A DNA stretch of 62,831 nucleotides from Propionibacteriaceae bacterium (GTDB taxonomy: Bacteria; Actinomycetota; Actinomycetes; Propionibacteriales; Propionibacteriaceae): positions 1-62,831 of the forward strand of contig JAIRYW010000072.1 in assembly GCA_031267645.1 (NCBI GenBank), read 5' to 3'. Of the stretch, positions 1-62,831 are shown piece by piece (the first letter of the stretch is position 1; each line of letters starts with the position of its first letter). Under the pieces are notes generated by a model. It did not search any database, was not told the origin of the DNA, and saw nothing but the letters and a program-made list of their open reading frames with translations. The translations under genes were made by a program, and so were the position numbers.

Positions 1-347
1 ACGTAGTCGGTCCGCAAGCGGGCCAGCGAGCCTTTGATCGACTCCCGGATGTGCTTGCGCGACAGGCCGCAGTCGTTCGGCCCCTTCGGCCCGGTCGGCC
101 AGAAGACCTTGGTGCACAGCTCGACCGACTCCCGTCGGACCGCGGACAAAGCCTCGCCCAAGACGGCCTCGGCCGCCGTGTTGGCGTAGACGTCGGCCGT
201 GTCGAAGGTCGTCACCCCGGCCTCCCAGGCCGCCCGCACGCAGAGCTTGGCCCTTTCGTCGTCGATCTGTGAGGCGTGGGTCAACCAGTTGCCATAGGCG
301 ATGGCGGAGACTTTCAGGCCGGAGCGGCCCAGATGGCGGAATCGCAC
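1..347 (-). CDS. Aldo/keto reductase, N-terminal part (runs off the window)
   Basis: Read on the minus strand from a GTG at 347, the frame gives about 115 residues beginning [20 protein letters not shown] and containing the [11 protein letters not shown] segment. Both are hallmarks of NADPH-dependent aldo/keto reductases of the potassium-channel beta-subunit/YghZ type; the Asp and Tyr of the DTADVY stretch belong to the active site in this family. The C-terminal two thirds lie outside the window. A GGAAA run just upstream could be a weak ribosome binding site. The substrate cannot be inferred. The neighbour 397..1101 runs the same way and is unrelated. Family assignment is firm. Confidence 0.85.
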
Positions 348-396
348 GGTGGTTTCCTTCCCAATGACGGGGCGGCTGGTCGGTCCGGGGCCGAGG

Positions 397-1101
397 CTAT
401 TTCGTCTCAGCCGCCGGCGGCCAGGTGAATTTGCTGAAGCGTTTGACCCGGGCGCGGGGCCGCCGGGCCCGGCGCATCATCATGGCGCGGCTCATGGCGT
501 AGCTCAACTTGCCCTTCAAGGGCTCGTTCGGGAAGTGCTGACGGATGGTCGAACGACAGCCGAACCACATCAAGAAGGTGTCGCCGATGAGCAGGGCGAA
601 CAGGCCCCAGGTGGCGTAGAAGGTGGCCTGGACCAGAGTCGGGAAATTGCCGCCCAGGAGCATCGCCACCAGGATCAAGAGCATCAGGGGCAGAGCGAAC
701 TCGCCGATCGACAGGCGGACGTCGATGTAGTCCCGGATCAGGGCCATGACCGGCTGGGACTGGGTCTTGTCCCAGGAGTCGTTGCGGGCTTTGTCGCGGG
801 CCTGGCGGTCGCGCAGACGGACCTGCTTCTTGTTCAGGACCGGATTGAGCCGCTCTTGGCGGGCCTGGATGGCCTGTTTGCGGGTCGGCGTCGGCGCGGC
901 CTTCTTGGCTGGACCGCTGACGGCGGTCTTGGCCGGGCCGGGCTGCGGGCTGGGACCGGCCGGCTTGGCCACCGGCGGCGGAGTCGGTTCGGCGGTCGAA
1001 GCCGGGGCCGGCTCGGGGGCGCTCGGGGTCGGGCGGGTCGAGCCCGCGTCGGTCGGTCCGGATGACGCCGGCTTGGGTTGATAAGGACGGAACAGTCCCA
1101 C
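397..1101 (-). CDS. DUF3043 domain membrane protein
   Basis: The protein has 234 residues. The first 75 are rich in Pro, Ala and Thr and probably disordered. A basic segment (about 75-115) follows, then two hydrophobic helices (about 133-152 and 158-178), and a very basic tail containing [17 protein letters not shown]. This layout matches the actinobacterial DUF3043 family, whose function is not known. The basic flanks suggest both ends lie in the cytoplasm. The start is ATG at 1101. The next gene to the right is divergent, so it is probably transcribed alone. Low-complexity Pro/Ala N-termini are common in this GC-rich genome. Confidence 0.75.
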
Positions 1102-1208
1102 GGCCTTCCCCTCGTTGCGTAAGTCAGTGCCCAGTCATCCTACTAGGGTCCAGGGACAGAAGTCCGGCCTGCGGGAACGGGGGGCCGGCCGGAGCCGCCG
1201 GGGCGGCT

Positions 1209-1214
1209 TACGAT
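1209..1214 (+). promoter_or_regulatory. -10 box of a likely leaderless promoter
   Basis: TACGAT followed by exactly seven bases and then ATG at 1222. This geometry puts the transcription start at or next to the start codon and favours 1222 over the ATG at 1213. No convincing -35 box is visible. Confidence 0.45.
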
Positions 1215-1221
1215 GGGTCGG

Positions 1222-1683
1222 ATGAGAGTTCTGCTGGTGGCGCGATCCGACCCCTGGGCCAGTCGGTCGGCGGTCTCGGAGCTGGCCCGGCGGGCCTGGG
1301 CCGAGTTGGGCCATGGCACGGAGTCGGTCGAGTTCTGTCCCACGCCCCGGCCGGCTGGCTGGTCGACCCGGCCCGACGGCTCGGCCCTCCGCTTGAGGCT
1401 GACCTTGGGACCGGGCCCGGCGGCCGACCTGGTCTGGCCCGGCGGCGACGGCGATCTGATGGTGGGGCTGACCGAGGCTCTGGAGTTCCGCGACGGCGGC
1501 GGGTCTTGGCTGAGCCAGCTGGCGGCCCGGGCGGCGACGGCGGTGGTCCCCCTGATCGTGCTGGCCGAACGGGTGGCGCTGTCGGAGCGGGAGTCGCGCC
1601 AGTTGGGCGTCGAGGCCGCCTACGCCGTCGATCCGACCGATCCGGACAGCTTCCGCCGGGTGGCGCGGACCTGGTCCTGGTGA
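1222..1683 (+). CDS. Shortened glycerate-kinase-like protein (possible remnant)
   Basis: The protein has 153 residues, against about 360-380 for actinobacterial glycerate kinases. The start MRVLLVARSDPW resembles the N-terminal beta strand of that family, and the end (GVEAAYAV followed by RRVARTWSW) resembles its characteristic C-terminus. The middle, which would carry most of the substrate and ATP contacts, is missing or unrecognisable. The reading frame is intact, so this is either an internally deleted remnant or a small derived protein. It lies upstream of erpA, a position where full-length glycerate kinases occur in related bacteria. Kinase activity looks unlikely. The assignment rests on end-region similarity judged by eye. 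Confidence 0.5.
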   Translation: MRVLLVARSDPWASRSAVSELARRAWAELGHGTESVEFCPTPRPAGWSTRPDGSALRLRLTLGPGPAADLVWPGGDGDLMVGLTEALEFRDGGGSWLSQLAARAATAVVPLIVLAERVALSERESRQLGVEAAYAVDPTDPDSFRRVARTWSW

Positions 1684-1750
1684 GGCCGAGGGGCTGGTCG
1701 GGAGCTGCCGTCCTGGTCGGTGGACGCGACAGCCGCTGGGGACGGCGGAG

Positions 1751-1756
1751 TAGACT
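1751..1756 (+). promoter_or_regulatory. -10 box of a likely leaderless erpA promoter
   Basis: TAGACT followed by seven bases and then the erpA ATG at 1764. There is no Shine-Dalgarno sequence in between, which fits leaderless translation. Confidence 0.5.
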
Positions 1757-1763
1757 CCCAGCC

Positions 1764-2114
1764 ATGACTGAGACTTTGACGAGTCAGAGCGTGGTTCTGA
1801 CCGACGCCGCCGCCGCCAAGGTGGCGGCCCTGCTGGCCGCTGAGGCCAAAGAGGGCGAGAGCTTGGCCTTGCGCGTGGCCGTCCATCCGGGCGGGTGCGC
1901 CGGTCTGCGCTACGAGCTCTATTTCGACGACGAGTCGCAGGCGGACGACGTCGAGACCTTCTTCGGCGATGTCAAGGTGGTGGTCGACCGCATGAGCGCG
2001 CCCTACCTGGCCGGCGCCACGATCGACTTCGCCGACACCATCCAGCGTCAGGGTTTCACCATCGACAACCCCAACGCCACCAACTCCTGCGCCTGCGGCG
2101 ACTCTTTCAGCTGA
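1764..2114 (+). CDS. erpA: Iron-sulfur cluster insertion protein ErpA/IscA (HesB family)
   Basis: This 116-residue A-type carrier moves Fe-S clusters to apoproteins in the cytoplasm. The three conserved cysteines are present: one in HPGGCAGLRY near residue 50 and a CxC pair in NSCACGDSF near the end. The segments FDDESQADD and IDFADTIQRQGFTIDNPNA match the family well, and the length is normal. The start is the ATG at 1764, placed seven bases after a TAGACT box. A hairpin follows the stop codon, so this may be a single-gene unit. Confidence in the family is high; the exact client proteins cannot be read from sequence. Confidence 0.93.
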   Translation: MTETLTSQSVVLTDAAAAKVAALLAAEAKEGESLALRVAVHPGGCAGLRYELYFDDESQADDVETFFGDVKVVVDRMSAPYLAGATIDFADTIQRQGFTIDNPNATNSCACGDSFS

Positions 2115-2126
2115 ACTGATCCGATC

Positions 2127-2157
2127 GATCCGACCGGCCGCCTCGGCTGGTCGGATC
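2127..2157 (+). terminator. Hairpin terminator after erpA
   Basis: GATCCGACCGGCC (2127-2139) pairs with GGCTGGTCGGATC (2145-2157) through one G-U wobble, around a five-base loop. There is no T-tract, as is usual in GC-rich actinobacteria. It lies between erpA and the convergent gene ending at 2240 and may serve both. Confidence 0.55.
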
Positions 2158-2239
2158 AGTCGTGTCCGACCGAGGTCGGACCGCCGCCGCCCGACCGTTC
2201 CACCGGGGTGTTCCACCGGGGTCTTCGGCGGACGGCCGT

Positions 2240-2740
2240 CTAGCGGACGGTCAGATCGACGCTGAAGACGCCCAGGACCTGGCCCCGGAAGGTGAAGTTG
2301 AAGGAGACGGTGGTCTGCCCCGAGCTCCCGGCCTTGATCAAGACGGTGGTGTCGGCGCTGGCGTCCGGGGTCGGGGAGTCGCCTTCCTGAGTGGTCTGGA
2401 TCGAGTCGACCTGGGCCACGGCTTGGTCGTACTCCGGGTCGACGGTCCAAGACACCTGGGCCATCTCATTGCTCAGACCGAGGTCGACCAGGACCGACTG
2501 GCCCGGTTTGAGGCTGACCTCCTGGCTGGCGCGCTGCGGTTGGCCTGGTTCCTCCGGCTGGCCGTCGACGCCGTAGCCGAAGGGCGAGGCGATGGTCAGG
2601 GCCGGTCCGCTCTGGCGGGTCAGGACCAGGACCAAGATCACCGCCACCAGCACGAGCAGGCCGGCGGCCAAGGCGATCAGGCGAGGGCTGAGGCGGCGCG
2701 GCACGGCGGGCTCGGCGGCGCGAGAGGGTTGATCGTTCAC
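2240..2740 (-). CDS. Single-pass membrane-anchored protein of unknown function
   Basis: The chosen start is GTG at 2740 (VNDQPSRAAEP), giving 166 residues: a short cytoplasmic segment ending in basic residues, one transmembrane helix (about 22-42, LIALAAGLLVLVAVILVLVL), then an extracytoplasmic domain of about 120 residues. That domain is rich in Val, Thr and Ser and predicted beta, ending SFNFTFRGQVLGVFSVDLTVR-like strands. The frame is open further upstream to 2899, but that extension has no membrane or domain character. The alternating strand pattern faintly recalls chagasin-like (I42) inhibitors, but the key motifs are not clear, so no function is assigned. It is divergent from the gene at 2921. 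Confidence 0.6.
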   Translation of the reverse strand: MNDQPSRAAEPAVPRRLSPRLIALAAGLLVLVAVILVLVLTRQSGPALTIASPFGYGVDGQPEEPGQPQRASQEVSLKPGQSVLVDLGLSNEMAQVSWTVDPEYDQAVAQVDSIQTTQEGDSPTPDASADTTVLIKAGSSGQTTVSFNFTFRGQVLGVFSVDLTVR

Positions 2741-2920
2741 AGGCCCAATGCTGTCGCTCCGACCCCGAACTGTCCAGCTTGACGGCCTCGCCTTCCGGTC
2801 GGACCGGGGCCGAGTCGGACTGAGCCGATCGGCCGGGACGCTAGCATGTTGCCCAGCGGCCCAGGGTCCGGCCTGGGCCCAGGCCGCACAACGGCCCATG
2901 GCAGAGTCTCAGGAGCGGGT

Positions 2921-3313
2921 ATGGCGATGAAGGTCTTGGTCTATTCCGACGACCGCACGGTGCGGGAGGGCGTGCTGGACGCCCTCGGTTCCAAGCTGCC
3001 CGGCCTGGATCGACCGATCGAGGTCGGCGAAGTCGCCACGGCTCCGGCGCTGCTGCATCGTTTGGACCAGGACGACGACGTCGAATTGGTCGTGCTGGAC
3101 GGCGAGTCGACGCCGGCCGGCGGCATCGGCCTGGCCAAGCAGTTGAAAGACGAGTACGACCCCTGCCCGGCCATCCTGCTGCTAGTGGGCCGGCCCCACG
3201 ACGCCTGGTTGGCGGCTTGGTCCGGGGCCGACGCCATCCACCCCCATCCGGTCGACCCGATCGAGCTGGCCGCCCTGGCCGCGCGTCTGCTCGGCGTCGG
3301 GGCCGACCTCTGA
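2921..3313 (+). CDS. Atypical response-regulator receiver protein
   Basis: A stand-alone receiver-like protein of 130 residues. KVLVYSDDRTVREG supplies the acidic pair, and VVLDGESTPAGG carries an Asp at the phospho-acceptor position. The canonical late Lys-Pro motif is replaced by HPHPVDP and the Thr/Ser switch position is also not standard, so normal phosphorylation is doubtful. Similar single-domain proteins with YSDDRT and LVGRPHDAWL segments are conserved in actinobacteria without an agreed function. The start is ATG 2921, five bases after AGGAG; the frame is open back to 2846 but that part is non-conserved. No output domain and no adjacent sensor kinase are present. Confidence 0.75.
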   Translation: MAMKVLVYSDDRTVREGVLDALGSKLPGLDRPIEVGEVATAPALLHRLDQDDDVELVVLDGESTPAGGIGLAKQLKDEYDPCPAILLLVGRPHDAWLAAWSGADAIHPHPVDPIELAALAARLLGVGADL

Positions 3314-3332
3314 GCCGTCCCGCACTAGCCGC

Positions 3333-3800
3333 TCAGGCGGCCCAGCGGCGGGCTGAGGGGCCAGCCACCCGATGGGCCTCGCAGGCGGCCCGGGCCAAGG
3401 CCTCGACCAGGGCCGAGCAGACCGGGCTCTGACCGGTCGCCAATTGACGACAGCTGGGCTCGTCCAAACCCAGCCAACGCGCCACCTGGCCCAGCGTTTG
3501 GCCGGACTCGAGCAGGGCTTGGACCCGGCGCTGGGTCGGCTGGGACGACACCCGATGGCGTCTCAAACCGCGCAGCTCAGCCGGGCTGAGGGCCAGCAAG
3601 GACTGGGCGAATTGACTGGGGAAGGTCGGCCGGGGCCGACCCCGACGGCCGAACAAGAGGGTGCGGACGGCCGGGGCTGGCACGCCGGCCCGCTGGGCGA
3701 CGACCCGCCAAGGCACGTCGGCCGCCTCCATCAGATGCACGACGTAACGACGGAAGGGCGCGGCCGAGACCCAAGTCCCGGCCCCGGACACGACGGTCAT
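3333..3800 (-). CDS. Small protein with two helix-turn-helix-like segments
   Basis: The 155-residue protein contains two similar helix-turn-helix-like stretches, PWRVVAQRAGVPAPAVRTLL (about 31-50) and TLGQVARWLGLDEPSCRQL (about 102-120), linked by a basic segment with GRRGRPRPTF. This type of duplicated helix-turn-helix protein occurs in actinobacteria, but I do not recognise a named member. A DNA-binding regulatory role is inferred. The start is ATG 3800 with AGGAG five bases upstream. A perfect 7-base inverted repeat at 3809..3830 overlaps that ribosome binding site, which would suit autoregulation. It converges with the receiver gene ending at 3313. Confidence 0.6.
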   Translation of the reverse strand: MTVVSGAGTWVSAAPFRRYVVHLMEAADVPWRVVAQRAGVPAPAVRTLLFGRRGRPRPTFPSQFAQSLLALSPAELRGLRRHRVSSQPTQRRVQALLESGQTLGQVARWLGLDEPSCRQLATGQSPVCSALVEALARAACEAHRVAGPSARRWAA

Positions 3801-3808
3801 GGGGACTC

Positions 3809-3830
3809 CTGAGGTAGTGGTACACCTCAG
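3809..3830. promoter_or_regulatory. Perfect inverted repeat upstream of the HTH gene, possible operator
   Basis: CTGAGGT (3809-3815) and ACCTCAG (3824-3830) are perfect inverted arms around eight bases. The element lies only 9-30 bases upstream of the start codon at 3800 and covers the ribosome binding site. It could be an operator bound by the encoded protein or an RNA hairpin that masks the Shine-Dalgarno sequence. Confidence 0.4.
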
Positions 3831-3903
3831 AAAGCCATCGACCGGGCCCGATTGTGAGGTCGGGACTCGGATTCAGCCCCGGGTCGGGCCGAACTGGGCC
3901 AGT

Positions 3904-4644
3904 TCAGCCTTGGGCGCGCACGAAGCCAGCCGCCTCGGCCGCCTCGGGCGTGGCGAACCAGACCTCGGCGATGGTGCGGTCGTAGCCCCGGGAACCGGGC
4001 AGATGGTATTTCTTGGAGCGGGCGTTGGCCTTGATGGTGAAGCCCTCGGGCGGATTGGGACCGATGAAGGAGTCCTGCTCCGGGTCGCTGGCCGGAGCCT
4101 CGACCGGGTCGGCCTGGGCGGCCGCGTCGTCCGGATAGACGTAGGCCTGACGCGGTTCATGGCTGGCCCAGACGTCCTCCTTCGAACCCTCCAGATAGGC
4201 CCGCACGGCGTAGGCCACGCCGGCTAGGAGCGCGCCCAAGGCCAGCAGCTTGGCCAAGCGGCGGCAGCCCCGGCCCCGTTTGACCGGCGGCGGGGGCGGG
4301 ACCGGCTGGCCGGCGGCCTGGCGCAGGGTCTCGATCAGTTGGGGGATGAGGTCCTCCTGCAGGGCGCGTTGGGCCCGGTCGACCGCCGGGGTGACCTTGT
4401 CCAGAGCCTGGTTCAGCCCCGGGCGCCAGTGTTCGACGGCGTCGGCCGCCAATCCGGCCGCCTTGGTCTTGGCCGCCTTGGCCCGGTCCAGGGCTTCGTC
4501 GGCCAGCGGCGCCACTCGTTCGGCGGCCTGGGTCAGGACTGGCGTGATGCGCTCGATGGCGTGGTCGAGGGCGGCCGCGCTGATTTCGGCGGCGGCCACG
4601 GTCTTATCGGCGGCGGCTTCGAGCAACGCCTGCTTGCCAAGCAT
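3904..4644 (-). CDS. Membrane protein with helical N-terminus and C-terminal sunset domain
   Basis: The protein has 246 residues. Residues 1-110 are Ala-rich amphipathic helix resembling phasin or apolipoprotein-like helices, followed by a proline run (PVPPPPPV), a basic patch and one transmembrane helix (about 130-150). The C-terminus (about 200-246) contains FTIKANARSKKYHLPGSRGYDRT and AEVWFATPEAAEAAGF pieces, typical of the small actinobacterial sunset domain, whose function is unknown. The start ATG 4644 is preceded by GGGAGG. It is probably a membrane-tethered protein. The domain call is by eye from the conserved YH.PGS..Y.RT...VWF..EEAA.AAG pattern. Confidence 0.65.
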   Translation of the reverse strand: MLGKQALLEAAADKTVAAAEISAAALDHAIERITPVLTQAAERVAPLADEALDRAKAAKTKAAGLAADAVEHWRPGLNQALDKVTPAVDRAQRALQEDLIPQLIETLRQAAGQPVPPPPPVKRGRGCRRLAKLLALGALLAGVAYAVRAYLEGSKEDVWASHEPRQAYVYPDDAAAQADPVEAPASDPEQDSFIGPNPPEGFTIKANARSKKYHLPGSRGYDRTIAEVWFATPEAAEAAGFVRAQG

Positions 4645-4948
4645 GAGATACCTCCCGGTGTCTGGAGTCCTCCGCGATGGAGTCCCTCCAATTTAGCGCC
4701 CTTGGGACCGCCCGTCAGGTCGGTTTGACTCGATCTGTCAGACTTAGGGCTCTGCTGAGAAAAGCCAAGCGGCTGCGGCGGATCCGGATCGGACGAGATC
4801 CGAACGCCAGATCTTGGCCCGTATGTCCATACGACCCCAGGATCTGCCGGCGCTCGAATCCCATCTGGCTCGGGCCGCTCTGGCCGGGCCCGCCTTCCCT
4901 CGATCGAGTCCGGAGGCAGGCCGAAACGTCGGAAAGGACCCCGGAAAT
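4645..4948. other. Divergent intergenic region between the sunset-domain gene and the cyclophilin gene
   Basis: This 304-base gap separates two divergent genes and must hold promoters in both directions. On the minus strand TAAATT lies near 4690-4695 with CTGACG 17 bases upstream, a candidate promoter for the leftward gene. On the plus strand I see TTGACT at 4725-4730 but no good -10 at the right distance. The frame of the cyclophilin gene stays open back to 4814, but that part looks non-coding. No RNA gene was recognised. Confidence 0.4.
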
Positions 4949-5461
4949 ATGAGCACCGCCACCCTGCGAACCAACTTGGGCGACATCGTGATCGAGTTGT
5001 TGGACGACCAAGCCCCCAAGACGGTGGCCAACTTCGTCGGCCTGGCCGAGGGCACGAAGGAGCACGTCGACGCCGAGACCGGCCAGTCCAGCGCTAGCCG
5101 CTACTACGACGGCCTGATCTTCCACCGCGTCATCGACGGCTTCATGATCCAGGGCGGTTGCCCCCGGGGCGACGGTCGGGGAGGCCCCGGCTACACCTTC
5201 GCCGACGAGTTCCACCCCGACCTGCGCTTCGACCGGCCCTATCTGCTGGCCATGGCCAACGCCGGACCCGGCACCAACGGCTCCCAGTTCTTCATCACGG
5301 TCTCGCCCACGCCCCACCTCAACCGCAAGCACACCATCTTCGGCCGCGTCGACGACCCGGCCAGCCAAGCCGTGGTGGACGCCATCGCGACGGTTCCGAC
5401 CGGCCTGTCCGACCGGCCCCGGCAGCCGGTCGTGATCGAGTCGGTCGTCATCGCGGCCTGA
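4949..5461 (+). CDS. Peptidyl-prolyl cis-trans isomerase (cyclophilin type)
   Basis: A single-domain cytoplasmic cyclophilin of 170 residues that interconverts cis and trans X-Pro bonds. The signature runs from [19 protein letters not shown] through TFADEF to [16 protein letters not shown], with the catalytic Arg in FHRV and the Gln/Phe substrate-pocket residues in [19 protein letters not shown] completes the fold. The start is ATG 4949 with AAAGGA about nine bases before it. There is no signal peptide, unlike the longer secreted actinobacterial cyclophilins. The length is normal for PpiA/PpiB-like bacterial enzymes; the precise symbol cannot be fixed. Confidence 0.92.
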
Positions 5462-5513
5462 CCTCCGCCGGATCGGACCGCCGTCGTCTGGGGCGGCGGC
5501 GGCCGAGCCAACG

Positions 5514-5546
5514 GTCCGAGCGGCCGGGCCGGCCCCGGCCGCGGAC
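5514..5546 (+). terminator. GC-rich hairpin after the cyclophilin gene
   Basis: GCGGCCGGG (5520-5528) pairs perfectly with CCCGGCCGC (5534-5542) around a five-base loop, with an outer GTCC/GGAC extension (5514-5517 with 5543-5546) and a two-base bulge. No T-tract. It probably separates the cyclophilin gene from the hydrolase genes. Confidence 0.5.
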
Positions 5547-5594
5547 GGTCCCGTACCTTAAGATTCCCTTAGGTCACGGCTGAGAGGCGGGTTG

Positions 5595-6533
5595 ATGCCG
5601 GAAACGGGCGCGGGCGGTTGGAGGAAGCGAATCCCTCTGCTCGGCCTGCTCCTGGCCAGTTCGCTGGCGCTCGGCCCGACCGCTCTGGCCCAGGCTGACT
5701 CGCCGGCCGACCAGCTGGCCCAATTGCAGAGCCAGCAGGCCGACTTGGCCCAGCGCCAGGCCGAGGCCCAAGCCCGGCTGGACCAGGCCGACAGTCAATG
5801 GCGGCTGAGCCAACAGGAGCTGGAGCAGGGCCAGGAGCGCTTGGCGGTCCTACGCGGCCAGGTGGCCGAGACGGTCCTACGCCAGTGGCAGGGGCGGGCT
5901 CTGACCGGCCCGGCCGTGCTGCTGACCAGTCCCGACGCCACCACCTTGCTGCGCCAGCTGGTCTGGCTGTCCCAGACCGGTCAGACCTTCGACGCCATGG
6001 TCCGGCGGCTGGAGGCCGAACGGGCCAATCTGATCGAGTCACAGGCCGCCTTGGAGGCCGCCCGAGTCGTCGCCCAAGCCGAGCGAGCCGAGCTGGACCG
6101 TCTGTCGACTGAGTTGGAGGCCAAGGTCGCGGCCGCCCGCCGACTGCTCGGGGCCATGGCCTCCACCCGTCCGGTGGGCGGGGCCGACGGCCTCACCGCG
6201 CAAGCCCTGCGGGTGCGCCAGATCGTGGCCGGATCCTTCCCCGGCATCGCCTCGATCGGCGGCTACCGGGCCGGCTCCAGCGGCGACCACGGGGCCGGGC
6301 TGGCCCTCGACGTCATGATCCCGGACTGGGGCGCGGCTTCGGGGCAGGCCCTGGGCCAGGCGGTGGCGGACTGGGCTCGGGACAACGCCCGGGCCCTGGG
6401 CATCCATTACGTCATCTTCCGGCAGCGGATCTGGAACGTCGAAGTCGACCGGGCCGGCTGGCGGCCGATGGCCGACCGCGGCTCGGCCACCGCCAACCAT
6501 TACGACCACGTCCACATCAGCCTCTACCCCTGA
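5595..6533 (+). CDS. Secreted coiled-coil protein with VldE/M15-like C-terminal domain (hydrolase cassette 1)
   Basis: The 312-residue protein has a signal peptide (basic start, then IPLLGLLLASSLALGPTALA, cleavage near AQA-DS), a long coiled coil (about 36-190) containing LRGQVAETVLRQWQ, and a C-terminal domain (about 200-312). That domain shows DHGAGLALDV and HYDHVHIS, a His-Asp-His arrangement like the zinc ligands of M15-type D,D-carboxypeptidases and of the VldE/ARB_07466-like domain. Action on peptidoglycan stem peptides outside the membrane is inferred. GAGAGG lies seven bases before ATG 5595. It is the first of three neighbours with homologous coiled coils but different catalytic domains. 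Confidence 0.75.
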   Translation: MPETGAGGWRKRIPLLGLLLASSLALGPTALAQADSPADQLAQLQSQQADLAQRQAEAQARLDQADSQWRLSQQELEQGQERLAVLRGQVAETVLRQWQGRALTGPAVLLTSPDATTLLRQLVWLSQTGQTFDAMVRRLEAERANLIESQAALEAARVVAQAERAELDRLSTELEAKVAAARRLLGAMASTRPVGGADGLTAQALRVRQIVAGSFPGIASIGGYRAGSSGDHGAGLALDVMIPDWGAASGQALGQAVADWARDNARALGIHYVIFRQRIWNVEVDRAGWRPMADRGSATANHYDHVHISLYP

Positions 6534-6560
6534 GGATGGACCGGCGCCACGGCGGCAGCT

Positions 6561-6588
6561 TTGACTTTTCCTGAGTATCGCTTAAGCT
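6561..6588 (+). promoter_or_regulatory. Sigma70-like promoter for the NlpC/P60 gene
   Basis: TTGACT (6561-6566) and TAAGCT (6583-6588) are separated by 16 bases in the gap between the first two hydrolase genes. This suggests that the second hydrolase gene can be transcribed independently. Confidence 0.5.
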
Positions 6589-6644
6589 TTTCTCAGCTTT
6601 GAATGACCGGCTTCCCCGATTGCACGAGTAAGGACGTATCGATC

Positions 6645-7646
6645 TTGTCCCACCTCCGCCGAGCCTCAGCCGGACTCAGCGTCCTGCTCCTCGTCTTGGC
6701 CCTGTTCCAGGTCGGCGCGGGGGTGGCCTCGGCCGATCCCGACAGCGTCAGCCAGGCCAAGGCGGAGCTGACCCGCTTCGAGCAAGAGGCCAGCGAACTG
6801 GCCGAGCAATACGACGCCGTCAACCAGCGCTTGGAGCAGACCAAGCGCGACATGGCCCAGACCGAGACCGACATCGTGGTCCGTCAGGACCAGGTCGACC
6901 GCTTGCGCGGCCAGGTCGCCCAGATCGTGCTCCGGCAGTGGCAGACCAGCGGACTGGGGACCACCGCCGTCCTGCTGCTGAGTGAGAACTCGACCGAGCT
7001 GCTGCAGCAGCTGTCCGCCAATCAACGCTGGACCAGCTCGGCCGAGGACTTGATCCAACACTTCCAAGGCCAGCAGGCCGACCTGGCCGAACTGAAAGCC
7101 AGTCTGGCCGCCGCCGTCCTCCAAGTCCAAGCCGACAACGACCGTCTGGCCGAACTGAAGAGCCAGGCCGACGCCAAGGTGGACGCCGCCGAACGGGCCC
7201 TGAGCCGACTGCAGGCGGCTGAGAACGCCCGCTTGGGCCAAGCCCGCGAGAACACCGCCAGCCTCTCCCAGAGCCGGGCCGCCTTCGTCTCGGACGGGTC
7301 GGCCGCCGCCGTCGCCACCGCCTTCGCCGTCGCCCAGGTCGGCAAACCCTATATCTACGGCGGTAACGGGCCGGCCGGCTACGACTGCTCCGGGCTGACC
7401 CGGGCGGCCTACCTCCAGGTCGGCGTCGCCTTGCCCCACTCCTCCTCCGCCCAATACCGCCTCGGCCAGCCGGTGGCGGAAGCCGATCTGAGGCCGGGCG
7501 ACCTGGTCTTCTACTACTCCGGCATCAGCCACGTCGGCATCTACGTCGGCGGCGGTCTCATCGTGGACGCGGCCAACCCGAGACGGGGCATCCGTTACAC
7601 CGATCTGCATTCGATGCCCTATATGGGCGCCCGACGTATCATATAG
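6645..7646 (+). CDS. Secreted NlpC/P60 peptidoglycan endopeptidase with coiled coil (hydrolase cassette 2)
   Basis: The protein has 333 residues from TTG 6645, which lies ten bases after AAGGA; an ATG at 6603 in the same frame lacks a ribosome binding site but remains possible. A signal peptide ending near VASA is followed by a coiled coil (about 35-215) with LRGQVAQIVLRQWQ, and a C-terminal NlpC/P60 domain (about 225-333). The catalytic Cys is in YDCSGLT and the His in SHVGIYVG; a polar third residue lies near DAANP. The family cleaves the D-Glu/diaminopimelate bond of stem peptides. The overall plan resembles the RipC/PcsB hydrolases, whose coiled coil is controlled by FtsEX; that control is inference here. 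Confidence 0.88.
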   Translation: MSHLRRASAGLSVLLLVLALFQVGAGVASADPDSVSQAKAELTRFEQEASELAEQYDAVNQRLEQTKRDMAQTETDIVVRQDQVDRLRGQVAQIVLRQWQTSGLGTTAVLLLSENSTELLQQLSANQRWTSSAEDLIQHFQGQQADLAELKASLAAAVLQVQADNDRLAELKSQADAKVDAAERALSRLQAAENARLGQARENTASLSQSRAAFVSDGSAAAVATAFAVAQVGKPYIYGGNGPAGYDCSGLTRAAYLQVGVALPHSSSAQYRLGQPVAEADLRPGDLVFYYSGISHVGIYVGGGLIVDAANPRRGIRYTDLHSMPYMGARRII

Positions 7647-7717
7647 ACGAGACTTTTCCGAAGCCCCCCGCCGAGCCCGATCCGTCGTCTCGCCGGCAGA
7701 CCAGCAGAGAGGGAACC

Positions 7718-8758
7718 ATGACAGCCGCTCGTCGCCTCGTAGTGGCTCTGGCCGGTCTGTTGCTGGCCGGGTTGGCCGGGCTGGGTCTGTCCACTCCCTC
7801 GGCGCAGGCCGATTCGACCCAGGAGATCCAGGACCAATTGGTCCGCTACGCCCAGGAGCAGGCCGACCTCGACCGCCAGGTGACAGAGATCCAGCAGCGG
7901 CTGGAGAACACCGAGCACCGGGTGGCTCAGATCGAGGCCGAGCAGGTCGTCCACCGGGCCAAGATCGAGCAGATGCGCGGCCAGGTGGCCCAGGTGGCGC
8001 TGGCTCGCTGGCAATCCCAGGGCATCGATTCGACCATGATCCTGCTGACGGCCGACGACGTCCATCGCATGTTGGGCCAACTCGCCACCACCCAGTGGAT
8101 GACCACCCTGACGACCGACCTGCTGCAGAAATACCAGGCCGAGCAGACCGATCTGAGCGAATTGCAGAGCAGCCTGGAGGCCTCGCTGGAGCAGATCGAG
8201 GCCGACAACGTCCGTCTGACCGAGCTGAGCCGTTTGGCCAACGAGCGGGTGCGGGCCACCCAGCGCCTGCTCAGCCGCTTGAACCCGGAACAGAACGCCG
8301 CCCTCTACCCGGCCGGCTCCCGCCCCTCCGACTCGAAATACGACATCTCCGATCTGACGCCGTCGAGCGGTCTGATCAAACCCCTGGACGCCGCTATCAC
8401 CTCCCCCTACGGCATGCGCCGTCACCCCATCACCGGTCAGTACAAATTGCACGACGGGACTGACTACGGCGCGCCCTGCGGCACCCCCTTGGTGGCGCCG
8501 GCCAACGGCGTGGTGACGCAGGAGGGCTACGTCGGGGGCTACGGCTACCGCCTCTTGATCGACCACGGCGTGATCGGCGGACATCGGATCGTCAGCTCCT
8601 TCAACCACCTCTCCAGCTACGCCGTGCCGGAGGGAGCGACGGTGGACCAGGGCCAGGTGGTGGCCTTCGTGGGAGCCTCCGGGCAGGCCACCGGCTGTCA
8701 CCTCCACCTCATGATCTGGGTCGACGACATCATGGTCAACCCCGTCACCATGGTCTGA
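7718..8758 (+). CDS. Secreted M23 metallopeptidase with coiled coil (hydrolase cassette 3)
   Basis: The 346-residue protein has a signal peptide ending near SAQA, a coiled coil (about 33-200) with MRGQVAQVALARWQ that is homologous to the two preceding proteins, and a C-terminal M23/LytM domain (about 235-346). LHDGTDYGA gives the first zinc His and Asp, GCHLHLMIW the HxH pair, and SPYGMRRHPITG is typical of active members. M23 enzymes cut peptide cross-bridges or stems of peptidoglycan. A strong ribosome binding site (AGAGAGGGAACC) precedes ATG 7718. Retention of all metal ligands suggests an active enzyme rather than a NlpD/EnvC-type activator. Confidence 0.88.
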   Translation: MTAARRLVVALAGLLLAGLAGLGLSTPSAQADSTQEIQDQLVRYAQEQADLDRQVTEIQQRLENTEHRVAQIEAEQVVHRAKIEQMRGQVAQVALARWQSQGIDSTMILLTADDVHRMLGQLATTQWMTTLTTDLLQKYQAEQTDLSELQSSLEASLEQIEADNVRLTELSRLANERVRATQRLLSRLNPEQNAALYPAGSRPSDSKYDISDLTPSSGLIKPLDAAITSPYGMRRHPITGQYKLHDGTDYGAPCGTPLVAPANGVVTQEGYVGGYGYRLLIDHGVIGGHRIVSSFNHLSSYAVPEGATVDQGQVVAFVGASGQATGCHLHLMIWVDDIMVNPVTMV

Positions 8759-8788
8759 CCTTCCCTGGGGCAGGGGCCTTCCCGCCGC

Positions 8789-8820
8789 CCGTTCGGGCCG
8801 CCGCCGGCCGACCCGAACGG
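8789..8820 (+). terminator. Hairpin after the M23 gene
   Basis: CCGTTCGGG (8789-8797) pairs with CCCGAACGG (8812-8820) around a 14-base GC-rich loop. It lies 30 bases after the M23 stop codon and before the glucokinase promoter region. No T-tract. Confidence 0.42.
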
Positions 8821-8958
8821 CGGGCCCGGTCGGCCTTTCCGAAACCGGTCGGCGGATTTCCGGCTCGGGCGCTGGACAACCGCTCCCCTGGATGACTTAG
8901 CCTGTAACCGGGTGGTCCTCAGTCAACTGCCGCCCACACCGAATCCGAGGTGAAGGGC

Positions 8959-9948
8959 ATGGTCAGCATCGGCATCGACATCGGCGGCACCAAGATGTCC
9001 GCCGGCGTGGTCACGCCCGATGGCGAGATCGTCGAGCGCTGCCTCAAGCCCAGTCCGGTCCGGAGCGCCCGCCAGGCCGAGGACGCCATCGTCGAAGTGG
9101 TGGCCGATCTGAGCCGCCGCCATCAGGTCGGCGCGGTCGGAGTGGGGGCGGCCGGTTGGGTCGACAGCCAACAGACCACCATCCGTTTCTCCCCCCACCT
9201 GGCTTGGCGCGACGAGCCGATCGCGCTGCGCCTGGCCCAGCGGGTCGACCGGCCCGTCATCGTCGACAACGACGCCAACGCGGCGGCCTGGGCCGAGTTC
9301 AACTTCGGGGCCGGGCGAGGGGCCCAGACCATGATCATGCTGACCTTGGGCACCGGCATCGGCGGGGCCATGGTGACGGACGGGCGGCTCTTCCGGGGCG
9401 CGTTCGGCATGGCCGGCGAGTGGGGCCATAGCACGGTCGTGCCGGGCGGCCAGGACTGTCCCTGTGGCAATCAGGGCTGTTGGGAACAATACGCTTCGGG
9501 CCACGCCCTGGCCCGTCAGGCGAGCGCGCTGGCGGCTTCGGGTGACCCGGCGGCGGCCGGGCTGGCCGACCTGCCCCAGCCTCTGACCGGGGCCGCCGTC
9601 GGCCGGCTGGCCCGGGCCGGAGACCCGGCGGCGGTCGGCTTGGTGGCCGAGCTGGGCGGCTGGCTGGGCTTGGGCCTGGCCAATCTGGCGGCCGGTTTGG
9701 ACCCCGAGGTCTTCGTCATCGGCGGCGGCTTGGCCCAGCTGGGCGACCTTCTGCTGGAGCCCGCCCGGGTGGCTTACCGGCGCCATCTGAGCGGGCGCGG
9801 CCATCGTCCTTGGGCCGCCGTCCGGCAAGCCGGCTTCGGCCCCGACGCCGGCTTGGTGGGGGCGGCCGCCCTGGCCCGGCGGGCGGTCCGGCGACGCAGC
9901 GGCCAAGCCGGCGAATTGGCCGAGCTATGGTCGTGCGAGGTCGGCTGA
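8959..9948 (+). CDS. ROK-family glucokinase
   Basis: The 329-residue sugar kinase probably phosphorylates glucose with ATP in the cytoplasm. SIGIDIGGTK is the phosphate-binding loop, VDNDANAAAWAE holds the catalytic Asp, GTGIGGA is the second nucleotide motif, and GEWGHS with CPCGNQGCWEQYASG gives the zinc-binding ROK signature. There is no N-terminal DNA-binding domain, so it is an enzyme rather than a NagC/XylR-type repressor. The start is ATG 8959, with GAGG eight bases before it; a GTG at 8950 is less likely. Glucokinases of this type sit close to the class II DAHP synthase in other actinobacteria, as here. Confidence 0.92.
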   Translation: MVSIGIDIGGTKMSAGVVTPDGEIVERCLKPSPVRSARQAEDAIVEVVADLSRRHQVGAVGVGAAGWVDSQQTTIRFSPHLAWRDEPIALRLAQRVDRPVIVDNDANAAAWAEFNFGAGRGAQTMIMLTLGTGIGGAMVTDGRLFRGAFGMAGEWGHSTVVPGGQDCPCGNQGCWEQYASGHALARQASALAASGDPAAAGLADLPQPLTGAAVGRLARAGDPAAVGLVAELGGWLGLGLANLAAGLDPEVFVIGGGLAQLGDLLLEPARVAYRRHLSGRGHRPWAAVRQAGFGPDAGLVGAAALARRAVRRRSGQAGELAELWSCEVG

Positions 9949-9990
9949 CCCCAGTCCAGCCCGAGGCCTGGCCCGGTGCCGGAGGCTCGG

Positions 9991-10353
9991 TCAGACCGGG
10001 CTGGAGTCGTCGTCGTCCGACTGGCCCCGCCCCAGCAGACGCCAGACGGCGATGACGGTGGCCCCCAGCCAACTCAGACCGCTGAGCCAGCCCAGGACCG
10101 CCGGCGGCTGGGGCAGCAGCAGGGCCAAGAGCAGGCTGACCAGGCCGGTCGTGGCCAAGAGCAAGCCGATCCGGGCCGCCCAGCTGAGGTGGCCCAGGCC
10201 GCGGGGGACGGCTCGGTAGGACTCGTCGTCGTCGAACAGGTTGAAGTCGAAGGCCTCGGGCGGCGGCGTCGGCGGACGCCAATCCTCCTGGAACTCACGA
10301 CGCACGATGTCGGAGAAGACGTCGTCGTCGTGTTCGGGGTCAGGGCCGACCAT
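9991..10353 (-). CDS. Small two-helix membrane protein with acidic N-terminus
   Basis: The 120-residue protein begins with an acidic, Pro-rich cytoplasmic segment (MVGPDPEHDDDVFSDIV, then FDFNLFDDDES). Two hydrophobic helices follow (about 62-82 and 86-106), and it ends in an acidic tail. I do not recognise a named family. It is divergent from the DAHP synthase gene and convergent with glucokinase. Short membrane proteins with an acidic start are common next to this locus in actinobacteria, but no function is known to me. The start at ATG 10353 has no strong ribosome binding site. Confidence 0.6.
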   Translation of the reverse strand: MVGPDPEHDDDVFSDIVRREFQEDWRPPTPPPEAFDFNLFDDDESYRAVPRGLGHLSWAARIGLLLATTGLVSLLLALLLPQPPAVLGWLSGLSWLGATVIAVWRLLGRGQSDDDDSSPV

Positions 10354-10441
10354 GGCGGTCGGGTCCGATCGGGCCGGGGCGGGCGCTTGTCACAGCATGA
10401 TCGTATGGCTTGATCGGTCCCAGCGGGCGACTGTGAGCGAC

Positions 10442-10447
10442 TACCCT
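10442..10447 (+). promoter_or_regulatory. -10 box of a likely leaderless DAHP synthase promoter
   Basis: TACCCT followed by six bases and then GTG 10454. This supports 10454 over the in-frame GTG at 10433 and ATG at 10397. Confidence 0.45.
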
Positions 10448-10453
10448 GGTGGC

Positions 10454-11830
10454 GTGTCCGACCTGATCCCGGCTTTGGCCGACCTGCACGCCCTCGAACC
10501 CGCCCAGCAGCCGCAGTACCAGGAGGCCGAGGCAGTCGAGGCCGTTTTGGCCCAACTGCGCCGGCTGCCGCCCCTGGTCTTCGCCGGCGAGTGCGACGAC
10601 CTCAAGAGCCGGATCGCGGCCGCCGCCGCCGGGCGCGCCTTCATCCTCCAAGGCGGCGACTGCGCCGAGACCTTCGACGCCGTCACGGCCAGCTCGATCC
10701 GGGGCCGGCTCAGAGTCCTGCTGTCGATGTCGGTGGTCATGACCTACGCCGCCGAGGTGCCGGTGATCAAGATCGGGCGGATGGCCGGACAGTTCGCCAA
10801 ACCGCGCAGCCAAGACGTCGAGGTGCGTGACGGCGTCGGTCTGCCGGCTTACCGGGGCGACGCCATCAACGGTTTCGAGTTCACCCCCGAGGCCCGCCGA
10901 CACGATCCGGCCCGCCTGCTGCGGGTCTACAACGCCTCCGCCGCCACCCTCAACCTGGTGCGGGCCTTCACCAAGGGCGGTTTCGCCGATCTGCGCTCGA
11001 TGCACTCCTGGAACGCCGACTTCGTGCGCCAAGCCCATGTCTCGGACCGCTACGAGCAATTGACGCGCGAGATCGAGCGCGCTCTGTCCTTCATGGTGGC
11101 GATCGGGGTGGACGGCGGCGAGGCCTTCCGCACGGTCGACTTCTACGCCAGCCACGAAGCTCTCATCATCGATTACGAGCACGCTCTGACCCGGATCGAC
11201 TCCCGCACCGGCGCGCCTTACAACGTCGGCGGACACTTGCTCTGGATCGGCGAGCGCACCCGCCAGATCGGCGGCGCCCACGTCGAGCTGCTGCGTCACC
11301 TGCGCAATCCGCTGGCGGTCAAGATCGGTCCGAGCGCTCGGCCGGACCAGGTCCTGGCCTTGGCCGACGCCCTCGACCCCGAACGGGAGCCGGGCCGGCT
11401 GACCATCGTCTCGCGCATGGGCGCGGCCCAGATCGGCCGGGTCTTGAAGCCGATCGTGCGGGCGGTGGAGGCCACCGGGCGCAAGGTCTGCTGGTACTGC
11501 GACCCCATGCACGGCAACACCTTCGAGTCCGCCACCGGCTACAAGACCCGCTCCTTCGACGACGTCACGGCCGAGGTGGACGGTTTCTTCGACGTCCACG
11601 CCGAACTGGGCACCTGGCCCGGCGGCGTCCACATCGAACTGACCGGCGACGATGTGACCGAATGCGTGGGCGGCGTGGTCGACGTTTCCGAGGCCGACCT
11701 GGCCCACCGCTACGAGACGCTGTGCGACCCGAGGCTGAACCGTCAGCAGTCGCTCGAATTGGCCTTCCGGGTGGCCGAGCGCTTGGGCCAGCTGGACCGG
11801 GTGACCGACTTCACCCCGCTCGACTTCTGA
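10454..11830 (+). CDS. aroG: Class II 3-deoxy-7-phosphoheptulonate (DAHP) synthase, copy 1
   Basis: The 458-residue enzyme condenses phosphoenolpyruvate with erythrose 4-phosphate, the first step of the shikimate pathway. It is class II (plant/mycobacterial type). The metal ligands are visible: Cys in LQGGDCAETF, His in CDPMHGNTF, Glu in HIELTGDDV and Asp in CDPRLNRQQ. Substrate-binding stretches KIGRMAGQFAKPRS and LWIGERTR are intact. The start is GTG 10454, supported by a -10 box six bases upstream and by alignment with the N-terminus of the second copy at 56260. Its position near a PknL-like kinase and polyprenyl synthase matches the order around the mycobacterial enzyme, so this is likely the housekeeping copy. 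Confidence 0.93.
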   Translation: MSDLIPALADLHALEPAQQPQYQEAEAVEAVLAQLRRLPPLVFAGECDDLKSRIAAAAAGRAFILQGGDCAETFDAVTASSIRGRLRVLLSMSVVMTYAAEVPVIKIGRMAGQFAKPRSQDVEVRDGVGLPAYRGDAINGFEFTPEARRHDPARLLRVYNASAATLNLVRAFTKGGFADLRSMHSWNADFVRQAHVSDRYEQLTREIERALSFMVAIGVDGGEAFRTVDFYASHEALIIDYEHALTRIDSRTGAPYNVGGHLLWIGERTRQIGGAHVELLRHLRNPLAVKIGPSARPDQVLALADALDPEREPGRLTIVSRMGAAQIGRVLKPIVRAVEATGRKVCWYCDPMHGNTFESATGYKTRSFDDVTAEVDGFFDVHAELGTWPGGVHIELTGDDVTECVGGVVDVSEADLAHRYETLCDPRLNRQQSLELAFRVAERLGQLDRVTDFTPLDF

Positions 11831-11865
11831 GCCGGCCGCCGGGCCGACGGCCGCGGCGGTGGTCG

Positions 11866-11871
11866 TAGGAT
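11866..11871 (+). promoter_or_regulatory. -10 box of a likely leaderless threonine aldolase promoter
   Basis: TAGGAT followed by seven bases and then GTG 11879. The ATG at 11870 overlaps this box, so if the box is used the ATG cannot be in the transcript. Confidence 0.45.
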
Positions 11872-11878
11872 GAGCGAC

Positions 11879-12907
<1,029 letters not shown>

Positions 12908-12930
12908 CCCAAGGACGGGGCCAGTTCCGT

Positions 12931-13572
12931 ATGATCGTCACCCACCTGGGCCATTCGGCCGTCCTCGTCGAAACCGGCGACCGGCGGCTGTTGATCGATC
13001 CGGGCGACCTCAGCCAGGCCTGGCACGGTCTGAGCGAGTTGGACGCCGTCATCGTCACCCACCAGCACCCCGACCACGCCGACCCGGTCCACCTGCCTGG
13101 TCTGCTGGCCGCCAACCCGCGGGCCCAGGTCCTGGTCGAGCCCAGTTCGTCCGAGCTGAGCGGGCTGCCTCGGGCCCGGCCCCTGGAAGCCGGCCAGAGC
13201 GTCGATCTGGGCTCGGTCCGAATCCGGGCGGTGGGCGGGCGGCACGCCGTCATCCACCGCGACATCCCCCGCATCGGCAATGTCGGCGTCGTGCTGGAGG
13301 CGGCCGGGGAACCTCGCTTCTTCCACCCCGGCGACGCCCTGGAGGCCGTGCCGGCCGGAGTCGACCTGGTCGGATTGCCGGCCCACGGGCCTTGGTGCGC
13401 CATGAAGGAGATCATCGACTTCGCCCGCGCCTTGGCCGCCCCGCGCGGCTTCTTGATCCACGACGGGCTGATCAATCAGCGCGGCTGGCGGCTCAGCTTC
13501 GACCGGCTGGGGCAGATGAGCGGGACCGAACTGGTCGACCTGCGGTCGGGCCAGCCTTGGACGGTGGCCTGA
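12931..13572 (+). CDS. Metallo-beta-lactamase-fold metal-dependent hydrolase
   Basis: The 213-residue protein contains the metal motif THQHPDHAD (HxHxDH) near residue 50, a second His in GGRHAVIH and a metal Asp in FHPGDALE. This fits the UPF0173-like or L-ascorbate-lactonase-like branch of the MBL fold. The substrate is unknown. The start is ATG 12931, preceded by AAGGACGGGG. It lies directly after the threonine aldolase gene and converges with the kinase gene ending at 13597, so it likely closes that operon. The fold assignment is firm; no biochemical role can be read from the context. Confidence 0.85.
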   Translation: MIVTHLGHSAVLVETGDRRLLIDPGDLSQAWHGLSELDAVIVTHQHPDHADPVHLPGLLAANPRAQVLVEPSSSELSGLPRARPLEAGQSVDLGSVRIRAVGGRHAVIHRDIPRIGNVGVVLEAAGEPRFFHPGDALEAVPAGVDLVGLPAHGPWCAMKEIIDFARALAAPRGFLIHDGLINQRGWRLSFDRLGQMSGTELVDLRSGQPWTVA

Positions 13573-13596
13573 GGGGCGGACCGGGGCTGGCCCGGC

Positions 13597-15624
13597 TCAG
13601 GCCATTTTGAGGATGACGGTGGAGCCTTGGGGGGCCCACTCGCCGATCGCGGGATCGGTCCGGGAGGCCAGGCCGAGGGACAAGGCGGAGCTGATCAGGT
13701 ATTCGACTTTGACCTCGAAGCCCGCTCCCTTGAGCTTGGCGGTGGCGTCGCTCAGCGTCATGAATCTGACATCGGGCACCTGGATCATGACTGGGCCCAA
13801 CGACACCACCAAGGCGATGACGTCGCCCCGGTAACCGGAGCCCTGGTCGGGCGACTGCTGGACGATCGAGCCGGCCGGGACGTCGGGCGAGTGCTCTTCG
13901 CTGAGCGTGATCTGGAAGCCGGCCTGGCCCAACCCGGCCTCGGCCGCCTCGCGGGTCTGGCCGACGAAGCTGGGGATCTCGATCGGCTGACGGCCCTTCG
14001 AGATCTCCAGATCGATCACGGTGTCCGGCCGCAGGTCGACCCCGGCCTCCTGCGAGGCCCGTACGACATGGCCCACAGGCACCTGCTCGTCCCACACCTC
14101 CGTCTCTTGGCCGACGGCTAAGTGACTGCTCAAGATCAGCTCCACCGCCTCGTCGCGGGGCAACTCGGCCAAGGTCGGCATCTTATAGCGCTCCGGGCCC
14201 AGCGAGACGTACAAGGTGACTGTGCCGGAGCGCAGGATGGGCTGCTGGTCAGCCGGGTCGCTGCGGGTGACCGAGCCCAGGGGCACGACCTCGTCGTACT
14301 CCTGGCGCAGATCGATCTTCAGCTCGGCTTGGTCCAGGGCGGCCCGGGCCTGGGACTCTGGCAGCCCGGCCACCACCGGCGTCGTGGTCCAACGGCCCCA
14401 TCGCACCCACCAGAAGGCCGAGCCGCCACCGATCAGGCCGAGCAGGAGCAGGACCGACAGGGCGATCAAGCCGCGCCGGCGGCGGACTTGGAGGGGCGGG
14501 CGCGAGATCCGTCGCAAGGGCTTGGCCGGCGGCCCGGCCACGGCCCGACGGACCGCCGGGGCGGGCAAGTCGGAGCGCAGGACCGGCGTCCGTTCGCCGG
14601 ACTCGGCCGGGTCGGGCCCGGCGGTCGATTGGGGCAGGTTCCAGCCGGCCAGCTGGGCGCCGCTCAATTGGCCGTCCACGATGATGGTGGTGGTGGGGTC
14701 GCCCGACTGGCCGCCGCGCAGGGCCCGAGCCAGGGCGGGGTCTTGGCGGACGCCCTGGGCCAAGCGGTGCCTCACCTTGGCCACGGCCTGTTCCAGGGCC
14801 CGTCCGGTGGCCGGCCTAGCCTCCGGGCGACGCGAGGTGCAGGCTTGGACCAAGGCGTCGAGGTAGTCCGGCACCCGTTCGCGCAGGGGGGACGGCAGGG
14901 CCAGCGAGGGCGGTGGCACGTCGACGTGGACGTGTTTGTACAGCACGCTGGCCGGTTCGTCGCCGGTGTGGGGCTTCTGCCCGGTCAGCAGCTCGTACAG
15001 CACGATGCCGGTGGAGTAGATGTCGGAGGCGAAGGTGGCGGTCCCGTCCGTCATCAGCTCCGGGGCCAAGTAGCTGAGCGTCCCCATCAGGACCGACTGG
15101 CTGGCCGAGCTCTGGGCCGAGGTGGCCTTGGCCAGGCCGAAGTCGGTCACTTTGACCTGCCCGGTGTTGGTGATCAGGACATTCTCGGGCTTGATGTCGC
15201 GATGCACCAGACCGGCCTCGTGGGCGGCCGCCAAAGCGCGGGCGATGGCGTCGACGTGGTTCAGCGCCACCAGAGGGGGCAGCGGCGCCGACTGGGCGAT
15301 GATGGAGCGCAAGGACTGGCCGCGGACGTACTCCATGACGATGTACGAGCGGTCGTCGGCGTGGCCTTGGTCGAAGACGGCCACGATGTTGGGGTGGGAC
15401 AAGATGGCGGCGGCCTTGGCCTCGCGGTCGAAGCGGCGCACGTAGTCGGCGTCGCCGACCAGGTTGTCGTGGATGATCTTGACTGCCACGGTCCGGCCCA
15501 GCCGGCGGTCGACCGCCCGGTAGACCACGGCTGTGCCTCCGCGCGCGACCCGGCCGACGAGCTCGTAACGCTCGCCCAACACGGCGCCGACCAGACGGTC
15601 GGACGTCGCGGTCGTCGTGTCCAT
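13597..15624 (-). CDS. pknL: PknL-like serine/threonine kinase with PASTA domains
   Basis: The 675-residue protein combines a eukaryotic-type kinase domain (about 20-275), a linker, one transmembrane helix (about 385-405, LIALSVLLLLGLIGG) and an extracellular part with four PASTA repeats. Kinase motifs are complete: GRVARGGTAVVY, AVKII, HRDIKPENV, VTDFGLAK and YLAPELM. PASTA domains bind peptidoglycan fragments, so the kinase probably senses cell-wall state. Its position between a class II DAHP synthase and a polyprenyl synthase/metF pair matches mycobacterial pknL; PknB lies elsewhere in those genomes. GGGAG precedes ATG 15624 by eight bases. It is divergent from the ThiE-like gene. Confidence 0.9.
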   Translation of the reverse strand: MDTTTATSDRLVGAVLGERYELVGRVARGGTAVVYRAVDRRLGRTVAVKIIHDNLVGDADYVRRFDREAKAAAILSHPNIVAVFDQGHADDRSYIVMEYVRGQSLRSIIAQSAPLPPLVALNHVDAIARALAAAHEAGLVHRDIKPENVLITNTGQVKVTDFGLAKATSAQSSASQSVLMGTLSYLAPELMTDGTATFASDIYSTGIVLYELLTGQKPHTGDEPASVLYKHVHVDVPPPSLALPSPLRERVPDYLDALVQACTSRRPEARPATGRALEQAVAKVRHRLAQGVRQDPALARALRGGQSGDPTTTIIVDGQLSGAQLAGWNLPQSTAGPDPAESGERTPVLRSDLPAPAVRRAVAGPPAKPLRRISRPPLQVRRRRGLIALSVLLLLGLIGGGSAFWWVRWGRWTTTPVVAGLPESQARAALDQAELKIDLRQEYDEVVPLGSVTRSDPADQQPILRSGTVTLYVSLGPERYKMPTLAELPRDEAVELILSSHLAVGQETEVWDEQVPVGHVVRASQEAGVDLRPDTVIDLEISKGRQPIEIPSFVGQTREAAEAGLGQAGFQITLSEEHSPDVPAGSIVQQSPDQGSGYRGDVIALVVSLGPVMIQVPDVRFMTLSDATAKLKGAGFEVKVEYLISSALSLGLASRTDPAIGEWAPQGSTVILKMA

Positions 15625-15753
15625 CGAAGAACTCCCAACTACGCCGGGGAAGGGGCCGCAGGCGTCTTTGAGTGTAGGTCAAGGCGCCATATTCACCCTT
15701 TCGGCACACCGAGTCCGGCGCGGTCGGCCCCCGCTCGGCCCCAGCCGGCGGGG

Positions 15754-15759
15754 TAGGCT
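15754..15759 (+). promoter_or_regulatory. -10 box of a likely leaderless promoter
   Basis: TAGGCT followed by six bases and then GTG 15766. The promoter would drive the ThiE-like, polyprenyl synthase and metF genes. Confidence 0.5.
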
Positions 15760-15765
15760 GAACCG

Positions 15766-16473
15766 GTGACTGTGCTGACCGGGTTGAAATCTCGCCTGCG
15801 CCTGGCCCGGTTGGGGCTGGTGACCGACCGGGCCGGAGAGGCCGATTGGGCGGATTTCTGCCGGGCCGTCTTCCGGGCCGGGGTCGACCTGCTCTTGATC
15901 GACCAGAGTGACCTCGACCGATCGAAGCTGAGCCAGGCCGTCCAACAAGCCGCCCGGGCCGGCCTGGGGCGGGGCCGGATCGTCGGTCTGCGCCAGGGCG
16001 ATCCGACCGAGGGCCCGGCCGACCTGGTCCATCTGTCCCGGCGGGGCCCGACGCCCGACTCGGCTCCGGGCCAGCCCTGGCTGGGTCTGAGCGCCGAGGC
16101 GCCGGACGAGCTGGAAGCCGCCCTAGCCGATCCACGGGCGGCCTACGTCACCGTCGGACCTTGGCGTGGCCCCGGTCCGGGTGACGATGGGTCGGGACCC
16201 GACCTGTCGCGGCTAGCCGCCCGTCTGGCTCCACCGGCCGATCCAGCCAGTCCGCCCTGGTTCGCCACCGGCGGCGTGTCCTGGGACGACCGGGAGGCGA
16301 TCTGGGCGGCCGGGGCCAGGCGCGTCATCCTGCGGCGGGACGTCCTGCGGGCGCCGGACCCGGTGGCCCGGGCGGCGGCCTGGGCCGATTGGCTGCGTCA
16401 GGCTTGGCGGGCCGACCAGACGCTGTCCGACTACCGCCGAGCGGTCCGCTGGGCTGAGGGGAGCGGGCGGTGA
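15766..16473 (+). CDS. Thiamine-phosphate-synthase-like TIM-barrel protein, probably degenerate
   Basis: The 235-residue protein follows the outline of thiamine phosphate synthase/TenI: LARLGLVTDRAG at the start, ADLVHLSRRGPTPDS where the GVHLGQ motif normally is, YVTVGPW at the phosphate region, and FATGGVSWDDREAIWAAGARRVIL near the end. The usual substrate residues are not evident: LREK is replaced by LIDQS, the ND motif is missing, and HLGQ is HLSR. Catalysis is therefore doubtful. Its stop overlaps the polyprenyl synthase start by four bases (GTGA), implying translational coupling. No other thiamine gene is nearby. Confidence 0.55.
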   Translation: MTVLTGLKSRLRLARLGLVTDRAGEADWADFCRAVFRAGVDLLLIDQSDLDRSKLSQAVQQAARAGLGRGRIVGLRQGDPTEGPADLVHLSRRGPTPDSAPGQPWLGLSAEAPDELEAALADPRAAYVTVGPWRGPGPGDDGSGPDLSRLAARLAPPADPASPPWFATGGVSWDDREAIWAAGARRVILRRDVLRAPDPVARAAAWADWLRQAWRADQTLSDYRRAVRWAEGSGR

Positions 16474-17561
16474 GCTTCGACCCGGCCGATCCACTGGGCC
16501 CAACTTTCAGAGCTGCCGTCGGCGCCCAGATCGAGGTCTTCCTGGCCGCCCAGCGCGACCTGCTGGCCGAGACCGGCGACCGCCTCGACCTGGTCTGGCG
16601 GCAAGCCCGCCGTTTGGCCGACGGGGGCAAACGGATGCGGCCCGGCTTCTGTTACTGGGGTTACGTGGCGGTGGCCGAGCAACCCGATCCAGCCGATCCG
16701 GTCCTGGCCGTGGCCGCCAGCTTGGACCTGCTGCACGCCTCGGCCTTGATCCACGACGACGTCATCGACGGGTCGGACACCCGGCGCGGCCGGCCCTCCG
16801 CCCACCGCTTCTTCGCCCGCGCCCACCGCCGCCGGGGCTGGCTGGGCCAAGCGGAGGCCTTCGGCTTCGGGGCCGCCATCGTCTTGGGCGATCTGCTGCT
16901 GGCCGGCTCGGTGGCCATGGCCGAGCGTTCCCAGGTCGGTTCGAGCCGGCTCAAACGGGCCCGTCCCTACCTCGACGCCGCCCGCTGCGAGGTGGCGGCC
17001 GGGCAGTACCTCGACCTGGTCCATCAGGCCAGTGGCCCGGCCCCGGCGGACGAGCAGATCGGCCAGGCCACCTTGGTGATGGAGTTCAAGACCTCCAAGT
17101 ACACCGTCGCCCGACCGGTCCAGATCGGAGCCGCCCTGGGGCTGGCCAAACGCGACACCTTGGCCGCCCTGGGCCGTTTCGGCTCCCACCTGGGTCACGC
17201 CTATCAGATGCGGGACGACCTCCTAGGGGTCTTCGGCGACCCCGCGGTGACGGGCAAGCCGGCCGGCGACGATCTGCGCGAAGGCAAGCGCACGGTCCTG
17301 GTGGCGCACGCCCTGAGCCTGGCCGAACCCAGCCAGGCGGCCTGGCTGGAGGAACTCTTGAGCCGGCCCGACTTGGAGCCGGAGGACCTGCGCCGGGCCA
17401 AGCGGCTGTTACGGGATTGCGGCGCCGTCAAACGGACCGAACGGGCCATCGAGGTCGAAGCCGCCCGCGCCTTGCGTTACGTCAGCCAACTCGACGTCAG
17501 CGCCCCCGGGCTGACCGCCCTGACCGCGCTGACCCACGCCGTGGTCGAACGGGAGGCCTGA
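16470..17561 (+). CDS. Polyprenyl (geranylgeranyl-type) diphosphate synthase
   Basis: The 363-residue trans-isoprenyl diphosphate synthase elongates allylic diphosphates with isopentenyl diphosphate. GGKRMRP is the isopentenyl site. The first Asp-rich motif is in IHDDVIDGSDTRRG and the second in QMRDDLLGVFGD, and KTSKYTVARP lies between. Bulky residues upstream of the first motif set product length, but I cannot read it with confidence. GTG 16470 overlaps the preceding gene by four bases; the stop shares one base with the metF start. The neighbourhood corresponds to idsA2-metF of mycobacteria, so a role in lipid-carrier or isoprenoid supply is plausible. Confidence 0.9.
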   Translation: MSFDPADPLGPTFRAAVGAQIEVFLAAQRDLLAETGDRLDLVWRQARRLADGGKRMRPGFCYWGYVAVAEQPDPADPVLAVAASLDLLHASALIHDDVIDGSDTRRGRPSAHRFFARAHRRRGWLGQAEAFGFGAAIVLGDLLLAGSVAMAERSQVGSSRLKRARPYLDAARCEVAAGQYLDLVHQASGPAPADEQIGQATLVMEFKTSKYTVARPVQIGAALGLAKRDTLAALGRFGSHLGHAYQMRDDLLGVFGDPAVTGKPAGDDLREGKRTVLVAHALSLAEPSQAAWLEELLSRPDLEPEDLRRAKRLLRDCGAVKRTERAIEVEAARALRYVSQLDVSAPGLTALTALTHAVVEREA

Positions 17562-18481
17562 TGCCGATCGCCGCCTCGCCCACCGTGGCCGATCTGTTGG
17601 CTCAGGCCGCCGGGCCGCTGTTCAGCTTCGAGTTCTTCCCTCCGGCCGACGACCAGGCGGCCGAGCGGCTGTGGCTCGCCCTCAAGCTGCTGCAACCGTT
17701 GGAGCCGGACTTCGTCTCCGTCACCTACGGGGCCAGCGGCTCGACTCGTCAACGTACCATTGACTTGACAGAGCGGTTGGCCCGCTCCACCAGCCTGCGC
17801 ACGATGGGCCATCTGACCTGCGCCAGCCAGCCGATCAGCGAGATCGAGTCCACCATCGAGCAGTACGCCGCCGCCGGGCTGAACCACATCCTGGCCGTCC
17901 GGGGCGACATGCCGGGCGGTCCGACGACGCCTTGGCGGCCCCACCCGCAGGGTTTGCCCAACGCCACCGAACTGGTCCGCTTGATCCGCCGACAGGGCGA
18001 CTTCTGCGTCGGCGTGGCGGCCTTCCCCGATCCCCACCCCAGCCGGCGGGACCCGGACTTGGACGCTCGCCTGCTGGTCGACAAGTGGCGGGCCGGGGCC
18101 AGTTTCGCCATCACCCAGCTGTTCTTCCAGGCCGAGTCCTACTTCGCCTTGGTCGAGCGGGTCCGACGGCTGGGCTGCGACATTCCGATCATCCCCGGCC
18201 TGATGCCGATCACCCAGATCAGCCAGATCACTCGCTTCGCGGAGCTGTCCGGCGCCCCCATCCCGGAGCGGGTGGCGCAGCCGTTGCGGGCGGTCCAAGA
18301 CGACCCGGCCAGCCTGCGCGAGGTCGGCGCCGAGATCGCCAGCCAATTGGCTCAGGACTTGCTCGACGGCGGCGCCCCCGGCTTGCACTTCTTCACTCAG
18401 AACCGCTCGGTGGCGACCCGCGCCATCTGGGCCGGGCTACGTCAAGGGCCGGCTTCGAGGCGGCCCGGCTCAAGTCGCTGA
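17561..18481 (+). CDS. metF: 5,10-methylenetetrahydrofolate reductase
   Basis: The 306-residue flavoprotein reduces methylenetetrahydrofolate to methyltetrahydrofolate for methionine synthesis. FSFEFFPPADD at the N-terminus includes the catalytic Glu; VSVTYGASGSTR, HLTC, ILAVRGDMPGG and ITQLFFQAE are conserved FAD and folate motifs. The length is typical. GGGAGG (17551-17556) precedes ATG 17561, which overlaps the previous stop by one base. The 3' end overlaps the convergent HelD-like gene by 12 bases, so the two transcripts must be antisense there. Confidence 0.94.
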   Translation: MPIAASPTVADLLAQAAGPLFSFEFFPPADDQAAERLWLALKLLQPLEPDFVSVTYGASGSTRQRTIDLTERLARSTSLRTMGHLTCASQPISEIESTIEQYAAAGLNHILAVRGDMPGGPTTPWRPHPQGLPNATELVRLIRRQGDFCVGVAAFPDPHPSRRDPDLDARLLVDKWRAGASFAITQLFFQAESYFALVERVRRLGCDIPIIPGLMPITQISQITRFAELSGAPIPERVAQPLRAVQDDPASLREVGAEIASQLAQDLLDGGAPGLHFFTQNRSVATRAIWAGLRQGPASRRPGSSR

Positions 18482-20644
18482 GAGGTCCGGATCGGCCGGC
18501 CGCCAGGCGCCGGGGCGATCCGGGTCGACCGTCACCAGGATGCGGGTGGGGCGGGTCAGACAGACGTAGAGGGTGCGCGGTCCGCCGGAGGACTCGGCCA
18601 CGATGGCGTCCGGGTCGACCACCACGACGGCGTCGTACTCCAGGCCTTTGACCAGGATGGGATCGGCCAGCGCCAGCCGCTGGGGGTCGCGCCGGCCGGC
18701 CGCCTGGGCCAAGGCGTCCCGCCACCGTTCGGGGGCGATCAGGCCGACCGTGCCGGCCACCTCCTCCAGCAGGGCGTCCACCGTGGCCAGGACCGACTCG
18801 ACCATGTCCGCGGTCTGAGCCACCAACAGGCGCGGTTCGATCCCGGTCCGGCGCACGGCCTGGGGCAGGTCGGCCTCGGGGTAAGCCAAGGTGATGACCT
18901 GGGCGGCCAGGTCGAAGACCTCGGCCGGGGAACGGTAATTGGTGGAGAGACGGAAGTGGCGCTGGGGGGCGGAGCCGGCCAGGTCGGCCAGGGTGCGGGC
19001 GGTCTCGGCCGGGTCGGGCCAGCTGGACTGGGCCGGATCGCCCACGATGGTCCAACTGGACTGGGGGCCGCGCCGGCGTAGCATGCGCCACTGCATCGGG
19101 GTGACGTCCTGGGCCTCGTCCACCAGGATGTGGGCGTAGGTCGAGTGGACCGAGCCGTCGTCCTCCAGCTCCCGGCTCGAGTCGAGCCGGTCGGCCGTGG
19201 TCACGACCTCGCCCAGGTCCGCCAGGCCGTCCAGGAAGAGGTCGGGCTCGGGCGCCTTGGGCGGCGCCCCGAGCAGGGCGGCCAGTTCGTCCAACAAGGC
19301 GATGTCGGCCACCGAGAAGTCGTCGTCGGCGTACGAGCCGGCCAAGACGGCGGCCTCCCGCTCGGTCAGCTGCCCCCGGCCGACCTGGTCCACCACCGCC
19401 CGGTCGCTCAGACGGCGCAGGGTCTCAGCCGGGGTCAGGGCCGGCCACCAGTCGTCCATCAGGTCGTCGAAGGCCGGCGTCCCTTGGACCAGATCGGCGA
19501 ATTGATCGGCGTCGGCCACGGCCAGGTCGGCCGGGCTGGAGCGCCACAGGTGGTCGATCAGCTGGCGCTCGACCACGGCCCGGGCCTGGTGGTAGGTCCG
19601 GCTGCCGAGGGCCTGACGGCGCAGGCCGGCCAGACGGTCGGGGTCGATGGACAGGATCTCGCCTTTGACGGTCAGCCGCAGACCGGTCGGAGCCAGCGGC
19701 CGGACCGGTGATTCGACCAGCCGCCGCAGCAGGCGCACCATCCGGGGCGAGCCCTTGAGCACGGCCGCCTCGGCCGAGTCCAAACGGCCGGCGGCGTAGC
19801 CCAGCACGTCGCTGGCGACTTGGCCGAGGGAACGCAGGGTGACGGAGTCCTCGCCCAGCGAGGGCAGGACGCGCTCGATGTAGGCCATGAAGACGCTGGA
19901 GGGGCCGACCACCAGGACGCCGCCGTTCTCGAAACGGCTGCGGTGGGAGTAGAGCAGGTAGGCGGCCCGGTGCAAGCCGACCACGGTCTTGCCGGTGCCG
20001 GGTCCGCCGGCGATGACGGTGAAGCCCTGCCAGGGGGCCCGGATGGCCTCGTCCTGTTCGGCCTGGATGGTGGTCACGATGTCGCGCATCTTGGGGCCGC
20101 GGGCCCGGCTGAGGGCGGCCATCAGGGCGCCCTCGCCCAGCACGGTCAGTTCGGGCCAAGCGGCGGCGGCGTCGATCAAGTCGTCCTCGATGCCGACCAC
20201 CAGGTCGTGGCGGCATTGCAGGACCCGGCGGCGTACCACCGACATGGGTTGGCTGGCGGTGGCGCGGTAGAAGGGCTCGGCCGCTCGGGCCCGCCAATCG
20301 ATCACCATGGGTTCGTAATCGTCGCTGCGCACCCCGATGCGCCCGACGTAGCGCGTCTCGTGGTCCTGGAAGTCGAGCCGGCCGAAGACCAGCCCCTCGT
20401 GTTCGGCGTCCAAGGTGGCCAGCCGACGGGCGGCTTGGAAGGCGAAGGCGTCGCGTTCGAACAGGGCCGTGCCGTGTTCCTCGCGCAGCCACGACTCCCG
20501 GTCGGAGGTGTAACGGGCGGCCGACTCGGCGGCGATCTCACGGGCGGCCGCGGCGGCGTGCTCGAGCTGGGCGTAGACAGCGTCGACGTTGGTCTGCTCG
20601 ATGGCGCGTTCGCGTTCGAAGGCGGACTCTGCTGGGTTGGGCAC
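18470..20644 (-). CDS. HelD-like UvrD/Rep-family helicase associated with RNA polymerase
   Basis: The 724-residue superfamily 1 ATPase has a Walker A motif in GGPGTGKTVVGLHRAAYLL, a Walker B in ILVDEAQDVTPMQW, STNYRSP, and VKGLEYDAVVVVD in the C-terminal RecA domain. A coiled-coil N-terminus (FERERAIEQTNVDAVYAQL) and the VMVIDWRARAAEPFYRA-like segment are typical of actinobacterial HelD rather than of repair helicases. HelD proteins remove stalled RNA polymerase from DNA, and some members confer rifampicin tolerance. Which subclass this belongs to cannot be settled here. The start is GTG 20644 with AGGA seven bases before it. Its end overlaps metF by 12 bases. Confidence 0.85.
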   Translation of the reverse strand: MPNPAESAFERERAIEQTNVDAVYAQLEHAAAAAREIAAESAARYTSDRESWLREEHGTALFERDAFAFQAARRLATLDAEHEGLVFGRLDFQDHETRYVGRIGVRSDDYEPMVIDWRARAAEPFYRATASQPMSVVRRRVLQCRHDLVVGIEDDLIDAAAAWPELTVLGEGALMAALSRARGPKMRDIVTTIQAEQDEAIRAPWQGFTVIAGGPGTGKTVVGLHRAAYLLYSHRSRFENGGVLVVGPSSVFMAYIERVLPSLGEDSVTLRSLGQVASDVLGYAAGRLDSAEAAVLKGSPRMVRLLRRLVESPVRPLAPTGLRLTVKGEILSIDPDRLAGLRRQALGSRTYHQARAVVERQLIDHLWRSSPADLAVADADQFADLVQGTPAFDDLMDDWWPALTPAETLRRLSDRAVVDQVGRGQLTEREAAVLAGSYADDDFSVADIALLDELAALLGAPPKAPEPDLFLDGLADLGEVVTTADRLDSSRELEDDGSVHSTYAHILVDEAQDVTPMQWRMLRRRGPQSSWTIVGDPAQSSWPDPAETARTLADLAGSAPQRHFRLSTNYRSPAEVFDLAAQVITLAYPEADLPQAVRRTGIEPRLLVAQTADMVESVLATVDALLEEVAGTVGLIAPERWRDALAQAAGRRDPQRLALADPILVKGLEYDAVVVVDPDAIVAESSGGPRTLYVCLTRPTRILVTVDPDRPGAWRPADPDLSAT

Positions 20645-20752
20645 GGGACAATCCTGCTCGTCAAAAGGACCGAGGATGAAGTCTACGCCGTCCGCCTCGG
20701 ACGGGCCAGACGAGCCGGCTTCGACCGGCTCGGCGGCGGTCGGCGCGGTCGT

Positions 20753-21130
20753 TCAGAAGCGCTGTTGACGGTCACGCCAACGCTGCTCCAAGCGGGCCAT
20801 GAGGTCGTTGGGGCCGGCCCCGGAGGGGCGGGCCGGATTGGTCGAAGCTCCGGCGGCCGGTTTGGCGGGCGCGCTCCAAGCGGTCATGAAGTAGATCGTG
20901 GCGGCCAGCATGGTGACGAAGCCCAGCACCGAGACGGCCCAGTGCGACGACATGCCGACCAACAGCAGGACGACGCCGAGCAGCAGCCCGACCACGCCGA
21001 TGGTGGCCCGTCGCGGATGCAGACGACGGCCTGGCGCTTTGGCCAGACGCTGGGCCAACTGGGGGTCGTCGGCCATCAGGGTGGACTCTAGTTGAGCCAA
21101 GAGCTTTTGCTCCGCCTCAGATAAAGCCAT
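20753..21130 (-). CDS. DUF3040 membrane protein
   Basis: The 125-residue protein has the DUF3040 start MALSEAEQKLLAQLESTLMADDP, a basic segment, two transmembrane helices (about 44-60 and 65-83) and a soluble C-terminus. It corresponds to the DUF3040 gene found immediately before mraZ in mycobacteria and other actinobacteria. Function is unknown; the conserved position suggests a link with cell-wall or division genes. A strong AAGGAGGGG ribosome binding site precedes ATG 21130. It is transcribed away from mraZ. Confidence 0.88.
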   Translation of the reverse strand: MALSEAEQKLLAQLESTLMADDPQLAQRLAKAPGRRLHPRRATIGVVGLLLGVVLLLVGMSSHWAVSVLGFVTMLAATIYFMTAWSAPAKPAAGASTNPARPSGAGPNDLMARLEQRWRDRQQRF

Positions 21131-21550
21131 TTTGCCCCTCCTTCCCGGCTAGGCCTAGTGCGGCCCATTGTACTGCTACGCGCCAGAAGTCCATTCACCG
21201 GTCGGCTCGGGGCCGGCCCGGCGGCCGCTGGGCGGTGTCGCGACTTGGCAGGTCGCGCTGTCTTCGGTCAGCCGTCGTCTTGTCCCTCGAAAGGCCGTTG
21301 CCAGCCCTGGTCCGACCGGGGGAGAGGGCTGGCGGGGTCCGGGGCGGCCGGCCAGCCGGGCGGACCGCGGTCGGACGACTCGACCGGCCGGGCCGGGGGA
21401 GGGCGGACGGTGGCCGTTAGGTGGGGCGAGCACATGAAAAAACCGATAAAATCAGGCAAAAGTGGGGCCAGGTAGGAGCTGGTGGGGTATGCTCCTAAAA
21501 AATGCGAGCGGATCGGCGTCGCTGGTTCTCGAAGGGGGTGAGGTCCCGTG
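21131..21550. other. Intergenic region upstream of the dcw cluster
   Basis: The 420-base gap is divergent between the DUF3040 gene and mraZ. Most of it (21180-21430) is GC-rich without recognisable signals. Its right end has an unusual A-rich stretch (about 21434-21462, ATGAAAAAACC and ATAAAATCAGG), then three TGGGG-like boxes, a TATGCT at 21488-21493 and CTAAAAAATG. I take 21430-21500 to be the dcw promoter and operator. No small gene is convincing in the remainder. Confidence 0.5.
21462..21490 (+). promoter_or_regulatory. Probable MraZ operator: three direct repeats with 10-base period
   Basis: GTGGGG at 21462-21467, GTAGGA at 21472-21477 and GTGGGG at 21482-21487 repeat every 10 bases, so they face the same side of the helix. 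MraZ is known to bind TGGGN-type repeats spaced this way upstream of its own gene. The last box abuts TATGCT (21488), a candidate -10, so binding would block transcription of the cluster. Confidence 0.65.
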
Positions 21551-21976
21551 ATGCGGGGCACTTTCACGCCCAGGCTGGACGAGAAGCATCGGCTCACTCT
21601 GCCCGCCAAGTACCGAGACGAGCTGACGGCGGAGGTGAGCGTGGTGTGTGCCCAGGAGCGTTGTCTGGCGATCTACGCCAAACCGGTCTTGGACGCCATC
21701 ATGGAGCCCTACAACGGGGCTCCCCAGACCCGCCGCGAAGTGCGGGAGTACCAGCGCTGGATGTTGGCCCGGGCCGAGGACGCCGTGCCCGACCGGCAAG
21801 GACGTGTCACCCTCAACGGCTCGCAGCTCCACTGGGCCGGTTTGGAGAAAGAGGTCGTCGTCATCGGCGCCGGCAACCGATTGGAGGTGTGGGACCCAGA
21901 GCGTTGGAACGAGTACGCCGCCCGTCTGGACGATCAGTTCGAAGACTTCGACGGCGACATTTTGACCCGCCCCTGA
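21551..21976 (+). CDS. mraZ: Transcriptional regulator MraZ
   Basis: The 141-residue protein is built of two SpoVT/AbrB-type halves: FTPRLDEKHRLTLPAKYR near the start and ARAEDAVPDRQGRVTLNGSQLHWAGL in the second half. MraZ forms ring oligomers and represses the division/cell-wall cluster from repeats in its own promoter, which are visible at 21462-21490. The preceding GGGGGTGAGG is the ribosome binding site; ATG 21551 follows a GTG at 21548 that could also initiate. The length is normal. It is the first gene of the dcw cluster, followed by rsmH after 144 bases. Confidence 0.95.
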   Translation: MRGTFTPRLDEKHRLTLPAKYRDELTAEVSVVCAQERCLAIYAKPVLDAIMEPYNGAPQTRREVREYQRWMLARAEDAVPDRQGRVTLNGSQLHWAGLEKEVVVIGAGNRLEVWDPERWNEYAARLDDQFEDFDGDILTRP

Positions 21977-22120
21977 TCGGCCCGCCGATCTCACCGTCCG
22001 TGCGGTCAGGCTTCGGCCTGTCGGACCCCTCCCTGAGGCTCTTCCCCTGCAGCAGGTAGGACTGACAGACCGAAACCTGACGGCGCTGGCGCCGTAAAAC
22101 TATCGACGACTGAGGCCGAC

Positions 22121-23089
22121 ATGACGCAGAGCGCAGATCGAGGACACATTCCGGTCATGGCCGAGCGCGTGGTCGAACTGCTCGGCCCGGCTCTGAGCCG
22201 GGACCAGGCCGTCTATCTGGACGCCACCTTGGGGCTGGGCGGACACGCCGCCCGGGTCCTGGAGCGCCATCCCCGGGCCCGGCTGATCGGCCTCGACCGC
22301 GACCCGGCCGCCCTGGCCCGGGCCCGCCGGCGGCTGGCCCCCTTCGCCGACCGGATCGCCCTGGTCGAGGCCGTCTACGACGAGTTGCCCCAGGTGCTGG
22401 CCGATTTGGACGTGCCGACGGTCGACGCCGTCTTATTCGACCTCGGCCTGTCCTCGTTACAGATCGACGACTTGGAGCGCGGCTTCGCCTACGCCACCGA
22501 CGCTCCCTTGGACATGCGCATGAGCGGCCCGGGGGCCGGAGCGACGGCGGCCGACCTGGTCAACCAGGCCAGTCCGGTCGAGTTGGCCCGGATCATCCGC
22601 CGGCACGGCCAGGAGCGCTTCGCCGACCGGATCGCCGCCGCCATCGTCAAAGCCCGGGCCCAGGCCCCCTTCGAGCGTTCGGCCGCCCTGGTCGAGGTCA
22701 TCGCCGCCGCCATTCCGGCCGCCGCCCGTCACTCGGGCGGGCACCCGGCCAAACGTACCTTCCAAGCTTTGCGGATCGCGGTCAACCAGGAGGACGAGTC
22801 CTTGGCGGCCGCCCTGCCGGCCGGCCTGGCCGCCCTCGGCTTAGGCGGTCGGATCGTCGTCTTGAGCTACCACTCGGGGGAGGACCGGTTGGTCAAGCGG
22901 ACCCTGGCCGCCGCCAGTCGGGACCAGGTCCCCCCCGGCCTGGTCGAGGTGCCGGAGGCCCATCGAGCTCGTTTCCAATTGTTGACCAGCCGGGCCGAGC
23001 GGCCGACGGCGGCCGAGTTGGCGGACAATCCGCGCTCGGCCTCCGCCCGTTTGCGCGCGGCCACCCGGATCAAGGAGGTGGCCCCATGA
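22121..23089 (+). CDS. rsmH: 16S rRNA (cytosine(1402)-N(4))-methyltransferase
   Basis: The 322-residue S-adenosylmethionine-dependent methyltransferase modifies C1402 of 16S rRNA. GHIPVMAERVVELL at the start, LDATLGLGGHAARVLERHP for cofactor binding, LFDLGLSSLQIDDLERGFAY, LDMRM, and AVNQEDESL and VLSYHSGEDRLVK near the end are all family hallmarks. The length is normal. Its last four bases (ATGA) contain the start of the next gene, so translation of the two is probably coupled. The gene was formerly called mraW. Confidence 0.96.
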   Translation: MTQSADRGHIPVMAERVVELLGPALSRDQAVYLDATLGLGGHAARVLERHPRARLIGLDRDPAALARARRRLAPFADRIALVEAVYDELPQVLADLDVPTVDAVLFDLGLSSLQIDDLERGFAYATDAPLDMRMSGPGAGATAADLVNQASPVELARIIRRHGQERFADRIAAAIVKARAQAPFERSAALVEVIAAAIPAAARHSGGHPAKRTFQALRIAVNQEDESLAAALPAGLAALGLGGRIVVLSYHSGEDRLVKRTLAAASRDQVPPGLVEVPEAHRARFQLLTSRAERPTAAELADNPRSASARLRAATRIKEVAP

Positions 23090-23715
23090 GCGCCCTGACA
23101 GACGGTCCTGCGAGTCGGTCGGAGCCGGTCGGCCGGCCCCGGCTGGAGGCGCGTCCGGGCCTGGCCGGCGGCCGGCGGCTGTCCGGCCTGCCGTTCACCG
23201 TCTTGGTCGTCGGCCTGCTGGCCGTCGGCTTGGGCGGCTGCCTGTGGCTCAAGACGACCTTGCAGGAGCAGGCCTTCGAGTTGTCCGGGCTGCGCGCCGA
23301 GGCCGAGCGCCTGGGCAATCACGCCGCCTTCCTCCAGGCCGGTCTGGCCATCCGCACGACTCCGGCCGAGCTGGCCCGGTCGGCCGCCGACCTGGGCATG
23401 GCGCCGAATCCCTACGGCGTCTTCCTGATCCTGCCCACCGGCCAGGTCCAAGGCGTCCCCCATCCGGTCAGCGGAACCGAACTGCCCAGCATGGCCCCGC
23501 CGACGCCGGTCGAGCCGACGACCGATCCCGCCGTCAACGGCGACCCCAGCGACCCGGCTGGGGCCGGCGGCCAGAGCGATCCGGTCGATCCGGCCGCCGT
23601 CGGCGACCCGGCTTCGACCACGGTGGAACAGTCGGAGCCACCGCCCGACCCGGACCAACCGGTCGACCAGTCCGCCGCCGGGGCCGGCCAGATCGAAGCG
23701 GGGGCCGAAGGATGA
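23086..23715 (+). CDS. ftsL: FtsL-like divisome protein
   Basis: The 209-residue bitopic protein has a cytoplasmic N-terminus (about 1-40), one transmembrane helix (about 41-62, FTVLVVGLLAVGLGGCLWL), and a short coiled coil (LQEQAFELSGLRAEAERLGNHAAFL). A long Pro/Asp-rich acidic tail (about 130-209) follows. Size, topology and position between rsmH and ftsI identify the FtsL slot; sequence identity in this family is always weak. FtsL works with FtsB and FtsQ to activate FtsWI. The acidic low-complexity tail is longer than in most FtsL proteins. It overlaps both neighbours by four bases. Confidence 0.8.
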   Translation: MSALTDGPASRSEPVGRPRLEARPGLAGGRRLSGLPFTVLVVGLLAVGLGGCLWLKTTLQEQAFELSGLRAEAERLGNHAAFLQAGLAIRTTPAELARSAADLGMAPNPYGVFLILPTGQVQGVPHPVSGTELPSMAPPTPVEPTTDPAVNGDPSDPAGAGGQSDPVDPAAVGDPASTTVEQSEPPPDPDQPVDQSAAGAGQIEAGAEG

Positions 23716-25700
23716 GGCGCCCGTCCGGACCGACCGGTCGGGCGGCCCCGGCCGGCCAGCCGCCGCGGGCCGCGGCCGGGCGGAGCCGGTCCCGGCCCAG
23801 CGCCCGGCGTCGTCCGACGCTGACCGCTCAAGAGCGACGTCGGCGGGCTGAAGTCTGGAACCGGCGCTGGCGGGCTCCGATGGGACAGCTGGGCCGGCGG
23901 GTCACGATCAGCTTGATCGGTCTGGCCTTGGTCTCCGCCCTGCTGGGAGCCAGGGCCATCCAAGTCCAAGGCATCGATTCCCAGTCCAACGCCTTGGCCG
24001 CCTCGGTGGAGATGGTGCGGCGGCCCCTGCTGCCGGCCACCCGGGGCTCCTTGACCGACCGCAACGGCGAGATCCTGGCCGTCAGTGAACCGGCCATCAC
24101 TTTGACGGCCGATCCCAGCATCGTCGCCACCAACGGCAACGAGGTCTCCAGCATGGGTCTGGGCGACCGGCTCAAAGCCGGCGCCGGACCGGGCGTCATC
24201 GCCGGATTGCTGGTGGCCTACCTGGGGGGCGACTTCGAGGACTACTACGACAGCCTGACCCGCACCCGGACCTCCGAAGGGGTCGAGATCCGCTACGTCG
24301 TGTTGGCTCGCAACGTGCGCAGTTTCATCTACGGCCGGCTGTCCGAGCACCTGTCCGCCTTGGGCTACCGGGGCCTGTTCCCGGAGCGGTCGCCAGTTCG
24401 GTCCTATCCCAACGGCAGTCTGGCCGCCAACGTCTTGGGCTACATGATCCACGACGACGACCTCGAGGCCGAGGGCAAATTCCCTTGGACCGGCGGCGGC
24501 GGGCTGGAGTACGCCTTGGACGCCAACCTGTCCGGGGTGGACGGCCGTGAGGTCTACGAGACCAGTCCGCACGGGCGCATCCCGACCGGTTCGACGGTGT
24601 TGGAGCCGCCCCAGGACGGCATCTCGTACCAACTGACCCTGGACGCCGGCCTGCAGTACATGGCCGAACGGCGCTTGGAGACCGCCTTGGCCGAGACCGG
24701 CTCCCGCTGGGGCACCGTCATCGTGCTGTCGATCAAGTCCGGCGAGGTCTTGGCCATGGCCGCCGGTCCGACCTTCGACCCCAATCTGCCGAGCCAGGCC
24801 GACCCGGCCAACCTGGGCAATCGGGCCGTCTCGGCCACCTACGAGCCCGGCTCGGTGCAGAAGGTCCTGACCATGGCGGCGCTGGCCGACGCCGGGCTGG
24901 TGACACCCGAGACCCGGGTCGAGGTGCCGCCTGAGATCATCTCCGGCGGCAAGCCGATCCATGACTCCTTCAGCCACGGCACGGTGCGCTGGACCGCCGC
25001 CGGGGTGGTGGCCAACTCGTCCAATATCGGCACCGTCTTGTTGACCCAGCAGTTGGACAAGGCCAGTCTGATCGATTACCTGTCCAGCTTCGGGCTGGGG
25101 CAGCGCACTGGAGTGGGCCTGCCCGGCGAGGCCAGCGGATCGCTGCCCGACGCCGACATGGGCTCGCAGACCCGCGACCAGATCTCCTTCGGCCAAGGCC
25201 TGTCCGTCACCGCCATCCAAGAGGCGGCGGCGGTGGCGGCGGTGGTCAACGGCGGCCTCTACATCTCACCCACCATCGTCCGCTCGGCGGTCGACTCGGC
25301 CGGGCGGGCGGTCGAGGTCCAGGCCCAGACCACCCGTCAGGTCATCTCGCCTCAGGCCTCCGACATCGTGTTGTCCTTGATGGAGTCGGTGGTGGCCTCT
25401 TCGGTCGGCCGCAGCCGGTTCCCGATCGAGGGCTACCGCACGGCCGCCAAATCGGGCACGGCCGAGCGCTACGACGAGGACTGCGCCTGTTACCGGGGCT
25501 ACGTCGCCTCCTTCGTCGGGGTCGCCCCGGCCGAGGACCCGGAGATCCTGACCTACGTCGTGCTGGACGATCCCCAGGGCGCCATCCAAGGCTCCCAAGT
25601 GGCCTACCCGGTCTACCGCGACGTCATGCGGGTGGCCTTGCCCCGCTTCGGGGCGCCGGTCTCGACCACCGCGCCACCCGACTTCGAGATCAACTGGTGA
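23712..25700 (+). CDS. ftsI: Division-specific penicillin-binding protein 3 (FtsI)
   Basis: The 662-residue class B transpeptidase cross-links septal peptidoglycan. It has a basic, disordered cytoplasmic start, one transmembrane helix (about 60-80), a dimerisation/pedestal domain beginning at ATRGSLTDRNGEILA, and a transpeptidase domain (about 310-650). The active-site serine is in PGSVQKVL (SxxK, near residue 380), the SxN motif in ANSSNIGT (near 436), and the KTG-type motif in AAKSGTAERY (KSG, near 579). The start ATG 23712 overlaps the ftsL stop by four bases. A pair of cysteines in DEDCACYRG near the KSG motif is slightly unusual. Confidence 0.95.
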   Translation: MRRPSGPTGRAAPAGQPPRAAAGRSRSRPSARRRPTLTAQERRRRAEVWNRRWRAPMGQLGRRVTISLIGLALVSALLGARAIQVQGIDSQSNALAASVEMVRRPLLPATRGSLTDRNGEILAVSEPAITLTADPSIVATNGNEVSSMGLGDRLKAGAGPGVIAGLLVAYLGGDFEDYYDSLTRTRTSEGVEIRYVVLARNVRSFIYGRLSEHLSALGYRGLFPERSPVRSYPNGSLAANVLGYMIHDDDLEAEGKFPWTGGGGLEYALDANLSGVDGREVYETSPHGRIPTGSTVLEPPQDGISYQLTLDAGLQYMAERRLETALAETGSRWGTVIVLSIKSGEVLAMAAGPTFDPNLPSQADPANLGNRAVSATYEPGSVQKVLTMAALADAGLVTPETRVEVPPEIISGGKPIHDSFSHGTVRWTAAGVVANSSNIGTVLLTQQLDKASLIDYLSSFGLGQRTGVGLPGEASGSLPDADMGSQTRDQISFGQGLSVTAIQEAAAVAAVVNGGLYISPTIVRSAVDSAGRAVEVQAQTTRQVISPQASDIVLSLMESVVASSVGRSRFPIEGYRTAAKSGTAERYDEDCACYRGYVASFVGVAPAEDPEILTYVVLDDPQGAIQGSQVAYPVYRDVMRVALPRFGAPVSTTAPPDFEINW

Positions 25701-25704
25701 CGGC

Positions 25705-27282
25705 ATGGGCCAGGCCGAGCCGGACCGTCCGGTCACCCGACCGGTGCCGCTGGACCGACTGTGGCCCGGCCGAACCGGCCAGATCAGCGGCCTGAGCCTG
25801 AACTCGGCCCAGGTCCGCCCGGGCGACCTCTACGTCGCCCTGCCCGGCAGCCGCACCCACGGGGCCCGTCACATCGAGCAGGCCCTGGCCGGGGGAGCGG
25901 TGGCGGTCCTGACCGATCAGGCGGGGGTCGAGCTGGCGGGGCCGGCCGTGACCGGAGCGGTCCCGTTCCTGGTCAGTCCCGATCCCCGGGCGACCATGGC
26001 CGAGTTGGCGGCCCAGCTGTACGACCACCCGGCCCGCCGCCTGGCCATGTTCGCCGTCACCGGCACCAACGGCAAGACCACGACCGTGTTCTGTCTGGCC
26101 GCCCTGTTGGACGGGCTGGGGCTGAGCTGCGCCACCATCGGCACCTTGGGCTTCCGGCTGGCCGGTCGCCGATTGCCTTGGCCGCACAGCACCGTCACCA
26201 CGCCGGAGGCCCCCGACCTGCAGGCCAGTCTGGCTGGCTTGGTGGACTTGGGCTGTCGGGCCGTGGCCATAGAGGTGTCCTCGCACGCCCTGGCTTTGGG
26301 GCGGGTCTCAGGGATCGACTTCCGGGCCGCCGCCTTCACCAATCTGGGGGCCGACCATCTCGACTACCACGGCTCCCAGGAGGCCTACTTCGAGGCCAAG
26401 GCCAGCCTGTTCGACCCCGGCCGAGTCGGGACCGCCGTGATCTGGAGCGACCAGCCAGCCGGTCGGCGCCTGGCTCAGCGGGTGCGGGCGGCCGAGGGCC
26501 AGGTCGTCACGGTCGGCCGGCGGCCCGACCCCGGATTGGGCCGTCACCTGGCCATCGTCGGTGAGCGGGTCGATGCGGACGGCTCGACCCTGGTCGAGTT
26601 AGCCGTGGCCGCGGACCGGGTCGGCTGGACCTTCCGACTCGGCTTACCCGGCCAGCACAACGTCAGCGACGCCGCCCTGGCCGTCGGTCTGGCCTGGGCC
26701 GGCGGGCTGGACCCGAGCGCGGGCTTGGACCGGTTGGCCCAGGTCCGGGTGCCGGGACGTCTGCAACGGGTCGACCTGCCGACCGGCGCCCCCCGCGTCT
26801 ACGTCGACTTCGCCCACACCCCGCAAGCCGTCGAGTCGGCCCTGGCGGCGCTGAGGCCCGGTCGCACCATCGTCGTCCTGGGGGCCGGGGGAGACCGCGA
26901 CCAAGGCAAGCGGGGACCAATGGGGGCGGCCGCCGTGGGCGGGGCCGACGTCGTGATCGTGACCGACGACAACCCGCGGGGGGAGGACCCGGCTCTGATC
27001 CGCCAGGCCGTCCTGGCCGGGGCTCGTCAGGCCCGTCGCCTGGCGCCGGCCGGCTCTCGCGCCGCCGTCTGCCGAATCCACGACGGCGGCGCTCGGCGCG
27101 ACGCCATTCGACTGGCTCTGCAATACGCTATGGCGGGTGACTCGGTCGCCGTCCTGGGCAAGGGACATGAGACCACTCAGGAGATCGGCGGAGTCAGTGC
27201 GGCCTTCGACGACGCCAGCGTGGTGGCCGAGGAATGGCGGGAGCTGAGCCAACGAAAGGGGTCCGGGCATGGAGCCGACTAG
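25705..27282 (+). CDS. murE: UDP-MurNAc-L-Ala-D-Glu:diaminopimelate ligase
   Basis: The 525-residue ATP-dependent ligase adds the third residue to the peptidoglycan stem. The P-loop is in [12 protein letters not shown] (near residue 118), STVTTPEAPDL and EVSSHALALGRV are Mur-ligase motifs, and the C-terminal DDNPRGEDP matches the DNPR motif that selects diaminopimelate rather than lysine. Whether the residue is LL- or meso-DAP cannot be told. ATG 25705 begins four bases after the ftsI stop. The gene end overlaps murF by 14 bases. Length and order in the cluster are standard. Confidence 0.95.
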   Translation: MGQAEPDRPVTRPVPLDRLWPGRTGQISGLSLNSAQVRPGDLYVALPGSRTHGARHIEQALAGGAVAVLTDQAGVELAGPAVTGAVPFLVSPDPRATMAELAAQLYDHPARRLAMFAVTGTNGKTTTVFCLAALLDGLGLSCATIGTLGFRLAGRRLPWPHSTVTTPEAPDLQASLAGLVDLGCRAVAIEVSSHALALGRVSGIDFRAAAFTNLGADHLDYHGSQEAYFEAKASLFDPGRVGTAVIWSDQPAGRRLAQRVRAAEGQVVTVGRRPDPGLGRHLAIVGERVDADGSTLVELAVAADRVGWTFRLGLPGQHNVSDAALAVGLAWAGGLDPSAGLDRLAQVRVPGRLQRVDLPTGAPRVYVDFAHTPQAVESALAALRPGRTIVVLGAGGDRDQGKRGPMGAAAVGGADVVIVTDDNPRGEDPALIRQAVLAGARQARRLAPAGSRAAVCRIHDGGARRDAIRLALQYAMAGDSVAVLGKGHETTQEIGGVSAAFDDASVVAEEWRELSQRKGSGHGAD

Positions 27283-28711
27283 CCTGGCCGATCTGGCCCT
27301 CATGGTCGGAGCCCAGCTGGAGCTCTCGGCGAGGGCCGACCGGCTGGTCGGCCCGCAGGTCGTGATCGACTCCCGTCAGGCCCAGCCGGACTGTCTCTTC
27401 GTGGCCTTGCCCGGTCAGCGGGTGGACGGCCATGACTACGTCGCCGCCGCCGCCCGGGCCGGCGCCGCCGCCGCCTTGGTGGCCCGTCCGACGGCGGTCG
27501 ACGGCTTGGCCGACCTGGTGCTGGACGATCCCTTGGCCGGCTTGGCCCGCTTGGCCACGGCTGTGGTGGCCCGAGCCAAACCCCGACTCCAGGTGATAGG
27601 CCTGACCGGTTCTTCGGGCAAGACCACGACCAAGGACATTTTGGCCCAGGTCTTGGCCGGGGCCGGGCCCACGGTCGCCCCGGTCGAGTCGCAGAACAAC
27701 GACATCGGCGCGCCTCTGACGGCCTGCCGGGTGGACCGGGCGACCCGTTACCTGGTGTCCGAGCTGGGGGCCCGGGGCCCGGGCCACATCGCCGACCTCT
27801 GCCGGATCGTGCGCCCCGACGTCGGCCTGGTCCTGAACGTCGGACCGGCCCACCTGGGCGAGTTCGGCCAGCCGGAGCAGACCGCCGGCGCCAAGGGCGA
27901 ACTGGTCGAGGCCCTGCCGGCCGACGGCTGGGCCGTCCTGAACGCCGACGACCGGCTGGTGGCCGGTCTGGCCGAGCGCAGCGCGGCCCGCCTCAGTTGG
28001 TTCTCCGGCCAGGGCCGACCCCCAGCCGGCCCGGTCCGGTTGTGGGCGGAGCGGATCACGGTCGGCCCCGACCAGTGCCACCGCTTCGAACTGGTCTTGG
28101 AGGACGACGCCCTGGGCCCCCGCCGAAGGGAGGTCCAGCTCGGTCTGGCCGGGCGCCACCAGGTCGACAACGCTTTGGCGGCGGCCGGGGCGGCCTGGGC
28201 GGTCGGTCTGGACTGGGACCAGATCGTGGCCGGCCTCAGCCAGGCCGAGTCCCGCTCGCGCTGGCGCTGGGAGACCCACCGCCGCCGGGACGGGCTGCTG
28301 GTCGTGAACGACGCCTACAACGCCAACCCGGAGTCGATGCGGGCGGCCTTGGAGACCGCCGGCGGTCTGCTGCGGCAACGTCGTCGGACCAATCCGGCCA
28401 CCCGGCTGCACCTGGTCCTGGGCGACATGCTGGAACTGGGCTCCGACTCGGCCGCCTACCATCGCTCGGTCGGCCGGCAGGCCGCCCGCAGCGGGGCCAG
28501 CTGGTTGTTGGCGGTGGGCCAGTTCGCGGACGACGTCTTGGCCGGGGCGGCCGAGGCCGGCTTGGTCGGTCGCGCAGTGGCGGACGGGAGCCAGGCCCAG
28601 GCCGCCCTGCCCGATCTGGGCCGAGACGACATCTTGCTGGTCAAGGCCTCGCGCGGCCTCAGCCTGGAGACGGTGGCCGAGGCCGTCTTGGGGGAGGGCC
28701 GGCCATGCTGA
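27269..28711 (+). CDS. murF: UDP-MurNAc-tripeptide:D-alanyl-D-alanine ligase
   Basis: The 480-residue ligase attaches D-Ala-D-Ala to the muropeptide precursor. [18 protein letters not shown] and the P-loop [13 protein letters not shown] (near residue 114) are typical, as are [10 protein letters not shown] and [13 protein letters not shown] in the C-terminal region. AAAGGGG lies about eight bases before ATG 27269, inside the end of murE. Its 3' end overlaps mraY by seven bases. Nothing is unusual in length or motifs. Confidence 0.95.
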
Positions 28712-29775
28712 TCATCCTGACCGCCGGACTGATCTCCCTCGTCATCACCCTGGTCGGCACCCGCTACTGGATCTTGTTCTTGAAGCGTCACGCCTACGGA
28801 CAATTCATCCGCGACGACGGTCCGACGGCCCATCACACCAAGCGCGGCACTCCGACCATGGGCGGTGCCATCTTGATCGTGGCCGTCGTGATCGGCTACC
28901 TCGGCTCGCACATCATCTTCACCCGGCCCTTGTCCGTCTCCGGTCTGCTGGCCCTCGGTTTGATGGTCGGACTGGGCGCCATCGGCTTCGTCGACGACTG
29001 GATCAAAATCCGCCACGCCCGCTCCCTCGGCCTGCACGCCTGGGCCAAACTGGCTTTGCAGAGCCTGGTCGGCGCCGCCTTCGCCGTGGCCGCCTTGGGT
29101 TTCCCGGACGACCGGGGTTTCACGCCGGCCTCGGCCGCCATCTCCTTCCAGCGCGACATCGGCTGGTTGACGCTGCCGCTGGTGGTGGCGGTGATCTGGA
29201 TCATGTTCATCATCGCCGCCTTCTCCAACGGGGCCAACCTGACGGACGGTTTGGACGGCTTGCTGACCGGCTCCGCCGCCATGGTCTTCGTGGCCTACAG
29301 CATCGTCAACTTCTGGCAGGCCAACCAATGGTGCGGCACCTTGTCGACAGCCGGTCCGAAGTGCTACGACGTGCGCAACCCGCTCGACTTGGCGGTGGTC
29401 TGCGTGGCCGTGGCGGGCGGGCTGTTCGGCTTCCTGTGGTGGAACGCCCGACCGGCCAAGATCTTCTTGGGCGACACCGGTTCGCTGGCCATCGGCGGCG
29501 GCGTGGCGGCCATGACCATCATGACCCGGACCGAGTTGATCGGCGTCGTGATCGGCCTGCTCTTCGTCCTGGAGGCCCTGTCGGTCATGCTCCAAGTCGG
29601 CTTCTTCAAGCTGACCGGCGGTCGGCGGCTACTCAAGATGGCCCCCTTGCACCATCACTTCGAGATGATCGGCTGGGAGGAGGTCACCGTCGTGATCCGA
29701 CTCTGGATCGTGGCCGGTTTGGCGGCCGCCGTCGGCGTCGGCCTGTTCTACGGCGAGTGGGCGGTCGGGCAATGA
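28705..29775 (+). CDS. mraY: Phospho-N-acetylmuramoyl-pentapeptide transferase
   Basis: The 356-residue membrane enzyme transfers phospho-MurNAc-pentapeptide to undecaprenyl phosphate, forming lipid I. About ten hydrophobic helices are visible. The conserved cytoplasmic motifs are present: [29 protein letters not shown] (the Asp pair), [25 protein letters not shown] and MAPLHHHFE. The start ATG 28705 overlaps the murF stop; the stop overlaps murD by four bases. A cysteine-containing periplasmic loop ([17 protein letters not shown]) is an extra seen in some actinobacterial MraY proteins. Confidence 0.96.
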
Positions 29776-31298
29776 GCGACCGGGCGGACCAGGGGCCGGC
29801 TTGGTTGGCCGAGGCCGACCGCCGGTCAGATTGGCCGCGGGCCGCTGTCACGGTGGCCGGTTTGGGGGCCTCCGGCTATTCCGCCGCCGACGCCCTGCTC
29901 GAGTTGGGGGCCCGGGTCACGGTGCTGGACGAGCAGGCCGGCCCGGTCCAGACCGACCGGGCCAATCTGCTCCAGTTGCTGGGGGCCGAGGTCCGCCTCG
30001 GTCCGGGGGCCACGGCCGAATTGCCGGAGGCGACCGATCTGGTGATCGCCTCGCCCGGCTGGCGCCCGACTGCCCCCCTGCTGGTCCAGGCCGCCCAGCG
30101 GGGCCGGACGATCTGGGACGACGTCGAATTGGCTTGGCGGCTGCAACAGCCGGACCGGGCGACGCCCTGGCTGGTCGTGACCGGCACCAACGGCAAGACC
30201 ACCACGGTCACCATGTTGGAGTCGATCCTGCGCGCCGCCGGCCTCAAGACGACAGCCGTCGGCAACATCGGCCGGCCGCTGCTGGAGGCCGTCTTGGACG
30301 AGGTCGACTACGACGTCTTGGCGGTCGAACTGTCCAGCTTCCAACTGCACTGGCTGGACCAGGCCCACTTCCATTCCGCCGTCTGTCTCAATCTGCAGCC
30401 GGACCATCTGGAGTGGTACGCCGGGGCCGAGTCCTGGGATCGGCTGGGCCGGGTGGCCCAGCCCCCCCTGGCGGCCTACGCCGCCGACAAGGCCCGGGTC
30501 TTCCATCAGGTCGAAGGCAGCTGTCTGTACAACGTCGACGACCCCGCCACCGAGCGGATGGTGGAGCAGGCCGACGTGGTCGAGGGGGCCCGCGCCATCG
30601 GCTTCACCCTGGGCCTGCCCGGTCCTTCCATGCTGGGCCTGGTGGACGACCTCTTGGTCGACCGCGCCTTCATCCCGCAGCGCCGGGACTCGGCCCTGCC
30701 CTTGGCCGCCCTGGCGGACGTCCAACCGGCCGCCCCCCACAATCTGGCCGACGCCCTGGCGGCGGCTGGCCTGGCCCGTTCCTTCGGAGTGCCCGCCGCG
30801 GCCGTGGCCCTCGGGCTGCGCCGCCACCGGCCCGGCCGTCATCGCATCGAGACCGTGGCCCAATCCGGCGGCGTGACCTGGGTGGACGACTCCAAGGCCA
30901 CCAACCCGCACGCCGCCATGGCCTCCTTGGCCGCTTTCGACTCGGTCGTCTGGTTGGCCGGTGGCCAAGCCAAGGGCACCGAGTTCGACGACTTGGCGAT
31001 CCGCCACGCCGGCCGCTTCCGGGGCGTGGTGGTGTTCGGCGTCGACCGCCGCTTGGTGGCCCAAGCGATCAGGCGACACGCCCCGGAAGTCCCCCTCGAA
31101 GTCGTCGATGGCTCCGACACTGGGGTCATGACCGATGTCGTGGCCAAGGCCGCCCGCTGGGCCCGTCCCGGGGACACCGTTTTACTCGCCCCCGGTTGCG
31201 CCTCCCTCGACATGTTCGACAGTTACGCCGCCCGCGGCGACGCCTTCGCCGAAGCCGTCCGTCGCTTGATCGAAGAAGGAGCCGGACCAGGACGATGA
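29772..31298 (+). CDS. murD: UDP-MurNAc-L-alanine:D-glutamate ligase
   Basis: The 508-residue cytoplasmic ligase adds D-glutamate to UDP-MurNAc-L-Ala. The N-terminal Rossmann part begins [21 protein letters not shown], the P-loop is [13 protein letters not shown] (near residue 137), and [31 protein letters not shown] and [12 protein letters not shown] are standard MurD motifs. It is slightly longer than the roughly 440 residues of E. coli MurD, as usual in actinobacteria. ATG 29772 overlaps the mraY stop by four bases, and its stop overlaps the ftsW start by four. Confidence 0.95.
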
Positions 31299-32536
31299 CG
31301 ACCACGCTGCCTTCCCCTGCGCCCACCGACGCACAGCGGCCCAGAAACACTCTGATCGGTCAGACGCTGGGCCATCCCCTGGCCGATTTCCACCTCGTCG
31401 TCGCCATCGGCGCCGTTTTGATCGGCTTCGGCATCGTGATGGTGTCGTCGGCCTCCTCGGTCACCGCCCAGGCCATGTTCGGCGACCCCTATCACTTCGG
31501 CAAACGCCAGACCCTCTTCGCCCTGGTCGGCTTGGCGGCGGCTTGGCTGCTGTCCCGTCTCGACTCGAGGCTGTTGCGTCGGCTGGCCTGGCCCGCCCTG
31601 GCCTTGGCCATGGTGTTGCTGATGCTGACCTTCACCTCCCTCGGGGTCGAGGTCTCCGGCAACCGTAACTGGTTGCGGTTCGGGCCCAGCTGGACTCAGT
31701 TCCAGCCCTCCGAGTTCGCCAAGTTGGCCCTGATCGTGTGGGGGGCCCGCTTCTTGGCCGATCGCCGCCAATGGTTGGACGACATGCGTCAGTGGTTCGC
31801 CTTCTTGCTCGCCGGCGGCTTGGTGGCCGGGCTGGTGCTGTTCCAGAAAGACCTGGGCACGGCCTCCGTCATCGGTTTGATGATCTTGGGCACCATCTTC
31901 ATGGCCGGCGCCCCGGCCCGGCTGGTGCTGGCGATCGGGGCTCTGGCGGCGGCCGGCGTCGGCCTGCTGAGCCTGCTCCAGCCCTACCGCATGCACCGGC
32001 TGTCGGCCTGGCTGCGCCCGGACTCCGACCCCATGGGCGCCAACTACCAGCCCAACCACGGCCTCTACGCCCTGGCCTCAGGCGGCTGGTGGGGACAGGG
32101 CCTGGGGGCCAGCAAGCAGAAGTGGGGTCTGCTGACGGCCTCCCACACCGACTACATCCTGGCCATCGTGGGCGAGGAGCTGGGCCTGGCCGGCACTTTG
32201 ACCGTCATCTTCTTGTTCTTCGCCCTGGGCTACCTGGGTTTGCGCGTGGCCATGCGCTCGGAGGACCACTTCCTGCGTTTCGTGGCCACCGGGGTGACGA
32301 TCTGGTTCGTCTGCCAAGCCGTCGTCAACATCGCCGTGGTCTTCCGTCTCAGCCCGGTCCTGGGCGTCACCCTGCCGCTGGTCTCCTACGGCGGGTCGAG
32401 TCTGATCGCCACCACCATGGGGATCGGCCTGCTGGTCGGCTGCGCCCGCCAGGAGCCCGAGGCCAGTCGGGCCTTGGCCGAACGTCGGGTCGGCTCGGGC
32501 CGGGTCACCTCGATCTTCGGTCGGAGGCGGACGTGA
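31295..32536 (+). CDS. ftsW: Septal peptidoglycan glycosyltransferase FtsW
   Basis: The 413-residue SEDS-family polytopic membrane protein polymerises lipid II at the septum with FtsI. About ten transmembrane helices are visible. [37 protein letters not shown] (with the catalytically important Asp region), [14 protein letters not shown] and [12 protein letters not shown] are diagnostic. Location between murD and murG favours FtsW over RodA. ATG 31295 overlaps the murD stop by four bases and the stop overlaps murG by four. The N-terminal 25 residues ([11 protein letters not shown]) are a short disordered cytoplasmic tail. Confidence 0.94.
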
Positions 32537-33630
32537 CCCAGGTGGCGCTGGCCGGCGGCGGCACGATGGGGCACATCGCCCCCTTGATCGCCACGGCCGA
32601 GGCTTTGCGCCAGGTCCAGCCGGAGGTCGGCTTGGTCGGCGTCGGCACCGCCCGTGGTCTGGAGACCCGGGTGGCGCCTCAGGCCGGACTCGACTTGGAG
32701 CTGATCGAAGCGACGCCCTGGCCGCGCCGGCTGGACCGTCGCCTGGTCACCCTGCCGCCGCGGCTGACCAAGGCGGTCTGGCAGGCCGCCCGTCTGCTAC
32801 GGCGCCACCGCAGCGAGGTGGTGGTCGGTTTCGGCGGCTACGCCAGCCTGCCCGTCTTCCTGGCCGCTCGCCTGCTGGGGCTGCCCCTGATCTGTCACGA
32901 GGCCAACGCCGTGCCTGGTTTGGCCAACCGGGTGGCGGCTCGCTTGGGGGCCGGCGTGGCCGTCACCTTCGCCAACACCGGCTTGCCCCGGCAACGGGTG
33001 ATCGGCTTGCCGCTGCGGCGCGCCATCGTCGAGCTGGACCGGGCGGCCGACCGCCCAGCCGCCCGGCGCGGCTTCGAACTGCCCCAGTCGGGCCGGGTGC
33101 TGCTGGTGTCGGGCGGTTCCCAGGGCGCCCGGCGACTCAATCAGGCCGTCATCGCGGCCCGGGCCGATCTGATGGCGGCCGGCTGGTCCATCTTGCACTT
33201 GACCGGGGCCGGCAACGTCGACCAGGCGCCGTCAGCCGAGGGCGACTCGACCGGTCCCTGTTACCGGCCGCTGGCCTACGCCGACCAGATGGAGCGGGCC
33301 TACGCCGCCGCCGACCTGATGGTCGGCCGGTCGGGGGCCGCCACCGTGGTCGAACTGGCTTGCGTCGGCCTGCCCGCCCTGTTGGTGCCGCTGCCGCACG
33401 GCAACGGCGAGCAGGCCAAGAACGCGGCCGACCTGGTCCAGGCCGGCGGGGCCGTCCTGGTCCCGGACGCCGACTTCGACGCCGCCCGTCTGACCGGCCA
33501 GCTGGCCGAATTGGTGGCCCAGCCCGAGACTCTGCCGGCGATGGCCCGGGCCGGCCGCGACCTGATGCCGCGCGACGGCGCCCAGGAACTGGCCCGGTGG
33601 GCTCTGGCGGCCGCCGCCCACCAGCGGTAG
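32533..33630 (+). CDS. murG: Lipid II synthase (MurG N-acetylglucosaminyltransferase)
   Basis: The 365-residue GT28 enzyme adds GlcNAc to lipid I on the inner face of the membrane. ALAGGGTMGHIAPLIATAEAL is the Gly-rich acceptor motif, VVVGFGGYASLP and CHEANAVPGLANR follow, LLVSGGSQGARRLNQ is the second Gly-rich loop, and GRSGAATVVELACVGLPALLVPLPH is the UDP-GlcNAc site. Usual MurG proteins have GGTGGH in the first loop; here it is GGTMGH, a minor variation. GTG 32533 overlaps the ftsW stop by four bases. Confidence 0.95.
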   Translation: MTQVALAGGGTMGHIAPLIATAEALRQVQPEVGLVGVGTARGLETRVAPQAGLDLELIEATPWPRRLDRRLVTLPPRLTKAVWQAARLLRRHRSEVVVGFGGYASLPVFLAARLLGLPLICHEANAVPGLANRVAARLGAGVAVTFANTGLPRQRVIGLPLRRAIVELDRAADRPAARRGFELPQSGRVLLVSGGSQGARRLNQAVIAARADLMAAGWSILHLTGAGNVDQAPSAEGDSTGPCYRPLAYADQMERAYAAADLMVGRSGAATVVELACVGLPALLVPLPHGNGEQAKNAADLVQAGGAVLVPDADFDAARLTGQLAELVAQPETLPAMARAGRDLMPRDGAQELARWALAAAAHQR

Positions 33631-33644
33631 GAGGCCGATCCCAG

Positions 33645-35048
33645 ATGCTGCTCGAACCACAACCGATCTTACCGGTGGACGACCTCGGGGCGGTCCACTT
33701 CATCGCCATCGGCGGCTCCGGCATGTCCGGCGTGGCCCAGCTCTACCTCGAACGGGGCCGCGTCGTCTCCGGTTCGGATCGGTCCGATTCGCCCGAGCTG
33801 CGCCGCTTGGCCCAGGCCGGGGCCGACGTCTGGGTCGGCCACCAGGGCGATCGGTTGGGGGCGGTCGACACCGTGGTGGTGTCGACGGCCGTGCCGCCGG
33901 ACAACGTCGAATTGGTCGAGGCCCGGCGGCGCGGCTTGCGGGTCTGGCACCGCAGCACCGCTCTGGCCGCCCTGGCCCTGGGCTCGACCACCATCGCGGT
34001 GGCCGGCACGCACGGCAAGACCACCACCTCAGCCATGATCGTGCGGGCTCTGAGCGGCGCCGGCCTCGACCCCAGTTACGTCATCGGCGCCGTTCTGGCC
34101 GACACCGGACAGTCGGCCCACCAGGGGCGCGACGACGTCTTCGTGATCGAGGCCGACGAGTCGGACGGCTCTTTCATGCAATACCTCAGCCAGATCGTGG
34201 TGGTGCCCTCGGTCGAGGCCGACCACTTGGACAATTGGGGCGACTCGCAGTCCTACCGGGCCGGCTTCGAGCGTTTCGCGCGCGGCCCGGCGGTCCGCCA
34301 AGCCATCTGCTCCGGCGACGACCCCGGCGCGGCCGCTCTGGCCCGGGGCCTGGCCGAGCAGTCCCTGCCGGTCTGGACCTACGGCGAGGCCGAGGGTTGC
34401 TGGCTCAAGCTCAGCGACCTGGAGCTGGACGGGCTGCGTCCCAGCGCCGCCCTGGACTTGCCGGGCTGGTCCGGCCGCCTGCGTCTGAGCGTGCCCGGCC
34501 GGCACAATCTGCACAACGCCGCCGCCGCTCTGGCGACCGGCCTCAGTCTGGGCTGCGCCGCCGCCGACTTGGTCCAGGCCCTGGCCGGCTTCAGCGGCAG
34601 CGGGCGGCGCTTCGAATTGGTCGGGCGGGCCGGCGGCGTCACCGTCTACGACGATTACGCCCACCATCCGACCGAGGTGGCCGCGACTTTGGCGGCGGCC
34701 CGCCAGGTGGCCGGCGGAACCCGGCTGGTGGCTCTCTTCCAACCCCATTTGTTCACCCGCACCCGGGACTGGGCCGATCAGTTCGGGGCCGCCCTGGCGG
34801 CGGCCGACCTGGTCCTGGTGAGCGACGTCTACCCAGCCCGCGAGCGACCCATCCCCGGGGTCAGCGGCTCTCTGGTGGCCGAGGCGGCCCGCCGCCACGG
34901 CGCCACGGTGGACTATCGGCCCAGCTTGGACCAGGCCGTCGCGGCCCTGGCCGAACTGGCCCGACCGGGCGATCTGGTCCTGACCCTGGGGGCGGGCGAC
35001 GTCACGACGGTGGGGCCGCGCCTGCTGCGGGCTTGGGGCCGAGCGTGA
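33645..35048 (+). CDS. murC: UDP-N-acetylmuramate:L-alanine ligase
   Basis: The 467-residue ligase commits UDP-MurNAc to the peptide stem by adding L-alanine. HFIAIGGSGMSGVAQLYLERG forms the N-terminal nucleotide fold, AGTHGKTTTSAM is the P-loop (near residue 120), EADESDGSF carries catalytic acidic residues, and YDDYAHHPTEV is the C-terminal Mur motif. GGAGG at the murG stop serves as ribosome binding site for ATG 33645. The stop overlaps ftsQ by four bases. No murB or ddl lies between murC and ftsQ, a common actinobacterial arrangement. Confidence 0.95.
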   Translation: MLLEPQPILPVDDLGAVHFIAIGGSGMSGVAQLYLERGRVVSGSDRSDSPELRRLAQAGADVWVGHQGDRLGAVDTVVVSTAVPPDNVELVEARRRGLRVWHRSTALAALALGSTTIAVAGTHGKTTTSAMIVRALSGAGLDPSYVIGAVLADTGQSAHQGRDDVFVIEADESDGSFMQYLSQIVVVPSVEADHLDNWGDSQSYRAGFERFARGPAVRQAICSGDDPGAAALARGLAEQSLPVWTYGEAEGCWLKLSDLELDGLRPSAALDLPGWSGRLRLSVPGRHNLHNAAAALATGLSLGCAAADLVQALAGFSGSGRRFELVGRAGGVTVYDDYAHHPTEVAATLAAARQVAGGTRLVALFQPHLFTRTRDWADQFGAALAAADLVLVSDVYPARERPIPGVSGSLVAEAARRHGATVDYRPSLDQAVAALAELARPGDLVLTLGAGDVTTVGPRLLRAWGRA

Positions 35049-35776
35049 GCGGCCCCGGCGCGGTGGTGCGCGAGTGGGGCCCGTCCCGCCGTCGGCAGCA
35101 GTGGCAGCGCCGCCGTCGGCGGCTGCGCCTGGCCTTGGTGGTCGGGGCGGTCCTGGCGCTGGGCCTGGCCGGCGCCTGGTTGGCCTTCCTCTCGCCCGTC
35201 TTCGCGGCCGACCGGGTCGAGGTCACCGGCACGGACGATCCGGCGGTCCAAGAGCAGGTCGTCGGCGCCGCCGCCGTGCCGCTGGGCCAGCCCCTGCTGC
35301 GGCTGGACGTCGACGCCATCGCCCAACGGGCCGCCCAAACGCCGGCCGTGGCCCAGGTCGAGGTCAGACGCCACTGGGACGGCGTGGTCGAACTGGCTTT
35401 GACCATGCGCAGCCCGGCCTACGTCCTGGTCAGCCACGGCAGTTACGTCCTGGTCGACGCTAGCGGCCGGGACTACCAGACCGTCGCCAGCCCGCCGCTC
35501 GGGCTGATTCCAGCCACCCTGGCCCAGACCAGTCCGCGCGACTTGAGCGACGTGGCCCGAGTCGTGACGGCTCTGCCCGAGACGGTCCGGCGGCAGACCC
35601 GGTCGATCGAATCCCAGTCGGTCGACCACATCGAGATCCGATTGGAGTCCGGGGCCGCGATCATGTGGGGGTCGGCCGACCAATCCGAGCTCAAGGCCGA
35701 GGTCATGGCCGGTCTGATCAATCTGGCGGCCTCTTACTACGACGTCTCGTCTCCCAGCCATCCGGCCACTCGCTGA
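35045..35776 (+). CDS. ftsQ: Cell division protein FtsQ (POTRA domain)
   Basis: The 243-residue bitopic protein has a highly basic cytoplasmic start (RRRQQWQRRRRRLR), one transmembrane helix (about 28-48), a POTRA domain (VFAADRVEVTGTDDPAVQEQVVGAAAVPLG and following) and a beta domain ending near residue 230. FtsQ recruits FtsL and FtsB at the septum. GTG 35045 overlaps the murC stop by four bases. It is the last gene of the overlapping mur/fts run; ftsZ follows after 157 bases and has its own candidate promoter. Confidence 0.9.
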   Translation: MSGPGAVVREWGPSRRRQQWQRRRRRLRLALVVGAVLALGLAGAWLAFLSPVFAADRVEVTGTDDPAVQEQVVGAAAVPLGQPLLRLDVDAIAQRAAQTPAVAQVEVRRHWDGVVELALTMRSPAYVLVSHGSYVLVDASGRDYQTVASPPLGLIPATLAQTSPRDLSDVARVVTALPETVRRQTRSIESQSVDHIEIRLESGAAIMWGSADQSELKAEVMAGLINLAASYYDVSSPSHPATR

Positions 35777-35887
35777 GAGGTCCGTCCGGAGCCGGTTGAC
35801 GCGACACGCCGGAGGGCGAGTCTGAAGTAGTGGTCGAGGTTCTGGACAGTCGCTCCACCGGACGTGGCGCCGCTGGACCGCATCTCG

Positions 35888-35893
35888 TAGCCT
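35888..35893 (+). promoter_or_regulatory. Candidate -10 box upstream of ftsZ
   Basis: TAGCCT lies 40 bases before the ftsZ GTG at 35934. A start of transcription near 35900 would exclude the in-frame ATG at 35895, supporting 35934, which also has a GAGG ribosome binding site. No clear -35 box. Confidence 0.4.
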
Positions 35894-35933
35894 GATGCCA
35901 CCATCAGCCAGACATTTGATTGAGGTTCGAGAC

Positions 35934-37052
35934 GTGGACAGCGCAGAGCAGAACTACCTGGCCGTGATCAAGGTAGTCGGCGTCGGCGGGGGCGGCGTCA
36001 ACGCCGTCAACCGAATGATCGAGGCCGAGCTGCGCGGAGTCGAGTTCATCGCCATCAACACCGACGCCCAGGCCCTCCTGATGAGCGACGCCGACGTCAA
36101 ACTCGACATCGGCCGCCACCTGACCCGCGGTCTGGGAGCCGGAGCCGACCCGGAGAAGGGCCGCCAGGCGGCCGAGGACCACGCCGAAGACATCGAAGAG
36201 GTGCTGCGAGGGTCGGACATGGTCTTCGTGACGGCCGGCGAGGGTGGCGGCACCGGCACCGGCGGCGCCCCGGTGGTGGCTCGTATCGCCCGCTCCTTGG
36301 GCGCCTTGACCATCGGCGTGGTGACCCGCCCCTTCAGCTTCGAGGGCCGCCGCCGCTCCAGTCAGGCCGAGGTCGGCATCGTCGCCCTGCGCGACGAGGT
36401 CGACACCCTGATCGTGATCCCGAATGACAAATTGCTGCAGATGACCGACCCCAAGGTCGCCATCTTGGACGCCTTCCGCCAGGCCGACCAGGTTCTGATG
36501 CAGGGCGTCTCCGGCATCTCCGACCTCATCACCACCCCGGGTCTGATCAACGTCGACTTCGCCGACGTCAAGGCGGTCATGCAGAACACCGGTTCGGCCC
36601 TGATGGGGATCGGCTCGGCCCGGGGCGAGAACCGGGCCCAAGCAGCGGCCGAGATGGCCATCTCGTCGCCCTTGCTTGAGTCCAGCGTCGAAGGCGCCCG
36701 GGGCGTCCTGCTGTCGATCGCCGGCGGGTCGGACCTGGGCCTGTTCGAGGTCTCGGCGGCGGCCGAGCTGATCGAGCGGGCGGCCCACGACCAGGCCAAC
36801 ATCATTTGGGGCACCGTGATCGACGACACCTTGGGCGACGAGGTCCGGGTCACCGTCATAGCGGCCGGCTTCGACCATCAACCGGTCGGGGCCAGCTCGG
36901 CCTCAGCGGCCGTCCCGGCCCCGGAGGGGGCCCCGCTCCGGCTGTCGCCGGCCGGGCCCGGGCAAGCCCCGGAGCCGGTGCTGGAGTCGGAGAACCTGGG
37001 CCAGGTCGCTCCCAAGGTGAGCGACCTGGATCTGCCCGACTTCCTCAAGTAG
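35934..37052 (+). CDS. ftsZ: Cell division GTPase FtsZ
   Basis: The 372-residue tubulin homologue polymerises into the Z-ring. [24 protein letters not shown] opens the GTPase domain, [15 protein letters not shown] is the tubulin signature, and IPNDKLLQ and [11 protein letters not shown] include the T7 catalytic region. After a short Pro-rich linker the C-terminal conserved peptide [10 protein letters not shown], which binds SepF and other partners, closes the protein. GTG 35934 is chosen because GAGG lies eight bases upstream; an ATG at 35895 would add 13 non-conserved residues. Confidence 0.97.
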
Positions 37053-37071
37053 CCGCCCGGCCGATCGCGCG

Positions 37072-37833
37072 ATGCCCCAGTTCGCCTGGATCAGTCGGCC
37101 GGACGGCCCGACCGGTTTCGGCTTGGCCTTCACCAACCGGCTGGGCGGAGTCTCCCGGCCGCCCTTCGACAGCCTCAACCTGGGCAATTCGAGCCATGAC
37201 GACCCAGCCGCGGTGGAGCTCAATTTGGAGCGGCTGCGCCGCCGGCTGGGCCTCGACCACCTGGTCGGGGTGGCGCAACACCACGGTCGAACGGTCTGGT
37301 CGCCCGACCCGGTCGGGCCGTTGGCGGCGGTGACGGCGGCCGGGGCCAAAGCCGACGCCCTGGTCAGCGGCCGGCCCGGCGTCGGACTGTTGATCCGGGT
37401 GGCGGACTGTCTGCCGGTCTTGTTGGTCGACCGCCGGCGGCGTCTGGTGGCGGCCGCCCACGCCGGCCGGGTCGGCCTGCTAGGGGGGGTCCTGGAGGCC
37501 ACCGTGGCGGATCTGCGCCGCCGGGGGGCGGACCAGGTGGAAGCTTGGATCGGCCCCCATGTCTGCGCCGCTTGCTACGAGGTGCCGGCCGAGATGGCCG
37601 AGGCGGCCTGGCGCCGCCTGCCCGCTTGCCGGGCCAGTTCGGCCAGCGGGACCCCGGCCATCGACCTGGCCGGCGGGGCGGTCGCGATCTTGGCCGGCCT
37701 GGGCTGCCGGGTCCAGCGCCAAGACCCTTGCACGGTCGAACGGGACGATCTTTTCTCCTACCGGCGCGACGGGGCCGCCTCCGGGCGGCTGGGTGCGGTG
37801 GTCTGGTTGGCCGGAGCCGGCCAATCGGCTTGA
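37072..37833 (+). CDS. pgeF: Multicopper-oxidase-like (YfiH/LACC1) purine nucleoside phosphorylase family protein
   Basis: The 253-residue protein is of the YfiH/PgeF/LACC1 family, found between ftsZ and sepF in most actinobacteria. FTNRLGGVS and LNLGNSSHDD at the start, QQHHGRTVW, VADCLPVLLVD, AAAHAGRVGLLGG and IGPHVCAACYEV with the metal-binding His and Cys residues are all in place. Characterised members act on purine nucleosides, and E. coli YfiH edits peptidoglycan precursors; which applies here is not known. ATG 37072 follows the ftsZ stop by 19 bases. Confidence 0.9.
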   Translation: MPQFAWISRPDGPTGFGLAFTNRLGGVSRPPFDSLNLGNSSHDDPAAVELNLERLRRRLGLDHLVGVAQHHGRTVWSPDPVGPLAAVTAAGAKADALVSGRPGVGLLIRVADCLPVLLVDRRRRLVAAAHAGRVGLLGGVLEATVADLRRRGADQVEAWIGPHVCAACYEVPAEMAEAAWRRLPACRASSASGTPAIDLAGGAVAILAGLGCRVQRQDPCTVERDDLFSYRRDGAASGRLGAVVWLAGAGQSA

Positions 37834-37906
37834 CTCGGGCGTGTGCGCGGGCCGATGGGCTGGGCCGGCCGCTAACCTGAGGCTCAAGTCACGCCAAGGA
37901 GGAACG

Positions 37907-38389
37907 ATGGCCGACAGGTTGAGACGAGTGGCCGAGTGGGCCGGTTTGGTCACGCCCAGTCGTTACGAAGACGACTTCTCCGACGACGAGCCGACTGGGC
38001 AGTTCGAGCCGACCGGTCCTATCGAGTCGTCCGCCCCGGCCCGTTCGGCCAATGTGACCTCGCTGGACCAGCGGCGCTCGCGTAATCTGACGGTGGCCCG
38101 GGAGGCCGGGCTGGATGAGATCTACCAAGCCCATCCCCGCTCGTACAACGCCGACGCCCTCCGGATCGGCGAGACCTTCCGGGACGGCACCCCGGTCATC
38201 CTCAACCTGATTGAGATGGACCAGGCCGAGGCGGTCCGCCTGCTCGACTTCGTCGGCGGCTTGAAGTTCGCCTTCAACGGCACGCTGGAGAGGATCACCA
38301 GCGGCGTCTTCATGCTGTTGCCCCCCAACGTCAAATTGACCGATCAAGACAAAGAGCGCATCGCCGGCGGCTTCTTCGCCCACGGCTGA
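37907..38389 (+). CDS. sepF: Cell division protein SepF
   Basis: The 160-residue protein has an N-terminal amphipathic helix (MADRLRRVAEWAGLV) that should bind the membrane, an acidic linker, and a C-terminal SepF domain with IYQAHPRSYNADALRIGETFRDGTPVILNL in pieces, FVGGLKFAFNGTLERI and VFMLLPPNV. SepF anchors FtsZ to the membrane in bacteria without FtsA, and no ftsA is present in this cluster. AAGGAGG lies six bases before ATG 37907, one of the strongest ribosome binding sites in the window. A TAACCT at 37873-37878 may be its own -10 box. Confidence 0.94.
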   Translation: MADRLRRVAEWAGLVTPSRYEDDFSDDEPTGQFEPTGPIESSAPARSANVTSLDQRRSRNLTVAREAGLDEIYQAHPRSYNADALRIGETFRDGTPVILNLIEMDQAEAVRLLDFVGGLKFAFNGTLERITSGVFMLLPPNVKLTDQDKERIAGGFFAHG

Positions 38390-38434
38390 GCGAGCCGGGC
38401 GAGCGGTCGGGTCGAGTCGAGTGAGGTTGAGCCA

Positions 38435-38728
38435 ATGCTGCTGATCGGCACCGTCATCGGCTTGGCGCTGTCGCTCTACGAGGGTCTGCTGCTGATCCGA
38501 GTGGTGCTGTCCTGGGTCCAGGCGGCCAATCGGGAATGGACTCCGCGGGGGATCGTGTTGGTTGTGAGCGAGTTCGTGTACACGCTGACCGATCCGCCGG
38601 TCAAACTGTCCCGCCGCCTGGTCAAACCGATCCGAATCGGGAATATAGCTTTAGACCTTTCGGTCATCGTGGTCTTTTTCCTGGTCATCTTGGCCCGACA
38701 GGTCAACCAGGCCATCTTCTTCGTCTGA
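38435..38728 (+). CDS. YggT-family membrane protein
   Basis: The 97-residue protein has two transmembrane helices (about 3-28 and 73-95) flanking a conserved loop with LSWVQAANREWTPRG and VYTLTDPPVKLSRRLVKP. YggT proteins sit next to sepF and divIVA in Gram-positive bacteria and are linked to envelope or division functions, without a defined biochemical role. ATG 38435 with GAGG about ten bases upstream. It follows sepF by 45 bases and is probably cotranscribed with it. Confidence 0.9.
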   Translation: MLLIGTVIGLALSLYEGLLLIRVVLSWVQAANREWTPRGIVLVVSEFVYTLTDPPVKLSRRLVKPIRIGNIALDLSVIVVFFLVILARQVNQAIFFV

Positions 38729-38805
38729 GCCGGTTCCCGGGCCGAGCCGGGCGAGAGTCACGGGCGGCGCACCATAAACCTTTGATCGAGGCTCGGCGGG
38801 GCACG

Positions 38806-38835
38806 TTGAGTCTTGACTTGGCGCTGGGGTAGCCT
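38806..38835 (+). promoter_or_regulatory. Candidate promoter for divIVA
   Basis: TTGAGT (38806-38811) and TAGCCT (38830-38835) with an 18-base spacer. A second TTGACT at 38813 is too close to the -10 box to pair with it. An in-frame TTG at 38844 lies eight bases after the -10 box and could be a leaderless alternative start for divIVA. Confidence 0.4.
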
Positions 38836-38915
38836 GACGTCAATTGTCATTCCCAAGGATTCGGTTGGCCCTGTTAGATTCCGAATCCGCGACAGCCGAT
38901 GAGGTGCAAACGCGC

Positions 38916-40208
38916 ATGACCATGACTCTGGACGAGGTACGGAAGACCCGCTTCCATATCGCGCGCCGCAATGGCTACGAAGTCACTGATGTCGATATTT
39001 TCGTCGACAAGGTCGAGGCGACGGTAGCCGCTTTGACGGAACAGAACGAAGGCTTGCAGCGTCAGCTGAACGAGGCCAACGATCGGGCTTCGAGCGCCAA
39101 CCCGGAGGAGACCGAGCAACTCAGAGCCGAGGTCGGTCGCCTGACGGTGGAGTCGAACGACTTGCGCCAGGAAGTTTTCCGGCTCCAGTCCGAGCTCAAC
39201 CAGTCCCGCACCGAGCTGACCACGGCCCACGCCGAGATGGTCCAAGCCCGTAACGAGCTGGCCAACGTCCAAGCCGAGTTGAACGCCGCCCGGGCCCAGT
39301 TGCAGTCCCAGCTGCAGAGCCAGCCGGTCAACGACCAAGGTCTGTTGGACGAGTTGGCCCGCTTGCGCCAAGAGCTGGCCCAACGCCAGGCCCAACCCCT
39401 CTACGATCCAGGCGTCCAACGCGAGATCATGCAGCTGACCGGCGAGAACACCCACCTGCGCCAGGAGATCGAGCGCATGTTGGCGCTGGAGAACCAGCAG
39501 CAGCAGTTCGGCTACGGCCAGATCCCCTCCTCTTTGGTGGTGACGACCTCGCCCGAGGCCAGCGCCGCCGTCGTCCGGCTGGTCCAGTTGGCCACCGAGC
39601 AGGCCGAGAACCTGGTCACCGAGGCCTCGCGCGAGGCCAGCCGGCGCAGCCAGCAGATCGACCTCGAGATCCAGCGGGCCAAGCAAGAGGCCGACGAATA
39701 CATCATGCGAGTCAAGGCCGAGGCCAAGATCGCCGGCGACGACCTGACCCGGCGTTCGACCGAGGAGGCCCAGCAGCGCATGGAGCAGGCCAACCACCAG
39801 GCCCGCGCCCTCACCTCCGAGGCTCAGGCCCGGGCCGACCGGATCGACTCGGAAGCCCGGGTCAACGCCGAGCGGCTGGTCCAGGAGTCTCAGAGCCGGG
39901 CCAACATGATCGACGCCGAAGCGGCCGCCCGCCGGGCCGAGCTGTTCCGGGCTTTGGAATCGGAGCGGGACGACCTCATGACTAAGGTCGAGAAGCTGCG
40001 CAACTACGAGGCCAGCTTCCGGCAGACCATGACGGCCTACTTGCAGAGCCAGATCGAGCGGCTGGAGACCTACCAGTTCCGTCCCGACACCACGCCGGAG
40101 CTGTTGCAGACCCCGGTGGCGCGTCCGGCCAGTGAATGGGCCAGCGATCAGCCGGTCGGTCCGACGCCGCGCTTGGACGCCCTGCTGCGTGATTTCTCGA
40201 CCCGCTGA
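38916..40208 (+). CDS. divIVA: DivIVA/Wag31-family polar growth protein, long form
   Basis: The 430-residue protein starts with the DivIVA membrane-binding domain (MTLDEVRKTRFHIARRNGYEVTDVDIFVDKVE, here in pieces: TRFHIARRNGY and DVDIFVDKV). A very long coiled coil rich in Gln, Glu and Ala extends over about residues 45-385. Mycobacterial Wag31 is about 260 residues, so the coiled coil is much extended, closer to Streptomyces DivIVA in size. The protein recruits the growth machinery to poles and septa. GAGG precedes ATG 38916 by 11 bases; an ATG at 38922 and a TTG at 38844 are alternatives. Position after sepF-yggT is standard. Confidence 0.9.
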   Translation: MTMTLDEVRKTRFHIARRNGYEVTDVDIFVDKVEATVAALTEQNEGLQRQLNEANDRASSANPEETEQLRAEVGRLTVESNDLRQEVFRLQSELNQSRTELTTAHAEMVQARNELANVQAELNAARAQLQSQLQSQPVNDQGLLDELARLRQELAQRQAQPLYDPGVQREIMQLTGENTHLRQEIERMLALENQQQQFGYGQIPSSLVVTTSPEASAAVVRLVQLATEQAENLVTEASREASRRSQQIDLEIQRAKQEADEYIMRVKAEAKIAGDDLTRRSTEEAQQRMEQANHQARALTSEAQARADRIDSEARVNAERLVQESQSRANMIDAEAAARRAELFRALESERDDLMTKVEKLRNYEASFRQTMTAYLQSQIERLETYQFRPDTTPELLQTPVARPASEWASDQPVGPTPRLDALLRDFSTR

Positions 40209-40372
40209 GCTTCAAAGGGCGGCCTCAGAAGCCGTTCGGCGACGCCCTGGAGGCGTCTGTGATAGTTTCTTGCAGCGTTCCCAGGTCGGCCCGCGAGGGT
40301 GACCTGGAGGGGTGGACGGTCCGGGGCAGGAGTCAGGCCTGGCCCGGCCGACGATGTACCGAGGAGGTCCAG

Positions 40373-40822
40373 ATGGCAGGGTCCCAGAGAACGGCCGATT
40401 CGGCTGCCGACAGCCCGGACGAGGTCTCGGCCATCATCCCGGTCGGTCCCGGCGAGGAGCCGTGGACGGCTGACGAGTTGGCCGAGGTGCGAGCCGAGCT
40501 GCAAGGCGAGGTGGCGCGTATGGAGCGCAAACTGGTCGTGGCCGAGGCCAATCTGCACGCCCTCTTGGCCGAAGGGGCGGACGGGGCCGGGCGCGATCCG
40601 GCCGACGTCGGCTCCTCCAATTTCGAACGCGACCAGGGCATGTCCTTGGCAGCCAACGCCCGCGAGATGTTGGAACAGGGCCAACTGGCCCTGAGGCTGT
40701 TCGACGATGGCAACTACGGCGTCTGCGAGGTCTGCGGACAGCCCATCGGTAAAGCGCGCTTGCAGGCTTTCCCCCGCGCCACCATGTGCGTGGTTTGCAA
40801 GCAGCGCTCGGAGCGCCGCTGA
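40373..40822 (+). CDS. TraR/DksA-family zinc-finger protein
   Basis: The 149-residue protein has an N-terminal coiled coil (about 30-75, ELAEVRAELQGEVARMERKL) and a C-terminal C4 zinc finger, CEVCGQPI followed by CVVCKQRSERR. DksA-like proteins enter the RNA polymerase secondary channel, but the usual DxxDxA tip motif is not obvious, so a DksA-type effect on transcription is unproven. A strong GAGGAGGTCC site precedes ATG 40373. The same gene lies between divIVA and lspA in Streptomyces. Its stop is only a few bases from the lspA start. Confidence 0.88.
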   Translation: MAGSQRTADSAADSPDEVSAIIPVGPGEEPWTADELAEVRAELQGEVARMERKLVVAEANLHALLAEGADGAGRDPADVGSSNFERDQGMSLAANAREMLEQGQLALRLFDDGNYGVCEVCGQPIGKARLQAFPRATMCVVCKQRSERR

Positions 40823-40823
40823 G

Positions 40824-41351
40824 GTGGCGGGCGCCCGAGGCCGGATCGGATGGGTCCAGGCGGTGGCCTGGATCGGTTCGATCGGAGTCGTGGCGGCGGC
40901 GGCCGACCAGGCCGTCAAAGCCTGGGCCATCGCTCGGCTGGGCGCCGACCGCCAGATCGATCTGGTGGGGGATTGGCTGCAACTACGGCTGGTGCGCAAT
41001 CCGGGGGCGGCTTTCGGCCGGGGGGCCGACTGGACGGTCGGTTTCGCCAGCTTGGCCGTGGTGGTGCTGGTGGTGGGCCTGATCTGGGCCGCCCGACGGG
41101 TCCGTTGCCGGGCTTGGGCGGCGCTGGTCGGGCTGGCGGCCGGCGGCGTGGCCGGCAATCTGATCGACCGGATGGTCCGGTGGCCCGGTTTCATGCGGGG
41201 CCATGTGATCGATTTCATCTCTTTGAAGCACTTCGCCGTCTTCAACCTGGCCGACGTCTGTCTGACGGTGGCGGCTGGCGTTTTGATCGTCTTCTGCTTG
41301 ACCGGTCGGGCCGATCCGACCGGCCTTTGGCCCGGGCGGACCGCCGCGTGA
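40824..41351 (+). CDS. lspA: Lipoprotein signal peptidase (signal peptidase II)
   Basis: The 175-residue integral membrane aspartyl protease removes signal peptides from prolipoproteins. It has four transmembrane helices. VRNPGAAFG, GNLIDRMVR with the first catalytic Asp, and FNLADVCLTVAA with the second catalytic Asp are all present, with DFISL between them. GTG 40824 overlaps the end of the traR/dksA-like gene region, where GAGGTGG may act as the ribosome binding site. The stop overlaps rluD by four bases. The length is normal. Confidence 0.94.
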   Translation: MAGARGRIGWVQAVAWIGSIGVVAAAADQAVKAWAIARLGADRQIDLVGDWLQLRLVRNPGAAFGRGADWTVGFASLAVVVLVVGLIWAARRVRCRAWAALVGLAAGGVAGNLIDRMVRWPGFMRGHVIDFISLKHFAVFNLADVCLTVAAGVLIVFCLTGRADPTGLWPGRTAA

Positions 41352-42265
41352 CGGTGGCCTTGGTGCCGGACGGCCTGGCCGGCGAACGAGTCGACCTGGC
41401 GGCCAGCCGTATGACCGGCCTGAGCCGTTCCCGGGTCGACCAGTTGGCGCTCCAGGACGGCCTGCGGCTGAACGGCCAACCGGTGGCCAAATCGCACCGG
41501 GTGGCGGCCGGCGACCTGCTGGAGGTGGTCGACGACGGCCCGGTCCGCCAGGTGGAGGTCCAAGCGCGCACCGTGTCCGGGCTCGGCCTGGTCTACCAAG
41601 ACGCCGATCTGGTGGTGGTGGACAAGCCCCCCGGGGTGGCGGCCCATCCCTCCCTGGGCTGGAGCGGCCCCAGCGTGGTCGAGCATCTGGCGGCGGCCGG
41701 CGTCGGCGTCTCCACCTCCGGGGCCCCGGAACGCGAGGGCATCGTGCAGCGGCTCGACGTCGGCACCTCCGGGCTGATGGTGGTGGCACGTTCGGAGTTC
41801 GCCTACTCGGCCTTGAAAGAGGCTTTCCGTCAGCGCCGGGTGCGCAAGATCTACCAAGCCTTGGCCCAGGGCTACCCCGATCCGCCTTCCGGCGTCATCG
41901 ACGCCCCCATCGGCCACCATCGGGGCCCGGAGTGGAAGATGACGGTCAGCCGGTCCGGCCGCTCCGCCGTCACCCATTACCGCACCGTCGAGGTCTGTCG
42001 CGGCGCCACCCTGCTGGAGATCGAGCTGGAGACTGGCCGCACCCACCAGATCAGAGTCCATCTGTCCGCCGTCCACCACCCCTGCCTGGGCGATCTGTTG
42101 TACGGGGCCGACCCCGTCCTGGCCGACCGTCTGGGGCTGAAACGGCAGTGGCTGCACGCCGTCGAGCTGTCCTTCGTCCATCCCCGGAGCCGAGAGGAAG
42201 TCACCTTCCGCTCCGCGCCGGCCGCCGACTTGGCTGCAGCTCTGGCTCGGCTGCGGGCGGACTAG
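41348..42265 (+). CDS. rluD: 23S rRNA pseudouridine synthase, RluD type
   Basis: The 305-residue enzyme isomerises uridines in rRNA. It has an N-terminal S4 domain (RVDLAASRMTGLSRSRVDQLALQDGLRLNGQ in pieces) and a catalytic domain with IVQRLDVGTSGLMVVA, where the Asp is catalytic, and ETGRTHQIRVHL near the end. RluD, RluC and RluA cannot be separated with certainty; the lspA neighbourhood favours the RluD group. GTG 41348 overlaps the lspA stop by four bases. The gene ends just before the pyk promoter. Confidence 0.92.
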   Translation: MTVALVPDGLAGERVDLAASRMTGLSRSRVDQLALQDGLRLNGQPVAKSHRVAAGDLLEVVDDGPVRQVEVQARTVSGLGLVYQDADLVVVDKPPGVAAHPSLGWSGPSVVEHLAAAGVGVSTSGAPEREGIVQRLDVGTSGLMVVARSEFAYSALKEAFRQRRVRKIYQALAQGYPDPPSGVIDAPIGHHRGPEWKMTVSRSGRSAVTHYRTVEVCRGATLLEIELETGRTHQIRVHLSAVHHPCLGDLLYGADPVLADRLGLKRQWLHAVELSFVHPRSREEVTFRSAPAADLAAALARLRAD

Positions 42266-42268
42266 TCT
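42263..42268 (+). promoter_or_regulatory. -10 box of a likely leaderless pyk promoter
   Basis: TAGTCT, overlapping the rluD stop codon, is followed by six bases and then the pyk ATG at 42275. No Shine-Dalgarno sequence intervenes. Confidence 0.5.
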
Positions 42269-42274
42269 GAAGCC

Positions 42275-43687
42275 ATGCGTCGCGCCAAGATCGTCTGTAC
42301 TTTAGGTCCCGCCGTCGATGGGGTCGACGAGTTGATCCGCTTGATCGAAGCCGGCATGGACGTGGCCCGTCTCAACCTGAGCCACGGCGACCAGGCCGAA
42401 CATGGCCGTCGTCTGGCCGATCTGCGGCAGGCGGCCCTGGCCACGGGCAAACCGGTCATGGCCCTGGTCGATCTGCAGGGGCCCAAGATCCGTCTGGGCC
42501 GTTTCGCCCAGGGCCAGGTCGAGTTGCGGGCCAAAGACCGTTTCATCATCACGACCGAGCCGGTCCAGGGCAGCGCGGAACGGGCCTCGACCACCTTCCA
42601 AGGCCTGCCCGACGACGTCAAGCCGGGCGACGTCGTTCTGATCGACGACGGCCGGGTCGAGTTGGCGGTGCGCCAGGTCGAGGGCTCCGAGGTCGTCACC
42701 GAGGTGGTGGTGGGCGGGCCGGTCTCCGACCACAAGGGCATCAACCTGCCCGGCGTGGCGGTCTCGACGCCGTCTTTGACCGAGAAGGACGCCGACGACC
42801 TGCGCTGGGCCTTGGCCCAGGGCGTCGACATGGTGGCGCTGTCTTTCGTGCGCGAGGCGACCGACATCGAGCCGGTCCACGCCATCATGGATCAGGTCGG
42901 CCGGCGCTTGCCGGTGGTGGCCAAGATCGAGAAACCGCAAGCGGTGGAGCATTTGGACGCCATCATCGACGCTTTCGACGCCTTCATGGTGGCGCGCGGC
43001 GACCTCGGCGTCGAACTGCCCTTCGAGCAGGTGCCCTTGGTGCAGAAGCGGATCATCCGGGCGGCCCGCACCTGGGCCAAGCCGGTGGTGGTGGCGACCC
43101 AGATGCTGGAGTCCATGATGACCGCTCCCAGGCCGACCCGGGCCGAGGCCTCGGACGTCGCCAACGCCGTCATGGACGGAGCCGACGCCGTCATGTTGTC
43201 GGGTGAGACCAGCGTCGGGGAGTACCCGGTCGAGGCCGTGGCGGCCATGGAGCGCATCGTGTCGGCGGTCGAGCGGGACGGCCTGGCCCAGATCGCCGCC
43301 ATCGACTGGGACCCTCGCACCACCTCCGGGGTGGTGGCCTGGGGCGCGGCCGAGGTGGCCCAGCGGCTGGAGGCGCCCTACATCGTGGCTTTCTCCAAGA
43401 CCGGCGACACCGCCCGCCGCGTCGCCCGGCTGCGCACCCAGACCCCGGTCCTGTGTTTCACGCCCAGCCAGCTCACCCGCCACCAGCTCAGCCTGGTCTG
43501 GGGCCTGCGCACCTTCATCTCGCGGACCTACGAGTTGGAGCCGATGTTGGAGGAGATGGACCAGATCCTGATCAGCCAAGGCCTGGTCGAGCCGGGCCAA
43601 CCCGTGGTGGTGGTGTACGGCCTGCCCCTGGGCATCACCGGCCAGACCAACACGGTCTACGTCCACCGGGTGCGCCAGCCCGATTGA
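42275..43687 (+). CDS. pyk: Pyruvate kinase
   Basis: The 470-residue glycolytic enzyme makes pyruvate and ATP from phosphoenolpyruvate. RRAKIVCTLGPAVDGVDEL at the start, RLNLSHGDQ, VDLQGPKIRLG, the K/Mg site in VVAKIEKPQAVEHLDAIID, MVARGDLGVELP and ATQMLESMMTAPRPTRAEASDVANAV in pieces, and SGETSVGEYPVEAV are all present. The C-terminal allosteric domain follows. The start follows a -10 box by six bases. The length is normal. Confidence 0.96.
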   Translation: MRRAKIVCTLGPAVDGVDELIRLIEAGMDVARLNLSHGDQAEHGRRLADLRQAALATGKPVMALVDLQGPKIRLGRFAQGQVELRAKDRFIITTEPVQGSAERASTTFQGLPDDVKPGDVVLIDDGRVELAVRQVEGSEVVTEVVVGGPVSDHKGINLPGVAVSTPSLTEKDADDLRWALAQGVDMVALSFVREATDIEPVHAIMDQVGRRLPVVAKIEKPQAVEHLDAIIDAFDAFMVARGDLGVELPFEQVPLVQKRIIRAARTWAKPVVVATQMLESMMTAPRPTRAEASDVANAVMDGADAVMLSGETSVGEYPVEAVAAMERIVSAVERDGLAQIAAIDWDPRTTSGVVAWGAAEVAQRLEAPYIVAFSKTGDTARRVARLRTQTPVLCFTPSQLTRHQLSLVWGLRTFISRTYELEPMLEEMDQILISQGLVEPGQPVVVVYGLPLGITGQTNTVYVHRVRQPD

Positions 43688-43799
43688 ACCGGAGCCGGGC
43701 CGGCCGGGTTGGTTTCGGCGGCCCGGGAGCGGGTCGATCGAGGGGCGGTCTTCGGATAAGCTCGCCCCATTGTCATCTCCCAATCCGAAGAGGCCGACC

Positions 43800-44410
43800 A
43801 TGTCTCATCCGGAAGCGTCCCCCGTCAAACAGCTGGAGTCCAAACTGAGGACTAACACAATTTTATTGTTGGTTTGTCCCGTCTTGCTGGTCCTGATGGT
43901 GGTCGTGCTCGTCGCCAGCGGTCGACTCCTATACGGCATCGGCATCGTCGCCCTGGTCGCTTTGGTCGGCGCCATGCGGCAGCGTCAGGCGCTCAAACAA
44001 CAGTTGGAACGGGCCCGTCAATTGGCCGCCTCGCCTTATTCGGCCCAGCTTCCCTATCCGGTTCAGCCTCCCTATCAGGGTCAGCCCCCGGCTGGTCCGG
44101 CGTCGGCTCCGCCGTGGCCGGCGTCTCAGTTTCCGGCCCAATCTCCTTATCCGGGTCAGCCTTCGTATCCGGCTCAGGCCCCGTATCCAGCTCAGCCCTC
44201 GTATCCGGCTCAGGCGCCGTACCAGGGTCAGGCTCCCTATCAGGCCCCGGCTCCGTACCAAGGCAGCCTCAGCCTCCGGCCCCAGCCCCGTACCCGAGCC
44301 AGCCCTCGTATCCGGCCCAGCCCCCGTACCAGGGTCAGCCCCCGGCTGGTCCGGCGTCGGCTTCGCCTTGGTCCGCGCCCCCGACTCCCCCTGGTCCGCC
44401 GTCGGCCTGA
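43800..44410 (+). pseudogene. PY-repeat membrane protein with an apparent one-base deletion
   Basis: From ATG 43800 (AGAGG nine bases upstream) the frame encodes a short polar start, two transmembrane helices (about 21-43 and 45-62), a charged segment, and then a tail of degenerate PYPAQ/PYQGQ repeats. Near 44262, after PAPYQG, this frame turns into arginine-rich nonsense that runs to 44534. The repeat pattern (QPQPPAPAPYPSQPSYPAQ in the second frame) continues in another frame to a stop at 44410. Adding one base after CAAGG restores a 203-residue protein of uniform composition. This is either a real frameshift, slippage in a repetitive tract, or a sequencing error. The function of such proline/tyrosine-tailed membrane proteins is unknown. 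Confidence 0.7.
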
Positions 44411-44568
44411 GCGCCCGCGCCCCCGACTAAGCGAAGGCCTGGTCGACCGGTCCACCGGTCAGCCAGGCCTTTGGTCGACGCCGGGGCCAGGGACCGAGTT
44501 CGAATCCGACCCGCCGTCGCGGCCGGGGTTCTGAGCGCGAGCGCCCAAGACCCAGGCCGCTGTCACGG

Positions 44569-44652
44569 TGCCCGAGAGGGGAGTCGAACCCCTATGTCTT
44601 CTTCAGACAGACGGGTTTGAGCCGTCCGCGTATGCCATTCCGCCACTCGGGC
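44569..44652 (-). tRNA. tRNA-Leu (anticodon CAA)
   Basis: Read on the minus strand, the acceptor arms GCCCGAG (44652-44646) and CTCGGGC (ending at 44570) pair perfectly, followed by discriminator A. The anticodon stem GACGG/CCGTC encloses CTCAAAC, giving anticodon CAA. A long variable arm (TGTCTGAAGAAGACA) marks a class II tRNA, and GGTTCGACTCC is the T arm. The length is 84 bases. The 3' CCA is not encoded (ACCG follows). Confidence 0.95.
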
Positions 44653-44755
44653 CGTACCAACGGCTGACCATTCTGCCATCAGTCGGCCGGCTGCGCCATC
44701 TTGACCGGACCGTCGCCCCTGCCATGGATTGGTCAAACGTGGAAGAATGCCTGGT

Positions 44756-45379
44756 GTGACGCAGAAGAAGACGCCTAACCCACCGAGCCAGCCCCGGGTG
44801 CTGGTGGCCGAGGACGAAGCCCTCATCCGCCTCGATCTGGTCGAGCTGTTGACCGGCGAGGGGTACACCGTGGTCGGACAGGCGGCCGACGGCGAGGAAG
44901 CCGTGGCCCAGGCCCGCGAGCTCAATCCGGACGTGGTCGTGATGGATGTCAAGATGCCGAAATTGGACGGCATCTCGGCGGCCGAGGTGATCGCGGCGGA
45001 GCGGATCGCGCCGGTCGTCATCTTGACCGCCTTCTCCCAGCGCGAGTTGATCGAGCGAGCCAGCGAGGCTGGCGCCATGGCTTACGTGGTCAAGCCCTTC
45101 GACGCCTCCGACGTGGTGCCGGCGATCGAGATCGCCCAGGCCCGGTTCGCCCAGATCCTGGCCGTCGAGGCCGAGGTCTTGGACTTGGAGGAGCGCCTGA
45201 CCTCGCGCAAGGTGGTGGACCAGGCCAAGGCTCTGTTGCAGGAGGGGCTGGGTCTGACCGAGGCCGAGGCCTTCCGCTGGATTCAAAAGACGGCCATGGA
45301 TCTGCGCAAGCCGATGCGCGAAGTCGCCCAAGGCGTCATCGACCACGGCCGCCAGCCCAAGACCGACGACCAAGACTGA
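44756..45379 (+). CDS. pdtaR: ANTAR-domain response regulator (PdtaR-like)
   Basis: The 207-residue protein has a receiver domain (about 18-135) with VLVAEDEALIRLDL, the phospho-acceptor Asp in VVVMDVKMPKLDG, TAFSQ and the KP pair in YVVKPFD. A C-terminal ANTAR domain (about 145-205, LTSRKVVDQAKALLQEGLGLTEAEAFRWIQ in pieces) is present. ANTAR proteins bind paired hairpins in nascent RNA and act as antiterminators; mycobacterial PdtaR partners the histidine kinase PdtaS, which is not in this window. GTG 44756 has GGAAG ten bases upstream; an ATG at 44747 in frame is a second possibility. polA follows after eight bases. Confidence 0.9.
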   Translation: MTQKKTPNPPSQPRVLVAEDEALIRLDLVELLTGEGYTVVGQAADGEEAVAQARELNPDVVVMDVKMPKLDGISAAEVIAAERIAPVVILTAFSQRELIERASEAGAMAYVVKPFDASDVVPAIEIAQARFAQILAVEAEVLDLEERLTSRKVVDQAKALLQEGLGLTEAEAFRWIQKTAMDLRKPMREVAQGVIDHGRQPKTDDQD

Positions 45380-45387
45380 GGTCGACC

Positions 45388-48075
45388 GTGACGGCCGAGG
45401 CGGAGGGGCCGGGCAAGCTCCTCCTGGTCGACGGGCACTCGATCGCCTTCCGGGCTTTCTTCGCTCTGCCCCTGGACAGCTTCGCCACCTCGACCGGACA
45501 ACCCACCAACGCCGTCTACGGCTTCGTCGCCATGTTGATCGGCCTGCTGCGGGAAGAGCGGCCGACCCACTTGGCGGTGGCCTTCGACGTCTCCCGCACC
45601 ACTTTCCGGACCGCCCTGTACCCGGACTACAAAGCCACCCGGTCGGCCACGCCGCCGGAGTTCATCGGCCAGGTCGACCTCATCAAGGAGGTCTTGACGG
45701 CGCTGCGGGCGTCGGCCTTGGAAGTGGTCGACTACGAGGCCGACGACATCATCGCCACTCTGGCCAGCCAAGCCTCCCAGGCCGGCTTCGAGGTCGTGAT
45801 CTGCTCCGGCGACCGTGATACCTTCCAACTGGTCGACCAGGCCACCACCGTGCTCTACCCCCGCCGCGGGACCTCCGATTTGGCCCGCATGACGCCGGCG
45901 GCGGTGGAGGAGAAGTACGGCGTGACGCCCCAGCGCTACCCCGAACTGGCCGCCCTGGTGGGGGAGAGCAGCGACAATCTGCCCGGCGTGCCCGGGGTCG
46001 GCCCCAAGACGGCCGCCAAGTGGCTGGCCGCCCACGACGGCTTGGACAATCTGCTGGACCAGGCCGACCAGGTCGGGGGCAAGGCCGGCCAAACCCTGCG
46101 GCAACACCTCGACCAGGTCCGCCGCAACCGCCGTCTGAACGCTTTGGTGCGCGATCTCGACCTGCCTTTGGGCTTGTCCGACCTGGCCCGCCGGCCGTGG
46201 GACGCCCAAGCGGTGGCCACCGTCTTCGACGCCCTCCAGTTCCGGGTCCTGCGCCAGCGCTTGAACGAGATCGGCCCGGCCGCCGGGCCGGCCCCGGAAC
46301 CGGTCCCGGTCCGCTCGGCCGTCCGGCTGGAGGCGGGCCAGGTGGCGGGCTGGTTGGAGCGCCACGGCCGGACCGAACGCACCGCTTGGTCGGTCCGCGG
46401 TCGGGCCGACGGCGACGTCGAAGCTTTGGCCTTGGCCGCGGCCGACGACCAGACGGCTTGGATCGAGGTCCACCGGCTGGAGCCGGCCGACGACCGGGCC
46501 CTGGCGGACTGGCTGGGCGACCCGACCCGGCCCAAGGTCGGCCACGCCTGCAAACCGTCGCTGCGCCAGCTCTGGGGTCGGGGCTGGGATCTGGCCTCGC
46601 TGGTCTCGGACACCGAACTGGCGGCCTACCTGGTGCGGCCCGATCAGCGCGGCTACGACCTGGCCGACCTGGTCCAGCGCTACCTGGGCCGTGACCTGAC
46701 GGCTCAGCCGGACCGAGACGACCACGGTCAACCGGCCCTCGACTTCGGGGCCGACCCCGGCCTGGACGACCCGGAGTCCGCCCTGGCCGAGGTGGGAGCC
46801 GTGCTCGACTTGTCCCGGGCCCTGGACGCCGCCCTGGCCGAGGCCGGGGCCAGCCAACTGATGGACAGCGTCGAACTGCCCCTGCAACGCATCCTGGCCC
46901 GGATGGAGGAGACCGGCGTGGCGGTCGACGTCGACCGCCTGGAGGCCCTTTGGCAGGACTTCGACCGGGCCGTCCGCCGGGCCGAGCAAGACGCCCACGG
47001 CGAGGTCGGCCACGCGGTCAACCTGGCCTCGCCCAAACAGCTCCAGGTGGTCTTGTTCGACGAGTTGGACATGCCCAAGACGCGCAAGCTGAAGACCGGC
47101 CACAGCACCGACGCCGAGGCTCTGGAGGGTTTGTACGCCAAAACCGGACACCCCTTCCTGGCCCATCTGTTGGCCTACCGCGACGCCATCCGGCTGCGTC
47201 AGACCATCGAAGGCCTGACCAAGACGGTGGCCGACGACGGCCGTGTCCACACCACCTACCTGCAAACCGTGGCCGCCACCGGCCGGCTCAGCTCGATCGA
47301 GCCCAATCTGCAGAACATCCCCATCCGGACCGCTGCCGGCCGCCAGATCCGTCAGGCCTTCGTGCCGGGAGCTGGTTTCGAAGCCCTGATGACGGCCGAC
47401 TACTCCCAGATCGAGATGCGGGTGATGGCCGACGCCTCGGGCGACCAAGACCTGATCGAGGCCTTCCGGGGCGGGCTCGACTTCCACGCCGTCATGGCCG
47501 GGCACGTCTTCGGAGTCGAGCCGGACCAGGTCACCCCCCAGCAGCGGGCCCGGGTCAAGGCCGTCAACTACGGCTTGGCCTACGGTCTGTCCAGTTACGG
47601 GCTGTCCACCCAGTTGGGCGTCTCGGTGGGCGAGGCGCAACGCTTGATGGACGACTATTTCGCCCGTTTCGGGGCGGTCCGCGATTACCTCCGCTCACTG
47701 GTCGAGCAAGCCCGTCAGACCGGTTTCACCGAGACCCTGTTGGGCCGGCGGCGCTATCTGCCCGATCTGACCTCGACCAACCGGACCCGCCGAGAGATGG
47801 CCGAGCGGATGGCCTTGAACGCCCCCATGCAGGGTTCGGCCGCCGACATCATCAAATTGGCCATGATCAAGGTCAGCCGGCGTCTGGCCGAGTCCGGTCT
47901 GCGCTCGCGTCTGTTGCTGCAGGTCCACGACGAACTGGTCTTCGAGGTGGCGCCGGGCGAAGCCGAGGCCTTGGAGGACTGCGTCCGAACCGAAATGGGC
48001 CGGGCGGCCGATTTGACGGTGCCTTTGGACGTCTCGGTCGGGATCGGTCCGGATTGGGAACGAGCGGCTCACTGA
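45388..48075 (+). CDS. polA: DNA polymerase I
   Basis: The 895-residue repair and Okazaki-fragment polymerase has an N-terminal 5' nuclease domain (about 1-300, LLLVDGHSIAFRAFFALP and VVDYEADDIIATLAS). A degenerate 3'-5' exonuclease-like domain (about 310-490) lacks an evident DxE motif. The polymerase domain (about 500-895) has MTADYSQIEMRVMA (motif A), RVKAVNYGLAYGLSSYGLS (motif B) and LLQVHDELVFEV (motif C). Loss of proofreading residues is usual in actinobacterial PolA. GTG 45388 comes eight bases after pdtaR, with GAGG upstream. The 785-codon open frame on the opposite strand is a GC-bias shadow. Confidence 0.96.
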   Translation: MTAEAEGPGKLLLVDGHSIAFRAFFALPLDSFATSTGQPTNAVYGFVAMLIGLLREERPTHLAVAFDVSRTTFRTALYPDYKATRSATPPEFIGQVDLIKEVLTALRASALEVVDYEADDIIATLASQASQAGFEVVICSGDRDTFQLVDQATTVLYPRRGTSDLARMTPAAVEEKYGVTPQRYPELAALVGESSDNLPGVPGVGPKTAAKWLAAHDGLDNLLDQADQVGGKAGQTLRQHLDQVRRNRRLNALVRDLDLPLGLSDLARRPWDAQAVATVFDALQFRVLRQRLNEIGPAAGPAPEPVPVRSAVRLEAGQVAGWLERHGRTERTAWSVRGRADGDVEALALAAADDQTAWIEVHRLEPADDRALADWLGDPTRPKVGHACKPSLRQLWGRGWDLASLVSDTELAAYLVRPDQRGYDLADLVQRYLGRDLTAQPDRDDHGQPALDFGADPGLDDPESALAEVGAVLDLSRALDAALAEAGASQLMDSVELPLQRILARMEETGVAVDVDRLEALWQDFDRAVRRAEQDAHGEVGHAVNLASPKQLQVVLFDELDMPKTRKLKTGHSTDAEALEGLYAKTGHPFLAHLLAYRDAIRLRQTIEGLTKTVADDGRVHTTYLQTVAATGRLSSIEPNLQNIPIRTAAGRQIRQAFVPGAGFEALMTADYSQIEMRVMADASGDQDLIEAFRGGLDFHAVMAGHVFGVEPDQVTPQQRARVKAVNYGLAYGLSSYGLSTQLGVSVGEAQRLMDDYFARFGAVRDYLRSLVEQARQTGFTETLLGRRRYLPDLTSTNRTRREMAERMALNAPMQGSAADIIKLAMIKVSRRLAESGLRSRLLLQVHDELVFEVAPGEAEALEDCVRTEMGRAADLTVPLDVSVGIGPDWERAAH

Positions 48076-48132
48076 GCCGGCTGGGACCGGCCCCGGGCAG
48101 GTCACGACCCTATAACGGCGCGCCCATTCAGA

Positions 48133-48161
48133 TTGACCGACTTTGAACCCGTCGATAACCT
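48133..48161 (+). promoter_or_regulatory. Sigma70-like promoter for rpsA
   Basis: TTGACC (48133-48138) and TAACCT (48156-48161) with an ideal 17-base spacer, 127 bases before the rpsA start. The leader between is less GC-rich near its end (ACTTTTCATATTTTAATCGG). It is the best-matched housekeeping promoter seen in the window, fitting a highly expressed ribosomal gene. Confidence 0.65.
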
Positions 48162-48288
48162 GATCAGGCGTTGCGTCTGCGTAGTCCCGGCCTGGAGTGG
48201 GCTGCGTGCGGCCACTTTCCCTGAATTGGGTCCAGAGCTTCCGCAGGACGCAAATGCACTTTTCATATTTTAATCGGAGTCCAACTAC

Positions 48289-49743
48289 ATGACCTCACCC
48301 GCGTCAGAGGCGGCACAGGTCGCGATCGACGACATCAGCTCCCCTGAGGAGTTCCTTGCCGCGGTCGATGCGACGATCAAGTATTTCAATGACGGTGACA
48401 TTGTCTCGGGCACCGTCGTCAAAGTCGACCGGGACGAGGTCCTGCTCGACATCGGCTATAAGACCGAAGGCGTCATTCCGGCCAAAGAACTCTCTATCAA
48501 ACACCATGTCGACCCCTTCGAGGTGGTCCAGGTGGGCGATCAGATCGAAGCTTTGGTGCAGCAAAAGGAAGACAAAGAGGGCCGCCTCATCCTGTCCAAG
48601 AAGCGTGCTCAGTACGAGCGCGCCTGGGGCACCATCGAGAAGGTCAAGGAAGAGGACGGTGTCGTCACCGGCCGGGTCATCGAGGTGGTCAAGGGAGGCT
48701 TGATCATCGACATCGGCCTGCGTGGCTTCCTGCCCGCCTCCTTGGTCGAGATGCGTCGGGTGCGGGACCTGCAGCCTTACGTGGGCCAGGAACTGGAAGC
48801 CAAGATCATCGAGTTGGACAAGAACCGTAACAACGTCGTCCTGTCTCGTCGGGCTTGGTTGGAGCAGACCCAATCCGAGGTCCGGACCAACTTCCTGAAC
48901 CAGCTGCAGAAGGGCCAGATCCGCAAGGGCGTGGTCTCCTCGATCGTCAACTTCGGCGCCTTCGTCGATCTGGGCGGCGTGGACGGCCTGGTCCATGTCT
49001 CCGAGCTGAGCTGGAAGCACATCGACCATCCCTCCGAGGTGGTCGAGGTCGGCCAGGAGGTGACGGTCGAGGTGCTGAGTGTCGAGATGGACCGCGAGCG
49101 CGTCTCCCTGTCCCTCAAGTCGACCCAGGAAGACCCCTGGCAGACCTTCGCCCGACTGCACCAGATCGGCCAGATCGTGCCCGGCAAGGTGACCAAGTTG
49201 GTCCCCTTCGGCGCCTTCGTGCGCGTCGGCGAGGGCATCGAGGGCCTGGTCCACGTCTCCGAGCTGGCCGAGCGCCACGTCGAGATTCCGGAACAGGTCG
49301 TCTCGGTGGGCGACGAGGTCATGGTCAAGATCATCGACATCGAGTTGGACCGGCGGCGCATCTCGCTGTCGCTCAAGCAAGCCAATGAGGGCGTCGACAT
49401 GGCGGCGGACGACTTCGATCCGTCGCTCTACGGCATGACCGCCAGCTACGACGACCAGGGCAATTACATCTACCCGGAGGGCTTCGACCCGGAGACCAAC
49501 GAGTGGAAGCCTGGCTACGAGGAGCAGCAACGCGCTTGGGAGGCTCAGTACGCTGAGGCCCAGGCCCGCTGGATGGCGCACAAGCAGCAAGCTGAGGAGG
49601 CCAAGCAGGCCCAGGTGGCGGCCGTCACGGCCAGTGACGCCTCCAGCAGCTACGTCTCCAACCCGCAGGCCGAGCCGTCTGGCTCGCTGGCCAGCGACGA
49701 GGCCCTGCAAGCGCTCAGGGAGCAGCTCACCACCAACAACTGA
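48289..49743 (+). CDS. rpsA: 30S ribosomal protein S1
   Basis: The 484-residue protein has four S1 RNA-binding repeats (roughly 36-105, 123-188, 209-277 and 294-363). Repeats 3 and 4 contain NFGAFVDLGGVDGLVHVSEL and PFGAFVRVGEGIEGLVHVSE. A Gln/Glu-rich disordered tail follows (about 370-484), containing QQAEEAKQAQVA. Actinobacterial S1 has four rather than six repeats. GGAG lies nine bases before ATG 48289. The gene has its own promoter (48133) and a strong hairpin after the stop. S1 brings leadered mRNAs to the ribosome, which is relevant given the many leaderless-type starts here. Confidence 0.96.
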   Translation: MTSPASEAAQVAIDDISSPEEFLAAVDATIKYFNDGDIVSGTVVKVDRDEVLLDIGYKTEGVIPAKELSIKHHVDPFEVVQVGDQIEALVQQKEDKEGRLILSKKRAQYERAWGTIEKVKEEDGVVTGRVIEVVKGGLIIDIGLRGFLPASLVEMRRVRDLQPYVGQELEAKIIELDKNRNNVVLSRRAWLEQTQSEVRTNFLNQLQKGQIRKGVVSSIVNFGAFVDLGGVDGLVHVSELSWKHIDHPSEVVEVGQEVTVEVLSVEMDRERVSLSLKSTQEDPWQTFARLHQIGQIVPGKVTKLVPFGAFVRVGEGIEGLVHVSELAERHVEIPEQVVSVGDEVMVKIIDIELDRRRISLSLKQANEGVDMAADDFDPSLYGMTASYDDQGNYIYPEGFDPETNEWKPGYEEQQRAWEAQYAEAQARWMAHKQQAEEAKQAQVAAVTASDASSSYVSNPQAEPSGSLASDEALQALREQLTTNN

Positions 49744-49753
49744 GTTAATCGCT

Positions 49754-49796
49754 CGAGTTCGAGGCGACCGTCCCTGGGGCGGTCGCCTCGAACTCG
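49754..49796 (+). terminator. Long perfect hairpin after rpsA
   Basis: A 17-base stem, CGAGTTCGAGGCGACCG (49754-49770) with its exact complement (49780-49796), encloses a nine-base loop. It begins 11 bases after the rpsA stop. No T-tract. It is the strongest terminator-like structure in the window. Confidence 0.75.
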
Positions 49797-49855
49797 TCTG
49801 GGCCGGGAACGGCTCCGGCTTGCGTCCTTCCAGCCGGTCGGTCAGGATCGAGGCT

Positions 49856-50509
49856 GTGCGACGGATTGGTCTGACCGGCCCGATCGCGGCCGGCAAGTCG
49901 GTCGTGGCGGCCCGGCTGCGTGAACTGGGCTTGACTGTGATCGACTACGACCAGTTGGCGCGGCAGGCGGTCGAGCCGGCTGGGCCCGGCTGGGCCCGGC
50001 TGCGGCAGCGCTTCGGGGACGGCTTGCTGGCCTTCGACCGGACCGTCGACCGGGCCGCCCTGGGCCGGCTGGTCTTCGCCGACGCGGGCGCCCGGGCCGA
50101 TCTGGAGGCCATCGTCCACCCCCTGGTGGCGGAACGGGCCGAGGCTTTGGAGGCGGCCGCCGTCCGGGCCGGGGCCGAGGCCGTGGTGCACGACATCCCC
50201 CTGTTGGTCGAGACCGCGCAACAAGACCGCTTCGACCTGGTCTTGGTGGTCCAAGCCCCGCTGGCCACCCGGCTGGACCGTTTGGTCGAACAGCGCGGCT
50301 TGAGCCAGGATCAGGCCCGGCGGCGGATGGCGGCCCAAGCCGACGACGTCGCCCGGGCCGCCGTGGCCGACCACTGCTTCGACGGCGGCGGGACGGTCGA
50401 GGGTCTACGGGCTCAGGTGACGGCCTGGTTCGAGGCTGGGCGGGCCGGGCTCCTCGGTCCGGCCGGGGCGGGGGGAGGCCGGGCCGAGGGCACTGTCACA
50501 GCCCGGTAG
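49856..50509 (+). CDS. coaE: Dephospho-CoA kinase
   Basis: The 217-residue kinase phosphorylates dephospho-CoA in the last step of coenzyme A synthesis. RIGLTGPIAAGKSVVAARL is the P-loop, DYDQLARQAVEPAGPGW and HPLVAERAEAL are family motifs, and VVHDIPLLVET, VVQAPLATRLDRLVEQRGLS and RMAAQ follow. The last 20 residues are a Gly/Ala-rich extension. GTG 49856 is used because homology starts at once; no strong ribosome binding site is visible. It lies between rpsA and uvrB, the usual actinobacterial order. Confidence 0.94.
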   Translation: MRRIGLTGPIAAGKSVVAARLRELGLTVIDYDQLARQAVEPAGPGWARLRQRFGDGLLAFDRTVDRAALGRLVFADAGARADLEAIVHPLVAERAEALEAAAVRAGAEAVVHDIPLLVETAQQDRFDLVLVVQAPLATRLDRLVEQRGLSQDQARRRMAAQADDVARAAVADHCFDGGGTVEGLRAQVTAWFEAGRAGLLGPAGAGGGRAEGTVTAR

Positions 50510-50515
50510 TACGGT
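50510..50515 (+). promoter_or_regulatory. -10 box of a likely leaderless uvrB promoter
   Basis: TACGGT is followed by six bases and then the uvrB ATG at 50522. The box includes the very end of the coaE frame region. A TAGTAC three bases upstream is an overlapping alternative. Confidence 0.4.
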
Positions 50516-50521
50516 GGGCCC

Positions 50522-52603
50522 ATGCCGACGATCAACGATGTCTCCCGTTGGGTGGCCCCTTTCAAGGTGGTGGCCGACTTCGCGCCTTCGGGCGACCAGC
50601 CGGCGGCCATCGATCAGCTGCAGCGCCGCCTCGAAGCCGGGCAGCACGACGTCGTCCTGTTGGGCGCCACCGGCACCGGCAAGACGGCCACGGTGGCCTG
50701 GCTGGCGGAGCGCTTGCAGCGTCCCCTGCTGGTGATGCAACCGAACAAGACCCTGGCCGCCCAGTTCGCCTCCGAGCTGCGTCAACTCTTCCCTGACAAC
50801 GCCATCGAGTACTTCGTCTCCTATTACGACTACTACCAGCCTGAAGCCTACGTTCCGCAAACCGACACCTATATCGAAAAGGACTCCTCAATCAATGAGG
50901 AAGTCGAACGTTTACGCCACTCGGCCACGTCATCTCTCCTGACACGGCGTGACACCGTAGTTGTCGCCTCAGTTTCTTGCATCTACGGTTTGGGCACACC
51001 AGAGGAATACGTCAACCGCTCAGTTGGGTTAGGTGTCGGCGATCATTTGGAACGTGATGATCTTTTGCGGGCCTTCATCGACATGCAGTATGTCCGCAAT
51101 GACATGGCTTTCAGCCGGGGCACTTTCCGGGTCCGCGGTGACACGGTTGAGATCATCCCGATGTATGAAGAACTGGCTTTACGGATCGAGTTCTTCGGTG
51201 ATGAGATCGAAAGCCTGGCGACTTTGCATCCGTTGACTGGTGAACTGCTACGTCAGGAAGCTTCCGTCAACATTTTCCCGGCATCGCATTATGTCGCCGG
51301 TGAGGAACGGATGCGGGCGGCGATCGCTGGGATCGAAGTGGAACTAGCTGACCGGCTGGAGCGATTAGAACGTGAAAACAAGTTACTTGAGGCGCAACGC
51401 CTGCGTTTACGCACCACCTACGATCTAGAAATGATGCGCCAAATTGGTACCTGTGCGGGTATTGAGAACTATTCACGCCACATTGATGGCCGCGGGCCAG
51501 GCACTCCGCCAAACACTTTGTTGGACTATTTCCCGGAGGATTTCCTGCTGGTGATAGACGAATCCCATGTCGCTGTGCCGCAGATCGGCGCCATGTATGA
51601 AGGCGACATGTCACGCAAACGCACGCTGGTAGAGCACGGTTTCCGTCTGCCGTCGGCACTAGATAACCGGCCGTTACGCTGGGAAGAATTCCTTGAACGG
51701 ATCGGTCAGACGGTCTACCTTTCGGCCACTCCCGGTAATTATGAGTTGTCTTTGTCCGATGGCGTCGTAGAGCAGATCATCCGGCCGACAGGTTTAGTTG
51801 ACCCTCGAGTTGAGGTACGTCAAACTCAAGGCCAAATTGATGATCTACTTCACGAAATCAGATTACGGACCGAACGCCAAGAGCGGGTCCTGGTAACCAC
51901 ATTGACCAAGAAAATGGCTGAAGACCTCACCGGATACCTTTTGGGGCGGGATGTCAAAGTACGCTATCTGCATTCTGATGTCGACACCCTAAAACGGGTC
52001 GAACTGTTACGTGACCTCAGGTTGGGGGAGTTTGATGTACTGGTCGGAATTAACTTGCTGCGTGAGGGACTGGACCTGCCAGAAGTCTCACTAGTCGCCA
52101 TATTGGATGCCGATAAGCAAGGCTTTCTACGGTCAGGTACATCACTTATCCAAACGATTGGCCGCGCCGCCCGGAACGTCTCTGGAACGGTCATCATGTA
52201 TGCCGACGCTGTCACCCCGGCCATGGCGGACGCCATCGGCGAAACTGACCGGCGGCGGGCTAAACAAGTCGCCTACAACACGGCGCACGGCATTGACCCA
52301 CAGCCGATACGTAAACGGATCAGTGACATAACCGAAGCCTTAGCCCGCGAGGAGGTCGACACGGCTGGGTTGCTAGGGTCTGGTGTGTCCGGCCGTAAGT
52401 CCGGGCTGGCGGCTGGCGCCCGGCGGACCGCCGGGCCAAAGGAACCAGCCGTCGTGGGGGATATTCTCAAAGAAATCGAATCCTTGACAGAGCTGATGCG
52501 GTCAGCCGCCAGTCAGCTCAAATTTGAGATAGCGGCCCGCTACCGTGACCAGATCGCTGAACTCAAGACTGAGTTACGCGAGGTGCGTGAAGCCACCCGC
52601 TAG
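50522..52603 (+). CDS. uvrB: UvrABC excinuclease subunit B; composition changes sharply inside the gene
   Basis: The 693-residue nucleotide-excision-repair helicase receives damaged DNA from UvrA and recruits UvrC. Walker A is [14 protein letters not shown]; the beta-hairpin region [13 protein letters not shown], the [17 protein letters not shown] box, LSATPG and the [12 protein letters not shown] helicase motif are intact. A C-terminal UVR domain ([27 protein letters not shown] in pieces) binds UvrC. Protein length and motifs are canonical throughout. The first 260 bases look like the upstream genes (44 GC of 60 at 50641-50700), while sequence from about 50,820 is much less GC-rich (28 of 60 at 50821-50880; 30 of 60 at 51361-51420). 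The reading frame is uninterrupted across the change. Confidence 0.95.
50780..50850. other. Composition and codon-usage breakpoint
   Basis: Counts per 60 bases fall from 41 GC (50701-50760) to 35 (50761-50820) and 28 (50821-50880), and stay low to the window end (32 of 60 at 57001-57060, 33 of 60 at 59701-59760). Upstream lines give 41-47 of 60. The change falls in the codons for one of the most conserved UvrB segments ([18 protein letters not shown]). Confidence 0.8.
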
Positions 52604-52613
52604 CTGGCGCCGC

Positions 52614-53138
52614 TCAAGAAGCCTCGGGGATCGTTGTGCTGGCCAGACCGCTGGCGGCTGACACAAGTTGGCTGCGCCGGTCCATTAGGACAGCGTCTTG
52701 CCAGACACCGCCACGCAGGAACAAACCATAACGAGTGCCGATGATCCTAAAACCGTGAGATTCAAGGAGACGTTGAGCGGCTGTGTTGTGTGGCAAGACA
52801 TGAGCTTGCAAAGTCCACAAGCCAGCTTCCTCCGATGAATCAATGATCCCGGCCAACAGCCGGGAACCGAAACCTTGGCCACGGTAGGTGGCCGTCACAT
52901 GAACTGACACGGCCGCCACACCAGACCAGGACGGCCGGGTTGAGACTTGTTCGAGGGCCGCCCAACCGGTGATGCGGCCTTCGCGGCTGGCTGAAACCAA
53001 CCGTTGCCCGGCGATGAAGCGGGCATCCCAGCCTTCCCAAGTCGTCAACTCGTCATCAAGGGTGCTTAGGCTAGCCGCCTCACGGGCGACAGCTGAAACA
53101 TCAGTCCAATCGCTGGGCAGCAACGGGCGGATGTGCAT
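52614..53138 (-). CDS. GNAT-family N-acetyltransferase
   Basis: The 174-residue protein begins MHIRPLLPSDWTDV and has the acetyl-CoA loop VSVHVTATYRGQGFGSRLLAGII (Q/RxxGxG/A motif as RGQGFG) and the C-terminal LPHNTAAQRLLESHGFRIIGTRYG segment. It resembles phosphinothricin-acetyltransferase-like GNATs, whose substrates vary widely; no substrate is claimed. ATG 53138 is chosen because AGAAGGAG lies six bases upstream; the frame stays open to 53219. It converges with uvrB, leaving ten bases between stop codons, and is divergent from uvrA. Its GC content matches the low-GC side. Confidence 0.85.
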   Translation of the reverse strand: MHIRPLLPSDWTDVSAVAREAASLSTLDDELTTWEGWDARFIAGQRLVSASREGRITGWAALEQVSTRPSWSGVAAVSVHVTATYRGQGFGSRLLAGIIDSSEEAGLWTLQAHVLPHNTAAQRLLESHGFRIIGTRYGLFLRGGVWQDAVLMDRRSQLVSAASGLASTTIPEAS

Positions 53139-53267
53139 GGTGGCTCCTTCTCCCGGGGATAGTTCATTATCCCAGGTTGGACAAGGCTCAACGCCAGGAT
53201 GTCTAGCCAATTGGGGCACCTAATCCGCTGCCAGCGAAACTGGTGGCATGGTTTGTTCGTACAGGCG

Positions 53268-53273
53268 TACAAT
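53268..53273 (+). promoter_or_regulatory. -10 box of a likely leaderless uvrA promoter
   Basis: TACAAT, a near-consensus box, is followed by seven bases and then GTG 53281. This supports 53281 as the uvrA start rather than the in-frame ATG at 53248, which lies upstream of the box. Confidence 0.55.
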
Positions 53274-53280
53274 CGTGCGG

Positions 53281-56175
53281 GTGAGTGAGCGGCTGAGGAT
53301 TCGTGGTGCGAGGGAGCACAATCTCAAGAATGTGGCACTTGACCTGCCGCGCGACAAGTTGATTGTCTTCACCGGGTTGAGCGGATCAGGCAAATCGTCA
53401 CTCGCTTTTGACACCATTTTCGCTGAAGGCCAGCGGCGCTATGTTGAATCGTTGTCGAGCTACGCCCGCCAGTTCTTAGGTCAAATGGACAAACCAGATG
53501 TCGACTTCATTGAAGGCCTCAGCCCGGCCGTGTCGATTGACCAGAAAGGCACCAACCGCAACCCGCGTTCAACTGTTGGAACCATCACCGAGGTCTATGA
53601 CTATCTCAGGTTGCTGTTCGCCCGGGTTGGCACACAACATTGCCCACAATGCGGTGCTGTCATCACTTCACAAACCGCTGGGCAGATCGTTGACCAGCTA
53701 CTGGCCATGCCTGAAGGCGCCCGCCTGCAAATCTTGGCGCCGGTGGTGCGGGGCCGCAAAGGCGAATACAGCGAACTATTTGAGGAGCTACGTAGCCAAG
53801 GTTTCGCCCGTGTCCAAGTCGATGGTGAAGTGGCTTCATTAGAAGCCTTCCCGGTGCTGGACAAGAAGGTCAAACATACGATCAACGTCGTAGTGGACCG
53901 TTTGGTGGTCCGTGACGGGCAACGGCGGCGTTTCGTTGACTCGGTTGAAACCGCCCTGAAATTGGCTGATGGCCTGGTGGTGGCGGAATTCGTTGACAAG
54001 AATGAAACCGATCCTGACCGTTTACGGCGCTTCTCCGAGCGCCGGGCTTGCCCTAATGAACATGAGCTGGCCCTCGAAGAGATCGAGCCACGGACCTTTT
54101 CTTTCAACGCGCCATATGGTGCCTGCCCAGAATGTACCGGCATTGGCTTCCGCCTAGAGGTTGACCCGGAACTGGTTGTGCCAGATCAGGAACGCTCCCT
54201 GGCGGATGGGGCGATCGCACCTTGGCGTGGGGCGGCCATCGGCTATTACCTCCACGTCTTGACTTCATTGGCCGATGACGTCGGGTTTAGCATGACGGTG
54301 CCGTGGGCTGGGTTGCCAGAAAGGGCCAGGCAGATAATCCTTTACGGACAAGACCACCGGGTGCATATGAAGTACCGTAACCGTTGGGGCCGTGACCGGC
54401 GGTTCACCACCGGGTTTGAAGGCGTCATCCCGCAGATCAACCGGCGCCACGCTGAGACTGAATCTGATTTCAGCCGCGACAAATATGAAGCTTACATGCG
54501 CGAAGTGCCGTGCCCCGCTTGCCAAGGAGCCCGCCTTAAACCGGAGGTTTTAGCTGTCGCTATCGGTCGAAAGTCAATCGCTGACGTTTGCCAGCTAGCG
54601 GTCGGGGAGTGCCGCCAGTTCTTACAGAACCTGGAACTGACCAGCCGTCAACAGACGATCGCCGCCCAAGTGTTGAAAGAGATCGATGCCCGGCTCGGGT
54701 TTCTGCTTGACGTTGGTTTGAACTATCTGTCACTCGACCGGCCGGCCGCCACCTTGTCCGGTGGGGAAGCCCAACGCATCCGTTTAGCGACTCAGATCGG
54801 TTCTGGTTTGGTCGGTGTGCTTTACGTCCTTGATGAACCATCGATTGGTTTACATCAGCGTGACAATCACCGCCTGATCGCCACTTTGACAAGGTTGCGT
54901 GACTTGGGTAACACCCTGATCGTGGTCGAACATGATGAAGACACCATCCGGGCAGCCGATTGGATTGTTGACATTGGGCCTGGAGCCGGTGAACACGGCG
55001 GTGAAATTGTTCATTCAGGCGAGATTCTGGAACTCCAAGCTAACCCGGCTTCCATCACCGGACAGTATCTGTCACGCCAGCGGACCATACCGTTACCTGA
55101 CCGGCGCCGACCGACCGCTGAGAACCGTCAGCTAACGGTCTTAGGCGCGACCGAACACAACTTGCGGGACATTGACGTGTCCTTCCCAGTTGGTGTTTTC
55201 ACGGCCGTCACCGGAGTGTCCGGCTCTGGCAAATCGACCCTAGTTAACGCTATCCTCTACAACGTTTTGGCTAACGAACTAAACCGGGCCCGCCATGTCG
55301 CTGGACGGCATCGTCGGGTAACTGGTTTGGACCTGGTCGACAAAGTGGTGCATGTCGATCAAGGACCAATCGGCCGGACGCCCCGGTCAAACCCTGCCAC
55401 CTACACCGGGGTCTGGGATGTGATCCGTAAACTGTTCGCTGAAACCCCGGAAGCTAAACTGCGCGGCTACGGCCCGGGCCGTTTCTCTTTCAACGTTAAG
55501 GGTGGACGCTGTGAGGCTTGCAAAGGTGATGGCACGCTCAGAATTGAGATGAACTTCCTGCCGGATGTTTACGTACCGTGCGAAGTTTGCCACGGGGCGC
55601 GCTACAACCCGGAAACGCTGTCCGTGCACTACAAAGGTAAAACAGTGGCGGACGTTCTGGCGATGCCGATCGAACAGGCGGCCGAGTTCTTTGGCGCCAT
55701 CCCTTCGATTGCTCGTCACCTCAACACACTGGTTGGGGTTGGGCTGGGATATGTCCGGCTTGGCCAAAGCGCGCCAACCCTTTCCGGTGGTGAAGCTCAA
55801 CGCGTCAAATTGGCTTCCGAACTGCAACGCCGTTCAACTGGCCGGACAGTTTATGTGCTTGATGAACCAACCACGGGTTTGCATTTTGATGACATCCGGA
55901 AGTTGTTATCCGTCCTGCAAGGGCTGGTCAGCAAAGGCAACACGGTAATTGTGATTGAACATAACCTTGACGTCATCAAATCGGCTGACTGGGTGATTGA
56001 CCTTGGTCCGGAAGGCGGTGGCGGTGGCGGCCTGGTTATGGCGCAGGGCACACCTGAACAGGTCGCGGCCAACCCGGCCAGTTTCACTGGCCAGTTCTTG
56101 GCTCCGTTGCTCCAACGGTCACATTTAGGGGCGGACCAAGAAGAGGTCATCCCATCGGATGTGTTGCTGACCTGA
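53281..56175 (+). CDS. uvrA: UvrABC excinuclease subunit A
   Basis: The 964-residue ABC ATPase scans DNA for lesions and loads UvrB. It has two nucleotide-binding halves: [14 protein letters not shown] and [21 protein letters not shown] near the start, and [13 protein letters not shown] and [19 protein letters not shown] near residue 650. The ABC signatures are [16 protein letters not shown] and [16 protein letters not shown]. Zinc motifs are CPQCGAVI with CPECTGIGF in the first half and CEACKGDG with [10 protein letters not shown] in the second. GTG 53281 follows a TACAAT box by seven bases. A Gly run ([15 protein letters not shown]) near the C-terminus is typical. Composition is uniformly low-GC. 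Confidence 0.96.
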
Positions 56176-56259
56176 CCCAGATGGTGTCGACCGTGCCCGG
56201 GCCTGTCAGGCTCATCCCGGAGCGCGTCTTGGGCTGGTGGGGCTAGGATTGGCGACGCT

Positions 56260-57603
56260 ATGAATGAGCCGACCGCCGCCCAGTTGGACGCCTATTTGAC
56301 GCGCCCGGCGAAGCAGCAACCCCTCTGGCCTAACGCCGACGAACTGGCCGACGCGACAGCCGTGCTGCGGGCCCGCCCGCCATTGGTCTTCGCTGGTGAA
56401 GCCGATGTTCTGACAGCTAAACTAGCGGCCGCCCAACGCGGTGAGGCTTTTGTGCTGCAAGGTGGTGACTGTGCTGAGATCTTCGTTGAAGCCTCGGCTG
56501 ACCGCATCCGTAACAAAATCCGCACCGTATTACAGATGGCGGTGGTGTTGACCTATGGAGCCTCACTGCCAGTCGTGAAACTAGGGCGGATGGCCGGCCA
56601 ATACGCCAAACCACGCAGCACAGCCACAGAGACACGCGGTGATGTCACTTTGCCGGCTTACCGAGGTGACGCTGTCAACGGTTTTGAGTTCTCTCCAGAC
56701 GCCCGCCGGCCAGACCCGTGGCGCATGGTTGAGGCCTACAACCATTCGTCAGCCACACTCAACCTGATCCGGGCGTTCACCATGGGTGGGTTCGCTGACC
56801 TGCGGTTAGTTCAAGAATGGAACCGCGGCTTTACCGCCAACCCGGCTTACGCCCGTTATGAGGAATTAGCCGCCCAAATCGACAAGGCGGTCCGTTTCAT
56901 GGCGGCCTGCGGCGCCGACTTCGAAGCCCTCAAAATGGTTGAATTTTTCTCCTCCCATGAGGCTCTACTGCTTGACTATGAACGGGCGCTGACCCGGATC
57001 GATTCGCGTGGCGGGCAACCATATGACTGTTCAGCTCACTTCTTGTGGATTGGTGAACGGACACGTTCACCGGAAGGCGCCCACGCCGAACTGCTCAGCC
57101 ATGTGCGCAATCCGCTCGGCATCAAGATCGGGCCAAGCGCCCATGCCAGTGACATTCTTCGGCTGGCGGACAAGCTAGACCCAGCCCATGAACCTGGCCG
57201 GATCAGCCTTATCAGCCGAATGGGCGCGGACCAGGTGCGAGTCATCCTGCCTGGACTGGTACGCGCCGTCCAAGCGGTCCAACGGCCAGTCTTGTGGATG
57301 TGTGACCCGATGCATGGCAACACCTTCACCACCAGCGCTGGTGTCAAAACGCGACGTTTCGACACTGTAATTGAAGAGGTCAGAGGCTTTTTTGAGGTGC
57401 TGCGTGAAGCAGGGGCAGTGCCAGGTGGTTTACATGTCGAGCTGACCGGAGATGATGTCACCGAGGTGATGGGCGGATCAGAAGCGATCGATGACGCCGC
57501 TCTCAGCCGCCGTTATGAAAGTGTGGTTGACCCGCGACTGAACCACCAACAGGCTCTCGAAATGGCTTTCCAGGTGGCCGAACTGCTCCGCTCACCCCGC
57601 TAG
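56260..57603 (+). CDS. Class II DAHP synthase, copy 2
   Basis: The 447-residue second copy of the shikimate-pathway entry enzyme lies on the low-GC side. Metal ligands are complete: Cys in LQGGDCAEIF, His in CDPMHGNTF, Glu in VELTGDDV, Asp in VDPRLNHQQ; LGRMAGQYAKPRS and LWIGERTR are also intact. It differs from copy 1 throughout, so it is not a recent duplicate. A TAGGAT box (56244-56249) lies ten bases before ATG 56260, suggesting a very short leader. Class II second copies occur in secondary-metabolite clusters, but none is visible here. panE follows after 24 bases. Confidence 0.92.
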   Translation: MNEPTAAQLDAYLTRPAKQQPLWPNADELADATAVLRARPPLVFAGEADVLTAKLAAAQRGEAFVLQGGDCAEIFVEASADRIRNKIRTVLQMAVVLTYGASLPVVKLGRMAGQYAKPRSTATETRGDVTLPAYRGDAVNGFEFSPDARRPDPWRMVEAYNHSSATLNLIRAFTMGGFADLRLVQEWNRGFTANPAYARYEELAAQIDKAVRFMAACGADFEALKMVEFFSSHEALLLDYERALTRIDSRGGQPYDCSAHFLWIGERTRSPEGAHAELLSHVRNPLGIKIGPSAHASDILRLADKLDPAHEPGRISLISRMGADQVRVILPGLVRAVQAVQRPVLWMCDPMHGNTFTTSAGVKTRRFDTVIEEVRGFFEVLREAGAVPGGLHVELTGDDVTEVMGGSEAIDDAALSRRYESVVDPRLNHQQALEMAFQVAELLRSPR

Positions 57604-57627
57604 GGCGGCATCGGACAAGGCAAGACG

Positions 57628-58539
57628 ATGACCGACGTAGCTGTAATTGGGGCTGGTGCGATTGGCGCCTACTACGGCGCGCACCTCGCCCGGGCGGACC
57701 ACACGGTCCACTTCCTTGCCCGGTCAACAGCCGCTGAACTGCGCCAACACGGTCTGGCGATCAAGTCTTGGCGTGGCGATTTGGCGGTTGACTCGATCCA
57801 AGCCTATTCAGCACCAAGCCAGATGCCGCCGTGCGATCTGGTCCTGTTAGCCACCAAGGCAACCGCCAACAAGACAGTCTTTGAGCAGATCAGACCAGTC
57901 TTGAAAGACGGTAGTCAGCTAGTTGTGATGCAGAACGGTTTCGGCGCTGAACCTGTCCTGGCTCGGATGTATCCGGCGGTGAAGCTGTTCGCCGGGTTGT
58001 GCTTCATCTGTTCGTTCCGCACCGATCAGCCTTGGGTTATCCAACACACGGCGTACGGTCGGCTGTCACTGGCGGCGTTGAACCCGGCTGATCAGGACAG
58101 CCTTGAGGAGATCGCTCAGCTCTTTGACCAGGCCGGGGTTGATGTTGAAAGGCTCGGCGGTGTGTTGGAGGCCCGCTTACGGAAACTGGTTTGGAATGTG
58201 CCGTTCAATGGGTTGAGTGTTGTGCTCAACGCCACCACCGGGCAGTTGTCGCGCAGCCCAGCCGCCCGCGGTGCCATCGCCGGCCTGATGGCGGAGGTGA
58301 CCGGGGCGGCAGCGGCCGGTGGTGTGGAGATCGAACCGAGCTTCGCTGCCAAGATGATGGGCACGACTGACGCCATGGCGGCCTACAACCCGTCGATGCG
58401 GCTCGACTACTTGGCTGGACGTCCCTTGGAGATAGACGCCATCTACTGGAACGTCATCAATTGGGCGGCTGGGTTGGGCTATGCCATGCCGGCTTGTTCA
58501 CTGCTTGCCAGACAATTGGAATACCTTAGCCAGCCTTAG
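57628..58539 (+). CDS. 2-dehydropantoate 2-reductase family protein
   Basis: The 303-residue NADPH-dependent reductase belongs to the ApbA/PanE family, whose main member makes pantoate for coenzyme A. The N-terminal Rossmann motif is VAVIGAGAIGAYYGAHLA; VLLATKATANK and VMQNGFGAEPVLA follow. The catalytic Lys is probably in LRKLVWNVPFNGLSVVL, and the C-terminal part contains MRLDYLAGRPLEIDAIYWN with the conserved Ser replaced locally by LDYLAGR. Several paralogues of this family act on other 2-oxo acids, so the panE symbol is withheld. It is probably cotranscribed with the DAHP synthase upstream. Confidence 0.85.
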   Translation: MTDVAVIGAGAIGAYYGAHLARADHTVHFLARSTAAELRQHGLAIKSWRGDLAVDSIQAYSAPSQMPPCDLVLLATKATANKTVFEQIRPVLKDGSQLVVMQNGFGAEPVLARMYPAVKLFAGLCFICSFRTDQPWVIQHTAYGRLSLAALNPADQDSLEEIAQLFDQAGVDVERLGGVLEARLRKLVWNVPFNGLSVVLNATTGQLSRSPAARGAIAGLMAEVTGAAAAGGVEIEPSFAAKMMGTTDAMAAYNPSMRLDYLAGRPLEIDAIYWNVINWAAGLGYAMPACSLLARQLEYLSQP

Positions 58540-58595
58540 CTTTCGGCCTGTCTGAGCAGCGACATGACTGTGTGACCGGCGTGCCTTTGGGGCGA

Positions 58596-58613
58596 CCTGA
58601 GAACGGTCTCAGG
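58596..58613 (+). terminator. Short perfect hairpin after the PanE-like gene
   Basis: CCTGAGA (58596-58602) and TCTCAGG (58607-58613) pair perfectly around ACGG, followed by a C run. It lies 57 bases after the stop codon. The remaining 150 bases to gltA hold a TAAAAT at 58714-58719, a candidate -10 box for gltA. Confidence 0.5.
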
Positions 58614-58761
58614 CCCCCCGGCGGACAGCCCCGGGAACAACCCCAGACCGAAGTCCTGCCCCAGCCGCAGAGCCCAAACCGATCATCTAGGAACTAAGTC
58701 CCACAAGAAATGGTAAAATCAAGGCTGTACGTATCCCTCGTCACGTTAAAGGAGAGTACCA

Positions 58762-60036
58762 ATGGGGAATGCCGTCTTTACCCACGGCGCGGTTCGGCTG
58801 GAGTTGCCAATGGTTCGTGCGACTGCTGGAAACAACGGTTATGACATCACCAAACTGCTAGCGCGGACCGGTGAAACCACCTATGACATCGGCTTCGGTT
58901 CGACCGCCGCCTGCAAGTCAGCCATCACGTTCATCGATGGTGAGGCTGGTGTGCTGCGCTACCGCGGCTATCCGATAGAGCAACTAGCCGAAAAGGCCTC
59001 CTTCATGGAGGTGGCCTATCTGGTGCTCTACGGCGAACTACCGAACGCGGAGCAGCTTGACTATTTCAACTGCGCCATCAACGGCTACCACCTGATCGAT
59101 GAACGGCTGAAGGAAATGTTCCGCTCCGCTCCCCGGCGGTCACATCCAATGCCGCTGCTGGCGGCGGCGATCAACTCGCTTTCGACGTTCGTTTACACCA
59201 ACCCGTTGATCGATCCAACCGACCTAGATGGCGCTACGCACCGTCTGATGGGCGCGGTTCCAACTCTGGCAGCCTACGGCTACAAGAACTCGATCGGCCA
59301 GCCGATGCTTTACCCGCTCGATTCGGAAAGCTATGTCGAAAACTTCATCCGGATGTCCTTTGGTGTCCCCTCCAGGCCATATCCGTTCGATGAGGAGATC
59401 ATCAAAGCACTTGACGTGTTGCTGATTCTTCACGCCGATCATGAGCAGAACTGTTCCACGTCAACGGTTCGGCTGGTCGGATCGTCCGGGGCGAACGTTT
59501 ACGTCTCGGTGGCGGCCGGCGTCAACGCATTGTCAGGACCGCTTCACGGCGGTGCCAACCAGGCGGTTCTTGAGATGTTGGCGCATATCAAACGGGATGG
59601 CGGCGGTGTCAACCGTTTCGTCGAGAAGGTCAAGCAACGCGAAGCCAAGCTGATGGGGTTTGGCCACCGCATCTACAAGAATTACGATCCGCGGGCCGCG
59701 ATTGTCAAACAGCACGCTGACGCTATTTTGCGTCACCGGACCGGTCATGACGAGCTGCTGGACATCGCCCTAACATTGGAGGACACGGCACTCAACGACC
59801 CGTATTTCCAGGAACGCAAACTCTATCCGAACGTCGATTTTTACACGGGCTTGATTTATCAGGCGATGGGTTTCCCGGTCGACATGTTCACTGTGTTGTT
59901 CGCCATCGGACGCTTGCCGGGTTGGATCGCTCATTGGCGTGAGCAGGCGGCCGACCCGACGATGAAGATTGGGCGCCCGAGGCAGATCTATGTCGGTCAG
60001 GCGAAGCGTGACTTTGTGCCGCTTGACCAGCGCTAA
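58762..60036 (+). CDS. gltA: Citrate synthase
   Basis: The 424-residue type II citrate synthase condenses oxaloacetate and acetyl-CoA at the entry of the citric acid cycle. DIGFGSTAACKSAITFIDG and VLRYRGYPIEQLAEK open the enzyme. ADHEQNCSTSTVRLVGSSGAN holds the first catalytic His, GPLHGGANQAVLEML the second, and the Asp region is represented by GFGHRIYKNYDPRA and FYTGLIYQAMGFP. AAAGGAGAG lies about seven bases before ATG 58762. The length is normal. It is flanked by an upstream hairpin and a downstream direct repeat, so it is probably monocistronic. Confidence 0.95.
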   Translation: MGNAVFTHGAVRLELPMVRATAGNNGYDITKLLARTGETTYDIGFGSTAACKSAITFIDGEAGVLRYRGYPIEQLAEKASFMEVAYLVLYGELPNAEQLDYFNCAINGYHLIDERLKEMFRSAPRRSHPMPLLAAAINSLSTFVYTNPLIDPTDLDGATHRLMGAVPTLAAYGYKNSIGQPMLYPLDSESYVENFIRMSFGVPSRPYPFDEEIIKALDVLLILHADHEQNCSTSTVRLVGSSGANVYVSVAAGVNALSGPLHGGANQAVLEMLAHIKRDGGGVNRFVEKVKQREAKLMGFGHRIYKNYDPRAAIVKQHADAILRHRTGHDELLDIALTLEDTALNDPYFQERKLYPNVDFYTGLIYQAMGFPVDMFTVLFAIGRLPGWIAHWREQAADPTMKIGRPRQIYVGQAKRDFVPLDQR

Positions 60037-60107
60037 CAGCGTTGGAGTGAGCGGTTAGGGTTTGTTTGGGCGATTCGGCCCCTCAAGTTTGGTGGTGTCG
60101 GTTGACC

Positions 60108-60163
60108 GATGCCGCCCCTCTGGTTGGGTTGCCTCGTTGGACGATGCCGCCCCTCTGGTTGGG
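60108..60163. repeat. 21-base perfect direct repeat between gltA and lacI
   Basis: GATGCCGCCCCTCTGGTTGGG occurs at 60108-60128 and again at 60143-60163, a period of 35 bases. A third, weaker copy (GATTCGGCCCCTCAAG) starts near 60072. It lies 72 bases after the gltA stop in a convergent intergenic region. No hairpin or gene was recognised in it. Confidence 0.8.
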
Positions 60164-60188
60164 ACACCCAAGTGGAGGTTCTCCAGGG

Positions 60189-61196
60189 TCAGGTTGACCC
60201 GCGCCGGATGATCCCAACCGGCAGCGTCACCGATGCGGCTACCGCCTCTGGGTCACTGATTAGGGCATTTAGTGCTCTCAGAGCCCATTCGCCGGTCTGG
60301 CGGAGAGGCTGGCGGATAGTTGTCAGATCGAGGGCGGAGGCGATTGAGGAGTCGTCGTAGCCAACTAAGGCGATGTCCTGTGGGATCGCCCGGCCGAGCC
60401 GCCGTGCCACCAGATGGACCGCAGCGGCTAACTCATCGGTATGGGCGAAGACTCCGGTCGGTACCGCACTGGCGCCAACCAGGTCGATCGCCGCCCTGAT
60501 GGCGTCTTCGAAAGTTGGCCCAGCCAGGGCGGTGGCGTTGGGATCGAGCTGGAATCCAGCTTCCGCCAGGCCCGCCCTGAAACCCAAGAGGCGCCGTTGC
60601 GAGGGCGATTCGAGTTCTGGCAGCACCTGACGGTGTCCCAGGAAGGCAAAGCGAGTCCTCCCGGTCCGGATCAGCGCGTTGGCCGCCAAGCGTCCGCCTT
60701 GTTCGTCATCAGTTGTCACTGAAGGCAAGCCGTAACCCGCGACGTCAACTAAAACCGCTGGTAAATGGCCGTGCCGTAGTGCGTCGGCGGCCTCTTGGCT
60801 GAGTGGCACTGACATGATGATGACCCCGTCATAGGACCGCAGAGCAGGCAGGGCCTCGAGGACTCGGCCCGATTCGGCGGCCGATTGGACATCATGAACC
60901 ACAACCTCTACTGGCTGGTTTGATTCGGCTGTCAAGATGCCGTTGAGTCGTTCGGCGAAGGACGGATAGGTCGAGAACGGCGCGAACACACCGATCCGTC
61001 GAGCCGAACGCCGCGCCCTGGAAGTGGCGGTCTCTTTGGGTACAAAGTTCAGTTGGCGGATGGCTTCTAGAACTCGCCGTCTGGTTGGTTCAGCCACCTT
61101 GGCGGGGGCGTTGAGGGCTTTGGAGACTGTGGCGATGGAGACTTGAGCCAGTCCGGCCACGTCATAGATTGTCGCTGGACGGCCGTGTGCGGTCAC
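60189..61196 (-). CDS. LacI-family transcriptional regulator
   Basis: The 335-residue protein has an N-terminal helix-turn-helix (ATIYDVAGLAQVSIATVSKALN, here in pieces: YDVAGLAQVSIATVSKAL), a hinge region, and a periplasmic-binding-protein-like sugar domain (about 60-335) ending VGYDDSSIASALDLTTIRQP. Start GTG 61196 has AAGGAGG six bases upstream; the frame stays open to 61229. It faces an MFS transporter, with a perfect palindrome (61240-61259) between them, so it very likely represses both that transporter and itself in response to a sugar. The inducer cannot be read from sequence. Confidence 0.92.
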   Translation of the reverse strand: MTAHGRPATIYDVAGLAQVSIATVSKALNAPAKVAEPTRRRVLEAIRQLNFVPKETATSRARRSARRIGVFAPFSTYPSFAERLNGILTAESNQPVEVVVHDVQSAAESGRVLEALPALRSYDGVIIMSVPLSQEAADALRHGHLPAVLVDVAGYGLPSVTTDDEQGGRLAANALIRTGRTRFAFLGHRQVLPELESPSQRRLLGFRAGLAEAGFQLDPNATALAGPTFEDAIRAAIDLVGASAVPTGVFAHTDELAAAVHLVARRLGRAIPQDIALVGYDDSSIASALDLTTIRQPLRQTGEWALRALNALISDPEAVAASVTLPVGIIRRGST

Positions 61197-61239
61197 TGTT
61201 CCTCCTTGCTGTGTCTCAGACGATAGCACAGCCCTGATT

Positions 61240-61264
61240 AGTGCTTTACCGAAAGCACTATACT
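61240..61264 (+). promoter_or_regulatory. LacI-type operator overlapping the transporter promoter
   Basis: AGTGCTTT (61240-61247) and AAAGCACT (61252-61259) are perfect inverted arms around ACCG, typical in size and CG-centred layout for LacI-family operators. TATACT (61259-61264), a good -10 box for rightward transcription, starts at the operator edge, so a bound repressor would block polymerase. The lacI start is 44 bases to the left. Confidence 0.7.
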
Positions 61265-61322
61265 AGGGCTCGCGGGACCGAGACTTGGCAACATCGTTTC
61301 GTCCGCACCAGGACCAATACTC

Positions 61323-61421
61323 ATCCAGAACGGCCTGAAGCTTGGTGACAACGCTCCAGTCCCAACCCACACCAGAACTGATCCAAAACGGCCTGAAGCT
61401 TGGTGGCACGCCTCAGTCCCA
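61323..61421. repeat. Imperfect tandem repeat in the transporter leader
   Basis: Two copies of about 41 bases start at 61323 (ATCCAGAACGGCCTGAAGCT) and 61381 (ATCCAAAACGGCCTGAAGCT), with a period of 58 bases. They share ACGGCCTGAAGCTTGGTG exactly and end in CAGTCCCA. They occupy most of the stretch between the LacI-type operator and the transporter start codon. No reading frame is conserved in them. Confidence 0.75.
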
Positions 61422-61452
61422 CTCCAGCTGAGACCGACCCATTAGGTGCGCC

Positions 61453-62718
61453 ATGACCAACAACCCTGATTCGTTGACACCCGGTTTGTCGACTGCTCCG
61501 TACCCTAAGCCAGCCCGTCTTGGGTCCCTGATGGCGATCTACTTTGGCCTCCAGCTAACAGTCAACATGGCCAACGGTGGGGCAGCGACCTTCCTATTGC
61601 CTCTCTGGCTCCAAGAACTCGACCCAGAATCGAAGGTCGCCAACTACGGACTGCTCGGCACGCTAGCCGCCATCTGTGCGATCGTGGCACAGCCGCTCTG
61701 GGGCGGTCTCTCAGATCGCACCCGGACAAGATGGGGGCGCCGTGCGCCATGGATCACCGCGGGTGTGGCGGGTTTGGCGATTTGTATTAGCCTGCTTGGC
61801 GCCAGCCGTCAGTTCGCTTTGATTCTGCTGGTGGCTTGCGCGGTCTCCACTTGCTACTCGATGTTTTCGGCGCCCCTGACCGCCATCGTGGCCGACCGCA
61901 CACCAGTTGAGCGCCGTGGCGTGATGTCCGCTTTAGGCGGGGCCGGTGCCTATCTCGGTGTCCTCGGTGGGGTCCTGGCAGTCTCACTCTTCGCTAGTCA
62001 GCTCCGTACTGGATTTGTGGCTTGCGCCGTCTTCGCGGCGGTGCTCGGCTTGCCGTTAGCCCTTGGCTTACGGCGCGACTCACGGCTGTTGCCAAGCGAA
62101 CCGCGTCACAGCTGGCGTGTCAGGCTGGCTTCTTACTGGGTTTCGCCGCGACGTCAGCCTGACTTCGCCTGGGTCTTCGCTGCCAGATTGGTTCTGATCA
62201 CTGGGTTCTGGGGCATTTACTCATTCCTGCTTTACCTGGCGCAGGACTATTGCGGTCTGAGCCGGGATGAAGCCGCCCAGCTTTACCCGCTGCTGTCGGC
62301 CGCGTTGATGGCCGCCATTTTGCTGTCGATCGTGCCGGCTGGATGGATCTCAGACCGGCTGGGGCGTCGCAAACCGGTAGTGATCGTCGCTTCGGCCCTG
62401 ATCGGAGCCTCTGTGGCAGCGCCTTTGACAAGCCCAACGGTGCCTGCCTTGTTTCTCTCACTGATCATCGCCGGGCTTGGTTTTGGTGCCTACATGTCAG
62501 TTGACCAAGCGTTAATGACTCAGGTGCTGCCTTCGGCTGTGGCCGCCGGGAAGCAACTTGGCATCTTGAACATCGCTCAAGCTGGAGGTCAGATGCTGGC
62601 TCCGGCTGTCGCCGCCAAGGTCATTAGCATTGCTGGATACCAGGGCTTATACGTCTTCGCCGCCCTGATGGCATTACTAGCGATTGGCTTGGTAATCCCC
62701 ATCAAGTCAGTCAAATGA
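61453..62718 (+). CDS. MFS transporter, probably for a sugar or glycoside
   Basis: The 421-residue protein has about twelve transmembrane helices. The loop after helix 2 contains GGLSDRTRTRWGRRAPWI, and the second half has the related GWISDRLGRRKPVVI, both characteristic of the major facilitator superfamily and of the glycoside-pentoside-hexuronide-like MFS branch. The adjacent LacI regulator suggests a sugar substrate. AGGTG lies a few bases before ATG 61453. A roughly 190-base leader with tandem repeats precedes it. The substrate is not known. Confidence 0.88.
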   Translation: MTNNPDSLTPGLSTAPYPKPARLGSLMAIYFGLQLTVNMANGGAATFLLPLWLQELDPESKVANYGLLGTLAAICAIVAQPLWGGLSDRTRTRWGRRAPWITAGVAGLAICISLLGASRQFALILLVACAVSTCYSMFSAPLTAIVADRTPVERRGVMSALGGAGAYLGVLGGVLAVSLFASQLRTGFVACAVFAAVLGLPLALGLRRDSRLLPSEPRHSWRVRLASYWVSPRRQPDFAWVFAARLVLITGFWGIYSFLLYLAQDYCGLSRDEAAQLYPLLSAALMAAILLSIVPAGWISDRLGRRKPVVIVASALIGASVAAPLTSPTVPALFLSLIIAGLGFGAYMSVDQALMTQVLPSAVAAGKQLGILNIAQAGGQMLAPAVAAKVISIAGYQGLYVFAALMALLAIGLVIPIKSVK

Positions 62719-62761
62719 AGGCTCAGTAGGAATTAGGTAAGACTCCTGGAAGGACCACCCG

Positions 62762-62831
62762 ATGAGACGTGATCCATCAACGACACGGGCCCGACGTCAG
62801 GCCCAGCGTTTGGTTGGACGCACCGCCAAAG
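62762..62831 (+). CDS. Start of a gene truncated by the window end
   Basis: ATG 62762 is preceded by AAGGA nine bases upstream and opens a frame of 23 codons beginning MRRDPSTTRARRQAQRLVGR that continues past the window end. It lies 43 bases after the transporter stop in the same direction, so it is probably in the same operon. In LacI/MFS loci such a gene is often a glycoside hydrolase, but nothing in the visible residues shows that. Confidence 0.45.
   Translation, partial: MRRDPSTTRARRQAQRLVGRTAK

Follow-up and report, generated by a model that had tools for sequence, protein, structure and literature searches.

A composition step inside uvrB of a Propionibacteriaceae contig marks a reciprocal join of two lineages, probably made during assembly

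Why does the composition of an actinobacterial contig change abruptly within an intact gene? The uvrB in which the change falls is one of two reciprocal hybrids in the same draft genome, each combining sequence of the host genus, g1, with sequence of the g183 lineage (family f61), which belongs to another order. By our estimate, the probability is roughly 0.7 that the contig is a chimeric metagenome assembly joining two bacteria at a short shared sequence. The window, 62,831 nucleotides long, is the entire contig C33 of draft genome G000 (2.85 Mb, 76 contigs), which is rated 98.56% complete with 1.53% contamination.

Results

Composition changes as a step inside an open uvrB frame

GC per 1 kb is mostly 0.66-0.75 up to 51 kb and 0.53-0.63 beyond, the upstream exceptions being the kilobase at 38-39 kb (0.62) and the one at 48-49 kb, over rpsA (0.60). 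The overall drop, from about 70% to 58%, falls within uvrB; counted per 60 bases between 50,340 and 51,539, GC is 35-48 up to 50,819 and 28-39 thereafter. The gene itself (50522-52603, + strand) is an open frame of 693 amino acids that matches TIGR00631 over residues 14-682 with 1035.5 bits, against a cut-off for UvrB of 750.1. A GC and codon-choice step near 50,820 and an uninterrupted uvrB frame were both claims of an earlier, sequence-only reading of this DNA, and both are borne out by GC, third-position composition, tetranucleotides and the family match.

Is the change a step or a drift? For GC at third codon positions (GC3), the change point lies at codon 106 (base 50,840), where the value falls from 0.887 to 0.595 with an lnLR of 19.4 and a 2-unit interval spanning codons 84-110. 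This lnLR exceeds both the maximum of 10.0 reached in 2000 permutations and the best values in the uvrB genes of 11 relatives (1.1-10.4; the top two, 10.4 and 7.0, mark steps at codons 13 and 20); the composition therefore changes as a step, with no drift. The tetranucleotide profile is equally abrupt: z-scores correlate with the pooled contig samples of the draft genome at 0.74-0.87 for six 8-kb pieces upstream, versus 0.28-0.30 for three overlapping 8-kb pieces downstream, and the lowest correlation among 65 contig samples (7.9 kb or longer, C68 included) is 0.43. The altered composition runs for 12.0 kb to the end of the contig. The earlier statement that it persists over the remaining 12 kb thus holds as far as the DNA reaches, with the correction that the low-GC stretch stops at 62,831 only because the contig itself stops there.

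The following features of the window bear on the step, "native" and "foreign" denoting the g1 side and the g183 side.

10478..11785, + strand: DAHP synthase copy in the high-GC part of the contig, 58% identical to the copy at 56260..57603
45388..48075, + strand: polA (DNA polymerase I), native side; NCBIfam NF004397, 1019.7 bits
48289..49743, + strand: rpsA (ribosomal protein S1), native side; 80-90% amino acid identity to same-genus loci
49634..50509, + strand: coaE open reading frame, native side, the CoaE domain starting at residue 77-78; PF01121, TIGR00152 and synteny
50522..50809, + strand: first part of uvrB, residues 1-96, native (g1), GC3 0.89; identity and tree
50810-50838, no strand assigned: switch stretch of 29 bp, identical in the uvrB genes of C33 and C68; exact-match comparison
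50839..52603, + strand: remainder of uvrB, foreign (g183 of family f61), GC3 about 0.60; identity and tree (100/100)
52614..53219, - strand: GNAT acetyltransferase, foreign side; PF00583
53248..56175, + strand: second uvrA of the genome, foreign (g183); 83-85% amino acid identity to six g183 genomes, and tree
56260..57603, + strand: class II DAHP synthase, foreign side, second copy in the genome; TIGR01358
57628..58539, + strand: panE/apbA-type ketopantoate reductase, foreign side; PF02558, PF08546
58762..60036, + strand: citrate synthase, foreign side, second copy in the genome; NF004126, 589 bits
60189..61229, - strand: LacI-family regulator, foreign side; PF00356, PF13377
61453..62718, + strand: MFS transporter, foreign side, at the contig end; PF07690

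Further upstream, at 21992-22098, the window also holds an mraW RNA motif (RF01746, 54.3 bits) ahead of rsmH.

A second uvrB is the mirror image of the first

A second full-length uvrB is present in the draft genome, at 12466-10397 (- strand) of the 14.3-kb contig C68 (L016). Apart from its last 2.3 kb, at about 0.59 GC, C68 is high in GC, and its low-GC end carries the start of uvrB, a gene of the mandelate racemase superfamily and a DeoR-type regulator; with the whole of uvrB, this region occupies 10397-14337. Here too the GC3 change point falls at codon 106 (interval, codons 88-114; lnLR 16.3), with the direction reversed, from 0.708 to 0.921. Both uvrB genes are open, full-length frames.

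To assign the parts, residues 1-96 and 107 to the end were compared with eight g1 genomes and three g183 genomes. The first part of the C33 protein is 74-81% identical to g1 and 66-68% to g183, and its remainder 67-71% and 81.5-85%, respectively; for C68 the first part gives 64-70% to g1 and 83-86.5% to g183, and the remainder 74-83% and 68-70%. By bit score the first part of C33 is nearly tied between g1 (158 bits) and G016, a genome of the same order and another family (159 bits), identity being 81% for g1 versus 74% for G016. Trees of the two parts (23 rows each), which the sequence-only reading had proposed as a check, place them with different lineages. The first-part tree, with 96 columns and strong support on two of its 20 inner branches (nine of 20 in the remainder tree), joins C33 to three g1 genomes (80/90) and C68 to one g183 genome (94/88); in the remainder tree C33 falls with g183 and C68 with g1 (100/100 each). 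By identity, tree and GC3, the two genes are hence reciprocal hybrids, C33 having a g1 first part and a g183 remainder, and C68 a g183 first part and a g1 remainder.

The UvrA proteins point the same way. In a tree of 38 rows made with a quick method, UvrA of C33 groups with g183 (SH-aLRT 100) and that of C59 with the g1 genome G012 (99); named sequences of Kribbella and Nocardioides accompany g1, and g183 shares a group with Actinomyces, Bifidobacterium and Mobiluncus. Together with the uvrB part trees, this makes C33 a contig of two parts from different lineages. Since the genome contains the mirror-image hybrid as well as a uvrA of native lineage and duplicates of citrate synthase and DAHP synthase, the event is a reciprocal cross-join of two uvrB loci, with no replacement of a segment. 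A dgoD-like gene adjoins the start of the foreign uvrB on C68 and served as a further check of lineage. In family f61, where 13 of 18 genomes match, its best match is only 59%, in genus g202; within g183 the best-scoring match reaches 36%, and partial ones, covering about 147 residues, 42-45%. These values neither support nor refute a g183 origin of that flank.

Both hybrids switch at a shared 29-bp stretch

The longest exact run common to the two hybrid uvrB genes, 29 bp (next longest, 19 bp), comprises gene bases 289-317, or codons 97-106 counted from 1, and encodes ten residues, whose letters are not shown here. When all 14.2 kb of foreign DNA (C33, 12.0 kb; C68, 2.2 kb) was matched exactly against 859 kb of host sequence (the left of C33, the right part of C68, C59 and samples of other contigs, about 30% of the genome, with 5.4 kb masked), no run was longer than this one, and only two others reached 19 bp or more, at 21 and 19 bp. 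Breakpoint scans of the DNA put the switch of C68 at gene bases 273-300, overlapping the stretch, and that of C33 at bases 379-497, 60-180 bases beyond it, an offset that perhaps reflects GC dragging the comparison. Scans of the protein gave residues 92-104 for C68 and 105-136 for C33, the latter reaching the stretch only at its edge. Within the resolution of these tests, both genes switch at the common 29-bp stretch.

How unusual is a shared run of this length? Across 24 g1 x g183 pairs of uvrB genes the longest common runs measure 14-41 bp, and by this sequence comparison 29 bp is ordinary between the two lineages. The exact stretch occurs only in the loci of the two hybrids and in none of the other loci examined, many of which are without uvrB. 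A 54-base pattern running from the stretch into the foreign side had no exact match in viral contigs, a collection unsuited to chromosomal DNA. The site of the crossover fits a k-mer graph and short-homology recombination equally well, and location alone does not discriminate between them.

The foreign segment and the native locus

The genes downstream of uvrB, among them uvrA, DAHP synthase, panE and citrate synthase, give the foreign 12 kb the look of ordinary housekeeping chromosome. In four of six g183 loci a GNAT gene likewise separates uvrB from uvrA (53-65% amino acid identity); the other two have no uvrB match on the stretch read. The foreign uvrA is 69% identical to that of C59 and the foreign citrate synthase 50% identical to a copy on C63; of the duplicated genes (uvrA, citrate synthase and DAHP synthase), the lineage was tested for uvrA only. 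In the 14.2 kb visible, short open reading frames being outside the scan, we found no mobility, integrase, replication or transfer gene among the seven genes after uvrB on C33 and the two at the low-GC end of C68. A plasmid origin of the low-GC segment was considered and rejected: none of 312 plasmid records covers 80% of its first 8 kb, and identity is 60-80%.

On the native side, polA, rpsA, coaE and uvrB follow one another in the same order in the five same-genus loci that hold all four. On C59, the native-lineage uvrA is succeeded by uvrC and rapZ, and then by an open reading frame that we take to resemble yvcK. C68 probably leads into C59, because the N-terminal part of a family-3 glycosidase at the end of C68 (3-710) and a C-terminal part on C59 (L118; 14800-15834) stand at facing ends and run in the same direction; the contig-end comparison found no overlap between these two ends. 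Via this link, the native locus would probably read coaE-uvrB-(sugar genes)-uvrA-uvrC.

Contig ends and the search for further foreign DNA

The contig ends give an indication of how the draft genome was made. We compared 150 ends, with two right ends left out and both ends of C35 and of C69 masked. Overlaps of exactly 119 bp were found for 23 pairs; there are six other overlaps, of 30-98 bp, two of which are an end overlapping itself. Because of the 23 exact overlaps, and given how assemblers of this type cut contigs, the pattern suggests a short-read k-mer assembly with a final k of about 119, likely preceded by rounds with smaller k. The left end of C33 shares a 119-bp overlap with C4. Neither the low-GC right end of C33 nor that of C68 overlaps any compared contig end of the bin.

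We also surveyed about 0.8 Mb of other contigs by composition only, with tetranucleotides at left ends and GC at 60 right ends. C68 aside, the sampled sequence held no second clear chimera and no further long stretch that was foreign-like in both low GC and signature; the left ends of 72 unmasked contigs have a GC of 0.639 or more. The survey is not conclusive, because some windows and ends deviate. Some 2-kb windows on C21, C6 and C58 lie below 0.60 GC; the dips on C21 and C6 are shorter than 3 kb, with GC back up within the sample, and in the samples of C1, C31 and C58 GC is low over a wider span (0.55-0.73). By tetranucleotides, the contig samples closest to the foreign 12 kb are the left ends (1-8000) of C1 (L044; 0.49) and C46 (L088; 0.46), at GC values of 0.64 and 0.65. 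At about 5500-7500 of C21 (L064), a contig of about 0.69 GC, a dip to 0.48 surrounds an open reading frame of 271 amino acids (6454-7269) with no Pfam match. No Rfam match at gathering score was found in the samples of C21, C6, C1, C31 and C58.

Discussion

How might an assembler produce two mirror-image genes? One parental uvrB would have come from a high-GC g1 bacterium, which forms the bulk of the bin, the other from a g183-lineage bacterium of lower GC. At the 29-bp stretch, the two paths leading in and the two leading out would have been paired wrongly in short-read assembly, yielding C33, native first and foreign for the rest, as well as C68, foreign first and native for the rest, and each hybrid contig would then have been binned with its native majority. 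Lineages, reciprocity, switch point, second gene copies and overlaps are matters of observation; that the wrong pairing took place in the assembler and not in a cell, we infer. We favour an assembly error because the foreign DNA is housekeeping chromosome from another order, holds no mobility gene among those examined and is joined by no further clearly foreign contig in the samples. The switch, moreover, sits on the single longest exact match between the foreign and host sequence compared. Against an assembly error, a shared stretch of 29 bp falls far short of the apparent final k, and both products require that correct spanning reads were ignored in both organisms; we know of no documented routine mechanism by which mispairing at 29 bp gives both products. 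Nor does such misjoining by this assembler seem frequent, as no second clear chimera appeared in the roughly 0.8 Mb surveyed by composition. Passages in two papers describe chimeric contigs arising from k-mers common to different species as a recognised failure of short-read assembly (PMC7299287, PMC3100316), and misassembly in metagenomes is treated in parts of two others (PMC9795473, PMC10174551). Like inter-species chimeric contigs, C33 and C68 would be joined at a conserved stretch of two community members and binned with the majority organism, with no biology at the join; unlike them, the present case comprises both reciprocal products and a shared stretch much shorter than k.

Could the exchange instead have happened in a cell? 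A bacterium that had acquired g183 DNA with uvrB, GNAT and uvrA might have undergone a single crossover at the 29-bp stretch, leaving two hybrids, either by Campbell-type integration of a circle, with the island then flanked by hybrid uvrB genes, or by inversion between uvrB copies. Inversions between homologous genes are known, tuf and the rRNA operons being examples. Such events resemble our case in yielding a reciprocal pair of hybrid genes whose single crossover point lies in a shared stretch, and the openness and full length of both frames fits them, as does the support longer than 29 bp that an assembler with a final k of about 119 would normally want. Removing the foreign DNA would also leave a plausible native arrangement, rpsA-coaE-uvrB (C33, C68) followed, across the probable link to C59, by uvrA-uvrC. 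Such events differ from the present case in that the two uvrB genes here are only about 70% alike and come from different orders, with 29 bp in common and a foreign segment of ordinary chromosomal appearance. A crossover would require a circular or previously inserted piece of at least 14.2 kb of another order's chromosome, and it would imply two copies each of uvrA, citrate synthase and DAHP synthase in one cell; it sits poorly with the nine genes examined beside the two uvrB genes, which include no integrase or replication gene, with the plasmid comparison (0 of 312 records) and with bin samples that held no further clearly foreign contig. For a Campbell-type event, one 29-bp point is indeed common to both hybrids, and continuity from the right end of C33 to that of C68 was not found. 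An in-cell crossover is in our judgement unlikely, though not negligibly so, and we retain it because 29 bp is so much shorter than the final k and because no other clear join was sampled. Improbable, in turn, is the fuller claim of recombination, in a living actinobacterium, with DNA from another order at 29 bp within uvrB, which left two intact hybrid uvrB genes and a second uvrA, uvrB thus being a landing site of near-minimal homology for foreign chromosomal DNA. In the open-licence literature, no title among the 10 of 875 matches listed for uvrB as an integration site, nor either of the two for a mosaic or hybrid uvrB, concerns the present case.

Two simpler accounts fare far worse than either the favoured assembly chimera or the crossover. 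The sequence-only reading had offered, side by side, homologous replacement of at least 12 kb and a chimera joined through a conserved stretch; the latter gains a join located to 29 bp, and the former is contradicted by the native uvrB remainder on C68. The reciprocal nature of the swap lay outside the view of that reading. In the manner of mosaic genes produced by replacement, the lineage switches in frame within one conserved gene. Unlike in such genes, the complementary hybrid and the native remainder are kept, together with a native-lineage uvrA on C59. Replacement eliminates the native remainder and never creates a second hybrid, and we therefore rejected the simple replacement of a 12-kb native segment by a foreign one; provided that C68 and C59 come from the same organism as C33, it is contradicted, and we regard it as very improbable. 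A normal shift of composition within one genome and lineage, as in a highly expressed or slowly ameliorating region, could appeal to GC dips elsewhere, such as that over rpsA. It is refuted by the protein trees, which put the two uvrB parts, and likewise the two UvrA proteins, in different families, and by a tetranucleotide signature altered for 12 kb, so that we give it practically no weight.

What follows from the favoured assembly chimera? Most likely, the composition step is no new biological feature. If it is an artefact, 12 kb with a second uvrA, citrate synthase, DAHP synthase, panE and an MFS transporter are miscredited to the species, and both deduced UvrB proteins are fictitious, in a genome rated 98.6% complete with 1.5% contamination. 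Chimeras of this kind might be recognised by seeking, in the same bin, the mirror-image hybrid and the longest exact match. If the crossover is true, it represents a reciprocal exchange between orders at 29 bp of identity, with two open uvrB frames kept; it would then bear on the minimal homology needed between distant bacteria, and in each UvrB the first 100 residues and the remainder would have separate evolutionary histories.

Two further uvrB arrangements came to light among the comparison genomes. In G845, uvrA follows coaE after a 1.6-kb gap on contig C144 (L311; 881-5918), a contig with no uvrB match, and uvrB lies on C57. The g183 genome G871 (95% complete, 3% contamination) has two uvrB genes, on C127 and C170 (L320 and L310), that are 84% and 82% identical to the C33 remainder, and both look g183-like in both parts.
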